Assembly: GCF_000797465.1 (NCBI RefSeq)
Contig: NZ_JSWG01000009.1
Span: 682,001-746,000 of the forward strand
DNA length: 64,000 nucleotides
Reading direction: 5' to 3'
From: Psychroserpens jangbogonensis
Lineage (GTDB): Bacteria > Bacteroidota > Bacteroidia > Flavobacteriales > Flavobacteriaceae
Below the pieces are notes generated by a model. It was not told where the DNA came from, made no database searches, and saw only the letters and a list, made by a program, of their open reading frames with translations. The translations under genes were made by a program, and so were the position numbers. Shown piece by piece: positions 1 to 64,000 of this stretch; within the stretch, counting starts at the first letter, position 1, and each line of letters begins with the position of its first letter.

Positions 1-1
1 T

Positions 2-1312
2 CAAGATGGTTATGACGTTTACACAACAATTGATGTTAATATTCAAGACATTGCACATCATTCTTTACTAGGTCAATTAGAAAAATACGAGGCTGAGCAT
101 GGATGTGCTGTGGTGATGGATGTTAAAACTGGTGAGATTAAGGCGATTTCAAATCTCGGAAGAAATAAAAATGGAAACTACTATGAGCGATTAAATTATG
201 CTGTAGGAGAAAGTCATGAACCTGGCTCTACGTTTAAAGTTATGGCATTTATGGCCGCTTTGGAAGATAAGGTCATTGATACTTCTACTATTATAAATAC
301 GTTTCAAGGCACAAAGCGTTTCTACGGAAGAACAATTAGTGATTCACGTGGTCATGGTAAAATATCTGCTGCACGTGCATTAGAAGTGTCATCAAATATT
401 GGTTTAGCCACTATAATCGATGAAGCTTATTCTAAAAAACCAAAAATATTCATTAATAGATTGAAGAGTTGGAATCTTCATGAGCCTTTAGGTATATCAA
501 TTATAGGTGAAGGAATTCCTGATATTGCTGAGCCTGGAAAAGCAAATTGGAGTCGAAATGCTTTGCCGTCAATGGCGTATGGTTATAATTTACAAATGAC
601 GCCTTTGCAGACTTTGACATTCTATAATGCTATTGCAAATGATGGCGAAATGGTAAAGCCAAGATTTATTAAAGCCGTAAAAGAGTTTGATAGAGAAATT
701 GAAACCTTTAATAAAGAAGTAATCAATCAGAAGATTTGTTCAGATAAAACTTTGGGTGAAATTCGTGATATCCTCAAAAATATTGTCATTAGAGGTACGG
801 GTTCTAGAATGTATTCTGAAAATTTTTCAATGGCAGGAAAAACAGGAACTGCAAGAACAGACTACAGTAATTATGAAGAATGGCGTAAGGATAGAAAATA
901 CGTGTCTTCTTTTGCTGGTTATTTCCCAGCCGATAACCCTAAATATTCTTGCATTGTAGTTATCCATAAGCCTAGTACTAAAGTTGGTTTTTATGGAGCT
1001 GATGTATCTGGACCAGTATTTAAAAGAATAGCACAAAAAATATATACAGAAACACCTTTGATAGATGAAGTGGAATCATTAGAAGTCGTCAATAATCAGG
1101 TTAATGAATCTTTTGAGGCCTACTACGATATTGCAAACACTTACAAAACGATAATGCCAAATGTTGTTGGCTTGCCTGCTATGGACGCTTTAGCCTTATT
1201 AGAAAATATGGGATTAAAAGTTAGCCTTGAAGGTGTTGGAGTGGTAAAAAAACAATCTATAAATAAAGGGGTAAAAGTAAAACCTAATCAAGTTGTTGTA
1301 TTAAATATTTAA
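2..1312 (+). CDS. ftsI: Penicillin-binding protein / FtsI peptidoglycan transpeptidase (5' truncated by window)
   Basis: This is the C-terminal 436 residues of the septal class B penicillin-binding protein, which cross-links peptidoglycan stem peptides at the division site in the periplasm. The frame is open from base 2, so the true start and the membrane anchor lie outside the window; the first ATG at 110 is internal. Visible motifs are the catalytic SxxK (STFK, Ser about residue 76 of the visible part), SSN, and KTGT (about residue 280). A PASTA-like domain of about 50 residues ends the protein, beginning at 'IMPNVVGLPAMDAL'. The stop codon overlaps the murE start by one base (TAATG), which suggests translational coupling. 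The position directly before murE is the standard one for ftsI in flavobacterial dcw clusters. Confidence 0.95.
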   Translation, partial: QDGYDVYTTIDVNIQDIAHHSLLGQLEKYEAEHGCAVVMDVKTGEIKAISNLGRNKNGNYYERLNYAVGESHEPGSTFKVMAFMAALEDKVIDTSTIINTFQGTKRFYGRTISDSRGHGKISAARALEVSSNIGLATIIDEAYSKKPKIFINRLKSWNLHEPLGISIIGEGIPDIAEPGKANWSRNALPSMAYGYNLQMTPLQTLTFYNAIANDGEMVKPRFIKAVKEFDREIETFNKEVINQKICSDKTLGEIRDILKNIVIRGTGSRMYSENFSMAGKTGTARTDYSNYEEWRKDRKYVSSFAGYFPADNPKYSCIVVIHKPSTKVGFYGADVSGPVFKRIAQKIYTETPLIDEVESLEVVNNQVNESFEAYYDIANTYKTIMPNVVGLPAMDALALLENMGLKVSLEGVGVVKKQSINKGVKVKPNQVVVLNI

Positions 1313-2775
1313 TGGCAGAGTTAAAGGACATATTATATAAGGTTACTATCAATGCAGTTGTTGGAAGCACAGGTGTTGATGTTAATGCTATTCATTTTGA
1401 TTCTCGAGCAGTTTCAAATGGTGATGTCTTTGTTGCTATAAAAGGAACAACAGTTGATGGTCATAATTTCATTCAAAAAGCAATTAAACTAGGAGCTATA
1501 GCTGTAGTTTGCGAATCGCTTCCAGAGAATTTGCAAAATGGAATTACTTATATAGAAGTTGAAAACACAAACAGTGCATTAGCTTTTATGGCTTCTAACT
1601 ATTATGAAAATCCATCTGGTAATTTAAGATTAGTTGGTGTTACCGGAACTAACGGAAAAACTACCATTACAACGCTTTTATACCAGCTGTTTAAAAAAGC
1701 AGGTTATAAAGTTGGTTTGTTATCTACCGTGAAAATTATGGTTGACAATACTGAATTTAAAGCAACGCACACCACTCCAGATTCATTAACCATTAATAAG
1801 TATTTAAAATTAATGAATGATGCAGGTGTAGAGTTCTGTTTTATGGAAGTAAGCTCACACGGAATACATCAAAAGCGTTCAGAAGGATTACAGTTTGAAG
1901 GAGGTGTGTTTACGAATTTGTCTCATGATCATTTAGATTATCACAATACGTTTGCTGAATATAGAGATGTTAAAAAATCATTTTTTGATCACTTACCAAA
2001 GCAAGCGTTTGCACTAGTAAATATTGATGATAAAAATGGTTTGGTAATGTTGCAAAACACACAAGCCAAAACATTTACGTATGCTTTAAAAACGTATGCA
2101 GATTATAAAGCCCAAGTTCTTGAAAATGAATTAAGCGGATTGTTATTGAAACTCAACGATAGTGAGTTGTGGACTAAACTTATTGGAACATTTAACGCAT
2201 ATAATGTCGCAGCTATTTATGGTACTGCTGAATTGTTAGGCCTTGAAAAAGTTGAAATATTGAGATTGATTAGCGAATTAGAAAGCGTAAGTGGTCGTTT
2301 TCAATATCTGATTTCAGATGAAAAAATTACTGCTATTGTAGATTATGCACATACACCTGATGCTCTTAAAAACGTATTGGAAACCATTAATAGTATTCGA
2401 ACTAAAAATGAAGAATTAATAACTGTTGTTGGTTGTGGAGGAGATAGAGATAAAACTAAGCGTCCAAAAATGGGACACATCGCTTCAGCTTTGAGTAATA
2501 AAGTGATTTTTACTAGTGACAATCCTAGAAGTGAAGTGCCTGAAACAATCATTCAAGACATAGAAAAAGGTGTTGAACCTCAAAATTTTAAAAAAATAAT
2601 TTCAATTACAGATAGAAACCAAGCTATAAAAACGGCTTGCCAAATGGCGAGTTCTAATGATATCATTTTAATAGCTGGAAAAGGACATGAAACTTACCAG
2701 GAAATAAAAGGTGAACGATTTGATTTTGATGATTACCAAATAGTACAAGAATTTTTAAAGCAGTTACAGAAATAA
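1312..2775 (+). CDS. murE: UDP-MurNAc-L-Ala-D-Glu:meso-diaminopimelate ligase
   Basis: Cytoplasmic Mur ligase that adds the third amino acid to the peptidoglycan precursor. The ATP-binding loop GTNGKTT is at residues 112-118. The DNPR motif at 403-406 is the known signature of enzymes that select meso-diaminopimelate rather than lysine, so the cell wall is predicted to be DAP-type. At 487 residues it has the usual family length, with the three Mur ligase domains in order: UDP-binding N-terminus, central ATPase, C-terminal Rossmann-like domain. The ATG overlaps the ftsI stop by one base, and mraY follows after 8 bases. Confidence 0.97.
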   Translation: MAELKDILYKVTINAVVGSTGVDVNAIHFDSRAVSNGDVFVAIKGTTVDGHNFIQKAIKLGAIAVVCESLPENLQNGITYIEVENTNSALAFMASNYYENPSGNLRLVGVTGTNGKTTITTLLYQLFKKAGYKVGLLSTVKIMVDNTEFKATHTTPDSLTINKYLKLMNDAGVEFCFMEVSSHGIHQKRSEGLQFEGGVFTNLSHDHLDYHNTFAEYRDVKKSFFDHLPKQAFALVNIDDKNGLVMLQNTQAKTFTYALKTYADYKAQVLENELSGLLLKLNDSELWTKLIGTFNAYNVAAIYGTAELLGLEKVEILRLISELESVSGRFQYLISDEKITAIVDYAHTPDALKNVLETINSIRTKNEELITVVGCGGDRDKTKRPKMGHIASALSNKVIFTSDNPRSEVPETIIQDIEKGVEPQNFKKIISITDRNQAIKTACQMASSNDIILIAGKGHETYQEIKGERFDFDDYQIVQEFLKQLQK

Positions 2776-2783
2776 ATTAACCA

Positions 2784-4025
2784 ATGTTATATTACCTATT
2801 TGAATATTTAGAACAACAGTTTCAGTTTCCTGGAGCAACACTCTTTGGGTTTCTAACATTTAGAGCTGCTATTGCAATGATTTTATCGTTGTTAATTTCT
2901 ATAGTATACGGGAAACGAATCATACGTTTTCTACAAAAACAACAAGTAGGTGAAACCATTAGAGATTTAGGATTAGAAGGGCAGGCTCAAAAGGCTGGCA
3001 CACCAACAATGGGAGGAGTAATTATCATCCTTGCCACCTTAATCCCTGTATTGTTATTAGCGAAACTAGAAAATGTATACATCATTTTACTGATAGTTAC
3101 TACACTTTGGATGGGAGTCATTGGTTTTATCGATGACTATATTAAGAAGTTTAAAAATGATAAAGATGGTCTGAAAGGGCGTTTTAAAGTTCTAGGTCAA
3201 ATTGGGTTAGGAATTATAGTTGGAGCGACATTATTTTTTCATAACGACGTAACTATTAAGGAAAAATTACCTGTAGAAGTACAACAAGAATTGCTAGCTG
3301 AAAACCCAAATATTTCACCTTTTAAGTTGTTTCAAGTTGAAGAGAAATCTACAAAAACAACAATTCCGTTTGTTAAAAACAACGAATTTAATTATTCAGA
3401 TTTAGTAACATGGATCAGTCCTGATCTTGAAAAATATGCTTGGTTGGTTTTTATTTTAGTTGTGATTTTTATCATTACTGCAGTCTCCAATGGAGCTAAT
3501 CTAACTGATGGGATTGATGGTTTAGCAGCTGGAACTTCAGCCATAATTGTACTCACGTTAGGGATTTTTGCTTGGGTTTCTGGTAATATCATTTTTTCAG
3601 ATTATCTCAACATTATGTATATCCCAAGAGTTGAAGAAATTACTATTTATATAGCAGCATTTGTTGGAGCGTTAATTGGGTTTCTGTGGTACAACACATA
3701 TCCAGCTCAAGTATTTATGGGTGACACAGGTAGTTTGACAATTGGTGGAATCATAGCAGTTATTGCAATTGCAGTTCGTAAAGAATGGCTAATTCCATTG
3801 TTATGTGGAATTTTCTTAGCAGAGAATTTATCTGTAGTCATGCAAGTAAGCTGGTTTAAATACACAAGGAAGAAACATGGTGAAGGACGACGCATATTTA
3901 AAATGTCGCCTTTACATCATCATTACCAAAAATCTGGATATCACGAAAGTAAAATAGTTACACGTTTTTGGATTGTAGGTATTCTATTAGCCATACTCTC
4001 AATTGTGACATTGAAAATACGATAA
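2784..4025 (+). CDS. mraY: Phospho-N-acetylmuramoyl-pentapeptide transferase
   Basis: Polytopic inner-membrane enzyme that transfers phospho-MurNAc-pentapeptide onto undecaprenyl phosphate to make lipid I. Key family motifs are present: the DDY-type acidic pair near residue 117 (FIDDY), NLTDGIDGL around Asp242, FMGDTGSL around Asp314, and the HHH segment near 378 (SPLHHHYQ). At 413 residues it is about 50 longer than the E. coli enzyme. The extra length is a polar insertion at about residues 155-212, between transmembrane segments; MraY proteins of Bacteroidota are commonly this long. It abuts murD with no spacer. Confidence 0.97.
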
Positions 4026-5357
4026 ATGAAAAGGTTAGTGATTCTTGGAGGTGGAGAAAGTGGTGTTGGAACAGCACTTTTAGGGAAAGACAGAGGTTAT
4101 GACGTATTTGTTTCAGACAAAGGAATAATTAAAGAAAAGTACAAAAAAGTTCTTTTACATAATGAGATTGAATTTGAAGAAGGTCAGCATACAGAAACTA
4201 AAATTCTGAACGCAGATTTAATCATGAAAAGCCCTGGAATTCCAGAGAAAGTTGCACTAGTAAAACAAGTTAGGGCAAATGGTATAAAGGTCGTTTCTGA
4301 AATTGAGTTTGCTTCAAAATATACTGAAGCTACTTTGATCGCAATTACTGGCAGTAATGGTAAAACAACAACTGCTAGTCTAACACATCATTTGCTTAAA
4401 CAAGAATTAGATGTTGGGTTGGCAGGTAATATTGGTGACAGTTTTGCTAAGCAAATATTGGAAAAAGATTTTCCAAACTATGTGCTTGAAGTCAGTAGTT
4501 TTCAGTTGGACGATATTATAGATTTTAAGCCTAAAATCGCGATTTTACTGAATATCACGCCAGACCATTTGGATCGATATGATTGCGTTTTCGAAAACTA
4601 TATCGCTTCAAAATTCAGAATTATAGACAATCAAACCAAAGAGGATTATTTCATTTATGATGCCGATGATGTAGTCATCGAATCTTGGTTAAAACAACAT
4701 TCTATTCAATCAACATTATTGCCATTTTCACTTACAAAACAAATTGAAAATGGCGCGTATTTGGACAAAGACAATATAAAAATAACAATAGATAACAATC
4801 AGATAATTATGCCAACAGCAAATTTAGCATTAGAGGGAAAACACAACATTAAAAATGCAATGGCTGCTTCAACAGTGGCTCACTTATTAAGAATAAGAAA
4901 GCAGACCATTCGTGAAAGTTTAGAGAATTTTCAAGGTGTTGAACATCGATTAGAGCATGTGCTTAAAATTAATAAAGTCCAATACATAAACGACTCAAAA
5001 GCGACAAATGTAAATGCTACCTACTATGCCTTAGAAAGTATGGATGCTCAAACAGTTTGGATCGTTGGAGGAGAAGATAAGGGCAACGATTATAATGAGT
5101 TGTTTCAGTTTGTAAACGAAAAGGTAAAAGCTATCATTTGTTTAGGAGTTGATAATGAAAAGCTCATGAATAGTTTTGGAAACATGGTAGATGTTATTGT
5201 TGAAACTCAATTCATGAGTGAAGCAGTAAAAATCGCCTATAAAATTGCAGATGCTGGAGAAAACGTTTTGTTGTCACCCGCTTGTGCAAGTTTTGATTTG
5301 TTTGAAAACTATGAAGATAGAGGTCGTCAGTTTAAAGACGCTGTAAGAAACTTATAA
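4026..5357 (+). CDS. murD: UDP-MurNAc-L-alanine:D-glutamate ligase
   Basis: Cytoplasmic Mur ligase that adds D-glutamate to UDP-MurNAc-L-Ala. The N-terminal Rossmann-type loop GGGESG (residues 8-13) binds the UDP substrate, and GSNGKTTT (109-116) is the ATP P-loop. The LNITPDHLDRY segment and the C-terminal SPACASFDLFENYEDRG segment are typical of MurD. The length of 443 residues is normal. The start codon directly follows the mraY stop, and ftsW follows after 11 bases. Confidence 0.97.
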   Translation: MKRLVILGGGESGVGTALLGKDRGYDVFVSDKGIIKEKYKKVLLHNEIEFEEGQHTETKILNADLIMKSPGIPEKVALVKQVRANGIKVVSEIEFASKYTEATLIAITGSNGKTTTASLTHHLLKQELDVGLAGNIGDSFAKQILEKDFPNYVLEVSSFQLDDIIDFKPKIAILLNITPDHLDRYDCVFENYIASKFRIIDNQTKEDYFIYDADDVVIESWLKQHSIQSTLLPFSLTKQIENGAYLDKDNIKITIDNNQIIMPTANLALEGKHNIKNAMAASTVAHLLRIRKQTIRESLENFQGVEHRLEHVLKINKVQYINDSKATNVNATYYALESMDAQTVWIVGGEDKGNDYNELFQFVNEKVKAIICLGVDNEKLMNSFGNMVDVIVETQFMSEAVKIAYKIADAGENVLLSPACASFDLFENYEDRGRQFKDAVRNL

Positions 5358-5368
5358 TAAATTAAGAA

Positions 5369-6562
5369 GTGCAGACACTATTTAAAAACATAAAAGGAGA
5401 TCGATTAATATGGGCAATTGCTGCTTTATTGGCAATTTTCTCATTCCTTCCTGTGTATAGTGCTGCGAGCAATTTAGCATATGTTGGAGGTTCCGGGAAT
5501 ACCTTTGGGTTTTTTATCAAGCATTTTATGCACCTCTTTTTAGGATTTGCAATTATGTATGGTGTACACAAAATCCCATATCGTTATTTCAGAGGACTGT
5601 CAATGGTGATGATTCCAATTGTTTTGGTGTTGCTTATTGTAACTATGTTTCAAGGCACAACTATTGATGGTGCAAATGCTAGTAGATGGATACAAATTCC
5701 TTTTGTTGGGATGTCGTTTCAAACATCAACTTTAGCAGCTGTTGTCCTAATGGTATACGTGGCTAGATATTTATCTAAAATTCAAGATAGGAAGGTGTCA
5801 TTTGTAGAGACATTATTGCCACTTTGGGTTCCCGTTTTTTTTGTTTTGATACTGATATTGCCAGCCAATTTCTCTACGACCGCTATTATGTTTTTAATGG
5901 TTATGGTGTTGGCGTTTATTGGAGGTTATCCGATTAAATATTTAGTGGTAATCATTGGTACAGGAATTTTGGCCCTTTCGCTTTTTGTACTAGTAGCAAA
6001 AGCATTTCCAGATGCTATGCCTAACCGTATTGATACTTGGATGAGTAGAGTTGAAAACTTTGCAAACGGAGAAGATACCGAAGGTGATTATCAAATTGAA
6101 AATGCTAAAATAGCTATTGCTTCAGGCGGAATTCAAGGTAAAGGCCCAGGTAAAAGCACGCAGAAGAACGTGTTACCACAGTCTTCTTCAGATTTTATTT
6201 TCGCGATAATTATTGAAGAGTACGGATTAATTGGCGGTTTGTTTTTATTGGTGATGTACTCTTGGCTATTGTTTAGAATTGTAATCGTGTCACAGAAGTC
6301 AGATACAATTTTCGGGAAGTTATTAGTCTTAGGTGTAGGATTGCCTATAGTATTTCAAGCGTTAATTAACATGGCTGTTGCAGTAGAATTATTTCCAGTT
6401 ACAGGACAAACATTACCATTAATAAGTAGTGGAGGAACATCGATTTGGATGACCTGTTTGGCTATCGGAATCATATTAAGTGTAAGCGCAAAGCGTGAGC
6501 AATTAAAAGAGCAAGAAATTAATGAAGATAATCCGCTTGAGATATTGAGCGAAACGATTTAA
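5369..6562 (+). CDS. ftsW: SEDS peptidoglycan glycosyltransferase / division protein
   Basis: SEDS-family integral membrane protein that polymerises glycan strands at the septum together with FtsI. About ten hydrophobic segments are visible, and the conserved signature [10 protein letters not shown] is at about 349-358. The conserved KGPGKSTQ segment, with a Q-S-S-S-D-F-I-F stretch just after it, is also diagnostic for FtsW/RodA. The start is a GTG at 5369, since no ATG is placed suitably at the N-terminus. The stop overlaps the murG ATG by one base. Its place between murD and murG favours FtsW over RodA. Confidence 0.95.
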
Positions 6563-7656
6563 TGAGTAACTATAAAATCATATTGTCTGGTGGAGGAACA
6601 GGAGGTCATATCTATCCTGCAATCGCTATTGCAAATGAGTTAAAATCTCGTTTTCCAGATGCTGAATTTTTATTCGTTGGAGCTTCAGATCGCATGGAAA
6701 TGGAGAAGGTGCCTCAGGCAGGATACGAGATTGAAGGTTTGTGGATTTCAGGACTTCAACGTAAGCTGACTTTGAAGAACTTAATGTTTCCTTTTAAATT
6801 GTTGGTTAGTTTATTACGCTCTAGAAAAATAATAAAGACGTTCAACCCTAATATTGCTATAGGCACTGGAGGTTTTGCGAGTGGTCCATTATTGAAAATG
6901 GCAACCTCTAAAGGGATTCCAAGTTTAATACAAGAACAAAACTCATATCCGGGAATTACCAATAAGCTTTTAGGTAAAAAAGTAGATACCATTTGTGTGG
7001 CCTATGAAGGTCTGGAGAAGTTCTTTCCAAAAGAAAAAATAGTATTGACAGGTAACCCAATTCGCAAAGACTTGCTAGATGTCGAGAATAAACATATTCA
7101 GGGAAAAGATGCTTTTACATTAATTCATAGTAAGCACACGCTTTTGATTTTAGGAGGAAGTTTAGGAGCTAGACGAATTAATGAATTGATAGAAAGTAAA
7201 CTAGAGTATTTTAAGTCGCTAAATGTACAGCTGATTTGGCAATGCGGGAAACTATACTATCAACAATATAGACAATATAATAAGTTAGAAAACGTACAGG
7301 TTCATGCCTTTTTAAATAATATGGATATGGCTTACGCAGCTGCAGACGTTATTATTTCAAGAGCAGGAGCGAGTTCTGTATCCGAGCTTTGTGTCGTAGG
7401 AAAACCAGTGATTTTTATTCCTTCTCCTAATGTAGCCGAGGATCATCAAACGAAAAACGCAAAATCTATTTCAGATAAAGGAGCAGCTGTTCTGATTAAG
7501 GAAAGTGATTTAGATGAGCAGTTTGAAAATGAATTTTCAGAAGTGTTGAATTCAAAAGAGAAACGAGAAGATTTAAGTAAGCAAATAAAAGAGTTAGCAT
7601 TAGTAAATGCTACAAAAGACATAGCAAACGAAGTGGAAAAATTGTTAAAACAATAA
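6562..7656 (+). CDS. murG: UDP-GlcNAc:MurNAc-(pentapeptide)-PP-undecaprenol GlcNAc transferase
   Basis: Membrane-associated GT28 glycosyltransferase that converts lipid I to lipid II on the cytoplasmic face. The lipid/acceptor-binding loop [11 protein letters not shown] lies at residues 10-20. The second glycine-rich loop [10 protein letters not shown] is at 198-207, and the donor-binding region [11 protein letters not shown] is near 270. The length of 364 residues is typical. The gene overlaps ftsW by one base and abuts murC directly, so it belongs to the same transcript. Confidence 0.97.
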
Positions 7657-9009
7657 ATGAGTTTAAAGCACACAAATAACGTTTATTTTATTGGAATTGG
7701 AGGCATAGGTATGAGTGCCTTAGCACGTTATTTTGTGGCTAAAGGGTTAACTGTTGGCGGTTATGATAAAACCAAAACTGATATTACAAATTCATTAGAA
7801 GAATTGAATGTTTTTATTCATTTTGAAGACAATGTAGATTTAATTCAAGACACATTTTTAAATAAAGAAGATACACTTGTTGTTTATACACCTGCAATCC
7901 CACAAGATCATACTGAATTAAATTACTTTAATTCAGCGGGTTTTGAAGTTTTAAAGCGCTCAGCTGTTCTTGGAGAAATTACTAGACAAACATTCTGTTT
8001 AGCAGTAGCTGGTACACATGGAAAAACTACAACAACAAGTATTTTAGGTCACTTGCTTAATGCATGCGATGTGAAAGTTACAGCGTTTTTGGGTGGAATT
8101 AGTGAAAACTATAATTCTAACCTTATCCTTAATGGAACGGATGTCACAGTTGTTGAAGCTGACGAATTTGATCGTTCATTTTTGACACTATCTCCAGATT
8201 ATGCTTGCATTACATCTATGGATCCAGATCACTTAGATATATATGGAGATGCTTCAGAACTAGTTAAATCTTTTGAGGATTTTTCAAAGAAAATTAAACC
8301 AAACGGAAAACTATTCGTTAAAAGAGGATTGCCAATAAAAGGGATTACCTATGGCATCGAAGACGATTCAGATTATTCCGTACAAAACATAAAAATAATA
8401 AATGGTAGCTATGTATTTGATGTAAAAACACCAAATGCGCTACTCGAAGATTTTAAATTTAGCCTACCTGGTAGACACAATCTGTCGAATGCTTTAATTG
8501 CCTTGGCGATGACTGTAGAATATGGAATCCCTAAACCGCAGCTCGCCAAAGCTTTAGCATCTTATAAGGGAGTTAAACGTAGATTTACCTACCAGATTAA
8601 AAGTGAAGATTTAGTATTTATTGATGACTACGCACATCATCCAGAAGAGATAAACGCAGTGCATCAAGCCGTTAGAGAAATGTACCCAACTAAAAAAGTA
8701 CTAGCTGTTTTTCAGCCGCATTTATTTAGTAGAACAAAAGATTTTGTTGACGATTTTGCAAAGAGCTTATCGCGTTTTGATGAGGTTATACTTTTAGATA
8801 TTTATCCAGCAAGAGAATTGCCGATTGAAGGAGTAAATTCAGAATGGCTTTTAAATAAAATAGATAATGATTGTAAGAAGTTAATTCAAAAATCAGAATT
8901 AATTCAACATATAAAAGAATCTTCAGCACAAGTAATTTTAACAATTGGAGCTGGAGATATAGGAGAAGAAGTAAAACATATTAAAGAAGCATTGAGCATT
9001 GCGAGTTAA
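7657..9009 (+). CDS. murC: UDP-N-acetylmuramate:L-alanine ligase
   Basis: First Mur ligase of the pathway; it adds L-alanine to UDP-MurNAc in the cytoplasm. The N-terminal GIGGIGMSAL loop (about 13-22) binds the UDP moiety. The P-loop GTHGKTTTT begins at residue 119, and the motif SMDPDHLDIYG occurs in the central domain. The 450-residue length is normal. The 3' end overlaps the predicted ftsQ start by 11 bases. Confidence 0.97.
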   Translation: MSLKHTNNVYFIGIGGIGMSALARYFVAKGLTVGGYDKTKTDITNSLEELNVFIHFEDNVDLIQDTFLNKEDTLVVYTPAIPQDHTELNYFNSAGFEVLKRSAVLGEITRQTFCLAVAGTHGKTTTTSILGHLLNACDVKVTAFLGGISENYNSNLILNGTDVTVVEADEFDRSFLTLSPDYACITSMDPDHLDIYGDASELVKSFEDFSKKIKPNGKLFVKRGLPIKGITYGIEDDSDYSVQNIKIINGSYVFDVKTPNALLEDFKFSLPGRHNLSNALIALAMTVEYGIPKPQLAKALASYKGVKRRFTYQIKSEDLVFIDDYAHHPEEINAVHQAVREMYPTKKVLAVFQPHLFSRTKDFVDDFAKSLSRFDEVILLDIYPARELPIEGVNSEWLLNKIDNDCKKLIQKSELIQHIKESSAQVILTIGAGDIGEEVKHIKEALSIAS

Positions 9010-9718
9010 TTATAATTACATAAAGGTCTTTTTATTAGCGCTACTAGTTGGCTTTCTATTCGTGTTTTCATCGTTTAGAAATTCTACTAGAACCGTGAAT
9101 ACGCCATTGATACAATTTGTTGGTAATGATAATCTATTCGTTACTCAAGAGACTGTTAGTAAATTGTTAATACAAAATCAAGAGAGTGTTACGAACAAGC
9201 CTAAAGATATTATAGATTTGAACGCGTTGGAGACTGCCCTAAATTCCAATCCAATGATTAAGCATGCGCAAGTGTTTATGAGTGTTGATGGCTCAATCAC
9301 TGCAAATATTGAACAAAAAAAACCTATAGCAAGAGTTAGTACAAATGCTTCCTATTACATTGATGATCAAGGCTCGTATATGCCTTTATCAACGAATTAC
9401 ACTGCACGTGTACCTTTAGTAACTGGAGCAATTGAAAAAAATAACTTGTCAAATGTATTCACTATAGCTAAAAAAGTTAAAGGGGATGAGTTTTTGAAAA
9501 AGCACGTTGTTGAGATTCATCAAAATGAAGATCAATCAATCGATTTGAGATTACGTGATAATGATTTTAAAGTCCATTTAGGAAGTTTAGAGTTATTGGA
9601 CAAAAAAATTAATAATCTCAAAGCGTTTTATTTGAAAGCAATAAAAGATAAAGCATTAGATAATTATAGCGTAGTGAATTTAAAGTTTGATAAGCAAGTT
9701 ATTTGCACCAAAAAATAA
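8999..9718 (+). CDS. ftsQ: Cell division protein FtsQ
   Basis: Bitopic divisome protein. A short cytoplasmic N-terminus is followed by one transmembrane helix (about residues 8-26, VFLLALLVGFLFVFSSF). A periplasmic POTRA-like region and a beta domain then make up the remainder of 239 residues. The sequence is poorly conserved in this family, so the call rests on this topology and on the fixed position between murC and ftsA. The most plausible start is the TTG at 8999, inside the end of murC; no closer ATG would keep the transmembrane helix. Three bases separate it from ftsA. Confidence 0.88.
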   Translation: MRVNYNYIKVFLLALLVGFLFVFSSFRNSTRTVNTPLIQFVGNDNLFVTQETVSKLLIQNQESVTNKPKDIIDLNALETALNSNPMIKHAQVFMSVDGSITANIEQKKPIARVSTNASYYIDDQGSYMPLSTNYTARVPLVTGAIEKNNLSNVFTIAKKVKGDEFLKKHVVEIHQNEDQSIDLRLRDNDFKVHLGSLELLDKKINNLKAFYLKAIKDKALDNYSVVNLKFDKQVICTKK

Positions 9719-9721
9719 GTA

Positions 9722-11056
9722 ATGGAGAACAATAAAATTTCAGTAGGATTAGATATCGGAACCACAAAAATTGTGGCTATGATTGGTCGTAAGAACGAAT
9801 ACGGAAAGGCAGAAATTTTGGGTATTGGTAAATCCAAAAGCTTAGGTGTGCATAGAGGTGTTGTAAATAATATTACACAAACTATACAATCAATTCAGCA
9901 AGCTGTTCAAGAAGCAGAAGCTGAGGCAGGATTAAAAATTGAAGATGTAACTGTTGGTATTGCTGGTCAGCATATTAGAAGTTTGCAGCATAGTGATTAT
10001 ATCACAAGAGCAAATTCTGAAGTAGTTATTGATGAAGAAGATATTGATCGATTAATTAACCAAGTTCATAAGCTGGTAATGTTACCAGGAGAAGAAATTA
10101 TTCATGTACTTCCACAAGAGTACAAAATTGATGGTCAGCCAGAAATTAAGGAGCCTATTGGAATGTATGGAGGACGCTTAGAAGCGAACTTTCATGTGGT
10201 TGTTGGTCAAGTATCATCGATTAGAAATATTGGTCGCTGTGTGAAAAGTTCTGGTTTAGAATTGGAAGGCATCACATTAGAACCATTGGCATCAGCTAAT
10301 GCTGTTTTAAGTCAAGAAGAAAAAGAAGCAGGAGTAGCCTTAATTGATATAGGTGGCGGAACAACTGATTTAGCTGTTTTTAAAGATGGTATTATTCGCC
10401 ATACAGCTGTAATTCCTTTTGGAGGAAATGTTGTTACTGAAGACATTAAAGAAGGTTGCTCAATAATTGAGAAACAAGCAGAATTACTTAAGATAAAATT
10501 TGGTTCTGCATGGCCAGGAGAGAATAAAGACAATGAGATTGTGTCTATTCCGGGTTTGCGAGGTCGTGAACCAAAAGAGATTACTTTAAAGAACTTATCT
10601 AAGATTATACACGCAAGAGTTGTAGAAATCGTGGAACAAGTTTATGTTGAGATTAAGAATTACGGTCACGAAGAACAAAAAAAGAAATTAATTGCTGGTA
10701 TTGTATTAACAGGTGGTGGAAGCCAACTAAAACACTTAAAGCAATTAGTAGAATACATAACAGGAATGGATACCAGAATTGGCTATCCTAATGAGCATTT
10801 AGCAGGAGATAGTGATGATGATATTGCTAGCCCATTATTTGCGACAGCAGTTGGTTTGGTAATGGATGGCTTAAAACGTCAAGAAAGAAGACGTGTTGAA
10901 AAAGAAGTTGAAGAAATGGAGCTTGCTATGGAAGAGCATTCTGAAGAACATTCAACTCAAGAAGAAGAACGCATTCAGCAACCAAAAAAGGAACGTAAAT
11001 CGTTCTTGGATAAACTAACTGAGCGTGTCAAAGATTTTTTAGACAATGCTGAGTAG
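9722..11056 (+). CDS. ftsA: Cell division actin-like ATPase FtsA
   Basis: Actin-fold ATPase that tethers FtsZ to the membrane. The phosphate-1 motif GLDIGTTKIVAMIG is at residues 9-22, and the phosphate-2 region LIDIGGGTTDLAVF is near 208-221. A GIVLTGGGSQLKHL adenosine motif occurs near 325. The last 20 residues (RKSFLDKLTERVKDFL) form the expected amphipathic membrane-targeting helix. Just before that helix is a charged Glu/Gln-rich linker of about 45 residues. The gene is followed by a 67-base gap and ftsZ. Confidence 0.97.
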   Translation: MENNKISVGLDIGTTKIVAMIGRKNEYGKAEILGIGKSKSLGVHRGVVNNITQTIQSIQQAVQEAEAEAGLKIEDVTVGIAGQHIRSLQHSDYITRANSEVVIDEEDIDRLINQVHKLVMLPGEEIIHVLPQEYKIDGQPEIKEPIGMYGGRLEANFHVVVGQVSSIRNIGRCVKSSGLELEGITLEPLASANAVLSQEEKEAGVALIDIGGGTTDLAVFKDGIIRHTAVIPFGGNVVTEDIKEGCSIIEKQAELLKIKFGSAWPGENKDNEIVSIPGLRGREPKEITLKNLSKIIHARVVEIVEQVYVEIKNYGHEEQKKKLIAGIVLTGGGSQLKHLKQLVEYITGMDTRIGYPNEHLAGDSDDDIASPLFATAVGLVMDGLKRQERRRVEKEVEEMELAMEEHSEEHSTQEEERIQQPKKERKSFLDKLTERVKDFLDNAE

Positions 11057-11123
11057 CCAAAGAATTAAATCTATTGAATAAAACATATATAGTACAAAAC
11101 AACAACCAGTAAAAAGAATATTT

Positions 11124-13040
11124 ATGAGCAACAACATTGAATTAGCAGATATTGCATTCGATTTGCCAAAAAACCAATCAAACGTTATCAAAGTGATTGG
11201 AGTTGGTGGAGGTGGAAGTAATGCCATTAATCACATGTTTCAACAAGGGATTAAAGGTGTTGACTTCGTTATTTGCAATACAGATGCCCAAGCGTTACAG
11301 AATAGTGGTGTCCCAAACAAGATCCAATTGGGAGTGAATTTAACCGAAGGGTTAGGAGCAGGAGCAAATCCTGAAGTAGGAGAACAGGCAGCCGTTGAAA
11401 GTCTAGAAGATTTAAGACGTATGTTAGGTACTAATACAAAAATGGTATTCATCACAGCAGGAATGGGTGGAGGTACAGGTACTGGGGCTGCACCAATTAT
11501 CGCCAAACTTTCTAAGGAAATGGATATTCTAACTGTTGGTATTGTAACGATGCCATTTCAGTTTGAAGGAAAAATGAGAAACGAACAAGCCGCAAAAGGC
11601 ATTGACACACTTCGTTCTCATGTTGATTCTTTGGTTGTAATCAATAATAATAAACTTCGTGAAGTTTATGGTAATCTAGGATTTAAAGCTGGATTCTCTA
11701 AAGCAGATGAAGTACTTTCAACGGCTTCACGTGGTATTGCAGAAGTGATTACTCATCACTATACGCAAAATATTGATTTGCGTGATGCTAAAACAGTTTT
11801 AAGTAATAGTGGAACTGCAATTATGGGTTCGTCTACGTCTTCAGGTAAAGCTAGAGCGCAAGAAGCGATTATGAAAGCCTTAGACTCACCATTATTAAAC
11901 GATAATAAAATTACAGGAGCCAAAAACGTATTGTTGCTAATCGTTTCTGGGTCTCAAGAAATTACTATTGACGAAATTGGAGAAATTAATGACCACATTC
12001 AAAACGAAGCAGGTCATGGTGCAAACATTATTATGGGTGTTGGTGAAGACGAGTCTTTAGAAGAGTCTATCTCTGTGACTATTATCGCTACTGGTTTCGA
12101 TATAGATCAACAACATGAGATTTCTAATACAGAACAAACGAAAGTAGTTCATGCTTTAGAAGACGATAGAAATGATGTATATGTGAAAGAAAGTGATCCG
12201 GCAATTATAACTCCAGATATCGTTCTAGAAAATGATGAAGCAGAACCAGAGGTGGTTGTTCATACATTAGTAGAAGACGAAGATTTGGATGCTGTTGTTG
12301 AAAGTTTTGAAACAGATCTAATCACAACTACAGAAATTATTAAAAATATAAATGTAGTATATGATGAAGTCTTAGATCATGTAACTAAAGAAGAAGAGTT
12401 TATTATAACTCCTGTTCAAGAAATTGAAGAAGAGATTATAGAAGATGTTGAAGAGGAACAAATTACATTAACTTTTGACTTACCATTATCTTTTGGACAA
12501 GAAGAAGAGGAGACGATCGAGGTTGAAGAAAAGACCGTTTTTGAACTAGAAGAAGTAAAAGATTTAGATGTTACTGATCATATTGAAATTGTGCCTGTAA
12601 CAGAAGCTAATGAAGATGGAGAGACACGTTATGCCCTTGATGATTTTATGACGTATGAGTCTTCAATTAATGAAACGAAAACGAAAGTTCAACCAGAAGT
12701 AGAAGAAGAAATTGTATTTGAGAAAAAGACTCTTGAATCTGAAGTTTCTGAAGAAGAGGTAAGAGAAGAGATTGATCCAATGAACAGTCCAATTTCTGAA
12801 TTGCTTAAAGAAAGAGCTGATGAACGTAGACGTAAGATGAAAGATTTCAATTACAAATTCAATACAGCTAAAATTGACGAAATTGAAAAAGAACCTGCAT
12901 ATAAAAGACAAGGTGTGAGTTTAGAAGAATCTCAACATTCTTCAGATACCAAGGCTTCAAGAACTTCTGTTACTACTGATGACAACGACGATATTCAATT
13001 AAGAAGCAATAATTCATTTTTACACGACAACGTAGATTAA
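11124..13040 (+). CDS. ftsZ: Cell division GTPase FtsZ with long acidic C-terminal linker
   Basis: Tubulin-like GTPase that forms the Z ring. The tubulin signature GGGTGTG is at residues 115-121, and the conserved globular part runs to about residue 325. Beyond it lies an unusually long region of about 290 residues, rich in Glu, Asp and Val, carrying repeated EEE runs. A basic patch (ERADERRRKMKDF) and a short C-terminal peptide (LRSNNSFLHDNVD) follow. At 638 residues it is far longer than the roughly 380 of E. coli FtsZ; long linkers are common in Bacteroidota. A strong hairpin terminator follows 33 bases after the stop, closing the dcw operon. Confidence 0.97.
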   Translation: MSNNIELADIAFDLPKNQSNVIKVIGVGGGGSNAINHMFQQGIKGVDFVICNTDAQALQNSGVPNKIQLGVNLTEGLGAGANPEVGEQAAVESLEDLRRMLGTNTKMVFITAGMGGGTGTGAAPIIAKLSKEMDILTVGIVTMPFQFEGKMRNEQAAKGIDTLRSHVDSLVVINNNKLREVYGNLGFKAGFSKADEVLSTASRGIAEVITHHYTQNIDLRDAKTVLSNSGTAIMGSSTSSGKARAQEAIMKALDSPLLNDNKITGAKNVLLLIVSGSQEITIDEIGEINDHIQNEAGHGANIIMGVGEDESLEESISVTIIATGFDIDQQHEISNTEQTKVVHALEDDRNDVYVKESDPAIITPDIVLENDEAEPEVVVHTLVEDEDLDAVVESFETDLITTTEIIKNINVVYDEVLDHVTKEEEFIITPVQEIEEEIIEDVEEEQITLTFDLPLSFGQEEEETIEVEEKTVFELEEVKDLDVTDHIEIVPVTEANEDGETRYALDDFMTYESSINETKTKVQPEVEEEIVFEKKTLESEVSEEEVREEIDPMNSPISELLKERADERRRKMKDFNYKFNTAKIDEIEKEPAYKRQGVSLEESQHSSDTKASRTSVTTDDNDDIQLRSNNSFLHDNVD

Positions 13041-13073
13041 TAGCAAATTTAGTTTAGTGTTTTACACTTTGTT

Positions 13074-13111
13074 AAACCCGAAAAGTTGAGATAAACTTTT
13101 CGGGTTTTTTT
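13074..13111 (+). terminator. Rho-independent terminator after ftsZ
   Basis: A perfect 14-bp stem (AAACCCGAAAAGTT at 13074-13087 pairing with 13094-13107) encloses the loop GAGATA and runs into a T tract ending at 13111. It sits between ftsZ and the next gene and would end dcw transcription. Confidence 0.88.
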
Positions 13112-13155
13112 ATGCTTTAATGCTATTAGACCGACTAAATACATCTAGTTTTTCC

Positions 13156-13163
13156 TATCTTCG
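13156..13163 (+). promoter_or_regulatory. Possible -7 promoter element for the YqeY-type gene
   Basis: TATCTTCG lies 23 bases before the start codon and resembles the Bacteroidota -7 element TAnnTTTG with one mismatch. No good TTTG -33 element is seen 19-21 bases upstream, so this is tentative. Confidence 0.3.
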
Positions 13164-13186
13164 CAATCTAAATTAAATACCACATT

Positions 13187-13633
13187 ATGAGTTTGCAAAA
13201 TAATATAATGACTGCTATGAAGGCAGCAATGAAAGAAAAGAATCAAGTTGCTTTGGCAGCATTGAGAGCTGTTAAATCTGAATTATTATTGGCACAAACC
13301 TCTGGTTCTGGAGAAGACATAACTGAAGATGAAGAAATAAAAATTCTATCTAAGTTGGTAAAACAACGTAAGGATAGTGCAGCTATATTTGCTGAGCAAA
13401 ACCGAAATGATTTAGCAGATCCAGAGATAGCTCAAGCTGCAATTATTTCTCAGTTTTTACCTCCCCAATTAAGTGAAGCAGAAATTGAAAAAGTTGTTTT
13501 GGCTACGATTCAGCAAATTGGAGCAGAAGGGATGAAAGACATGGGGAAAGTCATGGGTATGGTTAATAAGCAATTAGCTGGACAGGCTGATGGTAAAACC
13601 ATTTCAACCATTGTAAAGGAGAAATTATCATAA
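13187..13633 (+). CDS. GatB/YqeY domain protein
   Basis: Small soluble protein of 148 residues, the usual length for stand-alone YqeY proteins, which correspond to the C-terminal helical domain of the GatB amidotransferase subunit. Typical features are the N-terminal MKAAMKEKNQVALAALRAVKSEL helix pattern, the QFLPPQLSE segment, and the C-terminal MGKVMGMV followed by G-Q-A-D-G-K. The precise role of the family is uncertain; binding to tRNA or tRNA-dependent amidation has been proposed from the homology. It has its own upstream terminator and possible promoter, so it is probably a separate transcription unit just after ftsZ. Confidence 0.9.
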   Translation: MSLQNNIMTAMKAAMKEKNQVALAALRAVKSELLLAQTSGSGEDITEDEEIKILSKLVKQRKDSAAIFAEQNRNDLADPEIAQAAIISQFLPPQLSEAEIEKVVLATIQQIGAEGMKDMGKVMGMVNKQLAGQADGKTISTIVKEKLS

Positions 13634-13639
13634 ATTAAA

Positions 13640-13713
13640 GGCCTCGTAGTTCAACTGGATAGAATATCAGATTTCGGCTCTGAGGGTTGGAGGTTCGAAT
13701 CCTCTCGAGGTCA
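13640..13713 (+). tRNA. tRNA-Arg (anticodon TCG)
   Basis: A 74-base cloverleaf can be folded by hand. The acceptor stem GGCCTCG pairs with CGAGGTC, with one G-U pair at position 2. The D arm is GTTC/GAAT. The anticodon stem TCAGA/TCTGA encloses TTTCGGC, placing the anticodon TCG at 13674-13676. The variable loop has 5 bases, and the T arm is GGAGG-TTCGAAT-CCTCT. The discriminator base is A, and the CCA end is not encoded. It would read CGA (arginine) codons. Confidence 0.95.
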
Positions 13714-13719
13714 CGAATA

Positions 13720-13780
13720 AATAGAAAACTTCTGTGTTAAATCAGGCTTGCTTGAATTTATAATCAGAAGTTTTCTATTT
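13720..13780 (+). terminator. Long-loop inverted repeat after tRNA-Arg
   Basis: AATAGAAAACTTCTG at 13720-13734 is the exact reverse complement of 13765-13779, giving a 15-bp perfect stem around a 30-base loop, followed by a short T run. It starts 7 bases after the tRNA and could end or stabilise the tRNA transcript. The loop is long for an intrinsic terminator. Confidence 0.45.
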
Positions 13781-13781
13781 T

Positions 13782-14114
13782 CAAAGCGGAGCTCTGAGGA
13801 AAAGCGAAATTTATTGAGCTAATCCTAGTATTTTCAAAGCAGAGCTCTGAGGAAAAGCGAAATTTATTGAGCTAATCCTAGTATTTTCAAAGCGGAGCTC
13901 TGAGGAAAAGCGAAATTCATTGAGCTAATCCTGGTATTTCAAAGCGGAGCTCTGAGGAAAAGCGAAATTCATTGAGCTAATCCTGGCATTTCAAAGCGGA
14001 GCTCTGAGGAAAAGCGAAATTTATTGAGCTAATCCTGGTGTTTCAAAGCGGAGCTCTGAGGGAAAGCGAAATTTATTGAGTTAATCCTAGTATTTCAAAG
14101 CGGAGCTCTAAGGA
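13782..14114 (+). repeat. Tandem repeat, 52-53 bp period, six full copies plus a partial one
   Basis: Copies beginning CAAAGCGGAGCTC start at 13782, 13835, 13888, 13940, 13992, 14044 and 14096. The first intervals are 53 bases and the later ones 52, the difference being one T in a T run. Copies differ at a few positions (for example CGGAGC/CAGAGC, TTTATT/TTCATT, CCTAGT/CCTGGC); the last stops after about 19 bases. Stop codons occur in all three + frames of the unit and the period is not a multiple of three, so it is not coding. There are no variable spacers, so it is not a CRISPR array. The remainder of the stretch up to 14213 shows nothing else recognisable except TATATTTA at 14202-14209, close to the next start codon. 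Confidence 0.95.
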
Positions 14115-14213
14115 TATGAAAATTCATAAATAACTCTAAATACTACAAATTTTAGTTTATCAATTAAATAGCAATACTATTAAGAGAAAAGGTCTTTTCA
14201 CTATATTTATACA

Positions 14214-15104
14214 ATGCTAAATGCCCTAATTCTATTTTTTGCACTTCAAAAGGACAATGAGGATCCAATAATATTTCAGGGAGTCTTTTTTTTTCTTGCT
14301 AGCCTGCTTGCTGCAGGTATCGTTCTACTTGTTATAAATAAGACGTTTTATTTCTTTGAAATGGCTTATGTTGAGTACGTTAATAAACGTTTGTTTTTCA
14401 CTCATTTATATATTAATAAAAAGACACTTTCTAAAGATCACAAGTCTATTCTGAAACAAAAAATTAAATTTTATAATAGTTTATCACTAAAACATAAATC
14501 CTATTTCGAACATAGGGTGTATAAAACAATAAATCGTACAGAATTTATTGGTAAACAATTGTTTGTTAGCGATGAAATGAAGGTTGTGATTTCTGCTACA
14601 TTAGTTAAACTTACTTTTGGCTTAAGAGATTATAAGATTGATTCTGTAGAGCGTATTCTGATATACCCAGAAGAGTTTTATTCTCAAACTAATAAAGCTT
14701 ATCACAAAGGTGAATTTAATCTAGGCTATAAAGCTTTAGTGCTTTCTTGGAAAGATGTTTTACATGGTTATCACATTGAAGATGACAACCTCAATTTGGC
14801 AGTCCATGAATTTATACATGCCATTCACTTTTATTACATGAATGTAAGGAAGCGAAGTACGAGCTCTGCTATTTTTTTAGATTCGTATTATGAGCTTACT
14901 GAGGATTTAAACAATAATGCTAGTTTAAAAGAAGAATTGGTGTCTTCAGATTATATAAGAGACTATGCTTTTACTAATCAGTTTGAATTCTTAGCAGTTA
15001 TTATAGAGACCTTTATAGAAACACCACAAGAGTTTAGATCTGAATTTCCAGATGTATATAAAAAGGTAAAAGGAATGCTTAATTTTAACTTTAAAGGCTA
15101 TTGA
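14214..15104 (+). CDS. MtfA-like zinc-dependent peptidase (M90 family)
   Basis: A protein of 296 residues with a predicted N-terminal membrane helix (about 20-43), so the catalytic part is probably tethered to the inner membrane. The zinc-peptidase motif HEFIH is at residues 198-202 (HExxH form). The segment RTEFIGKQLFVSDEMKVVIS and the following 'FGLRDYKIDSVERILIYPEEF' pattern match the MtfA/M90 family, in which the E. coli member is a peptidase linked to regulation of glucose uptake. The substrate here is unknown. A downstream acidic stretch (NQFEFLAVIIETF) probably supplies the third zinc ligand. It is convergent with the next gene with a gap of only 3 bases. Confidence 0.85.
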   Translation: MLNALILFFALQKDNEDPIIFQGVFFFLASLLAAGIVLLVINKTFYFFEMAYVEYVNKRLFFTHLYINKKTLSKDHKSILKQKIKFYNSLSLKHKSYFEHRVYKTINRTEFIGKQLFVSDEMKVVISATLVKLTFGLRDYKIDSVERILIYPEEFYSQTNKAYHKGEFNLGYKALVLSWKDVLHGYHIEDDNLNLAVHEFIHAIHFYYMNVRKRSTSSAIFLDSYYELTEDLNNNASLKEELVSSDYIRDYAFTNQFEFLAVIIETFIETPQEFRSEFPDVYKKVKGMLNFNFKGY

Positions 15105-15107
15105 TAC

Positions 15108-15704
15108 TTATAGTTTAAAAACTACTTGTAACATATATTGAAAGTGGTTGTTATCAAATTGTCTATCCTTTGCATGAACTGCAAATTTTCCAACACCTTG
15201 AAGTCTTATTCCAATATCATCAGAAACCCAAACAGTACCTCCAAGAGCTAAATTTCCAGAAGTGTTCACTTCGTCAATTGTGAAAATTCCAAATCCAGCA
15301 CCAACATAAAGATCTAACCAATCAACATTTAAAAGCACATCAGAGAAATAGTATTTAATATACGTATTAGTAGAAATATAAGTGTAATCTTCTTTTAAAA
15401 TTCCACCATCAATTTCTTCCCCTTTTTTATATCCATTAAAGGTTAAATCTTGTTCTAATGAAAAAGTCTTTGACCATCTATTTTCAATAGCTAAAGCTAA
15501 AGGGTTTCTAAATTGAAAGTCACCTAAACGTGAAAAAGGTTGTCTCTCTCCTAGGCTTCCAATAGCATTTACACCAACACTAAGTTTCCATGGATCCTGT
15601 ATTTCTTCTTCTGCAGTATCATATTTAGTATCAGAAGTCGTTTGTGATTGAGCATCAAAAGAAAATAATGACACTAAGAATAAAAATAATACTATATTTC
15701 TCAT
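15108..15704 (-). CDS. Small outer-membrane beta-barrel protein
   Basis: A protein of 198 residues with a clear signal peptide (MRNIVLFLFLVSLFSFDAQSQ). It continues as alternating hydrophobic and polar strands rich in Tyr, Trp and Gly, and ends on a phenylalanine-containing strand (QYMLQVVFKL). These are features of OmpA/OprF-like barrels of about eight strands. No specific ligand or function can be assigned. It has its own promoter (see 15725-15755). Confidence 0.75.
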   Translation of the reverse strand: MRNIVLFLFLVSLFSFDAQSQTTSDTKYDTAEEEIQDPWKLSVGVNAIGSLGERQPFSRLGDFQFRNPLALAIENRWSKTFSLEQDLTFNGYKKGEEIDGGILKEDYTYISTNTYIKYYFSDVLLNVDWLDLYVGAGFGIFTIDEVNTSGNLALGGTVWVSDDIGIRLQGVGKFAVHAKDRQFDNNHFQYMLQVVFKL

Positions 15705-15724
15705 GGTTATAAAATACGTTAACT

Positions 15725-15755
15725 CAAATATATGCTTTAAGCTCTAATTTACAAA
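15725..15755 (-). promoter_or_regulatory. Bacteroidota-type promoter for the outer-membrane protein gene
   Basis: On the minus strand TTTG (15752-15755) is followed after exactly 19 bases by TATATTTG (15725-15732). This matches the -33/-7 consensus of Bacteroidota primary sigma factors, and it lies about 20 bases before the start codon. Confidence 0.7.
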
Positions 15756-15790
15756 GAAACAGTAAACATATTACATTTAAAAGTAATGAC

Positions 15791-16861
15791 TTAAGATTTT
15801 TTTAATCCTGAAAATCCAATTATTCTTTTATAATCTTTAAAAAGATCTTTTCTATATCTTTTATTATTAATAAAAGCCCATATTCTACTCGTGAACAAGG
15901 CCTTAATGAATTGAAAATTTCTTAAAACATAATCAATAAATTTTCTTAAAAATGGATGCTTTAGTTTTATTAAAAAGAGATTATTTATAAATGCATTAGA
16001 TTCAAAAGAATTCAAATCACTGAAGAAAAGTTTGGCGATTGAGAAATAGTTTTTAAAATAAGCTGGTTTAAATGTGTCGTCAAATTCTAAATTTGTTTTT
16101 CTTTTAAGGATAAGTAGATCATAAATAGATTTAAAACTTATTTTGCTATACATATATCCTGAATCATTTGCCTGGAAATTTAAAATTGAATGAAACAATA
16201 AATGCTTATCTGATGGTACGTAAATGTCTTGAACGGACTCTTTGGTGTCTAAAATTTTATTAGTGTTTAAAATGCCTTTATAAGTTTTTGATAACACTTT
16301 TTTATGAACTTCTACAGCTGCTAAATTTACATCAGATTGGAGTCTTGGTAAATGCTTGTGGTCAAAATACCTTGAGCTAATGCCTTGAGCTGTGCCGATA
16401 TAGTTGTTATCTATAAGTAATTGATATGTAGTCTCCATTTTAGTCTCATCAACAAGAATATCAATATCTCCTAACATTCTTTCGCCCAAATCCTCATAAT
16501 AATTCTTAACTAATAGTGCACTCCCTTTTAAAAACACATGATCAATCTTGTTTGTTCTTAAAATTTTTGAAATTTGACTAATCTCATCTTTTAAAGTTTC
16601 ATTTCTATTTCTATTAATGGTTGTAATTTCCTCTAGATATAATGCTAATTCTTCAGGTATATAAGCTAATAAATTCTTTTGTTTTAGCTTACAATAACAG
16701 GTTGTTAAAACTAGGTAATCACTAGCTATAAAAACAAATTTTTCCCAATCGATAGCATTAGAAGTCATCTTATATTGTAAGGCTTCAATTGAGTTTTCAA
16801 AGCCCAATATATCTGCAATTACTTGGAGAGTATATTTATATGAATTTTTTTGTACAGACAA
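15791..16861 (-). CDS. Nucleotidyltransferase-fold family protein (NTP_transf_5-like)
   Basis: A soluble protein of 356 residues. The segment HVFLKGSALL followed by MLGDIDILVDE carries the nucleotidyltransferase-fold signature: a Gly-Ser pair, then two acidic metal ligands, Asp132 and Asp134. This matches the uncharacterised nucleotidyltransferase family often found beside HPr-kinase-like genes in peptide-modification clusters. The surrounding sequence is helical and basic near the C-terminus. It is the last gene of a three-gene minus-strand operon, 36 bases after the kinase-like gene. Whether it transfers a nucleotide, a sugar or something else cannot be read from the sequence. The fold is a confident call; the role is inferred from context. 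Confidence 0.8.
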   Translation of the reverse strand: MSVQKNSYKYTLQVIADILGFENSIEALQYKMTSNAIDWEKFVFIASDYLVLTTCYCKLKQKNLLAYIPEELALYLEEITTINRNRNETLKDEISQISKILRTNKIDHVFLKGSALLVKNYYEDLGERMLGDIDILVDETKMETTYQLLIDNNYIGTAQGISSRYFDHKHLPRLQSDVNLAAVEVHKKVLSKTYKGILNTNKILDTKESVQDIYVPSDKHLLFHSILNFQANDSGYMYSKISFKSIYDLLILKRKTNLEFDDTFKPAYFKNYFSIAKLFFSDLNSFESNAFINNLFLIKLKHPFLRKFIDYVLRNFQFIKALFTSRIWAFINNKRYRKDLFKDYKRIIGFSGLKKS

Positions 16862-16897
16862 TAGTTCTTATTAAGTACTTAAAAGTAAGTAAAACTT

Positions 16898-18043
16898 TTA
16901 TGATTCTTCGAATAGGTCTTTAAATTTTGTAATTGCAAAGTCATTACTGTTGTAATTCAATTGGTAGCAATCAACTTCCTTAAACCAATTTATGAATTTT
17001 AAAGCATGTTTTTCTTTTGGTGATATCCAAGAATCTGGAATTAAAGTTTCTAGAATTTTTTCTGGAGAAACGAGATTTAAACTATCGCTCTTGGATGAAT
17101 CGTATTTGACATATACAATTTTTTTGCAAGGAAAGCTTGCGGGTTGACTTTCATAACTTAAAATCGGTGGTACATATTTAATATTTACTTTTTTTGGTCC
17201 ATTATGATGGGTTTTTAGTAAATCTATACCGTTGAGATATGGTTTTAAAGCTTCAAAAGCTCCTTTTTTAATTGATGTTGCTGCAGGATATCGATAGAGA
17301 TGCAGATTATCTTCATAAAGAGGGGTAAAGTCATCACTGAGGATGTCAAATCCATGAGCCATTAATAAAACGGAAAGTGTGCTTTTACCATTACCAGAAT
17401 CTCCAATAATCATAATTGACTCTTTACCGTTTGAAATAGTTGAGGCATGAAATGTTGCTACCCAGTTACTAATATTAGTGTCATGTATCGTGTTTGTAAG
17501 CTCTAAAGCAAATTTACCCTGAAGAAAATGGAAAGCTTTCGTCTTATAGCTTCCTACATGCACTCCATTTTTTAAGAGATGTAAATCATCATTTAATCTG
17601 AAAACATCGAATAATACATCGTATTCTACAGTGCTTTTTATTGAATGATGAGCAATTTGAGGATGAACTAAGCTTTTTATGATGTCAGACTCGAAACGTA
17701 TGCAAACCACTTTATCAATAAATTGATAATATTCTTCAATAAATGAAGTTGGTGCAACTTGAACTTTATTTGAAATTGTGTCAATATCAGTATCGATATT
17801 AACATCTTTCAAAAATCTCGATATATCATTAAACATCGTGTTTGCTTCGCTAGAGTTTAGATCAAAGTCTTTTGATAAATTATTAACAAATGAATCCCGA
17901 CTTTCGTCAGGATTCATATATAGTTTAATAAAATCACTATTTATTCTTGATGTAACAACGTATCTATTTGCTTTTTCAAACCAAAGTAAAACAGCATCTT
18001 CATCAATATCATGAATTAGCTTTGGAGACAGATTCGCTTTCAA
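16898..18043 (-). CDS. HPr kinase-related P-loop protein with PqqD-like N-terminus
   Basis: A protein of 381 residues. The Walker A motif GDSGNGKST is at 214-222. A DILSDDFTPLY segment follows at about 233-243, corresponding to the conserved acidic pair after the P-loop in HPr kinase/phosphorylase. The C-terminal HPrK hallmarks of true phosphotransferase-system regulators are not evident, and no HPr gene is nearby. The first 90 or so residues (RYVVTSRINSDFIKLY, then a small helical domain) resemble PqqD/RRE peptide-binding domains. By analogy with HprK-like enzymes of lasso-peptide clusters, it may phosphorylate a peptide. It starts 15 bases after the stop of the small peptide gene and is probably co-translated with it. 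Confidence 0.75.
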   Translation of the reverse strand: MKANLSPKLIHDIDEDAVLLWFEKANRYVVTSRINSDFIKLYMNPDESRDSFVNNLSKDFDLNSSEANTMFNDISRFLKDVNIDTDIDTISNKVQVAPTSFIEEYYQFIDKVVCIRFESDIIKSLVHPQIAHHSIKSTVEYDVLFDVFRLNDDLHLLKNGVHVGSYKTKAFHFLQGKFALELTNTIHDTNISNWVATFHASTISNGKESIMIIGDSGNGKSTLSVLLMAHGFDILSDDFTPLYEDNLHLYRYPAATSIKKGAFEALKPYLNGIDLLKTHHNGPKKVNIKYVPPILSYESQPASFPCKKIVYVKYDSSKSDSLNLVSPEKILETLIPDSWISPKEKHALKFINWFKEVDCYQLNYNSNDFAITKFKDLFEES

Positions 18044-18058
18044 ATTAATAAAATAGGA

Positions 18059-18220
18059 TTAATCGAAAGGGTTTCCTCCTGGATCAGGTGGAGAAGAAGC
18101 TTGCGCTTGTTTAGGGTTTAAAATAATGAACGTTCCTATAGCTGTTAAAGCAGCATATTTGCTCATTTTTGTAATAGCCTCCTTGCGAGTTATTTTATTT
18201 GGTGAGTTAAATTTTTTCAT
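18059..18220 (-). CDS. Small signal-peptide-like / candidate precursor peptide (53 aa)
   Basis: ATG at 18218-18220, stop at 18059-18061. The peptide has a basic N-terminal region (MKKFNSPNKITRKEA), a hydrophobic core (YAALTAIGTFIIL), and a QAQA motif typical of signal peptidase sites. A Pro/Gly/Ser-rich tail SSPPDPGGNPFD of only 12 residues follows. The ITRKEA stretch is weakly Tat-like. Such a length makes it either a very small exported peptide or a leader-core precursor whose tail is modified by the two downstream gene products. It is first in an operon with the HPrK-like and nucleotidyltransferase-like genes, 15 bases before the former. The reading frame is clear; the function is inference. 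Confidence 0.65.
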   Translation of the reverse strand: MKKFNSPNKITRKEAITKMSKYAALTAIGTFIILNPKQAQASSPPDPGGNPFD

Positions 18221-18234
18221 ACTATGTTAATGAT

Positions 18235-18284
18235 AAAGGTCAAAAATAATAAAATTATTTTAATGTCATTAATTTTTGACCTTT
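18235..18284 (-). terminator. Inverted repeat between the giant T9SS gene and the peptide operon
   Basis: AAAGGTCAAAAAT at 18235-18247 is exactly repeated in inverted form at 18272-18284, with a 24-base AT-rich loop. It begins 12 bases after the stop of the 3612-aa gene and ends 14 bases before the peptide ATG. It may therefore act as a terminator or attenuator, or as an operator. Confidence 0.4.
18241..18248 (-). promoter_or_regulatory. Possible -7 element of the small-peptide operon
   Basis: TATTTTTG on the minus strand matches TAnnTTTG and lies 20 bases before the peptide start codon. No TTTG is seen at the -33 position. The element overlaps one arm of the inverted repeat at 18235-18284. 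Confidence 0.35.
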
Positions 18285-18296
18285 AATTTTTAATAA

Positions 18297-21200
18297 TTAG
18301 TCTATTATAACTTTCTTAGTTCTTTCTTGATTACCATTTTGAATAGTAACAATATAAACACCAGAGTTAATACTTGATACATCTATACGGTTTTGTATAA
18401 GCGCATTATCAAGTTCAGTTCTTAATACTAATCTACCTTGAATATCATAAAGATTTAGCATTGTGTTGTCTATTAACTGACCATTAATTACAAGCTCATG
18501 AGAAGCTTTTAATGTAAAGATATCTAACTTATCAAGACTATTTTCTATAGTTGATAATGCATCTTCAGAAGTTCTCAAGAAGAAACGTCCAGTTCCAGAT
18601 AAATCTGTAGTTGGCGTGATAATATAATCGGAGTTATTTAATAGAGTTACTGTATTAGCAACCACATCTTCAAGATATACATTAACAGATGCTGGTAATG
18701 TACTTTCATCAATACTAAACGTTAATTGCTCTCCTTGGTTTGCATTTACTCCTAATGGAATAACTACATCTGAAAGGTTAGTTGAATTAACAGCTTGTAA
18801 TGCCATAGCCTTACCAGTGTTATCTTCGACTAAGTTAGAATAGATTGCAAAATCAGGAGTTGTATCACCCCAAATAGCAGCATCATATCCTAAATCGAAT
18901 CCAAGACTTGCTTCAGTATTAAAGTAAATTTCTGTACCGAATACATCATTAGCAGTACTAGCTTTTAATGCAACATAACTTAATTGAGGATTTCGACCTA
19001 CAATATAGTCATCTCCACTACCTGTAGAACGCATTGCAGAAGTAAACGTTAAATCATAACTACCAGTTAAAGCAGGATCAGCACTTACAAAGAATCCTTG
19101 TCCAGGAGCCATTACTGTTGAAGGAACTGTATTTGCTAAATTCTGGATAGTCCAACCATTAATAGCACTTCCGTCATATCCATAGATAGCAGCTGTTGAT
19201 TCATTTAATAACGTTAGGTTTTTCACACCAGCGTCTACAAAATGATTAAGGAAATCTCGAACTTTCATATAAGAAGGATAAGGATTACCCACTAAGTTCC
19301 ATTGTGGTTTAGGTCCAGAATATTGTATATCATGAAATTCGTTAGTATTAGAATCTGTTCCAGTAAATGTAACTGTAGAGCCACCAGGAATAGTTGTTCC
19401 TGATCTATATCCTACTCCAGGTTCAAGTGTTGCAGTTTCTGTACTAGCCCAATTTAGATAAGAACCAGTTACTTTTTCAAATGGTCCAAATAAGTATTGT
19501 GTACCATTATTTAAGATATTTGGATTAGCTAAAGCAAAATCACTAAATGCTTGACCATGTAATGGTGCAGACACTAAATCGTTACTTCCAGTTGTTCCAG
19601 AACCATTCTCATTTACATGACGCTCATAGTTCATTGTACCTACAATAGAACCATTACGTATTAAGCTTGAATAACTTGTAGAACTAGATTCTAATGTTAA
19701 ACCGTTAGTTGCTGTAAGTGTCATACTTGAATCAACAGTAAGACTTGCACCAGGGTTTACGGTCATAGTATTACATGTTGTATTAGCATTTATTACTGCA
19801 TCACCAGAGATAATCATAATGTCATCTGCAGCTGTAGCTGTACCATTTGGATCACTAGGAGACCAAGTGCCTCCGTCGTAAGTATAAGCTAAAGGAGCAA
19901 ATTCACTAATGGTAACCGAGTCAAATGCGGCACCTTCATCAGTACCAGAAAAGTCAGATCCAAAGGCAACACGTAATGATACATTACTTTGTCCTCCAAG
20001 ACCAGTTAAATCATTTCTAGCAAATAGCCATCCATTAGATCCACCACCATTTCTACCTGTCCAACCAATTTGTTGCCCTCCAGGGCCTCCTGTAATACTA
20101 GTATCGTTATACCAATTAATTCCATCAGAATCTGATCCAACATTTTGCCATGTAGCACCATCATCTATTGATGATTGTAATACCATACCGTCATAACTAT
20201 TCTCAGCTTCATACCAAATACTAAATTCAATAATAGGAGCAGTTAAGCTTGACATATCAAATGTAGGACTTGTTACTTCAGAATTATCACTATCTGAGTA
20301 ATTTCCATCTAAGTTAGTCACCCATGCATTAGCACCAGAATCTGCACTATTTATTATAGCATTTGCAGGTACACCTAATTCCCAAGAAGAACTACTTGCA
20401 ATCCAACCACCTGGGCCAGATTCAAAATCTTCAGTATAAGGGAAAGCTGTAACTGGAGGTAGAAGAGTTGAAAAAGCAACAGGTCCAACCCAGTTTCCAA
20501 AGCCAGGAACACCACAGTCTGATCTTACATATACTTCGTATGCAGTATTTGCAGTTAAACCACTATCAGTATGTGGATTAGTTGTAGTTGCTGTTCCAGC
20601 ACCTGTAGGAGCTGGATCACCAGCTGCTAGTATTGCTATTTCCCAAGCTGTTTCAATATCACCTAAATCCCAGCCAATGTCAGCTGATGTTGTAGTAACA
20701 TTTGAAACAACAATGTTTGATACAGGTTCACAACCTGGAATTTCTTCAACTGTAAAATTGTCAAAATAGATATAATAACCATCTGATCCAGCTGCAGGTA
20801 CATGCATAGCTATATATACATCTCCTGTATATGCACTTAAGTCGAGTTCTACTTCAACATGTACATTAGTTGGAATTATTACAGCTTGTAATTCAGTTGA
20901 GAAATCAGCTGCTGCTGTTCCAGTAGTTGATAAAACAACTCTATAGTTGTCATCTTCAGAAGATGATCTATTTCTTACACTAAATTTCAATCGTTCATTT
21001 CCAGTTAATGTCATATGTGGTAAAATCAGATAATCATCATTATCTCCACCATTAAAATCAGTATACAATCCAGCTGCATTAGAACCACCGACACCATAAG
21101 TTGTCCATGTTTTAAAGAAATCAAAATCGGCATTCTCATTTAATTCAGACCAGCAATCTGCTAGGTCAGGAGTTGTAATGCTCTCAAAATCTTCAGTCCA

Positions 21201-24200
21201 AGGGAAAGCAGTGATAGTGTCACAAGCTGTTGTAAATGAATAAGCTGTAGACCAATCACTAAATCCGTTAGCACCACAATTTGCTCTAACATACACCTCG
21301 TAAGCTGTATTAGAAGTTAAGCCACTTTCAGTATGTGGATTATTTGTCGTTGCTGTTCCAGCACCTGTAGGAGCTGCTCCGCCATCAAGTTGTACTACAA
21401 TTTCCCAAGCTGCTTCTGAAGAACCAGCTATCCAGCTAATATCAGCTGATGTAGTTGTTGTTGAATCAACCGTTAAATCAGTAACAGCAGGACATATAAC
21501 TGTAGTTGTAAAAGATCCACCAGGAATCCATGTACCTAAAGGACCACCACAATCTGCTCTTACCCAAACTTCGTAAGCCGTTTCAGGTGTTAAACCTATT
21601 TCTGTATGTGGATTATTTGTTGTTGCTGTGCCAGCAGAAGCAGGAATTCCTGTTCCATCTGCTTGTACTTTAACTTCCCAAGCCAATTCTCCACCTGCAG
21701 GATCCCAACTAACATCTACGGTTTCACCATCGAAACTGTCAATAGATACAACTGAAACATCACCACATAAAGGAATTGTTCTTACTCTAAATTTACCAAC
21801 ATGGAAATCATAATCTTCTGAATCATCTGCAGTTCCTTCAGAACCCCAAATTGCAAATTGTACGTCACCTGAGTAAGCTGTTAAATCTGCTATATATTCT
21901 GTACCAGAAGCGTCAGGTTCGTTAGCAGCATTCCAAGTTGTAATATTAACCCAAGTTGTACCACCATCTATACTTCTTAATAGTTGCACTTCGTCATCAG
22001 AACCCATAGTTGCGCTTGATGTACTATTACCTGAAGTAGTCCAAGCAGTGATAGCCACATTAAGTTCTAATTGGAAAGGACCACCAGTTAAATTAAACGT
22101 TGGTGATAATAACCATTCTCTTTTAGAACTAGCATATAAATTAATAGCATTAGAAGGTATACCAAAATAAGATCTACCGCCTCTCCAGAGCGAACCTCCT
22201 AGACCAGTAGGACCAGTGGCAACTTCACCATCAGCAGCTTCATCCCAACATGCATCAGGTACATTAGTAGTCATATCTGCAAGATATTCTGGTACGAGAG
22301 GCGCACAAGGTGTTGTAAAAGAACCAGCATTTACCCAGTTGCTATATCCATTGGATGCAAAGGTACAATCTGCTCTTACCCAAACTTCGTAATCGAATTG
22401 TTCAGTTAAGCCACTTTCAGTATGTGGATTATTTGTCGTTGCTGTTCCAGCACCAGTAGGAGCTACTCCGCCATCTGCTTGTACTACAATTTCCCAAGCT
22501 GTTTCAGATCCACCAGCTGTCCAACTCACAGTAACTGAATCATCAGTTACACTGTCAAAGTTAAAGCCTGTCATTTCAGGACATAACTCTGTTGTTGTAA
22601 AGTCATAAGGTCCAAACCAATCACTATATGTGCTTGATCCACAATCTGCTCTTACATATACTTCGTAAGCTGTAGTCGCAGATAAACCAGTTTTACTATA
22701 TGGATTAGTTGTTACTTCACCAGTACCTGGTGCAGTAGCAGGAAATGCTCCGCCATCTTCTTGTACTACAATTTCCCAAGATGATTCAGGTCCGTTTGCA
22801 GTCCAAGCTATATCAGCTGTAGTTCCTGTTACGTTTGATGCTACAATTGCAGATGGGTCAATACAATAAGCACCACAAGCTTCAACTGTCATCAAATCGA
22901 TAGACATGTCTCCTGTTGCAGTACCTAAACCAGTATGACTAAACTCTATATAAATAGTTTGACCTTGGTAAGCAGATAAATCTACACCTACAGGTACCCA
23001 AGCATCAGTTTCATCTAATTGTAATTCTCCTGTCCAAGTAAACTCATTGGCAAATGGACCAGCAGCAGAGTTAGAGACACCTACATTAAGTGTACCCATT
23101 CCTGCTCCATAAGCATGCATATAGAATGCTAGTTCAATAGCATCGCCAAAAGCAGCTGGAGTTAAGTCAATTGCAGGACTTACTGCAGAAGCAGTTGTAG
23201 CTGTTCCAGAAGATTCATAATACATATAGTTAGAACCACTAGAAGCAGCACTTGGTCCAGTATTACCTGAAGTTGTTCCTCCAGTTTCAGGGAACACCCA
23301 TAAACCATTTGAACTAGTAGTTGATAGATTTCCTGTCCAACCTGTAGCTAAATAATCATCAAATTCTTCGGTAAAAATAATAGAAGAAGTAGCAACTGTA
23401 CATGTTACACCAACTGGTCCGTTAGGAGGAGTTGCAGGTGTAGTGAAACTCACTGGGCTACTCCATAAGCTTAAATCAGAACCATCACCAGCACAGTCTG
23501 CTCTTACGTATACATCGTAAAGTGTTAATTCAGCTAAACCTAAATCCGTGTATGGATTAGTTGTTATATCTGTTCCTGTATTATCAGCTGCGCCAGGAGC
23601 TGTACTAGGAGCTGCTAATACTGCTATTTCCCAATCGGTTTCAGTTCCACCTGCAGTCCAGTCAATATCGGCTGAAGTTGAAGTGAGATTTGAAACAACA
23701 ATGTTTGATACAGCTTCACAAGAAGGTATCGCTTCCCAAATCATATCATCTAAATACACATAAGTATAAGTAGATGTTGATAATCTTTTGATAGCAATAT
23801 ATGTGTCTGATCCAGAATAACCTGCAAAAGATACTTCGTATGCCGTATGTGTTGTGCTTAAATCTACAGCGCTTAATAGCGTAAATGTAGAACCATCAGT
23901 AGGATCAGAAAGAGTACCTACTTCAATGTCTTGACTTGCAGTTGAGTTTCTAGCTGAAAAACGAAGTCTATGCGTACCATCACCTAAATTAGTTAAATTA
24001 GGTGAAACAAGCATAATATTCGCTAATGAACCAGAATCTGAATTATATAAACTCACTCCATTTGGAGCCGTATTATCTGCAGAAGTACTAGTTTCAACAT
24101 ATGCAAAACTTGAAGCTCCTTCAACAATACCTGACCAGCAATCTGGTAAGTTTGGTGTAGTCGCAGAATCAAAATTCTCAGAAAAATCTGATATAGCATC

Positions 24201-27200
24201 ACAAGCAGTTGTGAATGAGCCACCAATTATCCAAGCACCTAAATCTCCACCACCACAATCAGATCTCACATACACTTCGTAAGCGGTATTAGACATTAAG
24301 CCTATTTCAGTATGTAGTATGTTATTTGCTGTTATTGTACCAGTTCCTGGTGTAACAGCCGGAAGTCCTCCTCCAAATGCTTGTACTTCAACTTCCCAAG
24401 AAATTTCAGTATCACCTGGAGCCCAGCTAAATGTTGCAGTATCAGTATCAAAGCTATCGATAGTTATTGCGCTAACATCTAGACAAGCTGGAATTGCTTC
24501 AACTACAAAATTGTCAAAATAAATATCCCAACCATCTACTGTAGTAGTAGAAGGCACATGTATAGCGATATACACATTTCCAGTATAAGCACTTAAGTCA
24601 ATAGGTGCTATTTCAGTAGGTGTATCATTTCCTACTTGGTCTAAAGCTCTTAATTCAGTTGAGAAGTCAACTGCAGCTGTTCCTGTACTTGATAAAACAA
24701 CTCGATACTCGTTTGGTTCATCAGCTCTATCTCTTACACTAAATTTCAATCGCTCGTTCCCAGTTAATGTGAACTGTGGTAAAATTAAATAATCATCATT
24801 ACCCCCAGCACCATTAAAATCAGTATATAAATTAGCTGCATTAGAGTCACCGACACCAAAACCATTTTCAGTCACAAAGAAATCACCATCAGCATTCTCA
24901 TTTAATTCAGACCAACAGCTTGGTAGGGCAGGAGTTGTGATACTTTCAAAATCTTCAGTCCAAGGAAAAGAACTGATAGTAGCACAAGCAGTTGTAAATG
25001 TATATACTGTAGACCAATCAGAGAACGTACTTGCTCCACAATCTGCTCTAACATACACATCGTATGCTGTATTTTCAGTTAAACTAGATGCACTATATGG
25101 ATTAGTTGTAGTTGCACCAAAAGTAGGTTCTGGATCACCAGCAGGTACTACTGCTACTTCCCAAGACGTTTCTGTTCCATTTGCAGTCCATGCAATATCT
25201 GCTGTAGTTGTAGCAATGTTAGATGCTACTGTAGCAGTTGGATCAATACAAAAAGAACCACAAGCTGTAACTGTCATTAAATCAATAGACATATCTCCTA
25301 AAAATCCAGCGATTCCAGTGTGGCTAAATTCTATATAAATTATTGAACCCATATATGAATCTAAATTGACACCTACTGGTACCCAAGCTTCTAATTCAGT
25401 TGTTTGCCAATCACCTGACCATGTGAATTCTGGCGTAAATGGTCCAGTTGGAGAAGTACTAACTCCTACAACTAAATCACCTATTTCTGCTCCATAAGCA
25501 TGCATAAAGAATGCTAGTTCTGCACCATCAATAGCAGTTGTCAAGTCAATTGCAGGACTTACAGCAGAAGCAGTAATTCCAACTCCACTAGAAGCTTCAA
25601 AGTTCATATAACTAGTGTCTGAACCACTATGCGCGACATCAGGTCCTGTATCTGCTGAACCAGCACCACCAGTTCCAAATTCCCAAGCACCACCTGTGTT
25701 AGAAGTTGTAACGTCTCCAGTCCAATCAGCAATGGTCTCAAAATCTTCAGTAAAAACAGTTGTTGAGCCACCTGATGTACATGTTACACCAATTGGTGCT
25801 GGTGGAGGACAATCGTCATAATTAAAAGTTCCTATAACAGTAGAACAAGCACCATCAAAATCAAAAAGTGAAATTTCACCAGAACTTTCTCCAGTATTAA
25901 AAGGACCTGCTATGTTTGTACCCACTATTAAGGTAGGTGATTCCGCTCCCCAAACAAAGGCAAAACTAGTGCCAGTATTAGATACTACTACTTCAACAGA
26001 ATACTCTCCATTAGCACAATCCTCTACTACAGTTGTACTAGTTACTGTTGCAGGTGTACAAGCTACAAATATAATTTCTATATCAAAATCTAAGGTAACA
26101 CCTAATGTAGTTGAGTTACAAGGATCAAGAGAATTTGCAAGATCAGTATCTGTAACGATTCTCATTTTGTGAATGCCTAAAAAAGCCGGATCACCAGGCA
26201 TAGTAAAAGAAGCATCAAATACTTCTCCAGTGGTACCACCAGCAGAAGGACCACTAAACACTAATTCTCCTTCATTATCGTCTAAAATTAAATTGTCATC
26301 TAAGTCAATCCATATAGCTACATTTTGAACTGTAGTGGTTTCAATAGTTAATTGAACATTTGCTAATACACCTTGTCCTAAAGGATCTGGAGTTCCTCCA
26401 GAGTGATCGATATAAAATACATCACCACTAGCATAATTTGTAAGGCCTACTTTTGTATTAGAGATTCCTAAACCACTATTAGAAGTAGGTTCTGAAATAC
26501 ATATACATCCTGTTGCAAATGTTGAATAAGTACCTTCAGTACATGTTGCATTTTGGCCTATAGCATTTTCAGGAGTAATAGTATAGAAATATGTTGTATT
26601 AGGAGTTTGAGCAGTCACTGTATATAAAGTAACATCACCTATATTTGAGAAAGGAACAACATCGCTTCCACCAGAAGTAGTTCCTACTTTGATATAATAA
26701 TTAGTTGCACTAACAGAAGCATCCCACGTAATAGTAGTATCATAAGTACCACAAACAGCATCTGGAGTTGCCAAAACATTTGCAGGGCAATCAGGTATTA
26801 CTGTTGCAAGCGTTGTAAAGGGAACTGGACCACTCCATTCGCCAGGATTAACACCACAAAGAGATCTTACATATACATCATAGTCTGTAAATCCAGTTAA
26901 TCCTGAGAAAGTATAAGGATTAGTTGTTGTAGATGTTCCGGTAGTTGGTTCTGGGTCACCAGCAGGTATTACTGCTACTTCCCATTCACTTTCTGAACCA
27001 TCCTCTGTCCAACTAACATCTACGCTTACACCATCGAAACTATCAATAGTTACTCCGCTAATATCTGGACATAAAGGAATTGTTCTTACTCTAAATTTAC
27101 CAACATGGAAATCATAATCTGAACCAGTTGCAGATCCATCTGAAGCCCAAATTGCAAATTGTATATTACCTGAGTAAGCTGTTAAATCTGCTATATATTC

Positions 27201-29135
27201 TGTACCTGTAAAAACAGGTTCGTTAGTATTATTCCAAGTTGTAATATTATCCCAAGTTGTACCACCATCTGTACTTCTTAATAGTTGCACTTCGTCATCA
27301 GCTCCCATTCCATCATTGTCGGCTTCAAATCCATTATTGTATTGAGTAACAGCTACATTTACTTCAAGTTGGAAAGGACCACCAGTTAAATCAAACGTTG
27401 GTGATAATAACCATTCTCTTCTTGAACTTGTGTAAAGATTAACTTTGTTAGAATTTCCAACACCATAAGAGCCTGTTCCCCAGAGCGAACCTCCTAGTCC
27501 AGTAGGACCAGTAGCAACTTCGCCATCAGCGGCTTCATCCCAACAAGAATCAGGTACGTTAGTTGTGAAATTTGCTATATAGTTTGGTGTAATTGCCGAA
27601 CAAGATGTTGTAAATAATTCAGGTCCTACCCACTCACCTAAATCTGTATTATTAGTACATTCTGCTCTTACCCAAACTTCATAACCTAATTGTTCAGTTA
27701 AAGAGTTTTTAGTAAAAGTAGGCGTTGTTAGTACATTTGTACCAGTCCCGTTAATTGTGCTAGGATCACCTGCTCCTACGGCTTGTACTAGAACTTCCCA
27801 TGCTGCCTCTGCAGATGGACTTTCTGTCCAGCTAAATGTAACTGATGAATCTGTAAAACTATCAATTGATAATCCTGTAACCTCAAGGCATGAAGCGCTT
27901 TTAGCTATAGAAAGATCATATGTTGTTGTTTGTGGACTAGCCCAAGTAGAAACAACTATATAATAGGTCTCACCGTTTAAAGTTGGAAAGGATGAAATAC
28001 CTCTATCTGAAGTATCAGAGCTAAAAGCTCCAGCTGTTGCACAAACTGTGCCAATATCAGCACAATTATTATAAATAAATACACCTGTATAAGTATCAGT
28101 AATATTAGTTAAATCAATATCAATATTACCATCTTCATCAGATGTATACGCATACACTATATCATCTCCAAGTAAATACCCACTAGTAGTACCGCAACCA
28201 GTAGAACCTGGTGATCCATCATAATCGTCAAAAAATCCAGCGGTAGTTTCAGCTAAAGCTGTATAAGGTAAGGTGCCAACAAGTATAGGGTCCTCACAGA
28301 CACTTCCTGCTGGTGGAGCCGCTATAGTTGTAAATGATTGCTCAATACAACCTGTAGCATCACCGTTAGCATTATATGGTGTAATAGTTATATAGTACGG
28401 AGTACTATATGCTAATCCCGCAGGAGTATAAGATGTTGTATTACTTAAATCAACATTGTTAGCAATATCAGTTCCTCCCATACTAGAACCCATTGTGATT
28501 TTATAACCAGTTGCAAGTCCTGTTGCAGCACTCCAAGTAACATCTCCAGATATAGAGAAATCAGTTGTTGCAGATGTTAAAGTAGAATCACAATTTGGTG
28601 GTAACACAGTAACTTGAGTAGCAGAAAAATTATCAATATAAAAATAATAATCTCCACCAACCCTAGTGTTACTTACTCTGAATTTAAGGTCTGAACTAGC
28701 TGGTACAGCTGCTCCAAGAATGGTTACACTAAACGTTTCACAAACGTTTGAGTTACTATCATTAGAATCGTCAATTGTACCTGCTGTGATCCAATTGGAT
28801 CCATCGTCAGTTGAATATTCCAAGTCTGCAGTTCCCCATCCATCAGGTGCAGGAGTAGTGATAGGAGAATATTCTACTACTTTATAATCTATAGAGAATG
28901 TAATATCAGTACCATTAGATACTGCTACTTGATTGCTAGTAGTCAGGTCACCAGTTGGTGTACTAGACCAAATGTTAACTCTTTCTGACGAACCATCACA
29001 AGCTCCTGTTGTTGTGTTAGTATACGAATCAGTCCAGCCAGCTGGAGTTCCTGAGTCGAAGTTTTTATCAATAGCTACTTGAGAAAGTAACGTTGATGTT
29101 GTTAGTAGAAAAATCAGTAATGTAAATTTTTTCAT
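18297..29135 (-). CDS. Giant T9SS-secreted multidomain adhesin-like protein (3612 aa)
   Basis: I place the start at 29135 (MKKFTLLIFLLTTSTLLSQ, a clear signal peptide), not at the ATG 60 bases upstream. The body alternates about a dozen fibronectin type III-like domains (recurring 'YEVYVRADCG' and 'W..GPVSFTT' patterns) with about nine jelly-roll 'choice-of-anchor'/MAM-like domains (recurring 'EDFES.TTP.LP.CWSE'). A PPC-like domain lies near residues 275-410, and a GEVED-like domain (AIWIDLDDNLILDDNEGELV) near 880-1025. Residues from about 3083 form the module shared with the three downstream paralogues. The last 80 or so (LNLYDIQGRLVLRTELDN to KKVIID) are a type A T9SS sorting domain. It is predicted to be exported and displayed or released at the cell surface. 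Several domains are near-identical in DNA, so copy number may be mis-assembled. Confidence 0.92.
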   Translation of the reverse strand: MKKFTLLIFLLTTSTLLSQVAIDKNFDSGTPAGWTDSYTNTTTGACDGSSERVNIWSSTPTGDLTTSNQVAVSNGTDITFSIDYKVVEYSPITTPAPDGWGTADLEYSTDDGSNWITAGTIDDSNDSNSNVCETFSVTILGAAVPASSDLKFRVSNTRVGGDYYFYIDNFSATQVTVLPPNCDSTLTSATTDFSISGDVTWSAATGLATGYKITMGSSMGGTDIANNVDLSNTTSYTPAGLAYSTPYYITITPYNANGDATGCIEQSFTTIAAPPAGSVCEDPILVGTLPYTALAETTAGFFDDYDGSPGSTGCGTTSGYLLGDDIVYAYTSDEDGNIDIDLTNITDTYTGVFIYNNCADIGTVCATAGAFSSDTSDRGISSFPTLNGETYYIVVSTWASPQTTTYDLSIAKSASCLEVTGLSIDSFTDSSVTFSWTESPSAEAAWEVLVQAVGAGDPSTINGTGTNVLTTPTFTKNSLTEQLGYEVWVRAECTNNTDLGEWVGPELFTTSCSAITPNYIANFTTNVPDSCWDEAADGEVATGPTGLGGSLWGTGSYGVGNSNKVNLYTSSRREWLLSPTFDLTGGPFQLEVNVAVTQYNNGFEADNDGMGADDEVQLLRSTDGGTTWDNITTWNNTNEPVFTGTEYIADLTAYSGNIQFAIWASDGSATGSDYDFHVGKFRVRTIPLCPDISGVTIDSFDGVSVDVSWTEDGSESEWEVAVIPAGDPEPTTGTSTTTNPYTFSGLTGFTDYDVYVRSLCGVNPGEWSGPVPFTTLATVIPDCPANVLATPDAVCGTYDTTITWDASVSATNYYIKVGTTSGGSDVVPFSNIGDVTLYTVTAQTPNTTYFYTITPENAIGQNATCTEGTYSTFATGCICISEPTSNSGLGISNTKVGLTNYASGDVFYIDHSGGTPDPLGQGVLANVQLTIETTTVQNVAIWIDLDDNLILDDNEGELVFSGPSAGGTTGEVFDASFTMPGDPAFLGIHKMRIVTDTDLANSLDPCNSTTLGVTLDFDIEIIFVACTPATVTSTTVVEDCANGEYSVEVVVSNTGTSFAFVWGAESPTLIVGTNIAGPFNTGESSGEISLFDFDGACSTVIGTFNYDDCPPPAPIGVTCTSGGSTTVFTEDFETIADWTGDVTTSNTGGAWEFGTGGAGSADTGPDVAHSGSDTSYMNFEASSGVGITASAVSPAIDLTTAIDGAELAFFMHAYGAEIGDLVVGVSTSPTGPFTPEFTWSGDWQTTELEAWVPVGVNLDSYMGSIIYIEFSHTGIAGFLGDMSIDLMTVTACGSFCIDPTATVASNIATTTADIAWTANGTETSWEVAVVPAGDPEPTFGATTTNPYSASSLTENTAYDVYVRADCGASTFSDWSTVYTFTTACATISSFPWTEDFESITTPALPSCWSELNENADGDFFVTENGFGVGDSNAANLYTDFNGAGGNDDYLILPQFTLTGNERLKFSVRDRADEPNEYRVVLSSTGTAAVDFSTELRALDQVGNDTPTEIAPIDLSAYTGNVYIAIHVPSTTTVDGWDIYFDNFVVEAIPACLDVSAITIDSFDTDTATFSWAPGDTEISWEVEVQAFGGGLPAVTPGTGTITANNILHTEIGLMSNTAYEVYVRSDCGGGDLGAWIIGGSFTTACDAISDFSENFDSATTPNLPDCWSGIVEGASSFAYVETSTSADNTAPNGVSLYNSDSGSLANIMLVSPNLTNLGDGTHRLRFSARNSTASQDIEVGTLSDPTDGSTFTLLSAVDLSTTHTAYEVSFAGYSGSDTYIAIKRLSTSTYTYVYLDDMIWEAIPSCEAVSNIVVSNLTSTSADIDWTAGGTETDWEIAVLAAPSTAPGAADNTGTDITTNPYTDLGLAELTLYDVYVRADCAGDGSDLSLWSSPVSFTTPATPPNGPVGVTCTVATSSIIFTEEFDDYLATGWTGNLSTTSSNGLWVFPETGGTTSGNTGPSAASSGSNYMYYESSGTATTASAVSPAIDLTPAAFGDAIELAFYMHAYGAGMGTLNVGVSNSAAGPFANEFTWTGELQLDETDAWVPVGVDLSAYQGQTIYIEFSHTGLGTATGDMSIDLMTVEACGAYCIDPSAIVASNVTGTTADIAWTANGPESSWEIVVQEDGGAFPATAPGTGEVTTNPYSKTGLSATTAYEVYVRADCGSSTYSDWFGPYDFTTTELCPEMTGFNFDSVTDDSVTVSWTAGGSETAWEIVVQADGGVAPTGAGTATTNNPHTESGLTEQFDYEVWVRADCTFASNGYSNWVNAGSFTTPCAPLVPEYLADMTTNVPDACWDEAADGEVATGPTGLGGSLWRGGRSYFGIPSNAINLYASSKREWLLSPTFNLTGGPFQLELNVAITAWTTSGNSTSSATMGSDDEVQLLRSIDGGTTWVNITTWNAANEPDASGTEYIADLTAYSGDVQFAIWGSEGTADDSEDYDFHVGKFRVRTIPLCGDVSVVSIDSFDGETVDVSWDPAGGELAWEVKVQADGTGIPASAGTATTNNPHTEIGLTPETAYEVWVRADCGGPLGTWIPGGSFTTTVICPAVTDLTVDSTTTTSADISWIAGSSEAAWEIVVQLDGGAAPTGAGTATTNNPHTESGLTSNTAYEVYVRANCGANGFSDWSTAYSFTTACDTITAFPWTEDFESITTPDLADCWSELNENADFDFFKTWTTYGVGGSNAAGLYTDFNGGDNDDYLILPHMTLTGNERLKFSVRNRSSSEDDNYRVVLSTTGTAAADFSTELQAVIIPTNVHVEVELDLSAYTGDVYIAMHVPAAGSDGYYIYFDNFTVEEIPGCEPVSNIVVSNVTTTSADIGWDLGDIETAWEIAILAAGDPAPTGAGTATTTNPHTDSGLTANTAYEVYVRSDCGVPGFGNWVGPVAFSTLLPPVTAFPYTEDFESGPGGWIASSSSWELGVPANAIINSADSGANAWVTNLDGNYSDSDNSEVTSPTFDMSSLTAPIIEFSIWYEAENSYDGMVLQSSIDDGATWQNVGSDSDGINWYNDTSITGGPGGQQIGWTGRNGGGSNGWLFARNDLTGLGGQSNVSLRVAFGSDFSGTDEGAAFDSVTISEFAPLAYTYDGGTWSPSDPNGTATAADDIMIISGDAVINANTTCNTMTVNPGASLTVDSSMTLTATNGLTLESSSTSYSSLIRNGSIVGTMNYERHVNENGSGTTGSNDLVSAPLHGQAFSDFALANPNILNNGTQYLFGPFEKVTGSYLNWASTETATLEPGVGYRSGTTIPGGSTVTFTGTDSNTNEFHDIQYSGPKPQWNLVGNPYPSYMKVRDFLNHFVDAGVKNLTLLNESTAAIYGYDGSAINGWTIQNLANTVPSTVMAPGQGFFVSADPALTGSYDLTFTSAMRSTGSGDDYIVGRNPQLSYVALKASTANDVFGTEIYFNTEASLGFDLGYDAAIWGDTTPDFAIYSNLVEDNTGKAMALQAVNSTNLSDVVIPLGVNANQGEQLTFSIDESTLPASVNVYLEDVVANTVTLLNNSDYIITPTTDLSGTGRFFLRTSEDALSTIENSLDKLDIFTLKASHELVINGQLIDNTMLNLYDIQGRLVLRTELDNALIQNRIDVSSINSGVYIVTIQNGNQERTKKVIID

Positions 29136-29262
29136 AATTAATTTAGTTATAGTTAATAGCTTAGTATATGCAAGAATGCAATAATAACAAAACATAGGAT
29201 TTCCGGTAAGTTTGGGAGAGATTTAACAAATAGATGAATAAAATCTAAGTTAAATCGGAAAA

Positions 29263-29270
29263 CAAATATA
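29263..29270 (-). promoter_or_regulatory. Possible -7 element of the giant T9SS gene
   Basis: TATATTTG on the minus strand, 127 bases before the start, matches the Bacteroidota -7 consensus exactly. A clear -33 element is not seen. The same octamer occurs upstream of two sister genes. The remainder of 29136-29389 shows no other feature. Confidence 0.4.
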
Positions 29271-29389
29271 AGAAAAGTTAACAATTTTTAACTGTTTTGT
29301 TAAAAAAAGGTGAAATAAATTCTATTAAGTGCTTTTTTCTTAGGTTTTGTGAATTTTTTATAAGAAAATTAGAACATATTAAAAATATA

Positions 29390-29419
29390 AAAAGCGCACT
29401 AATTTCTTAGTGCGCTTTT
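29390..29419 (-). terminator. Terminator of the 728-aa T9SS gene
   Basis: AAAAGCGCACTAA (29390-29402) pairs perfectly with 29407-29419 around a four-base loop. On the minus strand it is followed by TTTTTATATTTTT. It lies 25 bases after the stop codon of the gene at 29445-31631 and belongs to the GCGCACTA hairpin family used by the sister genes. Confidence 0.85.
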
Positions 29420-29444
29420 ATAAAAAATTATTAAACCTGTGTGA

Positions 29445-31631
29445 TTATTTAATAATCACTTTTTTGGTGAGTTCTTGACTGTTATTTTGAACAGTAACCA
29501 TGTAAACACCAGTATTTAAATTAGACACATCAATACGGTTTTGAATCAATGTGCTATCAAGTTTAGTTGATACTACTTTTCTACCTTGAATATCGTAAAG
29601 GTTTAATACAGTATTTTCTTGTAATTGTCCACTTACTACTAATTCTTTAGAGGTATGTAGCGCGAAAATATTTAAAGTATCAAGACTATTTTCAATAGTT
29701 GATAATGCATCTTCAGAAGTTCTCAAGAAGAAACGTCCAGTTCCAGACAAATCTGTAGTTGGAGTAATCACATAATCTGAGTTATTTAGCAATGTTGTTG
29801 TGTTAGCAACAGTATCTTCTAAATACACACTAACTGAAGCTGGTAACGTTGAATCTGCAATACTAAACGTTAATTGCTCACCTTGATTTGCATTTACTCC
29901 TAATGGTATGGTAACCTCACTAACATCTAAAGAGTTTAAAGATTGAATTGCTAGTTCTGATCCAGTATTATCTTCAACAAGATGCGAGTACACAGCAAAA
30001 CTTGGAGCAATACCACCCCAAACACCAGCATCATATCCAGCATCAAGACCTAATGATGCATTAGTATTGAAATAAAAATCAGTTTTGTAGTTTTTTGAAC
30101 CACTGCTTAGTTGAAGCATCAGATACACAAGTTCTGCATTTCTAAAAGGTATAAAGTCACCAGATATTCCAGTTCTTCTCATGTTTGAAGTGAATTCAAT
30201 ATTACCACTACTTTCAGCAGCAACAAAAAATCCTTGACCAGGAGCTATAACCAATGAGCTAGTTGAGTTTGCTAAATTGTAAATTATCCAACCATCAGAT
30301 GCATCACCATCATAGCCATAAACACCAACATTCGTTTCGTCTAATAAAGTTCCATTTGCAGTGTTGTTTAAGAAATCTTCAACATTAATGTAAGATGGAT
30401 ATGGATTACCAATAAGGTTCCATTCAGCAAAAGAAGGACCAGAATTTGAAATAGTTGCAGTCTCAGTTCCAGCAGAAATGGTTCCTGTAAAGGTTAGGTT
30501 CAATCCAAGGATATCATCAGTAGCTGCTCTATACCCTGTTGCGCTAGTAAGCGTCGCAGATGTTGCATCAGTATAGTTTTCGAAATCACCAGTAGTTTTA
30601 TCAAACGGGCCAAATGCATATTCAGTTGGAGCAATATTGCCGTCATCTAAAAGTGCAGTAGAATTAATAGGGTCTAAGAAACTTGCCCATGTTTGCCCAG
30701 ATAAAGGTGAAGATACTAAATCATTTCCATTTGAATTTGAATTTACAAATCGGCTATAGGTAGCAGTTCCACTTCCACTACTAGTATTTGGTATTACACT
30801 TGGGTAGTCTGTACTTGTTGATGTTAAGTTTAAAGTTCCAGAATTATTTAAGTTTCCAGAAACAGTTACGTTACTGTTTGATGGAATATTTAATGTACTT
30901 CCACTTTGGATATCTAAATAAGGTACAGTCATATCTCCAGAAGAACTAATAGTGCTGTTCTCTGTAATTGTGTATTTACTTTGGATAGCTAAATTGTCAA
31001 TTCCAAAATTCGCACCAGTACCTTGGTTTGTTGATTGAAACTTAAAGCCGTTTATATGTGAAAGATCATTAGGAGATGTTGAAATACTAGAATTACCTCC
31101 AGTTCCAAAAGTATAACCATATGACCCATCTTCATTATAAGTATATGTAAATGTAATACTAGCAAAATCATCATAATTTTGACCACTACCGAAATCAGAA
31201 CCTCCGTCATTTAATTCCCATTCACTAGAACCACCTACAAATTTTAGTGTAATAACAGGAGCGCCATCATCTAATAATTGAATAAATACCTCGCCATTTA
31301 TGGTGGATGAATGGCCAAGGTCTACACTAAATTTATCACCTTTTTTTAATTCAGAATTGAAGTTACGTGTTGCACTAGCATAATTCCCAGATCCATCTGA
31401 CCACATGGCAAAGCTAGGATCCCCTTGTCCGCTAGTACCTCTGTAATGACCTGCACTACCATTAGATGTAAGTACCCATGGTGCAAACCCAGTACCTTGA
31501 TTGTCTCCATTATTCCAAGATCCGTAATTTCCGGTGTCATCATCACCTACTGAAAAAACATCAGTACCTAATTGTGCTTGTGCGCTATAAGAGAGTAAAA
31601 TAGAAATGAGTAGAACGTATAAATTCTTCAT
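29445..31631 (-). CDS. T9SS type A sorting domain protein (728 aa)
   Basis: Signal peptide MKNLYVLLISILLSYSAQAQ is followed by a unique N-terminal domain of about 190 residues (WNNGDNQGTGFAPWVL ... FGIDNLAIQS), with the look of a glycine- and aspartate-rich beta-sandwich. From about residue 215 it carries a divergent version of the family's shared module: TLNIPSNSNVTVSGNLNNSG, then FGPFDKTTGDFENY, EWNLIGNPYPSYI, and ATGYRAA. The C-terminal sorting domain starts near 645 and ends in KKVIIK. Near-identity of its last 200 codons with those of the giant gene suggests recent duplication or gene conversion. Export by the T9SS is expected; the ligand or substrate is unknown. Confidence 0.88.
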   Translation of the reverse strand: MKNLYVLLISILLSYSAQAQLGTDVFSVGDDDTGNYGSWNNGDNQGTGFAPWVLTSNGSAGHYRGTSGQGDPSFAMWSDGSGNYASATRNFNSELKKGDKFSVDLGHSSTINGEVFIQLLDDGAPVITLKFVGGSSEWELNDGGSDFGSGQNYDDFASITFTYTYNEDGSYGYTFGTGGNSSISTSPNDLSHINGFKFQSTNQGTGANFGIDNLAIQSKYTITENSTISSSGDMTVPYLDIQSGSTLNIPSNSNVTVSGNLNNSGTLNLTSTSTDYPSVIPNTSSGSGTATYSRFVNSNSNGNDLVSSPLSGQTWASFLDPINSTALLDDGNIAPTEYAFGPFDKTTGDFENYTDATSATLTSATGYRAATDDILGLNLTFTGTISAGTETATISNSGPSFAEWNLIGNPYPSYINVEDFLNNTANGTLLDETNVGVYGYDGDASDGWIIYNLANSTSSLVIAPGQGFFVAAESSGNIEFTSNMRRTGISGDFIPFRNAELVYLMLQLSSGSKNYKTDFYFNTNASLGLDAGYDAGVWGGIAPSFAVYSHLVEDNTGSELAIQSLNSLDVSEVTIPLGVNANQGEQLTFSIADSTLPASVSVYLEDTVANTTTLLNNSDYVITPTTDLSGTGRFFLRTSEDALSTIENSLDTLNIFALHTSKELVVSGQLQENTVLNLYDIQGRKVVSTKLDSTLIQNRIDVSNLNTGVYMVTVQNNSQELTKKVIIK

Positions 31632-31780
31632 AATTAAATTAGTTTAAATTTTAAGTAATTAGTCATGTAAATATATAAAAGTTTTTATACAATATCCTTA
31701 CGCAAACGTTTTCGTGTTGATAAATTAACAGATACGAATTAAAAATCATTAATGTGGTAATGATCTGTTTTTCAACAAAA

Positions 31781-31808
31781 AAAGCGCACTACAATTGTAG
31801 TGCGCTTT
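31781..31808 (-). terminator. Terminator of the 722-aa T9SS gene
   Basis: A perfect 28-base palindrome (half-site AAAGCGCACTACAA) ends 23 bases after the gene's stop and is followed on the minus strand by a T run. The same palindrome recurs at 34138-34165. Confidence 0.82.
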
Positions 31809-31831
31809 AATTAAATACTTAAAAAGTACGT

Positions 31832-34000
31832 TTATTTAATAATCACTTTTTGTGATATTTGTTGTGTCCTATTTTGAACATTTACAATATACACGCCTCC
31901 ACTTATTGAAGACACATCAATACTATTTTGTAACAAGGTATTGTCTAGTTGAGTACGTAATACTAATCGCCCATCAATATTATAAAGATTAAGCATTGTG
32001 TTTTCTTTTAGCGTACCACTTACAACAAGTTCTTTAGAGTTTATTAAAGTGAAAATATTCAACGTATCAAGATTATTGTTTTTAGAAGATAAGGCATCTT
32101 CTGAAGTTCTCAAGAAGAAACGCCCTGTTCCAGATAAAGCTTCAACTGGTGTAATGATATAATCACCTTCGTTTAGCCTAGTTGATGTATTAGCTACAGC
32201 ATCTTCTAGATACACACTAACAGATGCTGGTAATGTTGTATCAGCAATACTAAACGTTAATTGCTCACCTTGATTAGCATTGACTCCAAGTGGGATAACT
32301 ACATCAGAAAGGTTAGTTGAATTAACTGCTTGTAATGCCATTGCTTTGCCAACGTTATCTTGTACTAAGTGAGAATAGATAGCGAAATCAGGAGTTACTT
32401 CTCCCCAAACTGCTGCATCATATCCTAAATCGAATCCAAGACTTGCTTGATTATTAAAATAAATATCTGTACCGAATGAATCCGTGTTAGTACTTGCTTT
32501 AATTTGAACATAACTTAATTCAGCATTACGGCCTACTATAAAGTCATCTCCGCTACCCATAGAACGCATCGCAGGAGTAAACTCTAAATTGTAAAGTGGA
32601 GCATTAGTAGCATCAGCACTTACAAAGAATCCTTGACCAGGAGCCAGTACTGTTGATGCAGTTGTTGTTGCCGAATTGTAAATCGTCCAACCATTAAGTG
32701 CACTTCCATCATATCCATATATCGCAGCAGAACCTGCATCGAATAATTGGAAATTAAGAACTCCACCTACATCATGTAGAAAGAATTGCTGAAAATTTAA
32801 GTAAGATGGATAAGGATTACCAACTAAGTTCCATTCAGGATTATTTGTTCCTGCAGAATTAATGATATCATGACTTACGACAACATTAGTATCCGTTCCA
32901 GTAAATGTAACTGTACCGTTGTCAGTAGTTCCTGCTCTATATCCTACACCAGCATCAAGTGTTGCTGTTTCAGTAGCTGCATAATTAACATAAGCACTTA
33001 GTGATTTATCAAATGGGCCAAATAAGTATAGTGTACCATTATTTAAAATGTTAGGGTTAGCTGCAGCAAACGTATTAAATGCTTGACCATGTAATGGTGC
33101 AGCCACTAAATCGTTACTTCCAGTTGATCCAGAACCATTCTCATTTACATGACGCTCATAATTTAATGTACCAGTAATTGATCCATTACGTATTAAGCTT
33201 GAATAACTTGTAGAGCTAGATTCTAAAGTTAAACCGTTAGTATTTAAAGTTACGTCAGCATTTACTGTAAGACCAGCACCAGGATTTACGGTTACCGAAT
33301 TACAAGTTGTATTTGTATCTATAATAGCATTTCCAGAAGCAATTACAATATCATCACCAGCAGCAGCGATACCGTTTGGATCACTAGGAGACCAAGAACC
33401 ATTATAGGTATAGGTTATGCTTGGTTCAGAAATTCTAAGAAAGAAACGTCCAGTTCCAGATAATGCTGTTGCTGGCGTAAACACATGATCTGAGTTGGTT
33501 AATAATGTTGATGTATTAGCAACGGTATCATCAAGATATACATTAGTAGTTTCTGGTAATGTTGAATTAGAAATACTAAAAGTTAATTGCTCACCTTGAT
33601 TTGCATTAACACCTAAAGGAATATTAACATTTGAAATATCGGTTGAATTAACTGCTTGTAAAGCTAAAGATAAATCTAAACCAGTGTTATCTTGTACTAA
33701 TTGGGAATAAAGGGCGAAATTTGGGACAATTCCAAAAATTGCAGCATCATATCCTAAATCGAATCCAAGACTTGCATTGTCATTAAAATAGATATCAGTT
33801 CCGTAAGAATTACTATTAGCGCTCGCTCTTAATTTTATAAAAACTAATTCATCGTTACGTTCTGCGATTATATCGTCAGTAGTTCCCGAGGGTGTTGTAT
33901 TAATATCTGCTCCATCAGAATCAACGTTATCGATATTTTGTTGTCCGAAGCCTAAATTCCCTATTAAAAGAACTACTAAAAATGTGTAAAAATGTTTCAT
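31832..34000 (-). CDS. T9SS sorting domain protein with a duplicated half-module (722 aa)
   Basis: Signal peptide MKHFYTFLVVLLIGNLGFGQ, a short linker, then at residues 48-190 a copy of the penultimate part of the shared module (ELVFIKLRAS ... DIYFNDNASLGFDLGYDAA ... LSGTGRFFLR). This copy lacks both its upstream half and a sorting domain. From about 194 a complete module begins (TYTYNGSWSPSDPNG), again containing the same part (LSYVQIKAS ... LSGTGRFFLR), and ends with the sorting domain (from about 633, ending QKVIIK). The arrangement looks like a fusion formed by recombination between neighbouring paralogues, which removed one gene's tail and the other's unique N-terminal region. It may still be secreted, since both the signal and the sorting domain are intact. 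Confidence 0.87.
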   Translation of the reverse strand: MKHFYTFLVVLLIGNLGFGQQNIDNVDSDGADINTTPSGTTDDIIAERNDELVFIKLRASANSNSYGTDIYFNDNASLGFDLGYDAAIFGIVPNFALYSQLVQDNTGLDLSLALQAVNSTDISNVNIPLGVNANQGEQLTFSISNSTLPETTNVYLDDTVANTSTLLTNSDHVFTPATALSGTGRFFLRISEPSITYTYNGSWSPSDPNGIAAAGDDIVIASGNAIIDTNTTCNSVTVNPGAGLTVNADVTLNTNGLTLESSSTSYSSLIRNGSITGTLNYERHVNENGSGSTGSNDLVAAPLHGQAFNTFAAANPNILNNGTLYLFGPFDKSLSAYVNYAATETATLDAGVGYRAGTTDNGTVTFTGTDTNVVVSHDIINSAGTNNPEWNLVGNPYPSYLNFQQFFLHDVGGVLNFQLFDAGSAAIYGYDGSALNGWTIYNSATTTASTVLAPGQGFFVSADATNAPLYNLEFTPAMRSMGSGDDFIVGRNAELSYVQIKASTNTDSFGTDIYFNNQASLGFDLGYDAAVWGEVTPDFAIYSHLVQDNVGKAMALQAVNSTNLSDVVIPLGVNANQGEQLTFSIADTTLPASVSVYLEDAVANTSTRLNEGDYIITPVEALSGTGRFFLRTSEDALSSKNNNLDTLNIFTLINSKELVVSGTLKENTMLNLYNIDGRLVLRTQLDNTLLQNSIDVSSISGGVYIVNVQNRTQQISQKVIIK

Positions 34001-34063
34001 ATAGCGTTGAAAGTTACTGTCTAGTGGATAAAATGAGATTAAGTCACTGAAAATAAGGGATTA

Positions 34064-34071
34064 CAAATATA
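34064..34071 (-). promoter_or_regulatory. Possible -7 element of the 722-aa gene
   Basis: TATATTTG on the minus strand, 63 bases before the start codon, matches the -7 consensus exactly. The -33 position does not match. Confidence 0.4.
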
Positions 34072-34135
34072 TCAAAATTTATTAATTACCATGTTTGACA
34101 TTGTTATGAAACCGAAAAGTGATTTGAGCACAAAT

Positions 34136-34169
34136 AAAAAGCGCACTACAATTGTAGTGCGCTTTTTTT
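34136..34169 (-). terminator. Terminator of the 1896-aa T9SS gene
   Basis: AAAAAGCGCACTACAA and its mirror form a 32-base perfect palindrome (34136-34167), 21 bases after the stop codon. T runs on both sides allow it to work in either direction. Its core is identical to the palindrome at 31781-31808. Confidence 0.87.
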
Positions 34170-34188
34170 AGATACTTAAAAAGTACGT

Positions 34189-37100
34189 TTATTTAATAAT
34201 CACTTTTTGTGATATTTGTTGTGTGTTATTTTGAACATTTACAACATAGACACCACCACTTAATGATGACACATCAATACGATTTTGTAAAAGCGTATTG
34301 TCAAGTTGAGTACTTAGTACTAATCGTCCTTGAATATCATAAAGATTAAACATTGTATTGTTTAATAACTGTCCGCTAACCATAATTTCTTTAGAATCAT
34401 TTAATGCGAAAACATTCAACGTATCAATACTATTTTCAGTAGTTGAAAGCGTATCATCAGTAACTCTAATGAAGAAGCGTCCAGTTCCAAATAATGCTGT
34501 ACTCGGTGTTAAAACATAGTCTGAGTCATTTAAAAGAGTACTAGTGTTAGCAACAGTGTCATCTAAATACACCTCAGTAGTTGCTGGTAATGAATTAACC
34601 GAAATAGTAAAAGTTACTTGTACACCTTGACTAGAATTTACTCCTAAGGGAATAGTTATATTAGCAAGATCAGTCAGGTTAACTGCCTGTAAGGTAATAG
34701 GCTCACCTTCATTATCCTCCACTAAGAGTGAATAAATTGAAAAAGCAGGCGGAGCACCAAATAATTCAGCATCATAGCCTAAATCAAAGCCAGCACTTGC
34801 ATCTGTGTTAAAATAAAAATCTGTGCTATATGAATCACTAGCAGTACTCGCATGAAGTGTAAAATAGATTAATTGACCAAGACGTCCCGCAATAAAATCA
34901 TCAGTTGTACCCGTTGATCTCATAGCTGGTGTAAACTCTAAATCGTGAAGTGGTGCATTAGTTGCATCAGCACTTACAAAGAATCCTTGTCCAGGTGCAA
35001 TTACTGTTGAAGCAGTTGTATTTGCTGAGTTATAAATAGTCCAACCATTTAGAGCACTACCATCATAACCATAAATAGCGGCTGTTCCACTTTCAAATAA
35101 ATCAAGGTTGGTTATGCCAGTACCAGTACTTACTTCATGGTTAAGAAATGCTTGAACATTCATATATGAAGGGTATGGGTTACCAACAAGGTTCCATTCT
35201 GCCGCTTCAGGTCCACTATTTGTAATATCATTAGTAACAGTGCCATTATTTGCAGTACCAGTAAATGTAAATGTAGAGTTGTCATCAGACGCAGCTCTAT
35301 AACCAACACCAGCATCTAAAGTTGCTGTTTCAGTATTGGCATACGTAATATATTCTGCAGTTGTTTTATCAAAAGGACCAAATAGATATAATGTGCTTCC
35401 CGTATTACTTAAAATATTTGGGTTTGCAGTTGCAAAGTCATTAAAAGCTTGTCCTGTTAGAGGCGCAGATATTAAATCGTTACTTCCAGTTGTTCCAGAG
35501 CCATTGATATTGACGTGGCGCTCATAAGTTAAAGTTCCGGAAATAGTTCCATCTAAAATCAAACTAGAATACGTCGTTGATGTAGACTCCATCGCTAATC
35601 CATTGGCAGATGTAAGTGTAATACCAGTATCAACTGTAAGTCCAGCTCCAGCATTTACAGTTACGCTATTGCATAGTGTATTCGTGTCAATAGTTGCACT
35701 ACCAGAAGCAATTACAATATCATCACCTGCCGCAGCAACACCATTTGGATCGTTTGGAGCCCATGAACCACTATATGTATAAGTTTCAGGAGGTCCAGGG
35801 TTAAAAGTAACACTAATATCATCAAGAGTAAACTCATCTCTATTGCCACCACCTGAAACGTCGTCACCTATCCAACGCAAGTATAAGTATTCTCCAACAG
35901 CAATAGATAAGCCTGTTAAACTTGTATATCTTGAATTTGAAACCCAAGTAGGTCCATCTGCAACTTCACCACTTGTTAAATCTAATGCAGCTACATCAGT
36001 ATAAGTAGTATCATCTGTACTGTATGAGAAATTAAACGAATTCGCTCTTGGTTGATCATTGTATACATACACTAAGTATGCTAAATCTGCTGCAGTAACT
36101 GTACTTCCTGTTTGGTTTTGTGCTCTTAACGTAATAGTTCCAGGTGTAAAGTCGCTACCAGCTGGTTGCACGCCTAAAGAGCTATTGCTTCCACCAGTAT
36201 CAAAAGCATTTATTCCTGAAGCACCACCACCAGTACTGGAGCCAGTATAATCACCTGATGTACGAGTGCCACCATAAACTAATGCACCTTCACTTAATCC
36301 CGTAACTTCCCAAGCATCAGAATCTAATTGACCACTTGCAGGCGAAGATGTAAATCCAGTACCATCAAATGCTCCTAAATTAACATCAGCCACAGTGTTA
36401 TCAAAATCGATAACAAATGCAGTATCTTCAGCTGAGATTTGCCATCCAGCAGCAACTGCAGGTACATCACTTGCAGAAATAGTTAAATTGAATGTGTCGT
36501 TTGTACCAACAGCAGCAGAGTTTCCTCCATCAACATTTTGAATTTCAAAAGTTAAAATTTCATCACCTTCATTAATAGCATCATCTGTTACTGTTAACGT
36601 TAATGTTTGATTTGCACTTGTATTTGCAGGAAATGTTACTGTTTGGGTTGAATATGCATTAATATCTGCTGCATCTCCAACAGTTAAAACAACATCAAGT
36701 GTTGTTGCATTGGTTGCGTCTTCATTTGTAATTGAAAACTCTAAGTCATATGTTCCAACACCTTCTGCAACAGTTGCTGATGTACTAACAAGCTCAACAG
36801 TTGTTGTAAGTGGTACATCTTCTATGGATATATTTGTTATTCTCCAATCTTCAGCACTAGCAGCATTCGTCATATCGTAAACAAAAGCAAGGTATGCAAC
36901 ACCTGTAATACCAGATGCATCAACAGATGTAGTGGTTTCAGAAGAAGGAGTTGGGCTTGATGATGTGTTACTAGGGTTAAAAGTCAAAGCTGTCCAAGTC
37001 GCTAAAGTTGGATCACCACTTCCTGAATAGTCTGTAGAATAACGCAATTCAAATTCTTCAGATTCATTTATAGTGTTTCCATATCTTTCATAAGTAGAAA

Positions 37101-39879
37101 CATCAATGAATACATTAGAATTAGCATCAAAATCAATACTGAAATCTGAAATTAACCAATCAATATCGTCAGCTCCTGAAAAACCATTCATTGCAAATTC
37201 ATCAGAACCACAAGTCCAAGTATTCAATGGCTCAGCTTCGTCAAATGCGGTCCATTCTGCAGTCCCACAAGTAGAAAAATCTTCTGTATATGGTAATGTA
37301 ATTGGAGGTGCATCATTAGCTAATATTGTTAAATCAAATGAGTTATTTGTTCCAACTGCTGCACTATTTCCACCAGCTACATTTTGAATTTCAAACGTAA
37401 ATGTTTCATCAGCTTCAACAATAGCATCATCAGTAATTGTAACAGTTACCGTTATGTCGGTAGTTGAACTTCCAGGAAATGATTCAGATTGTGTCACATA
37501 ACTATTAATATCTGCAGCAGTACCAGTGCCACCTGTAAGAACGACATCAAAATCAGTTGCAGCAGTATCTTCATCAGTAATTGAAATCACTAAGTCATAC
37601 GTACCCGAATCTTCAGCAACTGATTCTGAAGTAGAAGCGAATTCTATACTTGTAGTTGCTAGTGTAGTGAAATTACCAGTTAGTTCAGATAATTCATAGC
37701 AGGTATCAATCGTATTGTATTCATATACAGCTACATGATATGTAGTAGCTGGACTTAGGCCTGTAATACCAACTGAACTTGCAGCAGAACCAGATTGTAC
37801 AACATAATTTCCTGTACCAATTTGGTTACCTGATGTAAAAACTGTATTTCCTGTGTAAGATGTTCCGTCAGTAGGATCTGTATCTACAGCCGAGACTGCT
37901 TTTACTACGACCAATACTTCATCTCCATTTCCTGACGTCCAGTTTAATGTTGCAGAAGTCGTGCCTAAAGCTGTTGTATTGTAAGTAATTGCTTGCGTTG
38001 TTGGAGCAGTACAAGCTAATGTAAAAACTGTAGTTGAGATAGGTAATATATTAAAACCATCTGAAGTTTCATTCTGCCAATTAGCTGTATTCATAATAAG
38101 AGGTAAATAATCAGCAAAAGCAGATTCACTAATTCTAGAGCCAGTGTATTCATAGCCGTCATGATCGTCATTAAAGTCAATAAAATCTATCCCATCAGTA
38201 AGCCCAGTTCCTATAAGTGTTGAAAAACCTAAGTCATTAGCGATTCCAGCTAAAAACCCAGGTGTAGCCATTGTGGAAGCAGATGGTTCACTTAACAATG
38301 CAAATAATTCTTCATTAAAAGCATCCAAATTAATATCTCCACCAGATACAGTTCCTATATTAACACTAGGAGAACCACCAATAGTGTCTTCAATTATGAT
38401 TACTGAACCAGCTAGAACAGTACTTGTGTGAGACCATTCTATCTCGCCTTCATCTATGTTATTAAATGAATTTCCATCCCATTCGTTATCTGTAAACCAA
38501 ATAGTAGTATTGGCTGCGATGTCAGCTAAAGCTACAAAAGAAAATTCATCAGATCCATCAGCATTAAAGGCCGTAAAAGCAATATCTCCTGCGCCTAATT
38601 GCATATTTGGTGTAGCCGAATCAGTTACACCAGAACTCCAAGTTGTTACCTTACGAGCAAAGGCTTCAAAATGATAGGTTGTGCCATTAGTTAAACCAGT
38701 TACTGTTACCGAAGTACCAGAACCTTTATAAACGGCATACTCACTTGTTCCTAAATCTGTACCAGAACCAAAAGCAGCATTAGCATTGTATGTAGTACCA
38801 TCACCTGTTGGTGTTACCGTTACAGCAGAAGTTGCTTTAGCTACTACTAAAATTTCATCATAACAACTCCCATTTGTCCAACTTAAATCAACTTCAGTGT
38901 CACCTGCAGTTGCAGTAAATACAGTTACATCATTAGGTGTTGAGCAACCCGTAGTGAAATCACCCGTTAATTGCGTTAGTTCGTAACAAGTACCTGTAGT
39001 GTTATATTCATAGACAGCTACATGGTATGTGGTGGATGGGCTTAAACCTGTTATACTCACTGAACTTGTAGCAGAACCAGATTGTACAACATAATTACCT
39101 GTGCCTATTTGGTCACCTGAAGTGAAAGCAGTACTACCTGTGTAAGGTGTTCCGTTAGTAGGATCTGTATCAACAGCCGAACCTGATTTAACAAGTACTA
39201 ATACTCCATCTCCATTACCATCAGTCCAATTTAATGTAGCACTTGTAGTTCCTATAGATGTTGTATTGTATGCTGAAGCTTGGGTTGTTGGTGCTGTACA
39301 AGAAGATGTTGCAAGTACAGATCCATTAACTATTATGTCATTTCCAGTACCTTCAAATCCACCTGAACCACCACTGCCTTCAGCTCTCATATAGAATCGA
39401 TATGTCACTGGGCTTGAATTATTGGTTTGGGAAAATGTAAAGGTTTTAACTTGAACGCTAGTGTTATCTGTAATTGATTGACTGCTACCAAGATTTTGTA
39501 TGTAGTTGTCAACAGAACTTCGAAGTATAACTTCTCTAGGTCCAGATCCAGATCTTTGAATATTAACAATAATTGAAGTGATGTTAAGTTCAAAACCAGA
39601 ATCAGGTGTTATTGTAAATTCCATATAATCATTTTGACTAACAGCATTCTCAATATTTGGAGATGTAGTCCAACCTGTTCCATTAAATCTATTTCCATTC
39701 GCAGAATTATTTAAGCCAGATCCTCGAGAAATAGTTGAACTAGATATATTAGTGTCATTTGAATTAGAACCAGCGGTTAATTCGCTTCCTGCAAGACCAC
39801 TAAAGTCAAAGGTTAAAATCTGTCCAAACCCTAAACCAGTCATCATTAGGGCAAATAAAAGTGTGTAAATTTTTTTCAT
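34189..39879 (-). CDS. T9SS sorting domain protein with FN3 and Calx-beta domains (1896 aa)
   Basis: Signal peptide MKKIYTLLFALMMTGLGFGQ. In order, the visible parts are: an N-terminal beta-sandwich (to about 190); FN3-like repeats (TSATLNWTDGNGDGVLVLVK, repeated once almost unchanged near 620-720); a lamin-tail-like segment (ADIAANTTIWFTDNEWDG); a Calx-beta domain (SVAEDSGTYDLVISITDED ... DETFTFEIQNV); a choice-of-anchor domain (LPYTEDFSTCGTAEWTAFDE); a second Calx-beta domain; and another beta domain. The shared module runs from about residue 1363, and the sorting domain from about 1813, ending QKVIIK. Calx-beta domains bind calcium in known cases. A secreted adhesin or matrix protein is likely; an enzymatic domain is not seen. 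Confidence 0.9.
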   Translation of the reverse strand: MKKIYTLLFALMMTGLGFGQILTFDFSGLAGSELTAGSNSNDTNISSSTISRGSGLNNSANGNRFNGTGWTTSPNIENAVSQNDYMEFTITPDSGFELNITSIIVNIQRSGSGPREVILRSSVDNYIQNLGSSQSITDNTSVQVKTFTFSQTNNSSPVTYRFYMRAEGSGGSGGFEGTGNDIIVNGSVLATSSCTAPTTQASAYNTTSIGTTSATLNWTDGNGDGVLVLVKSGSAVDTDPTNGTPYTGSTAFTSGDQIGTGNYVVQSGSATSSVSITGLSPSTTYHVAVYEYNTTGTCYELTQLTGDFTTGCSTPNDVTVFTATAGDTEVDLSWTNGSCYDEILVVAKATSAVTVTPTGDGTTYNANAAFGSGTDLGTSEYAVYKGSGTSVTVTGLTNGTTYHFEAFARKVTTWSSGVTDSATPNMQLGAGDIAFTAFNADGSDEFSFVALADIAANTTIWFTDNEWDGNSFNNIDEGEIEWSHTSTVLAGSVIIIEDTIGGSPSVNIGTVSGGDINLDAFNEELFALLSEPSASTMATPGFLAGIANDLGFSTLIGTGLTDGIDFIDFNDDHDGYEYTGSRISESAFADYLPLIMNTANWQNETSDGFNILPISTTVFTLACTAPTTQAITYNTTALGTTSATLNWTSGNGDEVLVVVKAVSAVDTDPTDGTSYTGNTVFTSGNQIGTGNYVVQSGSAASSVGITGLSPATTYHVAVYEYNTIDTCYELSELTGNFTTLATTSIEFASTSESVAEDSGTYDLVISITDEDTAATDFDVVLTGGTGTAADINSYVTQSESFPGSSTTDITVTVTITDDAIVEADETFTFEIQNVAGGNSAAVGTNNSFDLTILANDAPPITLPYTEDFSTCGTAEWTAFDEAEPLNTWTCGSDEFAMNGFSGADDIDWLISDFSIDFDANSNVFIDVSTYERYGNTINESEEFELRYSTDYSGSGDPTLATWTALTFNPSNTSSSPTPSSETTTSVDASGITGVAYLAFVYDMTNAASAEDWRITNISIEDVPLTTTVELVSTSATVAEGVGTYDLEFSITNEDATNATTLDVVLTVGDAADINAYSTQTVTFPANTSANQTLTLTVTDDAINEGDEILTFEIQNVDGGNSAAVGTNDTFNLTISASDVPAVAAGWQISAEDTAFVIDFDNTVADVNLGAFDGTGFTSSPASGQLDSDAWEVTGLSEGALVYGGTRTSGDYTGSSTGGGASGINAFDTGGSNSSLGVQPAGSDFTPGTITLRAQNQTGSTVTAADLAYLVYVYNDQPRANSFNFSYSTDDTTYTDVAALDLTSGEVADGPTWVSNSRYTSLTGLSIAVGEYLYLRWIGDDVSGGGNRDEFTLDDISVTFNPGPPETYTYSGSWAPNDPNGVAAAGDDIVIASGSATIDTNTLCNSVTVNAGAGLTVDTGITLTSANGLAMESTSTTYSSLILDGTISGTLTYERHVNINGSGTTGSNDLISAPLTGQAFNDFATANPNILSNTGSTLYLFGPFDKTTAEYITYANTETATLDAGVGYRAASDDNSTFTFTGTANNGTVTNDITNSGPEAAEWNLVGNPYPSYMNVQAFLNHEVSTGTGITNLDLFESGTAAIYGYDGSALNGWTIYNSANTTASTVIAPGQGFFVSADATNAPLHDLEFTPAMRSTGTTDDFIAGRLGQLIYFTLHASTASDSYSTDFYFNTDASAGFDLGYDAELFGAPPAFSIYSLLVEDNEGEPITLQAVNLTDLANITIPLGVNSSQGVQVTFTISVNSLPATTEVYLDDTVANTSTLLNDSDYVLTPSTALFGTGRFFIRVTDDTLSTTENSIDTLNVFALNDSKEIMVSGQLLNNTMFNLYDIQGRLVLSTQLDNTLLQNRIDVSSLSGGVYVVNVQNNTQQISQKVIIK

Positions 39880-39943
39880 AGTTTTGTTGTTTTGTAATCT
39901 AAAATGTCTTGATTGTAGGTTAACTTTGAACGTGGAGCGACTA

Positions 39944-39974
39944 CAAATATAGCATAAAGTTGTTAATGATGAAA
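39944..39974 (-). promoter_or_regulatory. Promoter of the 1896-aa T9SS gene
   Basis: TTTC (39971-39974, one mismatch to TTTG), a 19-base spacer, then TATATTTG (39944-39951) on the minus strand, about 65 bases before the start codon. Confidence 0.55.
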
Positions 39975-40134
39975 CATCAACATATTAACAAATGATTAAA
40001 TGGTATAAATATTAGCAAATATCTTATGTATTTAAGACACTTTGTTTTCTATGAAGTCACTATCTCTAATTTTGGAAATGGTTAATACTTCAATACTGCT
40101 TTGGTTTCAGATAACTGTTTTCAGTCTAAACCAA

Positions 40135-40165
40135 AAAAAGCACACTTAAAATAAGTGTGCTTTTT
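40135..40165 (-). terminator. Terminator behind the decayed T9SS gene
   Basis: AAAAAGCACACTTA pairs with 40152-40165 around AAA. It is followed on the minus strand by a T run. It sits 21 bases after the stop of the remnant at 40186, in the same position and style as the hairpins behind the intact paralogues. Confidence 0.78.
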
Positions 40166-40185
40166 GTATTCAAAACAGTTATTAC

Positions 40186-40560
40186 TTAGTTGATAATAAC
40201 TTTTTGTGTTTTATGATGGATTGTGTGGTTAGGGTTATTGAGGTGTCTTTTTATAATTGAACCCTTTAATGTAGGTTTATTCGTTTTTTTGAATATTAAA
40301 AATAGATTCAATTTGTCAATAATTTTGCTTTAGGTTTTTAACATATTAATAAATAACTTGCCATTCTTAAAGGAGATATTAAATTCATGAATAAAATTCC
40401 TTTGTTGACTTATTTTAAAGGACAAAATAGAGTTTAACTAAGAGGGTTTTCTTCTGCGTAATGTAGAAAGGAGGTCTGTTTCTAGATTAAGAAAATTAAT
40501 TTTGGTGTACAGGTTAGGAATGCCTGAAGACGTTGTCCTTGACTCATGAATAGTATTTAA
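40186..40560 (-). pseudogene. Decayed T9SS paralogue (C-terminal remnant)
   Basis: One minus-strand frame stays protein-like for over 120 codons, interrupted by stops at 40438-40440 and 40330-40332. Its last part reads IIDKLNLFLIFKK, then KPTLKGSII, then HHKTQKVIIN before the stop at 40186. This parallels LDTLNIFALHTSKELVVSG and QKVIIK at the ends of the intact neighbours, with about 40 residues missing in the middle. Upstream, NGKLFINMLK and SRTTSSGIPNL are also reminiscent of such proteins. No start codon, signal peptide or N-terminal domain is seen. The remaining part of the 39880-40579 gap holds only the promoter and terminator listed separately. Confidence 0.5.
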
Positions 40561-40579
40561 GATGTAAAAACATATTAGT

Positions 40580-41629
40580 ATGAAAAGAAGAATTATAATT
40601 ACTGGAGGTGCTGGTTTTATAGGTTCTCATGTTGTCAGACTGTTTGTCAATAAGTATCCAAACTATCAAATAATAAATTTAGATAGTCTAACTTATGCAG
40701 GGAATCTTATGAATCTTGCAGATATTGAGGATAAAGAAAACTATAAGTTTATAAAAGGAGATATTACAGATGAAATTTTTGTAAATCACTTATTTGAAAC
40801 TGAGAAACCAGATGGTATTATTCATTTAGCAGCAGAATCTCATGTTGATAGATCTATATCAGATCCTTTAGCTTTTGCAAAGACAAATATTTTAGGGACA
40901 ATGATCTTGCTTAACGCATTTAAGGATTTATGGAAGAATAATATAGATGATAAATTGTTCTATCATATAAGTACAGATGAGGTTTATGGCTCATTAGGTA
41001 GTGAAGGTTTATTTGAAGAAACCACACCTTATAGTCCAAATTCGCCATATTCTGCCTCAAAAGCAAGTTCAGATCATTTTGTAAGAGCTTATGGTGAAAC
41101 CTATAATTTACCGTATTTAATATCCAATTGTTCAAATAATTATGGGTCTTATCAATTTCCAGAAAAGTTAATTCCATTATTCATAAACAATATTATTCAT
41201 AACAAGGCATTGCCAGTGTATGGCGATGGTAATTATACTAGAGATTGGTTATATGTTATTGATCATGCAATTGCTATAGATTTAATTTTTCACAAAGGAA
41301 AATTAACAGAAACGTATAACATTGGAGGTTTCAATGAATGGAAAAACATAGATTTAGTTAAATTGTTATGTAGTCAAATGGATACTAAATTAAACAGAAA
41401 ACAAGGTGCAAGCGAAACGCTTATTACCTATGTGAAAGATCGACCAGGTCATGATCTAAGATATGCCATTGATGCTAGTAAAATTAGCAAAGAATTAGGT
41501 TGGAAACCAACAGTAACATTTGAAGAAGGTTTAACTAAAACAATAGATTGGTATGTGAGTAATGCTGACTGGTTAAATAATGTAACTAGTGGTGATTACT
41601 TAAAATACTATAATAAACAATATCAATAG
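40580..41629 (+). CDS. rfbB: dTDP-glucose 4,6-dehydratase
   Basis: Extended short-chain dehydrogenase that converts dTDP-glucose to dTDP-4-keto-6-deoxyglucose, the precursor of rhamnose and other deoxysugars. The NAD-binding GGAGFIGSHV motif is at residues 8-17. The YxxxK catalytic pair is Tyr157/Lys161 (YSASKASSDH), preceded by the STDEVYGSLG segment (about 131-140) with its catalytic Asp-Glu. The 349-residue length is normal. It opens the surface-polysaccharide locus on the + strand, and rfbA follows after 50 bases. Confidence 0.96.
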   Translation: MKRRIIITGGAGFIGSHVVRLFVNKYPNYQIINLDSLTYAGNLMNLADIEDKENYKFIKGDITDEIFVNHLFETEKPDGIIHLAAESHVDRSISDPLAFAKTNILGTMILLNAFKDLWKNNIDDKLFYHISTDEVYGSLGSEGLFEETTPYSPNSPYSASKASSDHFVRAYGETYNLPYLISNCSNNYGSYQFPEKLIPLFINNIIHNKALPVYGDGNYTRDWLYVIDHAIAIDLIFHKGKLTETYNIGGFNEWKNIDLVKLLCSQMDTKLNRKQGASETLITYVKDRPGHDLRYAIDASKISKELGWKPTVTFEEGLTKTIDWYVSNADWLNNVTSGDYLKYYNKQYQ

Positions 41630-41679
41630 TATGGATTTATTTAGTCTATTAAATTGGTAAACCCTAATACACAAGAAAG

Positions 41680-42552
41680 ATGAAAGGAATTATTTTAGCT
41701 GGAGGATCAGGAACACGTCTTCACCCATTAACATTGGTAGTGAGTAAGCAGCTTTTGCCAATTTACGATAAACCTATGATTTATTATCCGTTATCGGTTT
41801 TGATGTTGGCTGGAATAAAAGAGATCCTAGTAATATCTACACCACACGACCTTCCAAATTTTAAACAATTACTAGGAAATGGAAGTCAGTTTGGAATTGA
41901 ATTAAGCTATATAGAGCAACCCAATCCAGATGGTTTGGCACAAGCTTTTATTTTAGGAGAAGAATTTATCGGGAATGATAATGTATGCCTTGTGTTAGGC
42001 GATAATATATTTTACGGAGCAGGTTTACAAAAAATATTGAAGGAAGCTATAAATACTGTAAATAACGAAGACAAGGCGGTTATTTTTGGTAATTACGTAA
42101 GAGATCCAGAACGATATGGAGTGGCAGAATTTGATAAAGAACAGAATGTTTTAAGTCTTGAGGAAAAACCTGAAAATCCTAAATCGAATTTTGCTGTTGT
42201 TGGATTGTATTTTTATCCTAATTCTGTTGTTGAAATAGCAAAGAATGTTAAGCCTTCTCATCGAGGTGAATTAGAAATAACAACAGTAAACCAAACGTAT
42301 CTTGAACAAGACAGTTTAAAACTTCAATTATTAAGTAGAGGGTTTGCATGGCTAGACACTGGTACGCACGAAGCGCTTACAGAAGCAACTGAGTTTGTTA
42401 AGGCTGTTGAAAAACGAACTGGCCTTAAAATAGCATGTTTAGAAGAAATTGCATTGAATTATAAATGGATTACCAAAGAGGCATTAGCTAAACAGGTTAA
42501 AAACCTTAAAGGCGATTATTTTGATTATTTAAAGAAAATCACTTCGAATTAA
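41680..42552 (+). CDS. rfbA: Glucose-1-phosphate thymidylyltransferase
   Basis: Makes dTDP-glucose from glucose-1-phosphate and dTTP, the step before RfbB. The nucleotide-binding signature [11 protein letters not shown] is at about 8-18. [11 protein letters not shown] (the metal-binding Asp region) and [19 protein letters not shown] are all typical. The 290-residue length is normal. The order rfbB-rfbA without rfbC or rfbD means that the final sugar is not settled by this window. Confidence 0.96.
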
Positions 42553-42628
42553 ACACAATTTAAACAGACAATTTAGCTTTTAATTTTATCAAAACTTACG
42601 ACTTGGCAATTTGGTCTCACCAGAATGA

Positions 42629-43082
42629 TTAGGATTTTAATAGCTTTATCTGTCTTTTTTGATTTTTTTTTCCAAAAGGCTGTAACCTAAAACTACTGAT
42701 TATTGCTTTTGATAAATAGTTGGTAATAGGCGTTAAAAGACATGTATAATGAACGTCTAAATTATAAGCTATTGCAATCCAAAAACCTATCATTAACAAG
42801 AGGAACAACCCGATAAAAATGTTGTTAATAATTTTGACTAAAATCATTGAGGTTTTTTTTTGTTTACAAGAAAATAGCTTATGTTTGAAACTCAGGTAAG
42901 AGTGATAGTTGATAGCATTAATAACCGAAGTAGCAGACCAGATTGCCACATATTTAATTGAACTTTCATTTAAAAAAGGTTGTTGGGTGAATATCATCAA
43001 TTGTGGGCTTTCCTTGTTTATTAAAGATCGTATCGACCACCTCGATCAAGATTTGTGCCTTGAGAATCAAAGCTTTTTTCAT
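42629..43082 (-). pseudogene. Probable remnant of a small GtrA-like membrane protein gene
   Basis: Two overlapping minus-strand frames: a 38-residue ORF (43082-42966, starting MKKALILKAQILIEVVD) and a 123-residue ORF (43000-42629) with three hydrophobic stretches. Read together they resemble GtrA-type flippase-associated proteins: KAQI near the start, a KYVAIWSATSVINAINY segment, a basic loop, then NLDVHYTCLL near the last helix. The usual aromatic W-x-F motifs are missing and the frame changes near 42970-43000, so I read it as a frameshifted remnant. It could instead be an unrelated small membrane protein. The opposite-strand ORF in the same place looks no better. Nothing else is recognised between rfbA and 43162. 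Confidence 0.35.
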
Positions 43083-43161
43083 AATAATGGTGATTTACCA
43101 ATCTAATTAGAACTATTCAGTAAGTAAAACCAAATGAAATCTATAATCAATAAATAAGTTA

Positions 43162-44535
43162 ATGTTTGATAATTCTAGTTTGATAAAAAAGTTAAAAAAG
43201 CGATTTTTTCAGGGGCATCAACGAGATCAGTTGATTAAAAAAAATATTCTTTTTTCTTATGTGTTTAAAGGACTTGATATTTCTTTAGGATTTTTGCTTA
43301 TTCCTCTAGTTTTAAGTTATTTAAATGAAGAGCAATATGGCGTTTGGATACTATTGTTTTCCTTAACAGGATATTTCAGTTTTATGGATGTTGGTTTGAG
43401 TCACGGTTTAAGAAATAAATTCGCAGAGGCCAAAGCAAAAAATGAAATCGAAAAATTGAGATATTATGTGAGCACGACTTATGCTTTGTTGGCTATCATT
43501 AGCAGCATTTTTTTTGTTATTTTTTTAATGGTGAATTCCTTTGTCAATTGGGAAAGAATTTTGAATACTAAAATTGTTTTAAATGATGATTTATCTGTAT
43601 TAGCATTATTTGTTTTTGGGGCGTTTTCCTTACAATTTGTTTTTAAAATTATTATCACAATTTTGACAGCCGACCAAAGACCATCCATAATAAATTTACA
43701 AGGATTCTTAATAAAATGCTTGCAAGTTTCAATAATTATTATTTTAATAAAATTTACAGAAGGGTCTCTAGTTTTATTAGGTGCTGCATTTAGTATGATT
43801 CCTATTGTCAGTTTACTCGGTTTAACAATTTATTATTTCAGTAAGGATTATGCTCACATTAGACCTAAAATTGCCTACGTTAATTTTTCCTATCTAAATG
43901 ATCTTATGAACGTAGGTATTAAATTCTTTTTCATTACCCTCGCCGGAATTATACTTTTTTCAACAGATAACTTAATTATCACTCAGTTGTATGGCCCAGA
44001 GCAAGTTACACCTTATCAAATAGCTAATAAATATTTTGGCATATCTTTAATGCTATTTGCCATTATAGTTCAGCCTCTTTGGTCTGCTGTTACTGACGCT
44101 TATCACAAAGATGATTTGATTTGGATTAAAAGTGCCATGAAAAAAATGAAAAAAATATGGATACTATTTTCAATCGGATCACTATTACTGCTTATCATAT
44201 CGCCCTATTTTTTCAAATTATGGCTAGGTGATAAAGTTGATATTTCATTTATCCTATCTGTTTCTTGGTTTGTCTTTGTTGTGATTCAGTCCTACAATAT
44301 GATTTATACCTATTTTATTAATGGTGTAGGTAAACTTAGAGTTCAATTGTATATTACTGTGTTTTCTATAATTTTTAATATTCCTGCATCTATTTTTTTA
44401 GCAAAAACATTGAATATGGGAGTGTCTGGTGTTATCATGGCAACTACTATTTCCATGTTGTTGAGCGCGGTAATTAAAACAATTCAGTACAACAAGATCA
44501 TCAATTTAAGAGCACATGGCGTATGGAACAAATAA
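43162..44535 (+). CDS. Wzx-type polysaccharide flippase (MOP superfamily)
   Basis: An integral membrane protein of 457 residues with about 12 hydrophobic segments. The N-terminal pattern (IKKNILFSYVFKGLDISLGFLLIPLVLSYLNEEQYGVWILLFS) is typical of polysaccharide exporters of the MOP superfamily. It is expected to flip lipid-linked oligosaccharide repeat units across the inner membrane. The 3' end overlaps the sulfotransferase gene by 13 bases. The substrate cannot be read from the sequence. Confidence 0.9.
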   Translation: MFDNSSLIKKLKKRFFQGHQRDQLIKKNILFSYVFKGLDISLGFLLIPLVLSYLNEEQYGVWILLFSLTGYFSFMDVGLSHGLRNKFAEAKAKNEIEKLRYYVSTTYALLAIISSIFFVIFLMVNSFVNWERILNTKIVLNDDLSVLALFVFGAFSLQFVFKIIITILTADQRPSIINLQGFLIKCLQVSIIIILIKFTEGSLVLLGAAFSMIPIVSLLGLTIYYFSKDYAHIRPKIAYVNFSYLNDLMNVGIKFFFITLAGIILFSTDNLIITQLYGPEQVTPYQIANKYFGISLMLFAIIVQPLWSAVTDAYHKDDLIWIKSAMKKMKKIWILFSIGSLLLLIISPYFFKLWLGDKVDISFILSVSWFVFVVIQSYNMIYTYFINGVGKLRVQLYITVFSIIFNIPASIFLAKTLNMGVSGVIMATTISMLLSAVIKTIQYNKIINLRAHGVWNK

Positions 44536-45260
44536 AAAAAATATTTTACAACAATTTAATTTGGAGACTACCCTACAACGTTAAATATTACTTTTTTAAA
44601 TTTAAACACCCTAAAGGTTTTAAACAGAAGCAAGCCTTACGCCAAATAAAAAGTAAAGGTGACCATCTGTCACTGAAAGGGTTTGACGATTTAAAATGTA
44701 TATTTGTTCATATTCCGAAGGCAGCAGGAATTTCTGTAAATAAAGCTCTTTTTGGTAATTTTGGAGGGAGTCATCATAAATTAAAAGATTATCAATTAAT
44801 TTTCAATAAAAAAGAGTTTTATGAGTATCATAAGTTCACGTTTGTCAGGAATCCTTGGGATCGATTGGTTTCGACCTACTTTTTTTTAAAAAATGGAGGC
44901 TTTCATGAAAACGATAAAGCTTGGTTTGATGACAATTTATCTCAATTTCAAAATTTTGAAGAGTTCGTTTTGAATTGGTTGAATGACGAAAATATTTATA
45001 AATGGATTCACTTTATTCCTCAATATGAATTTATTACAGTGAATAATAAAGTTCTTGTGGATGATGTCTATAAATTAGAAAATATTGGCAATGATATTAA
45101 CAAGTTATCTGAAAAACTAAATATAACCATAGATTTAGGACATGAAAATCAAAATACAAATAGGAAGACTAAATATCGCGATTATTACTCGCCTAAATCA
45201 AAAGAAATTGTGAGATCTGTTTATAAAAAAGACATAGAGCTTTTTGATTATCAGTTTTAA
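44523..45260 (+). CDS. Sulfotransferase family protein
   Basis: A protein of 245 residues resembling carbohydrate sulfotransferases (sulfotransferase family 2). The 5'-phosphosulfate-binding segment CIFVHIPKAAGISVNKAL (Pro65-Lys66) and the 3'-phosphate-binding segment FVRNPWDRLVSTYF (Arg109) are both present. The likely role is transfer of sulfate from PAPS to a sugar of the exopolysaccharide. It is translationally coupled to the flippase gene. Confidence 0.88.
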   Translation: MEQIKKIFYNNLIWRLPYNVKYYFFKFKHPKGFKQKQALRQIKSKGDHLSLKGFDDLKCIFVHIPKAAGISVNKALFGNFGGSHHKLKDYQLIFNKKEFYEYHKFTFVRNPWDRLVSTYFFLKNGGFHENDKAWFDDNLSQFQNFEEFVLNWLNDENIYKWIHFIPQYEFITVNNKVLVDDVYKLENIGNDINKLSEKLNITIDLGHENQNTNRKTKYRDYYSPKSKEIVRSVYKKDIELFDYQF

Positions 45261-45286
45261 AATACTAACGAAATTAAAATCAATAC

Positions 45287-46537
45287 ATGAAAATATTGTG
45301 GTTGTCAAATAATCCATGTTATGCCATAAAAAAACTTTCTCCAGATACGCAGTCTGGTGGTTGGTTAAAAGCTTTAAATTATCATTTGGTTGAAAAAGAT
45401 GATGTTGAACTTAGTGTTTGTTTCTATTGGCCTGTGCCTTTAGATTCTTTTGAATTCCGCAAAACAACATATTATCCAGTAACTAAAGCTAAACCTGAAA
45501 ATTTATTACAAAAGATTATTTCCAGAGTATCAGGTTATAAAGATGACGATCTCAATATTAAAAAGATAAAGGATATTGTAGACAAAGTAAATCCTGATTT
45601 AATTCATGTTCATGGAACGGAGTTAAACCTAGGTTTAATTCAGTATGAAACCTCTATACCGGTTGTGATTTCAATTCAAGGTATTTTAAGTCCATACTAT
45701 GAAAAGTATTTTTCTGGTATACCAGAAAAATATTTGAAAAGAATAAAAAAGCGGAACTTTATTTCGTTTTTTAACGAACTTAACAGCTCTTTCAGAATAA
45801 ATGCAAAAAGAGAACGAAATATTCTTAAAGTTTCAAATTACATTATGGGACGCACAGCTTGGGATAAACGAGTGACACGTCTGTTGGCTCCAGAGAGTAG
45901 TTATTTTGTAGCTAATGAAATTCTTCGTGAACACTTCTATAGTGATAAACTTAAATGGAAGAAAACGAGTTTTGACAAACCTTTAAAATTAATTACCACC
46001 ACAGGTGATGTTGCCTATAAGGGTTTTGAATTGATCGTTAAAACTGCAAAAATATTACATGAGTATGGAATTGAAATTGAGTGGTATGTGGTGGGCTTAA
46101 ACGAAAGTAACGTTGTACCGAAAGCGGTAAAAACTTGGTTAGAATACAATGTTGAAGACATCGGAATTAAATTACTAGGGGTTATGAACGAAAAGGAACT
46201 TATAAGAATTTTATTAGTATCAGATGTTTACTGTCAGGTCAGTCATATCGAGAATAGCCCTAATAGCTTGTGCGAAGCAATGATATTAGGAATGCCCCTA
46301 ATTGCGACAAATGTCGGTGGAACGTCTTCGATGGTAAAGAATAACCTTGAAGGGATACTTGTCCAGGAAGGTGAGCCTTATGAATATGCAGGTGCTATTA
46401 TTGAGTTGCTAAATGATTTTAAAAAGGCTAAAAAGTATGGTGAAAATGGAAGAAAAAGAGCAATGGAGAGGCATAGACCTTCTAAGGTTGTGGACGAAAT
46501 ATTGAAAACATATAACACAATTATTCAAAAAAGATAG
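45287..46537 (+). CDS. Glycosyltransferase family 4 protein
   Basis: A GT-B fold enzyme of 416 residues. The N-terminal domain begins KILWLSNNPCYAI and includes the GGWLKAL segment that binds the acceptor side. The C-terminal domain carries the retaining-GT4 E-x7-E-type region (NSPNSLCEAMILGMPLIATNVGG). It is expected to add one sugar to the lipid-linked repeat unit on the cytoplasmic face. The donor and acceptor are unknown. Three bases separate it from the next gene. Confidence 0.88.
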   Translation: MKILWLSNNPCYAIKKLSPDTQSGGWLKALNYHLVEKDDVELSVCFYWPVPLDSFEFRKTTYYPVTKAKPENLLQKIISRVSGYKDDDLNIKKIKDIVDKVNPDLIHVHGTELNLGLIQYETSIPVVISIQGILSPYYEKYFSGIPEKYLKRIKKRNFISFFNELNSSFRINAKRERNILKVSNYIMGRTAWDKRVTRLLAPESSYFVANEILREHFYSDKLKWKKTSFDKPLKLITTTGDVAYKGFELIVKTAKILHEYGIEIEWYVVGLNESNVVPKAVKTWLEYNVEDIGIKLLGVMNEKELIRILLVSDVYCQVSHIENSPNSLCEAMILGMPLIATNVGGTSSMVKNNLEGILVQEGEPYEYAGAIIELLNDFKKAKKYGENGRKRAMERHRPSKVVDEILKTYNTIIQKR

Positions 46538-46540
46538 TCC

Positions 46541-47134
46541 ATGCGATTTATTTTAAGTAAAATACTCATTATCAGAAATAAAGTATGGCAACTTTTAAAT
46601 AAGATGACTACAAAATTAATATTTCTTCGAGAAGATATAGAAATAAAGAATTACAAAATAAATGGAACCATTTTTATAAGAAATGAGGGAAGTATTACAA
46701 TAGGAGATGGTTTTAATGCCAACTCTGGTATATCATTTACGCCAATAGGAGGCGATTTTAAATTGAAAATAATTACAAAAAAAAATGCAGTTTTGGAAAT
46801 AGGAAACCACGTTGGTATTTCAAATAGCACTATTTATTGTTCAAATAAAATCAGTATTGGTAATTACGTTTTCATCGGAAATAGTTGCAAAATATGGGAT
46901 ACAAATTTCCATAGTATCGACCCAATGGAAAGGTGTTTTAATGGGGATCGAGAAGTGCTTAATGCTCCTGTAATCATAAAAGATCAGGTTTTTATTGGTG
47001 GAGGAGTCACAATACTGAAAGGAGTAACAATAGGTGAGAATTCTATTATTGGAGCTGGCAGTGTAGTCACAAAGTCTATACCACCTAATCAAATATGGGG
47101 AGGTAATCCAGCACAATTTATACGAAACTTATAA
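46541..47134 (+). CDS. Hexapeptide-repeat acyltransferase
   Basis: A protein of 197 residues whose C-terminal half is built of isoleucine-rich hexapeptide repeats (ISIGNYVFIGNSCKIWD, VFIGGGVTILKGVTIGENSIIGAGSVVTKSI) and ends in GGNPAQFIRNL. This is the left-handed beta-helix architecture of sugar O-acetyltransferases such as MaA, NodL and WbbJ. A catalytic histidine is probably the one in DTNFHSIDP. It probably acetylates a sugar of the repeat unit using acetyl-CoA. Confidence 0.87.
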   Translation: MRFILSKILIIRNKVWQLLNKMTTKLIFLREDIEIKNYKINGTIFIRNEGSITIGDGFNANSGISFTPIGGDFKLKIITKKNAVLEIGNHVGISNSTIYCSNKISIGNYVFIGNSCKIWDTNFHSIDPMERCFNGDREVLNAPVIIKDQVFIGGGVTILKGVTIGENSIIGAGSVVTKSIPPNQIWGGNPAQFIRNL

Positions 47135-47138
47135 TTTT

Positions 47139-47885
47139 ATGAAACAACCCTTAATATCTATAATTACTGTTGTATTTAACAGAGAGAAAACTATTGAAAA
47201 AGCCTTAAAGAGTGTAATTAATCAAACCTATGAAAATATTGAGTACATCGTCATTGATGGTAATTCCAGCGACAAATCTGTTGATATAATTAATAAGTAC
47301 ATTGATAAAATTGATTTTTTTGAATCGAAAAAAGATAATGGGATGTATTACGCCCTAAATCGAGGAATAGAAGTCGCAAGCGGAGATTTAATTGGAATTT
47401 GCCATTCAGACGATTGGTTATTTAATGACCAAGTGTTGCAGGAAGTGGCAAGAGCACATAGCGAACAAAACGCTGATGTATATTATGGCAGTATGTTTAC
47501 ATTACATGATAATATCATAAGTGATGAATTAGTACCAGTCTTAGAATTAGAAAATAACCTAAAACGCTTTTATCATCCAGCAACATTTATAAGCAAAAGC
47601 GCATTTACACAATTTGGAACATATAATACACGGTTTAGAAGTGCATCAGATTACGAATTATTACTTAGGCTGAAAACACAAAATTGTAGCTTTCACAAAT
47701 TAAAATTTCCAATATGCGTCATGATTGTCGGAACTGAAGATAGAGTAAGTCATAATTGTTATAGTCATAAAGAAGCATTTCACATTCATAAAACACATAA
47801 TACTGGTAACCATTTTCAATATGTATATAGTTACTGTTATTGTAGAATGGTCAAGTTGGTAAAGAAAATTATTAGACGTGGCTGA
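47139..47885 (+). CDS. Glycosyltransferase family 2 protein
   Basis: A GT-A fold enzyme of 248 residues. ISIITVVFNREKTIEKALKS at the N-terminus is followed by VIDGNSSD (40-45) and the metal- and nucleotide-binding region CHSDDW (88-93). The C-terminal part is a short amphipathic helix, so it is probably peripheral on the membrane. The overall pattern fits the WcaA-like group of exopolysaccharide transferases. The gene overlaps the next by 8 bases. Confidence 0.9.
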   Translation: MKQPLISIITVVFNREKTIEKALKSVINQTYENIEYIVIDGNSSDKSVDIINKYIDKIDFFESKKDNGMYYALNRGIEVASGDLIGICHSDDWLFNDQVLQEVARAHSEQNADVYYGSMFTLHDNIISDELVPVLELENNLKRFYHPATFISKSAFTQFGTYNTRFRSASDYELLLRLKTQNCSFHKLKFPICVMIVGTEDRVSHNCYSHKEAFHIHKTHNTGNHFQYVYSYCYCRMVKLVKKIIRRG

Positions 47886-48450
47886 ACAATTATATAAAAT
47901 ACGAATGATTTTAAGGAATTTGCTATTTAAATTCAAAGGAGCCTTATTAAAAAGCTATTTAAGAATTAATAATTGTGAAGTAACCGGAAGTATAAAATGT
48001 AAACAGTTTCCAGTTTTTAGAACAATTCCGAAGGGTAACATAAAAATTGGAAAAAACGTAACAATTGGTTATCGAATTACTTTTGATGTGTCAAATTCAG
48101 GGATGTTAAAAATAGGTAATCATACTACGCTTACCCAAGATATAATAATAAGCTCTAATAAGAGTGTAGAGATTGGAAACAATACACTTATTGCTGAAAA
48201 TGTGAGTATTCGAGATTCTGACCATGGTACTAAAAAAATTAATACTATTAATAGCCAAGAACTTGTTTCGTTACCAATTCAAGTTAAAGATGATGTATGG
48301 ATAGGCGCTGGTGTAAGAGTATTAAAAGGAAGCTTGATTAATAAGGGTTGTGTGATTGCTGCAAATAGCGTAGTTCTATCAAAAAATAAAACCTTGGAAT
48401 ATCATATTTATGGAGGTGCACCAATAAAAAGAATCGGAGAAAGAATTTAG
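47878..48450 (+). CDS. Second hexapeptide-repeat acyltransferase
   Basis: A protein of 190 residues with hexapeptide repeats (IGKNVTIGYRITFD, IGNHTTLTQDIIISSNKSVEIGNNTLIAENVSI) and a conserved DSDHG motif, where the histidine is the probable catalytic base. It ends in GGAPIKRIGERI. The start is a GTG at 47878 inside the end of the previous gene; an ATG at 47905 is the alternative. Like its neighbour at 46541 it probably acetylates a sugar, though a serine-acetyltransferase-like role cannot be excluded. Confidence 0.87.
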   Translation: MAEQLYKIRMILRNLLFKFKGALLKSYLRINNCEVTGSIKCKQFPVFRTIPKGNIKIGKNVTIGYRITFDVSNSGMLKIGNHTTLTQDIIISSNKSVEIGNNTLIAENVSIRDSDHGTKKINTINSQELVSLPIQVKDDVWIGAGVRVLKGSLINKGCVIAANSVVLSKNKTLEYHIYGGAPIKRIGERI

Positions 48451-48639
48451 TGGCTGATTTTAAATTATCAGAACTTTAAATTTAAGAAAGTAATCTCAAA
48501 ACAACCTATAGAATTTTTAAAATATCTTGCTTTTGCTGCCCAAAATAAGCTAATGAATTATTATTTAAACAAAGGCGTGAAAAATATTGATATCCTTAGA
48601 CATAAAATGAAATTCATGGATAATTTAAACTTAATTTGA
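48451..48639 (+). pseudogene. Possible gene fragment between acyltransferase and glycosyltransferase
   Basis: After the acyltransferase stop, the same frame continues for 62 codons with ordinary protein-like composition (VISKQPIEFLKYLAFAAQ, then KNIDILRHKMKFMDNLNLI) before TGA. There is no proper start codon at its beginning; the first ATG is about codon 37. The tail resembles the basic C-terminal helices seen in some glycosyltransferases, but I do not recognise a family. It may be the 3' remainder of a deleted gene. Confidence 0.35.
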
Positions 48640-49652
48640 ATAAAAAGCATCTACATATATGTCATTCTCTATCTGTAGGCGGTATTACTACGTTTGTAAA
48701 GGATCTCGTGAATTTGAATACGGATGACAATATTAATCATCACATTTTAGTATGGCAAAAAGAGACGAAAGATCATTTTGTAACAGATATAAGTAAGTGT
48801 AAAAATCAGCGTACGGTATTCAATCAAATAGTTGATGATTATGAACTCATATTTGTTCATTCTCTTAAATTATCTTTTATACCTACATTATTGAGAAGAA
48901 GAGATCGTGTTTATTTGTTTCAACACGGAATGACCTTTGGAAGTGGTTTTAGACGACTATACAAACGTAGCATATATTTTTTAGTCGTTAATATTATTAG
49001 GTTTAAAATAATTTGCTCTTCCGATTTTGCTAAAAAAAAATTAAAAAGCCAAATCTTAATCTTAAATGATAGATTAATAAAAATTATCCCTTTTGGTGTT
49101 AACTTGAAACACAATACATCCGTTTCACAAACATCTCAAACTTTAAATATTGGTTTTGCAGGTAGATTAGTAGGTCAAAAAAGAATACATAAAATTTATG
49201 AAGCTTTTCAATTACTAGAATGTCATCCTGTTATTAATTTCAGAATTGCGGGTACAGGTCCTTTATTAAAGGATTTAAAAGAAACCTCACTAACTTTTAT
49301 TGATAAACAAATAACATCTGTATTTGAAGGGCATGTTAAAGACATGTCTAGTTTTTTTTTAAATATAGATGTCTTAATTTTACCGTCAATTGGGGAATCT
49401 TATGGTTTAGTAGTTTTAGAAGCATTTTCAAATAATATACCTGTTATCGTTTTTAGCGATACTGGTGCCTGTGTTGATTTTATTATTCCAAATAAAAATG
49501 GTTTCATTGTAAACAGTATTTTTGAACTTAGTCAGCGCATTTGCGAATTGAATGCAGCTGATTTAAGAGCTCAACTTAAAATGAATATAAAAAATATGAA
49601 TTTAACGAGATACCATTTATCAAACACCAAATCGTTATTAGATGAGTTATAG
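48636..49652 (+). CDS. Glycosyltransferase family 4 protein
   Basis: A GT-B enzyme of 338 residues. ICHSLSVGGITTFVKDL forms the N-terminal acceptor loop. The donor domain has GRLVGQKRIHKIYEAFQLL, IAGTGPLLKDL and ILPSIGESYGLVVLEAFSNNIPVIV. The start is a TTG at 48636; the in-frame TAA at 48621-48623 and the absence of an ATG nearby make this the best choice. It overlaps the next gene by 11 bases. Confidence 0.88.
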   Translation: MNKKHLHICHSLSVGGITTFVKDLVNLNTDDNINHHILVWQKETKDHFVTDISKCKNQRTVFNQIVDDYELIFVHSLKLSFIPTLLRRRDRVYLFQHGMTFGSGFRRLYKRSIYFLVVNIIRFKIICSSDFAKKKLKSQILILNDRLIKIIPFGVNLKHNTSVSQTSQTLNIGFAGRLVGQKRIHKIYEAFQLLECHPVINFRIAGTGPLLKDLKETSLTFIDKQITSVFEGHVKDMSSFFLNIDVLILPSIGESYGLVVLEAFSNNIPVIVFSDTGACVDFIIPNKNGFIVNSIFELSQRICELNAADLRAQLKMNIKNMNLTRYHLSNTKSLLDEL

Positions 49653-51366
49653 TATTAAAAACAGCATTCCGGCATTTGGCGGTTTAACGTCTTCAAAGGG
49701 TTTAAATAGTAATCCAGATATGCCAAGTTTAAACGGAATTTATCTTAGTGATAACTTAAGATTATACTCAAATGTTAATATGAATACCACGAGTGATTTT
49801 GGTGATTATTATTCATTAGATGACAAAAGCTTTCTTTGGACAGGTGGGTATAAAACTAAAGCAAATCAATCACTTGATAATTTTGACTATCAACTTTGCG
49901 AGCATAAATTTATTTACCTTCGTTTTGATGCGGTTCGTTTAGAACTTTTTTCCGACCATTTTTCTAAAATACCACTTTTTTACAGCCTTCAGGATGATGT
50001 TCTTTTCTTTGCCAGCTCTTTAAACATATTACTAACATTAAAAAAAATGCACCAAATTGATATTGATAATAGCGGACTTCTATTTTACTATCATTATGGG
50101 TTTAGCAATTACAATAATTATTTAGTTAAAACTATAAAGTCGGTAAGCGGTGGTCAACGTTTAAGTTTTTCTTTAAAAAACAGTTCGTTTAAGCAAAATG
50201 CATATTTTGATATTTTTAGAGTAGGGAACTATTCAGATAATAGTAATACATTACATCAAAATATACAGTTAATAGACCAAGAGCTTTTAAAATCTACTAA
50301 GGAAACTATAGCTAGCTTTAATCAAATAGGGATTGCGCTAAGTGGAGGTGTGGATTCGGGATATCTAGCCCAGAAAATAAACGAATCTGGTCGTGATTTT
50401 AACGCCTATACTTTAGGCTTTAAAGATGATTACAATGAATTTGATAGAATAGATTATTTATCAGAAAAATTAAATTTTAAAGCAAAAAAAATCATCATTG
50501 ATTCCAAAGAGATTATCGATAATTATGTAGATGTTTCGAATAATTCAAGTTTCCCCGTAGGATTTAATAATTCAATTTTAAATATTATTTACAAGCATGC
50601 CACTGCAGATAATGTTGATATTATGTTTGATGGAGACGGTGCAGATCGCCTATTTCTTGGCATGAATAAATATTTACAATTACAACAGATATTAAACCTT
50701 TACAAAACTGCGAAGAATTTAAAAATAAATGGTTTGATGGCGAAGGTATTGTCCGTGATCAAGCACCCATCAGCCAGTAAATTAAGCTTCTATTTTAAAA
50801 AGTTTAATGAAGGTTATCCGTTTTATGGTGAACGCAAGTTATCTAATGAAGCAAACTATGTTTCTGAATTTGAAATTATATTAAATAATTTAGCGCTTCC
50901 TAAACCATTAAAAAAATTAACGAATACAATTGATGGGTGGCTTTTTTTCTCATTATTTAGTGTGTATTATACGCCTGCCTTCTTTTTTCATACGCCATAT
51001 GAATTGCAGTTAAAGCATAAAATAGTTTCAAATCCACAATTTTGGTCTGATGAAATGGTTAGTTTAGCTTTAAGTATTCCAGTAAATCAAAAACTTCATA
51101 AACAAACAACTAAAATGGTCTTAAGGGAATCTGCCAAATTAAAAATTGACGACGGTTATTGGAATTTATCAAAAATAGGTTTGCAAAACTCATATGAGTA
51201 TATAAAAAAGAGTAAAATAGGAAAAGAATTTATTAATGATCACATCAAGCTTATTAAGATGTCTGAAGCGTATTTTTTTTTAAAAGAAAATAATTCTCAA
51301 AAACAGATAGAAGCGGAACGTTTGTTACCTTTTTATTTTTGGAAAAAATCCCTAGAAGATAACTGA
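49642..51366 (+). CDS. Asparagine-synthetase-like amidotransferase lacking the catalytic Cys
   Basis: A protein of 574 residues. The C-terminal synthetase domain carries the PP-loop SGGVDS (residues 234-239) and the aspartate-rich DGDGADR segment (about 329-335) that bind ATP and the acid substrate in AsnB. The N-terminal part has the layout of a class II glutamine amidotransferase (SDHFSKIPLFYSLQDDVLFFASSL). However, the protein begins Met-Ser-Tyr, so the essential Cys2 nucleophile is absent and glutamine hydrolysis is not expected. It may use ammonia or an amine directly, for example to amidate a uronic acid of the polysaccharide. The flanking genes are glycosyltransferases, with an 11-base overlap before and a one-base overlap after. 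Confidence 0.8.
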   Translation: MSYSIKNSIPAFGGLTSSKGLNSNPDMPSLNGIYLSDNLRLYSNVNMNTTSDFGDYYSLDDKSFLWTGGYKTKANQSLDNFDYQLCEHKFIYLRFDAVRLELFSDHFSKIPLFYSLQDDVLFFASSLNILLTLKKMHQIDIDNSGLLFYYHYGFSNYNNYLVKTIKSVSGGQRLSFSLKNSSFKQNAYFDIFRVGNYSDNSNTLHQNIQLIDQELLKSTKETIASFNQIGIALSGGVDSGYLAQKINESGRDFNAYTLGFKDDYNEFDRIDYLSEKLNFKAKKIIIDSKEIIDNYVDVSNNSSFPVGFNNSILNIIYKHATADNVDIMFDGDGADRLFLGMNKYLQLQQILNLYKTAKNLKINGLMAKVLSVIKHPSASKLSFYFKKFNEGYPFYGERKLSNEANYVSEFEIILNNLALPKPLKKLTNTIDGWLFFSLFSVYYTPAFFFHTPYELQLKHKIVSNPQFWSDEMVSLALSIPVNQKLHKQTTKMVLRESAKLKIDDGYWNLSKIGLQNSYEYIKKSKIGKEFINDHIKLIKMSEAYFFLKENNSQKQIEAERLLPFYFWKKSLEDN

Positions 51367-52487
51367 TGAAAAGATCTAAAAAGTTAACCGTTATTAAAGT
51401 GCTTTGGCTCGCACCAAACTTAAATCATTACAAATCTAGATTTTTGAACCACCTTGCAGTTGATGCTTCTTTAGATCTTTGTGTATTTTCTGGTTCAGGA
51501 CGAGAAAAAATGGGTGACAAAGAATTAAAAGGCGAATGGAGCTTCAAACAAATCAGTTTGGATATTCCTAAAAAAGAATTTGGAAAATCTCAAGTTGTAA
51601 AAGCGAAATTAAAAACTATTTTTAATGAGTTTGATTGGGTCATGATTCCTGCGGAGAAAAAGAACATTACTCTTTTTTTGTACGCCATAAAGTTAAGGCT
51701 ACTACATAAAAATGTGCGTTTATTTTCTTACAATCACCCTGTGCTTAAATCAGGTAAAGGCAAGGTTACACGTCTAGATAAATTTATGACAAAATTCTAT
51801 TTTAGAATGTTTGATCGTGTTGTTTTTTATACCGAGCATAGTTGTGAATGGGCACTAAAAAATGGATTTGTCAACAAAAACAAAGCGTATTGGGCAAACA
51901 ATACCGTTGATACTGCTGAAATTAAAAAGCACTACACCTATCAATTACCTCCAGAAAATTCAAGTATTATCGTTTTTATTGGTCGTTTAATTTCTTCAAA
52001 ACGAATACCAGATTTAATAAGGTATTATTTAGAATTAAAAAAAAGTATTCCAAATTTAATACTTGAGATTATTGGTGACGGACCTGAAAGTCATCATGTT
52101 AAATCTGCTATAAAATCAGATGTTAGCATTATTTGGCATGGTACTTTAATAGACGAAGCAGATATTGCTCCTATTATGAAAAGAGCGTCACTAGTTTTTA
52201 TTCCTGGCCATTCCGGATTGTCTGTAAATCATGCTTTTTCGTATGGCAGACCTTACATAACAGTACAAGGGCCAAGTCATGCTCCAGAATTGGAATATCT
52301 TGAAGAAGGAAAAAATGGCTATGTGCTTAATAGTGATTTTGAAGCTAACATTGCCACAATAAATAACCTTTTGTCTAACAGAGCAATATTAGAGCGGTTT
52401 TGTAACAATGCTCGACAAAAAGGAGAGTGCCTTTCAGTCGAAAAGTGGGTAGAACAGATGAAACAAAGTCTCGTAAATGAAAAGTAA
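51366..52487 (+). CDS. Glycosyltransferase family 4-like protein
   Basis: A GT-B protein of 373 residues. The N-terminal half contains VLWLAPNLNHYKSRFLNHL. The donor half has IVFIGRLISSKRIPDLIRYY and LEIIGDGPESHHV, followed by a region (IPGHSGLSVNHAFSYGRPYIT) that replaces the usual E-x7-E motif with histidine- and serine-containing sequence. Its ATG overlaps the stop of the preceding gene (TGATG-type overlap). The donor is unknown. Confidence 0.82.
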   Translation: MKRSKKLTVIKVLWLAPNLNHYKSRFLNHLAVDASLDLCVFSGSGREKMGDKELKGEWSFKQISLDIPKKEFGKSQVVKAKLKTIFNEFDWVMIPAEKKNITLFLYAIKLRLLHKNVRLFSYNHPVLKSGKGKVTRLDKFMTKFYFRMFDRVVFYTEHSCEWALKNGFVNKNKAYWANNTVDTAEIKKHYTYQLPPENSSIIVFIGRLISSKRIPDLIRYYLELKKSIPNLILEIIGDGPESHHVKSAIKSDVSIIWHGTLIDEADIAPIMKRASLVFIPGHSGLSVNHAFSYGRPYITVQGPSHAPELEYLEEGKNGYVLNSDFEANIATINNLLSNRAILERFCNNARQKGECLSVEKWVEQMKQSLVNEK

Positions 52488-53634
52488 AAAACCAAAAATA
52501 TTATTTATTGCACCTTTTCCTCCCCCTTATGCTGGACCTGAAAATTCTGCTAAGACATTTTTAGAATCAGATTTAAATAACCAGTTTGATATTATAAAAT
52601 TTAATACAAATTTTAGAAATTCTAATGCTGATAAAGGTAGAGTTGGTTTAAAAATGGTTAGTGCATTTTTCAAACTGAATAGGAAACTTATAGTAGTCCT
52701 AACTAAAGAAAAGCCTGATATCGTTTACTTTTACGTAACTGCAACTATTTTAGGTTGGATAGGAAAGGATATCTGGGTTATTTTTTTGTCTAAATTATTG
52801 GGATCAAAAGTGGTTATTCATATGCGCGCTGGACATTTCAGAAGGAATTTTGATAGAACAAATAATGTATTCAAATGGATTATCAGTAATTCACTTAATA
52901 GGGTTGATTACAATTTAGCCCAATCGTTTAGTTTAGCTCAGCAATATAGTGGTGTTGTAAAAGACTCAAATAAAATTGGGTTTATATATAATATGATAGA
53001 TATTTCAAAGTACGCTTGTATAGATAATACTCAGTACGACGAAAATATAATACTTTTTTTAGGTCATTTAAGTCATGCCAAAGGTTATAACGATATTTTA
53101 AAAGTAATACCGCGGATATCGATAAAGTATCCAAAAATTAAATTTGTTTTTGCAGGGACAAAAAAGGAAATTGAAAGAAATATCACATTTAATGATTCTA
53201 CTGGGGAATCTATTCTATTTGAGAATCCTGAAAATGTATATAAAGAGTATATAAAAGGAAAATTTGAAAAAAATTATCAGTACTTGGGGCAATTAGGCGA
53301 AAATGATAAAATTAGTTGGCTTAAAAAATGTAATTTCTTTTTATTACCGTCTTATTCGGAAGGATTTTCTACAGCAGTTTTGGAAGGAATTGCAACAGGA
53401 AAACCCATTTTGACCACTCCCGTTGGTGGTTTGAAAGATGTAATCAAACACAATGTAAATGGTTTACTAGTTCTTCCAGGTGAATTAAATAATTTAGAAA
53501 ATGCGATACTTGAGCTACTAGGGAATAATGCACTTAGAAATCAAATAGCATATAATAATATCTTGTACAGAAAGAATTTTTATATAAAAAATATTGAAGA
53601 TAAATATTCGGATATTTTTCATTCATTATTGTAA
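52477..53634 (+). CDS. Glycosyltransferase family 4 protein
   Basis: A GT-B enzyme of 385 residues. The N-terminal loop FIAPFPPPYAGPENSAKTF is followed by the donor domain with LGHLSHAKGYNDILKVIPRI and the E-x7-E type segment SYSEGFSTAVLEGIATGKPIL. It overlaps the previous gene by 11 bases. A 299-base gap follows, which suggests the end of one transcription unit. Confidence 0.9.
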   Translation: MKSKKPKILFIAPFPPPYAGPENSAKTFLESDLNNQFDIIKFNTNFRNSNADKGRVGLKMVSAFFKLNRKLIVVLTKEKPDIVYFYVTATILGWIGKDIWVIFLSKLLGSKVVIHMRAGHFRRNFDRTNNVFKWIISNSLNRVDYNLAQSFSLAQQYSGVVKDSNKIGFIYNMIDISKYACIDNTQYDENIILFLGHLSHAKGYNDILKVIPRISIKYPKIKFVFAGTKKEIERNITFNDSTGESILFENPENVYKEYIKGKFEKNYQYLGQLGENDKISWLKKCNFFLLPSYSEGFSTAVLEGIATGKPILTTPVGGLKDVIKHNVNGLLVLPGELNNLENAILELLGNNALRNQIAYNNILYRKNFYIKNIEDKYSDIFHSLL

Positions 53635-53933
53635 CTAAACATTAAGAATAATACTGAATAAAAAATTAAGGCAAATTAGATTTTTTTAGTTACTGATTGC
53701 TGTAAGATGTATATGGTTTGCTCTTTTCGCATAATTCCGTTATAAATAAAACCATTTACTTATTATATTTATAAGGCTAATGTTCTATTGTATTTTAGTT
53801 AAACGTAAATATTTTACTTAAATTTGATGTCTATTTGTTTTAGCTTTTAACTTGTTATAATATAAATATAATTAAAGAACTAGAAAAGACATACAGACCA
53901 TTAATCATTATCTCAGAAACAATTTAGCCTCGC
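53635..53933 (+). other. Intergenic stretch upstream of the O-antigen ligase-like gene
   Basis: AT-rich, with no credible reading frame and no strong hairpin. TTTG at 53823-53826 and TAACTTG at 53848-53854 are 21 bases apart and could form a weak promoter for the genes beyond it. Confidence 0.3.
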
Positions 53934-55166
53934 ATGATTGTAATTCCTTTTCTTATATTTTTAGCCATTATCATTGCCAAAGTACAAAAAGGGATATTCG
54001 TCTCTTTTTTATTATTGGTTGCTACAAAATCTATAATTGATGCTTTTTGGTCGTACAGGATTGGTGCATTATCTATTCTGGGTATTCAAGGGCTTTTAAT
54101 TCCAATCTTATATTATAAAACCCTTTTAGGTAGAAAAAAAATTCCCGCAGAATGGTTAAGAACGGCAAATATTCATATTGCAGCCATATCATTTGGTATT
54201 GTATGGGTAGTTTTAAAAAGTCCATTAACTTTTTTAGAACTATTAATAGGAAATCTAAATATTTATATTGGTTTTTTTTTAATTCCATTGCTTGTTTTTA
54301 ATAAAAAACGATTAAAACAATTATTATTGGCCATGATGATATGTGGAATTTTCCCCATTGTTGTGAGTATTTATCAATTAAAGACAGGGGTCATTTTTCA
54401 GGAACGTCAAACCGTTGGCCTAATAAGATTTGTAGGGTTTTATCACGATGCGTTTCCTGTGCGCATGTATGGTTTAATGACTTTAATGTCTATTTTATTA
54501 TACCAAGCTGTATTTAAAGTTAAAGATCCCTTTCTTAAAAGCTTTATGGTAATCCTAGCAGTAGGTGCTTTTGTGTCTGTTTATGCCGTCTTTAGCAAAG
54601 CGGCTGTTGCAATTATATGCCTATGGACCGTGCTGCTATTGTTGTTTTCAAAGTCAAAAGTCAAGCATTTTTTTTTGTTACTAATGGGGCTTTTAGTTTT
54701 ATTTTTGGTTTTTGGAGATGAAGTCTCTAGTAATATAGAACAGCTATTTAGTAAAGAGGTAAGGTACCAAGCGGGTGATGATGAAGATGTGAAAAACACC
54801 TTGGCTGGGAGAGGTTACGTTTGGGAGACGTTGTGGCAGTTTTGGATAACTGAACAAACATTTTTTGCGCAATGGTTTGGTGACGGTGTTGAAAGACCTA
54901 CTCATAATGAGTTTTTAAGAATATTATTGTTGAATGGTATTATTGGATTGATATTGATAATAGTCTTTATCTTTAAAATGATTAGTAATGTATTTCGGGT
55001 TAGCAAAATTACTCGTGTTTATGCTATGATGTTCTTTGGAATGTATTTAATTGATTGCACAGGCTTAGATCCGGGTAAATATTTCTACTATAATATTTTA
55101 GTTTGGGGCATCCTTGGCATATTGTTATTAAGACCACAATTATTTATAAAAAATACTACAATATAG
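53934..55166 (+). CDS. O-antigen ligase/polymerase-like membrane protein (Wzy candidate)
   Basis: A protein of 410 residues with about 10-12 hydrophobic segments. A large polar loop near residues 265-325 contains GRGYVWETLWQFW and ERPTHNEFLRILLLNG. The H-N-E-x-L pattern is typical of the O-antigen ligase/polymerase superfamily. Given the flippase upstream, a Wzy-type polymerase of the repeat unit is the most likely role; a ligase joining glycan to another carrier is possible. Confidence 0.82.
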   Translation: MIVIPFLIFLAIIIAKVQKGIFVSFLLLVATKSIIDAFWSYRIGALSILGIQGLLIPILYYKTLLGRKKIPAEWLRTANIHIAAISFGIVWVVLKSPLTFLELLIGNLNIYIGFFLIPLLVFNKKRLKQLLLAMMICGIFPIVVSIYQLKTGVIFQERQTVGLIRFVGFYHDAFPVRMYGLMTLMSILLYQAVFKVKDPFLKSFMVILAVGAFVSVYAVFSKAAVAIICLWTVLLLLFSKSKVKHFFLLLMGLLVLFLVFGDEVSSNIEQLFSKEVRYQAGDDEDVKNTLAGRGYVWETLWQFWITEQTFFAQWFGDGVERPTHNEFLRILLLNGIIGLILIIVFIFKMISNVFRVSKITRVYAMMFFGMYLIDCTGLDPGKYFYYNILVWGILGILLLRPQLFIKNTTI

Positions 55167-55206
55167 CTCATGGGTTTTAATAAAATAACAAATTTGAATT
55201 TGTAAA

Positions 55207-56163
55207 ATGATTAAAAAAAGACTGTTAGATATAGACATAGCTATCGCTTTATCTATTGTATTAGTGGTGTATGGTCATTTGTTATTTGATAGTGATTTTC
55301 CGTTATGGTATATGAAATCCAGAGCAGTAGTCTACAATTTTCACATGCCTCTATTTATGTTTTTTTCTGGGTTTTTAATGGCATTGAGTTACAAGCCAAT
55401 CCTCAATAAAAAAGATTATTTTAGTTTTCTTTTGAAAAAGGGCAAGAAGTTCATTCCGGCATATTTGTTCTTTTCTCTAGTTTTCTGCTGTCTTGAGACG
55501 TTTCGCAACGGATTTACAATCGAGCAATTAAAAGTTGATGTATTAGATATTTTGTTTACGCCTTCAAAAGCTCCAGCAGGATTTTTATGGTATATATATG
55601 TACTGCTCCAATATTATGTAATTCTGCCTTTAATTATGTGGCTAGAAAAAAAACATTGGGTTTTGATTTTGACAATAGGTATAATTTTACACCTCCTACC
55701 ATTTAGTAGTTTTTTAAATTTAGATTTATTCAGTTATTATTTTATTTTTATTGCACTAGGTATTCTAGCTTACAAGTATTTTAAAATGTATTATAAGTTC
55801 ATTGTTAAATTTGGCTGGATCTTTTTACTGGCTTTTTTAATACAAATTTTCACCAATGTACTAGAAGTCACAAAATTGGTTTTAGGGTTATTATCTATTC
55901 CTTCCATTCATTATATAGCTGTTCAATTACAAAAACTCAAAATAGCTGATAGTTTGGCAAATATTGGACGTTATACATATTATATTTACCTCATGAATAC
56001 GCTCGTTACAGGTACATTATATGTAACTCTAAACTCACTTTTTAAGTTAGAATTTAATCCGTTGATAATATTAGTACTATTTTTGTCCGGAATTTTTTTA
56101 CCAATATTCATTTACAAATACATAATTAGGAAAGTTCCTATTTTAAATAAACTAATCCAATAA
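55207..56163 (+). CDS. Acyltransferase family 3 membrane protein
   Basis: A protein of 318 residues with about ten hydrophobic segments. The N-terminal pattern LDIDIAIALSIVLVVYGHLL (with His24) and NFHMPLFMFFSGFL (His46) are the hallmarks of family 3 membrane acyltransferases, which move acetyl or succinyl groups onto surface sugars across the inner membrane. Its position inside the polysaccharide locus suggests modification of the exported polymer. Confidence 0.88.
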   Translation: MIKKRLLDIDIAIALSIVLVVYGHLLFDSDFPLWYMKSRAVVYNFHMPLFMFFSGFLMALSYKPILNKKDYFSFLLKKGKKFIPAYLFFSLVFCCLETFRNGFTIEQLKVDVLDILFTPSKAPAGFLWYIYVLLQYYVILPLIMWLEKKHWVLILTIGIILHLLPFSSFLNLDLFSYYFIFIALGILAYKYFKMYYKFIVKFGWIFLLAFLIQIFTNVLEVTKLVLGLLSIPSIHYIAVQLQKLKIADSLANIGRYTYYIYLMNTLVTGTLYVTLNSLFKLEFNPLIILVLFLSGIFLPIFIYKYIIRKVPILNKLIQ

Positions 56164-56177
56164 AATAACTTTGCATA

Positions 56178-58316
56178 ATGCAACAACTGACACAAAAACT
56201 AGGTTCTGGTGATATGATCATTCAAGACGTGCCTTATCCACAAGCAGGAAAAGGCATGGTTATCGTCAAAAATCACTATTCCATCATAAGTGCTGGTACA
56301 GAGGGTTCAACTGTAGTCGCAGCTCGAAAAAGTTTACTTGGAAAGGCAAAAGAGCGTCCGCAACAAGTGAAGCAAGTCATTGATACCTTAAAAAAGCAAG
56401 GACCTATTCAAACATACAGAGCTGTTATGAAAAAATTGGATGCCTATTCACCTTTAGGTTATAGTTCTGCTGGAGAAGTTATTGAAGTTGGAGAAGGAGT
56501 AACCGAATTTGAATTAGGAGACAAAGTCGCTTGTGCAGGAGCAGGATATGCAAATCACGCTGAAATTGTATCAGTACCAATTAACCTTTGCGTTAAGTTA
56601 GATGCCAATACAAATCTCAAAGATGCAGCATATAATACGTTGGGTGCCATTTCGATGCAAGGGGTGCGCCAAGCGGATTTGCGTCTTGGAGAATCTTGCG
56701 TCATTATTGGTCTTGGCCTTCTTGGTCAATTAGCAGCTCTCATTTTAAAAGCATCTGGAGTAACTGTTATCGGAATAGATGTTTCTGAAGCAGCTGTTAA
56801 ACAAGCGGTCGATAATAATGTTGTAGACTTAGGTCTTACGCGAAATGCTGCTGGTGTTGAAGAACAGATTCAGAGTGCAACCAACGGTTATGGTGCAGAT
56901 GCCGTAATTATTGCAGCGGCAACTGCTAGCCTAGATCCTATAAATTTTGCAGGTGCTATTGCACGTAAAAAAGGAAAAGTGGTTGTTCTAGGTGCTGTTC
57001 CTACAGGTTTTGATCGTGATCCATTTTGGTATCGTAAAGAATTAGAACTAAAAATGGCATGCTCTTATGGTCCTGGTCGTTATGATTTAAATTATGAAGA
57101 AAAAGGAATCGATTATCCGTTGCCTTATGTGCGTTGGACGGAAAAACGAAACATGGAAGCGTTTCAAAATTTAATTGCTACGAAACGCATTAATATTGAT
57201 TACCTAACAACGCATGAGTTTGAGTTTGAAAACGCTAAAGAGGCTTTCGACCTTGTAGTATCTAAAGCAGAGCCGTTTACAGGAATCGCTTTGAAATATG
57301 ACTTAGAAAAAACAGTTTCAAAAGCTAAAATTTCTACTTCCGACAATGATAAATTAGGTAAGATTAACGTATCCTTCATAGGAGCAGGTAGTTATGCGCA
57401 AGGAAATCTTTTGCCTAATATTCCTGAAACAAGTGACGTTGGACGCGTTGGTATTTTAACCAATACAGGTACAACGTCTAAACGTGTGGCTGAAAAGTTT
57501 AAATTTCAGTTTTGTGCAACTAATGAAGACGATGTTTTAGATGATAAAACAAATACGGTTTTTGTGGCAACGCGTCATGATTCTCATGGGCCTTATGTTA
57601 TAAAAAGTTTGGAGGCAAATAAAAATGTGTTTGTTGAAAAACCACTATGTCTTTTAGAATCTGAATTAGAATCTATTATTGAGTTACAATCAAAAACCAA
57701 TAAAGCAGTAATGGTTGGATTTAATAGACGATTTTCACCATTGACGACTAAATTAAAAAAGGCGATCGGAAATAATCCAATGACCATGATCTATAGAATT
57801 AATGCTGGTGAAATACCAGGAGATAATTGGATTCAAGATTTAGAAATTGGAGGCGGACGAGTGTTAGGGGAAGTGTGTCATTTTATTGATTATTTAACCT
57901 TTCTAAATGGTAGCCTTCCAACAAAAATATCAGCCACAGCGCTTCCAGATGCCAGTCAATTAAACGATACTTTAAATATTTTAGTACAGTTTGAAAATGG
58001 ATCATCAGGAGTGATTGGTTATTATGCAAACGGATCAAAATCTATGACTAAAGAATACGTTGAGGTCTTTTCAGCGGGAATGTCAGCTACTCTAAATGAT
58101 TTTAAAGAATTGAAGGTTTACGGAAAAGGAAAACCTAAAAAGGACAAAATCCTCAATCAAAATAAAGGTCAGAAAGAAATGGTAAATGCATTTGTCAATG
58201 GCTTACTAACTAACGGAAAAGCACCAATCTCTTTTGAAGATATTGTTGGTGTCACCAAAGCATCATTTAAAGTTTTAGAATCTATAAAGCGTGGCGGACA
58301 ACAAGTTGATATATAA
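56178..58316 (+). CDS. Bi-domain oxidoreductase (MDR dehydrogenase fused to Gfo/Idh/MocA)
   Basis: A protein of 712 residues made of two dehydrogenases. Residues 1-365 resemble zinc-type medium-chain dehydrogenases, with the cofactor-binding segment IIGLGLLGQLAALILKASG near 174-192. Residues 390-712 are a Gfo/Idh/MocA-type sugar dehydrogenase, with FIGAGSYAQGNLLPNI at the start and FVEKPLCL, the usual lysine-containing motif, near 483. Fusions of this kind are regular members of exopolysaccharide loci and may oxidise or epimerise a nucleotide sugar. The substrate is unknown. The 3' end may overlap the next gene if that uses the earlier GTG. Confidence 0.87.
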   Translation: MQQLTQKLGSGDMIIQDVPYPQAGKGMVIVKNHYSIISAGTEGSTVVAARKSLLGKAKERPQQVKQVIDTLKKQGPIQTYRAVMKKLDAYSPLGYSSAGEVIEVGEGVTEFELGDKVACAGAGYANHAEIVSVPINLCVKLDANTNLKDAAYNTLGAISMQGVRQADLRLGESCVIIGLGLLGQLAALILKASGVTVIGIDVSEAAVKQAVDNNVVDLGLTRNAAGVEEQIQSATNGYGADAVIIAAATASLDPINFAGAIARKKGKVVVLGAVPTGFDRDPFWYRKELELKMACSYGPGRYDLNYEEKGIDYPLPYVRWTEKRNMEAFQNLIATKRINIDYLTTHEFEFENAKEAFDLVVSKAEPFTGIALKYDLEKTVSKAKISTSDNDKLGKINVSFIGAGSYAQGNLLPNIPETSDVGRVGILTNTGTTSKRVAEKFKFQFCATNEDDVLDDKTNTVFVATRHDSHGPYVIKSLEANKNVFVEKPLCLLESELESIIELQSKTNKAVMVGFNRRFSPLTTKLKKAIGNNPMTMIYRINAGEIPGDNWIQDLEIGGGRVLGEVCHFIDYLTFLNGSLPTKISATALPDASQLNDTLNILVQFENGSSGVIGYYANGSKSMTKEYVEVFSAGMSATLNDFKELKVYGKGKPKKDKILNQNKGQKEMVNAFVNGLLTNGKAPISFEDIVGVTKASFKVLESIKRGGQQVDI

Positions 58317-58320
58317 TAAA

Positions 58321-59514
58321 GTGGACTCAAGTTTTCTAAAACTGAAAGCCTATTGTGAAGCTGAAAACTTTAAAGGTTGGGATCCTTACGATGGTATGAA
58401 TTCCAAAGTATTCCAAGCATTACCTTTAAAACATTGGGATTTAGCGCGATTAGCTTGGATTCAAGGATTCAAAAGAAGTCCGATAAATTTCAGAAAACTA
58501 TTATTAGTGCCAAAAGAACACAATGCTAAAGGTGTTGCTTTATTCCTTTTAGGCTACTGTCGACTATATAAATTAGCAGAAAATGGTTGTGAAGACTTCG
58601 GAACAAAAGCAGAACTCTTAAAACATATCAAGGATATTACCAAATTGCTACTTGACTTAAGAAGCGAAGGGTATTCTGGATCAGCTTGGGGTTACAATTT
58701 CGATTGGCAAGCACGACGTTTATTCCTCTTCAAAAAACACACACCAACTGTTGTAGCAACTTGTTTTTGTGTTGAAGCTTTAATAGAAAGCTATGAAATC
58801 TCAAAAGACGAAACGGTTTTAAAGGAAACTTTATCCGCTGCCGATTTTGTGCTTGACGACTTGTCAAGGACACCTTATGGTAAAGGCGTTATATTTTCGT
58901 ACAGCATTAAAGATGGTAATAATACAGTGATTAATGCGTCTTTGTTAGGTGCCAAGATATTAAGTTATTCTTACAAATACACTAAAAATAAAGAGCATGC
59001 AGATATGGCAAAGCAGGCGATTACTGCTGCTTGTGATTTGCAGGAAGACGATGGGTCTTGGATTTACGGATTACTTCCTGTGCAATCATGGAAAGATAGT
59101 TTTCATACCGGATTTAACTTAGATGCGATTGAAACCTATCAACAAAATACTGAAGATACTAGCTTTCAGGAATACATACAAAAAGGCGTAGACTATTATT
59201 TAGAACATTTCTTTGAAGCAAATGGGATGCCTAAGTATTACCATAATAAAACCTATCCTATTGATATTCATTGTCCTGCGCAAGTTATTGTAACCTTGTC
59301 TAAGCTTGAGCTTTTTAAGAAAAATGAAGCTTTGTTGTCAAAAGTATTAGATTGGACTATTGACAATATGCAACATAAAAAAGGCTACTTTTATTACCAA
59401 TTAAAAAAAGGAATGAGCTCAAAAATATCATATATGAGATGGAGCAATGCTTTTATGTTTAATGCAATGTCACATTTTTTATTGGAAACTAAATCGGTAA
59501 ATCATGGAAGCTAA
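58321..59514 (+). CDS. Alpha-toroid protein of the polysaccharide locus, unknown substrate
   Basis: About 397 residues, with repeating helices and the recurring patterns GWDPYDGMNSKVFQAL, GSAWGYNFDWQARR, DLQEDDGSWIYG and IDIHCPAQVI. These suggest an (alpha/alpha)6 barrel like those of polysaccharide lyases, cyclases or heparinase-type proteins. I choose the GTG at 58321, five bases after the bi-domain gene's stop, since it starts the family-like segment 'DSSFLKLKAYCE'; a GTG at 58291, overlapping that gene, is the alternative. No signal peptide is seen, so it should act in the cytoplasm. It pairs tightly with the bi-domain oxidoreductase. Confidence 0.7.
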   Translation: MDSSFLKLKAYCEAENFKGWDPYDGMNSKVFQALPLKHWDLARLAWIQGFKRSPINFRKLLLVPKEHNAKGVALFLLGYCRLYKLAENGCEDFGTKAELLKHIKDITKLLLDLRSEGYSGSAWGYNFDWQARRLFLFKKHTPTVVATCFCVEALIESYEISKDETVLKETLSAADFVLDDLSRTPYGKGVIFSYSIKDGNNTVINASLLGAKILSYSYKYTKNKEHADMAKQAITAACDLQEDDGSWIYGLLPVQSWKDSFHTGFNLDAIETYQQNTEDTSFQEYIQKGVDYYLEHFFEANGMPKYYHNKTYPIDIHCPAQVIVTLSKLELFKKNEALLSKVLDWTIDNMQHKKGYFYYQLKKGMSSKISYMRWSNAFMFNAMSHFLLETKSVNHGS

Positions 59515-60202
59515 GTCATTAAACGGAGTTATGACTTTTGCTCCAAAGTCTAGAGACGAATTGATGCAGTATGCTTTCGATAATCATAAGATTATGGTAG
59601 CTGTAAATGCTGAGAAAATTCTCCATGCCACTGACGAAAGTCGAGCGCTGATTAATAGAAATCTTGGATATCCTGACGGAATTGGAGCAGTTTGGGCACT
59701 TCAAAAAAAAGGTGCTAAACATGTGGTTAAAATTCCGGGGTGTGAACTTTGGCTCGATGTTGTTGAGACGTATTACAAGACAAAATCTTTTTATTTAGTT
59801 GGAGGGAAACAAGAGGTCATTGAAGAGACCGTAAATAAATTGAAATCTGATTTTAAAGGGATTACAATTTGTAATTTTAGAAATGGATATATTAAAACCC
59901 AAGAAGAGGAGCAGGTATTAATTGAAGACATTAAAAAACACAAACCAGATGTGGTTTTTGTGGCCATGGGCTCTCCAAAACAAGAAGATTTAATGGAAAA
60001 AATTCAGCAATCACATCTAGCGGTTTATCAAGGTTTAGGTGGAAGTTATGACGTCTATACGGGAAATGTAAAAAGAGCTCCAGAATGGTGGGTGAAAAAT
60101 AATATGGAATGGACTTACAGATTATTAAGCCAGCCCTCGAGAATCAAACGTCAAATACATTTAGTAAGATTTTTTGTAAACTTGCATTTGGATAAGTATT
60201 AA
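59504..60202 (+). CDS. WecG/TagA/CpsF family glycosyltransferase (GT26)
   Basis: A protein of 232 residues. The conserved PDGIGAVWALQ segment, KIPGCELWLDVV, FVAMGSPKQEDLM and QGLGGSYDVYTGNVKRAPEWW are all characteristic. Family members transfer N-acetylmannosaminuronic acid or N-acetylmannosamine to a lipid-linked acceptor. The wecB gene 2.7 kb downstream would supply UDP-ManNAc, which makes a ManNAc-derived sugar plausible. It overlaps the previous gene by 11 bases. Confidence 0.92.
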   Translation: MEAKSLNGVMTFAPKSRDELMQYAFDNHKIMVAVNAEKILHATDESRALINRNLGYPDGIGAVWALQKKGAKHVVKIPGCELWLDVVETYYKTKSFYLVGGKQEVIEETVNKLKSDFKGITICNFRNGYIKTQEEEQVLIEDIKKHKPDVVFVAMGSPKQEDLMEKIQQSHLAVYQGLGGSYDVYTGNVKRAPEWWVKNNMEWTYRLLSQPSRIKRQIHLVRFFVNLHLDKY

Positions 60203-60417
60203 CCAATGGTGTCCTAAACGTTTTTCGACTAATGCAAGATCACATTATATTTTAGATGTTTTAATAGTTTCTTTTTTGAACGACACAAAAAAGAATGAGT
60301 ATCATTTTAAATAATGATTAGATTTGATTAAAACATTTATTTATTTTAGAACAGTTGTGAGTCATTTTGATATGACAGACACTGCTAATAATTAACAATA
60401 AAGAATAGAAAAAAGGA

Positions 60418-61863
60418 ATGCTTTTTAACTCAATTGACTTTGCTATTTTCTTACCAATAGTTTTTATACTCTATTGGTTTGTTGCGAACAAGAACTTAAA
60501 GCTACAAAATTTATTAATTGTTGCAGCCAGTTATTTGTTTTATGGTTGGTGGGACTGGCGTTTCTTATCTTTAATTCTGTTTAGTACCTTAGTTGATTAT
60601 TTAGTTGGAACTAAACTTAAAACCGAAAACAATCAAAAAAAAAGAATACTTCTGCTATGGATAAGTATTTGCGTAAATTTGGGATTTCTTGGGTTTTTTA
60701 AATATTACAACTTTTTTTTAGACAATTTTATTACTGCTTTTTCATTCTTAGGAACTACTATAAAAGCAAATTCTTTAAATATTATCTTACCTGTAGGTAT
60801 TAGCTTTTATACATTTCAAACCTTAAGTTATACTATTGATGTTTACAAAAGACGATTAGAGCCAACTAAAGATTTTGTTGCATTTTCGGCATTTGTTAGT
60901 TTCTTTCCACAATTGGTTGCAGGTCCAATTGAAAGAGCGACGCATTTATTACCTCAATTTTATAAAAAAAGACATTTTGATTATAATAAGGCTGTTGGTG
61001 GCATGCGTCAAATACTATGGGGTTTATTTAAAAAAATTGTAATTGCTGATAACTGTGCTGAATTTGCTAACCATATTTTTAATAACTCAACAGACTATTC
61101 TGGAAGTACTTTGGTTTTAGGCGCATTGTTTTTTACTTTTCAGATTTATGGTGATTTCTCTGGGTATTCAGATATTGCAATAGGTACGTCGAGACTTTTT
61201 GGGTTTGACTTGAAACAAAACTTCGCATTTCCTTATTTTTCTAGAGATATAGCAGAGTTTTGGCGACGATGGCATATTTCACTATCAACTTGGTTTAGAG
61301 ATTACCTTTATATACCATTAGGTGGAAGTCGAGGTGGGACTTTAATGAAAGTAAGAAATACGTTTATAATTTTTATTGTCAGTGGGTTTTGGCATGGTGC
61401 CAATTGGACATTTATTGTCTGGGGAACCTTAAATGCTATTTATTTTTTACCTCTTTTACTTACTAAAAACAATAGAAATAATTTAGATGTAGTCGCCCAA
61501 GGCAGAGTATTGCCAACTCTAAAGGAGTTTGGTTTAATGAGTCTAACATTTGCATTAACTGTTTTTGCATGGATATTTTTTAGGGCTGAAAATATCCAAC
61601 ATGCGATACAATACATTTCAGACATTTTTAAAAATCCTAGCTCATTTTTATTAGTTGGTGTATATTGGAAATACAAGACAATTATTATGCTTATCTCAAT
61701 ATTTGTCATAATAGAGTGGATTGGACGAGAAGGCCAATTTGCAATTGCTCATGTGGGTGAGAAATGGAAACCAGTGTATAGATATGCCGCATATTTCGTT
61801 ATTACTCTTTCAATATTATGGTTTAGTGGAAAAGAACAACAATTTATTTATTTTCAGTTTTAA
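60418..61863 (+). CDS. MBOAT-family membrane O-acyltransferase (AlgI-like)
   Basis: A protein of 481 residues with about a dozen hydrophobic segments. PVGISFYTFQTLSYTIDVYK, EFWRRWHISLSTWFRDYLYIPLGG and SGFWHGANWTFIVWG are the AlgI/DltB-type signatures, with the catalytic histidine at about residue 326. It would feed acyl groups to a periplasmic partner for O-acylation of the polymer. The gene downstream, separated by three bases, is a credible partner. Confidence 0.93.
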   Translation: MLFNSIDFAIFLPIVFILYWFVANKNLKLQNLLIVAASYLFYGWWDWRFLSLILFSTLVDYLVGTKLKTENNQKKRILLLWISICVNLGFLGFFKYYNFFLDNFITAFSFLGTTIKANSLNIILPVGISFYTFQTLSYTIDVYKRRLEPTKDFVAFSAFVSFFPQLVAGPIERATHLLPQFYKKRHFDYNKAVGGMRQILWGLFKKIVIADNCAEFANHIFNNSTDYSGSTLVLGALFFTFQIYGDFSGYSDIAIGTSRLFGFDLKQNFAFPYFSRDIAEFWRRWHISLSTWFRDYLYIPLGGSRGGTLMKVRNTFIIFIVSGFWHGANWTFIVWGTLNAIYFLPLLLTKNNRNNLDVVAQGRVLPTLKEFGLMSLTFALTVFAWIFFRAENIQHAIQYISDIFKNPSSFLLVGVYWKYKTIIMLISIFVIIEWIGREGQFAIAHVGEKWKPVYRYAAYFVITLSILWFSGKEQQFIYFQF

Positions 61864-61866
61864 CTT

Positions 61867-62760
61867 ATGAAACGATTTATAACAAGAACAATTTTATTTT
61901 TAGTAATTCTTCTTTTTTACTTTGGAGGGAATATGATTATTAATTATTTCATTTATACATCAGAATCTTTGAATATAGATACTACTAGAATATTAATTGC
62001 AGGTGACTCTCACACTGCAAAAAGTTTAAATCCTGATTTTTTTGAAAATGCACAAAATATATCTCAATTATCAGAACCATATATTATAACATATTGGAAA
62101 TTAAAAAAAATATTTAATTCTATTAGGCCTGATACCCTAATTTTAGGGTTCGCGCCTCAAAACATTTCTCAATTCAATGACCATAAATTTAGCCATGAGC
62201 GATTGTCTGGTGAAATGTTTAAAAGAATTTATCCAATCGAAAACTTTAAAAACATTGAAAATATCATTCCTATCGACTATTCTGGTTTTTATAAAACATT
62301 GTGGAAGCAAACTGCTTTTTATCCAAAGAAAACACATATTAATTACTTAGGACAATATTCTAACACAAAAAGTAGTAATGTTTCAGATTGGCAATCTGCA
62401 ATTAAACGGCATTATTATTGGAATGATAAAGTACTTGGAGTTTCAAAAGTAAACGTTGGTTATCTAGATTCAATATTAAAAATCTGCCAAGATCGAGAAA
62501 TACCAGTTGTTCTAACTAGTAGTCCCGTCTACAGCAGATATTTTGAAAATATTGCGCCCTTAATAATGAAAAAGTATAACTCTCTTAAAGAAAAATATGA
62601 AAGGCACACTGTGATTTTTGACAAAACTAATGACTTAGCTTATCCTGATTCATTGTTCTTTAATGCGGACCATTTAAATGCAGATGGAGCAAACAGATTT
62701 ACACTAGAACTAATAAAACATTTGGATAATATAGTGCAAACGAACAAAAAAGGTGTATGA
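61867..62760 (+). CDS. SGNH-hydrolase-like protein, probable MBOAT partner
   Basis: A protein of 297 residues with an N-terminal signal anchor (TRTILFLVILLFYFGG), so it should face the periplasm. It has the block I motif AGDSHTAKS (Ser48) and a C-terminal block with ADHLNADG (His269). Proteins of this DltD/AlgX-like type transfer acyl groups supplied by an MBOAT enzyme. The position three residues before the histidine, usually Asp in the SGNH family, is Asn265 here, while Asp268 directly precedes the histidine. A change of mechanism or loss of activity is possible. No other domain is seen. Confidence 0.7.
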   Translation: MKRFITRTILFLVILLFYFGGNMIINYFIYTSESLNIDTTRILIAGDSHTAKSLNPDFFENAQNISQLSEPYIITYWKLKKIFNSIRPDTLILGFAPQNISQFNDHKFSHERLSGEMFKRIYPIENFKNIENIIPIDYSGFYKTLWKQTAFYPKKTHINYLGQYSNTKSSNVSDWQSAIKRHYYWNDKVLGVSKVNVGYLDSILKICQDREIPVVLTSSPVYSRYFENIAPLIMKKYNSLKEKYERHTVIFDKTNDLAYPDSLFFNADHLNADGANRFTLELIKHLDNIVQTNKKGV

Positions 62761-62918
62761 CGCATTAAAATAAGTCAAACACATATAAGGAATTAAGTAG
62801 TAGATATATAAATATGTTTTAAGATGTGATTTTAAGAATATTCCTACTTATTCTCTGTTAAGCCACCAAAAAAAGTAGAGTAATCAATGATCAATACCCT
62901 AACTAAAAAAAGAGACTA

Positions 62919-64000
62919 ATGTATAACATTACAATAATTGCTGGCGCAAGACCAAACTTTATGAAAATTGCGCCAATTATTCACGCCATTCAAAAAGCAA
63001 AAAAAGAAGGGTTTCCTCTAGAGTATAGATTGGTTCATACAGGCCAGCACTACGATAAAAACATGTCAGGTAGTTTTTTTGAACAACTAGAAATACCTGA
63101 GCCTAATGTGAATCTAGAGTGCAGTGGTGGTTCACAAGCTGAACAAACAGCAAATATCATGATTAGTTTTGAAAAAGAATTATTAGCTAATCCTACAGAT
63201 TTAGTACTTGTAGTTGGTGATGTAACGTCTACTATGGCTTGTGCTCTAGTCGCTCAAAAGTTACAGACTAAAGTCGCACATGTGGAAGGCGGAATTCGTT
63301 CAGATGATTGGACCATGCCTGAGGAAATTAATAGATTGGTAACCGATAGTATCACCAATTACTTTTTTACGACTTCTGAAACTGCAAACGATAATTTGAA
63401 AAAGATTGGTGTCGATGAGGATCAGATATTTTTCGTCGGTAATACAATGATTGATACCTTGCTAAAACAACAACCCAAATTTATTCAACCTCAAGTTTGG
63501 GACGATTTACAACTTTCAAAGGGTAACTACATCGTCATGACGCTTCATAGACCAGCAAATGTTGATGAAGAGTCTCAGCTTAAGGATATGATTGATGAAA
63601 TTACGGCCAACACACAAAACTTACCACTAGTGTTTCCTGTGCATCCTAGAACTGCTAAAATATTAGAACGTCTTAATATTAAGCATTCCAGGCTTCACAT
63701 GGTTGAGCCTTTGAGTTATTTAGAGTTTAATTATTTGGTGGAGCGCGCCAAAGCAGTCATTACAGATTCTGGAGGAATTACCGAGGAGGCTTCTGTAATG
63801 CGAGTGCCTTGCTTAACCCTTAGAGATAATACAGAGCGACCAGAGACCATTACTTTAGGTACAAATGAATTGGTTGGTACAGCCCCGGAAAATTTAAAAC
63901 CGTATTTAGACAAGCTGTTCTTAGGTCTTTGGAAAGAAGGTAATGATATTCCTTTATGGGATGGAAAAACAGCCCTAAGAATTGTCGAATCTTTAAAAGG
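62919..64000 (+). CDS. wecB: UDP-N-acetylglucosamine 2-epimerase, non-hydrolysing (3' truncated by window)
   Basis: The ATG at 62919 opens a frame that runs off the end of the window after 360 codons, nearly the full family length. Signatures are AGARPNFMKIAPI at the start, HTGQHYDKNMSGSFFE, HVEGGIRSDDWTMPEEINR (with the catalytic Glu region), LHRPANVDEE, HPRTAKIL, and DSGGITEEA near the end. It converts UDP-GlcNAc to UDP-ManNAc, the donor or donor precursor for the WecG-type transferase upstream. Confidence 0.95.
   Translation, partial: MYNITIIAGARPNFMKIAPIIHAIQKAKKEGFPLEYRLVHTGQHYDKNMSGSFFEQLEIPEPNVNLECSGGSQAEQTANIMISFEKELLANPTDLVLVVGDVTSTMACALVAQKLQTKVAHVEGGIRSDDWTMPEEINRLVTDSITNYFFTTSETANDNLKKIGVDEDQIFFVGNTMIDTLLKQQPKFIQPQVWDDLQLSKGNYIVMTLHRPANVDEESQLKDMIDEITANTQNLPLVFPVHPRTAKILERLNIKHSRLHMVEPLSYLEFNYLVERAKAVITDSGGITEEASVMRVPCLTLRDNTERPETITLGTNELVGTAPENLKPYLDKLFLGLWKEGNDIPLWDGKTALRIVESLK

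Follow-up and report, generated by a model that had tools for sequence, protein, structure and literature searches.

Lasso-peptide kinases carry a His-Lys-Asp-Asp motif that is conserved and essential, and in the pseudomycoidin pathway the kinase PsmK phosphorylates a Ser to which PsmN, a nucleotidyltransferase-like protein, then adds hexose(s) (PMC9266682). The gene sets for paeninodin (PadeK/ThcoK) and pseudomycoidin share with the locus analysed here an HprK-like kinase with this motif, an annotated nucleotidyltransferase alongside it and a short precursor in which one Ser is invariant. Unlike these lasso sets, our locus has no B2 protein or adjacent cyclase; its Ser is placed near the start of the core, its leader looks like an export signal, and its peptides are paired with cargos of the T9SS.

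In that secretion system PorU cuts off the CTDs and couples the cargo to an amine; in mutants of P. gingivalis without A-LPS it links cargos to peptides, preferring those with small first residues (PMC4560394). The natural linking sugars bear Ser, Gly or Ala, and linking groups differ between species (PMC11969387). The cargos at our locus resemble type A (Por_Secre_tail, PorV, PorU and the A-LPS linking sugar) in scoring above the Por_Secre_tail cut-off, and the type A linking sugar, which carries an amino acid whose amine joins the cargo, together with the acceptance of peptides by PorU, can be compared with the peptide described below. They differ from type A in three ways: their CTDs are without the PNP motif, a further module precedes the CTD, and a peptide of their own, probably modified, accompanies them. 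As in T9SS type B, with its adjacent PorP/SprF shuttle genes, a cargo subclass has a genetically linked downstream partner; whereas the type B partner is a β-barrel shuttle, here it is a short, apparently exported peptide with two enzymes that look cytoplasmic. No published description of such a system of peptide, kinase, nucleotidyltransferase and cargo was found in the literature searched.

Organization of the locus

The window, by which we mean the whole stretch of DNA analysed, comprises 64,000 nt of Psychroserpens jangbogonensis (GCF_000797465.1, contig NZ_JSWG01000009.1, positions 682,001–746,000). It contains genes for a precursor peptide (PEP), a kinase-like protein (K) and a nucleotidyltransferase-like protein (NT), separated by 15 and then 36 bases (Table 1). 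The initial annotation had placed three close minus-strand genes here, and its coordinates are exact. It had also read them as an operon of three: the genes and their order are real, but the unit is incomplete, as the T9SS cargo gene upstream belongs to it too. The giant protein encoded there contains fibronectin III repeats and MAM-like, GEVED and Por_Secre_tail domains. Four cargos with the same C-terminal module follow one another on the minus strand (18297–39879), with PEP behind the last one only.

Table 1. Features of the locus, in positions of the window.
Feature	Position	Strand	Remarks
Outer-membrane β-barrel-like protein	15108–15704	minus	198 aa, after NT
NT (nucleotidyltransferase-like)	15791–16861	minus	356 aa, TTG start
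K (kinase-like)	16898–18043	minus	381 aa, TTG start
PEP (precursor peptide)	18059–18220	minus	53 aa, ATG start
Cargo–PEP spacer	18235–18284	minus	perfect 13-base inverted repeat, 18272–18284 and 18235–18247
Giant T9SS cargo/adhesin	18297–29195	minus	up to 3632 aa, directly upstream of PEP
Cargo C-terminal module, then PNP-less CTD	18549–18866	minus	marks PEP-linked cargos
Second T9SS cargo, same module	29445–31631	minus	module match ~29697–30008
Third T9SS cargo, same module	31832–34000	minus	module matches ~32087–32398 and ~33419–33727
Fourth T9SS cargo, same module	34189–39879	minus	module match ~34441–34749

The β-barrel gene is kept behind NT in about half of the lineages; we therefore rejected it as a core part and regard it as optional. 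In the spacer between cargo and PEP the inverted repeat overlaps a promoter-like −7 motif, TAnnTTTG (18241–18248), which we take to resemble the Bacteroidota promoter consensus. This motif precedes PEP in many relatives, and the hairpin is limited to the closest species.

Co-occurrence, dispersal and co-loss

The initial annotation had proposed a search for conserved co-occurrence of the three genes, and such co-occurrence is what we found. Among 397 genomes of the family, K and PEP are both present in 35, K only in one, PEP only in five and neither in 356 (K total 36, excluding one match to the P-loop only; PEP total 40), as Fisher-type counts that ignore shared ancestry. Exactly one copy of NT is present in each of 24 K-positive genomes, and there is no NT match in two further drafts (G147, G450) in which K is only a contig-end fragment. 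Within the genus, 20 of 22 other genomes carry K; elsewhere in the family it is scattered among genera, and in the phylum sample full-length K is confined to this family. PEP was also found in two further families of the same order, once as cargo–PEP–NT on a single contig (L237).

PEP lies just upstream and NT just downstream of K in nearly all neighbourhoods fetched, across many genera; L099 has the order cargo–PEP–NT–K. Where K has no adjacent PEP (L096, L109, L114, L115) the genome keeps PEP elsewhere, and in three small drafts (G403, G229, G076) K, NT and PEP are all retained, on different contigs or far apart. The idea that PEP is an upstream ORF regulating K was rejected on the ground that PEP copies exist far from K. 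In two small drafts (L096, L114) K is beside a conserved nucleotidyltransferase-like gene (MVLLxMAAGSGSRYGKLKQFD), with NT and PEP elsewhere in the genome.

NT is also absent from the five PEP-positive genomes that lack K, and in three of these five PEP is damaged: it is truncated ahead of the core in G374, frameshifted in G394 and, in G362, without a start codon from which the complete leader could be read, Tyr also replacing Ser43. PEP is intact in the remaining two, both of them incomplete drafts. Because PEP decays and Ser43 is lost where K and NT are absent, we read PEP, and Ser43 in particular, as the substrate of K and NT.

The T9SS cargo partner

At 64 of 72 PEP copies an ORF with a T9SS CTD lies upstream in the same orientation and ends less than 700 bp away; several of the eight copies without an upstream cargo are at contig ends or degraded. 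The window's genome has 104 Por_Secre_tail matches in 3.6 Mb, so chance placement of a cargo before PEP should be rare. In G399 every one of the six PEPs follows a cargo and none adjoins the genome's single K; G276 and G335 have two cargo–PEP pairs each. The PEP copies are dispersed beside cargos while the genome keeps one K and one NT. The initial annotation had considered a stand-alone peptide-modification system; this no longer holds, as the genes are linked to one subclass of T9SS cargo both by these 64 copies and by the tracking of a cargo module.

The window cargo scores 41.3 bits against Por_Secre_tail (PF18962, cut-off 27) at its C-terminus. PEP-linked cargos have about 200 C-terminal residues in common, made up of the module (signature ALYSHLVExN...IPLGxxA...VYLEDxxxNT...GTGRFFL) and a CTD without PNP. 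None of 58 PEP-linked CTDs begins with the PNP motif. In a sample of 40 CTDs drawn from four of these genomes 37 have it, and the three exceptions are of the module type. The module has no convincing match in Pfam or NCBIfam. With a threshold of E 1e-15, 43 of the 397 genomes have it, 38 with K or PEP and five without, and three genomes with K or PEP have no module. Weaker relatives of the module are widespread, and in G201 and G414, which have neither K nor PEP, it is followed by a canonical PNP CTD; these two observations soften the view that the module is found only in K-positive genomes. With at least 12 module cargos to three PEP copies in the window's genome the cargos outnumber the peptides, and one peptide gene would therefore have to serve several cargos.

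The precursor peptide

PEP has no fitting family in Pfam or NCBIfam. It is a real protein under strong purifying selection, with a median dN/dS of 0.076 and a maximum of 0.20 (84 usable species pairs from 16 species of the genus), well below the value of 1 named in the initial annotation as evidence against a conserved small ORF. In the window the leader/signal reads MKKFNSPNKITRKEAITKMSKYAALTAIGTFIILNPKQAQA and the mature part SSPPDPGGNPFD, with predicted cleavage at AQA|SS. The conserved half has a basic start, [TS]-R-K-[ED]-A, some 13 hydrophobic residues and then NPKKAQA; given this signal-peptide architecture it is probably an enzyme-recognition leader as well as an export signal.

The mature part usually has ~8–20 residues and mostly starts with a small residue; Gln comes first in 18 copies. 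The core is almost unchanging within the genus. Its C-termini are NPFD, GF, GW and similar, and near its start stands the invariant Ser43, kept in 67 of 68 copies with the damaged PEP of G362 as the sole exception. Long-tailed variants extend beyond the core in L093, L094 and L106, for example with PGKPHKPGKPYKPGKP repeats.

In the signal, R-K occurs in 66 of 70 copies and R-N in three; a classical R-R was not seen. Replacement of R-R by R-K, together with lysines before the cleavage site, is a Tat-like trait. All 14 genomes examined encode TatC, and PEP did not match the NCBIfam Tat-signal models. We judge Tat to be the export route of PEP with evenly balanced confidence; it would suit the export of an already modified peptide.

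The kinase and the nucleotidyltransferase

Residues 196–377 of K align to HprK-related kinase A (NCBIfam TIGR04352, E 3.8e-15; 55.7 bits, below the curated cut-off of 200), in agreement with the P-loop kinase-like protein of the initial annotation. The scores against HPr kinase/phosphorylase are 19.4 bits for PF07475 (cut-off 33.3) and 19.4 for TIGR00679 (cut-off 240). These matches are to the P-loop region only, and we rejected a plain HPr kinase serving the phosphotransferase system on this ground. H199, K220, D237 and D238 are invariant in 53 of 53 sequences and correspond to the His-Lys-Asp-Asp residues of the lasso kinases.

Residues ~1–95 of K may form a PqqD/RRE-like domain. The PqqD-like N-terminus proposed earlier is weakly supported: a profile–profile comparison (hhalign) aligns 66 columns in register (P 4e-4, with a probability of only 35%), and Pfam gave no PqqD match among 18 relatives. 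A single-sequence structure prediction of K is unreliable (pLDDT 33). PqqD-type and NTP_transf_5 genes are separate neighbours in L217, a related member of the order; in K, by contrast, the possibly PqqD-like N-terminal domain is fused to the kinase. L217, from another family of the order, has adjoining separate PqqD-like and NTP_transf_5 genes (1233–2662) and an HprK-like match on the same contig; it is possible that this set is an unfused cousin of the PEP/K/NT system. In G062 (L095, 9220–10364) a frameshift divides K, which is intact in the sister genome G342; this indicates either a pseudogene or a sequencing error.

NT, which had been assigned a nucleotidyltransferase fold, matches Pfam NTP_transf_5 (PF14907) with E 2.5e-33 and 116 bits, above the cut-off of 31.2. 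Its motif KG...D132-x-D134...E184 is invariant in 48 of 48 sequences. A sequence search with NT returned no relative of solved structure. No signal sequence is seen in the alignment, and both enzymes look cytoplasmic.

Proposed mechanism and alternatives

Co-function of the cargo class, PEP, K and NT is well supported. Beyond this, we propose a four-part system with the following mechanism, a complete reading that we hold at somewhat less than even confidence. In the cytoplasm K would recognize the conserved PEP leader, probably by means of the PqqD-like domain at its own N-terminus, and use ATP to phosphorylate the invariant Ser43, a step that we consider probable. NT would then put a nucleotidyl or sugar group onto the phosphoserine; that NT decorates PEP is slightly favoured. 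Tailoring enzymes acting on a precursor peptide had been envisaged in the initial annotation, and their families and intact catalytic residues are in keeping with this, except that the likely site is Ser43 and not the C-terminus. The modified PEP would be exported by its Tat-like signal (R-K motif, lysines before AxA) and cleaved after AQA, leaving a short mature peptide with, in most cases, a small first residue and then the modified serine. Outside the inner membrane this peptide may act with the T9SS cargos that bear the module and a PNP-less CTD. Its free N-terminal amine could accept these cargos from the PorU sortase or form a component of their anchor. This acceptor role is the mode of action that we favour, tentatively and at well below even confidence; the 18 copies that start with Gln, less ideal for PorU, count against it. 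Equally speculative is the wider idea that a ribosomally made linker, modified on one serine by phosphate and then a nucleotidyl or glycosyl group, serves as sortase acceptor or anchor in place of the LPS-borne linking sugar.

The main rival, with a smaller but real chance, is that the modified peptide is a secreted partner, a shuttle adaptor or a chaperone that binds the cargo non-covalently, with the phospho or nucleotidyl group setting its location or binding. The tight adjacency of cargo and PEP resembles the cargo–shuttle gene pairs of type B (PMC12618676, PMC10202324), and the long tails of PEP in L093, L094 and L106 fit binding better than a sortase nucleophile, but the mature peptide is usually very short for such a partner and is less numerous than the cargos. 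We think it rather improbable that PEP works as a diffusible signal or antimicrobial of the RiPP type for which the cargo is a receptor or merely co-regulated. Its leader–core build, the tailoring enzymes and Ser43 would all agree with that, yet no recurrent transporter, protease or immunity gene was seen in the neighbourhoods, the module cargo class tracks the system, and the core is near-constant within the genus where diversification would be expected.

K and NT could instead modify the cargo or another envelope component, with PEP as a regulator or adaptor that the N-terminal domain of K could bind; co-occurrence of K, NT and module cargos suits this as well. The cargos, however, leave the cytoplasm unfolded as Sec substrates (PMC10202324), whereas both enzymes look cytoplasmic, and the decay of PEP with loss of Ser43 in genomes without K and NT points to PEP as the substrate, which makes this arrangement unlikely. 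Inheritance of one locus by shared ancestry, with no functional link to the cargo, would account for the synteny within the genus and for Fisher counts that ignore kinship; it becomes very improbable in the face of separate loci per genome that each pair PEP with a cargo, dispersed parts that are co-retained in small genomes, and co-loss accompanied by decay. A lasso-peptide system or its remnant is close to negligible. K and NT do resemble lasso tailoring enzymes, but the core has no C-terminal Ser of the kind that lasso kinases modify, no cyclase-like neighbour was noticed in the 19-kb neighbourhoods, and the lasso B2 family (PF13471) was found in 0 of 21 K-positive genomes. Since B2 is missing there we reject a lasso identity, and the initial annotation was right to set the genes apart from lasso clusters for want of an adjacent B protein or cyclase.

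To return to the four-part reading, co-inheritance of PEP, K and NT with one class of giant surface proteins suggests an undescribed peptide-based step in the processing or anchoring of T9SS proteins. For cargo anchoring beyond a few oral pathogens, it points to a compact set of genes inherited along with one subclass of cargo. With such a step, tailoring by lasso-type kinases and nucleotidyltransferases would be extended beyond lasso peptides, and an export signal would be seen to serve also as an enzyme-recognition leader.

Variant cargo–PEP loci

Some loci have mini-cargos just upstream of PEP that look as if the body of the cargo had been deleted. In two of them a signal peptide is joined to the last strand of the CTD (L163, 8663–8894; L169, 10949–11081), and in L158 (11238–11418) the remnant is a 60-residue CTD fragment. 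In two genera, genes ending in YWSSTE...VRAVRAF, judged by eye to be Lcl_C/DUF1566-like, surround PEP or separate it from the cargo (L157, 2326–4714; L163, 7739–9956). L163 also contains five near-identical tandem ORFs for small GIY-YIG-like endonucleases (MPFCYIIYSPQIDSYYTGSC...) at 3079–5000.
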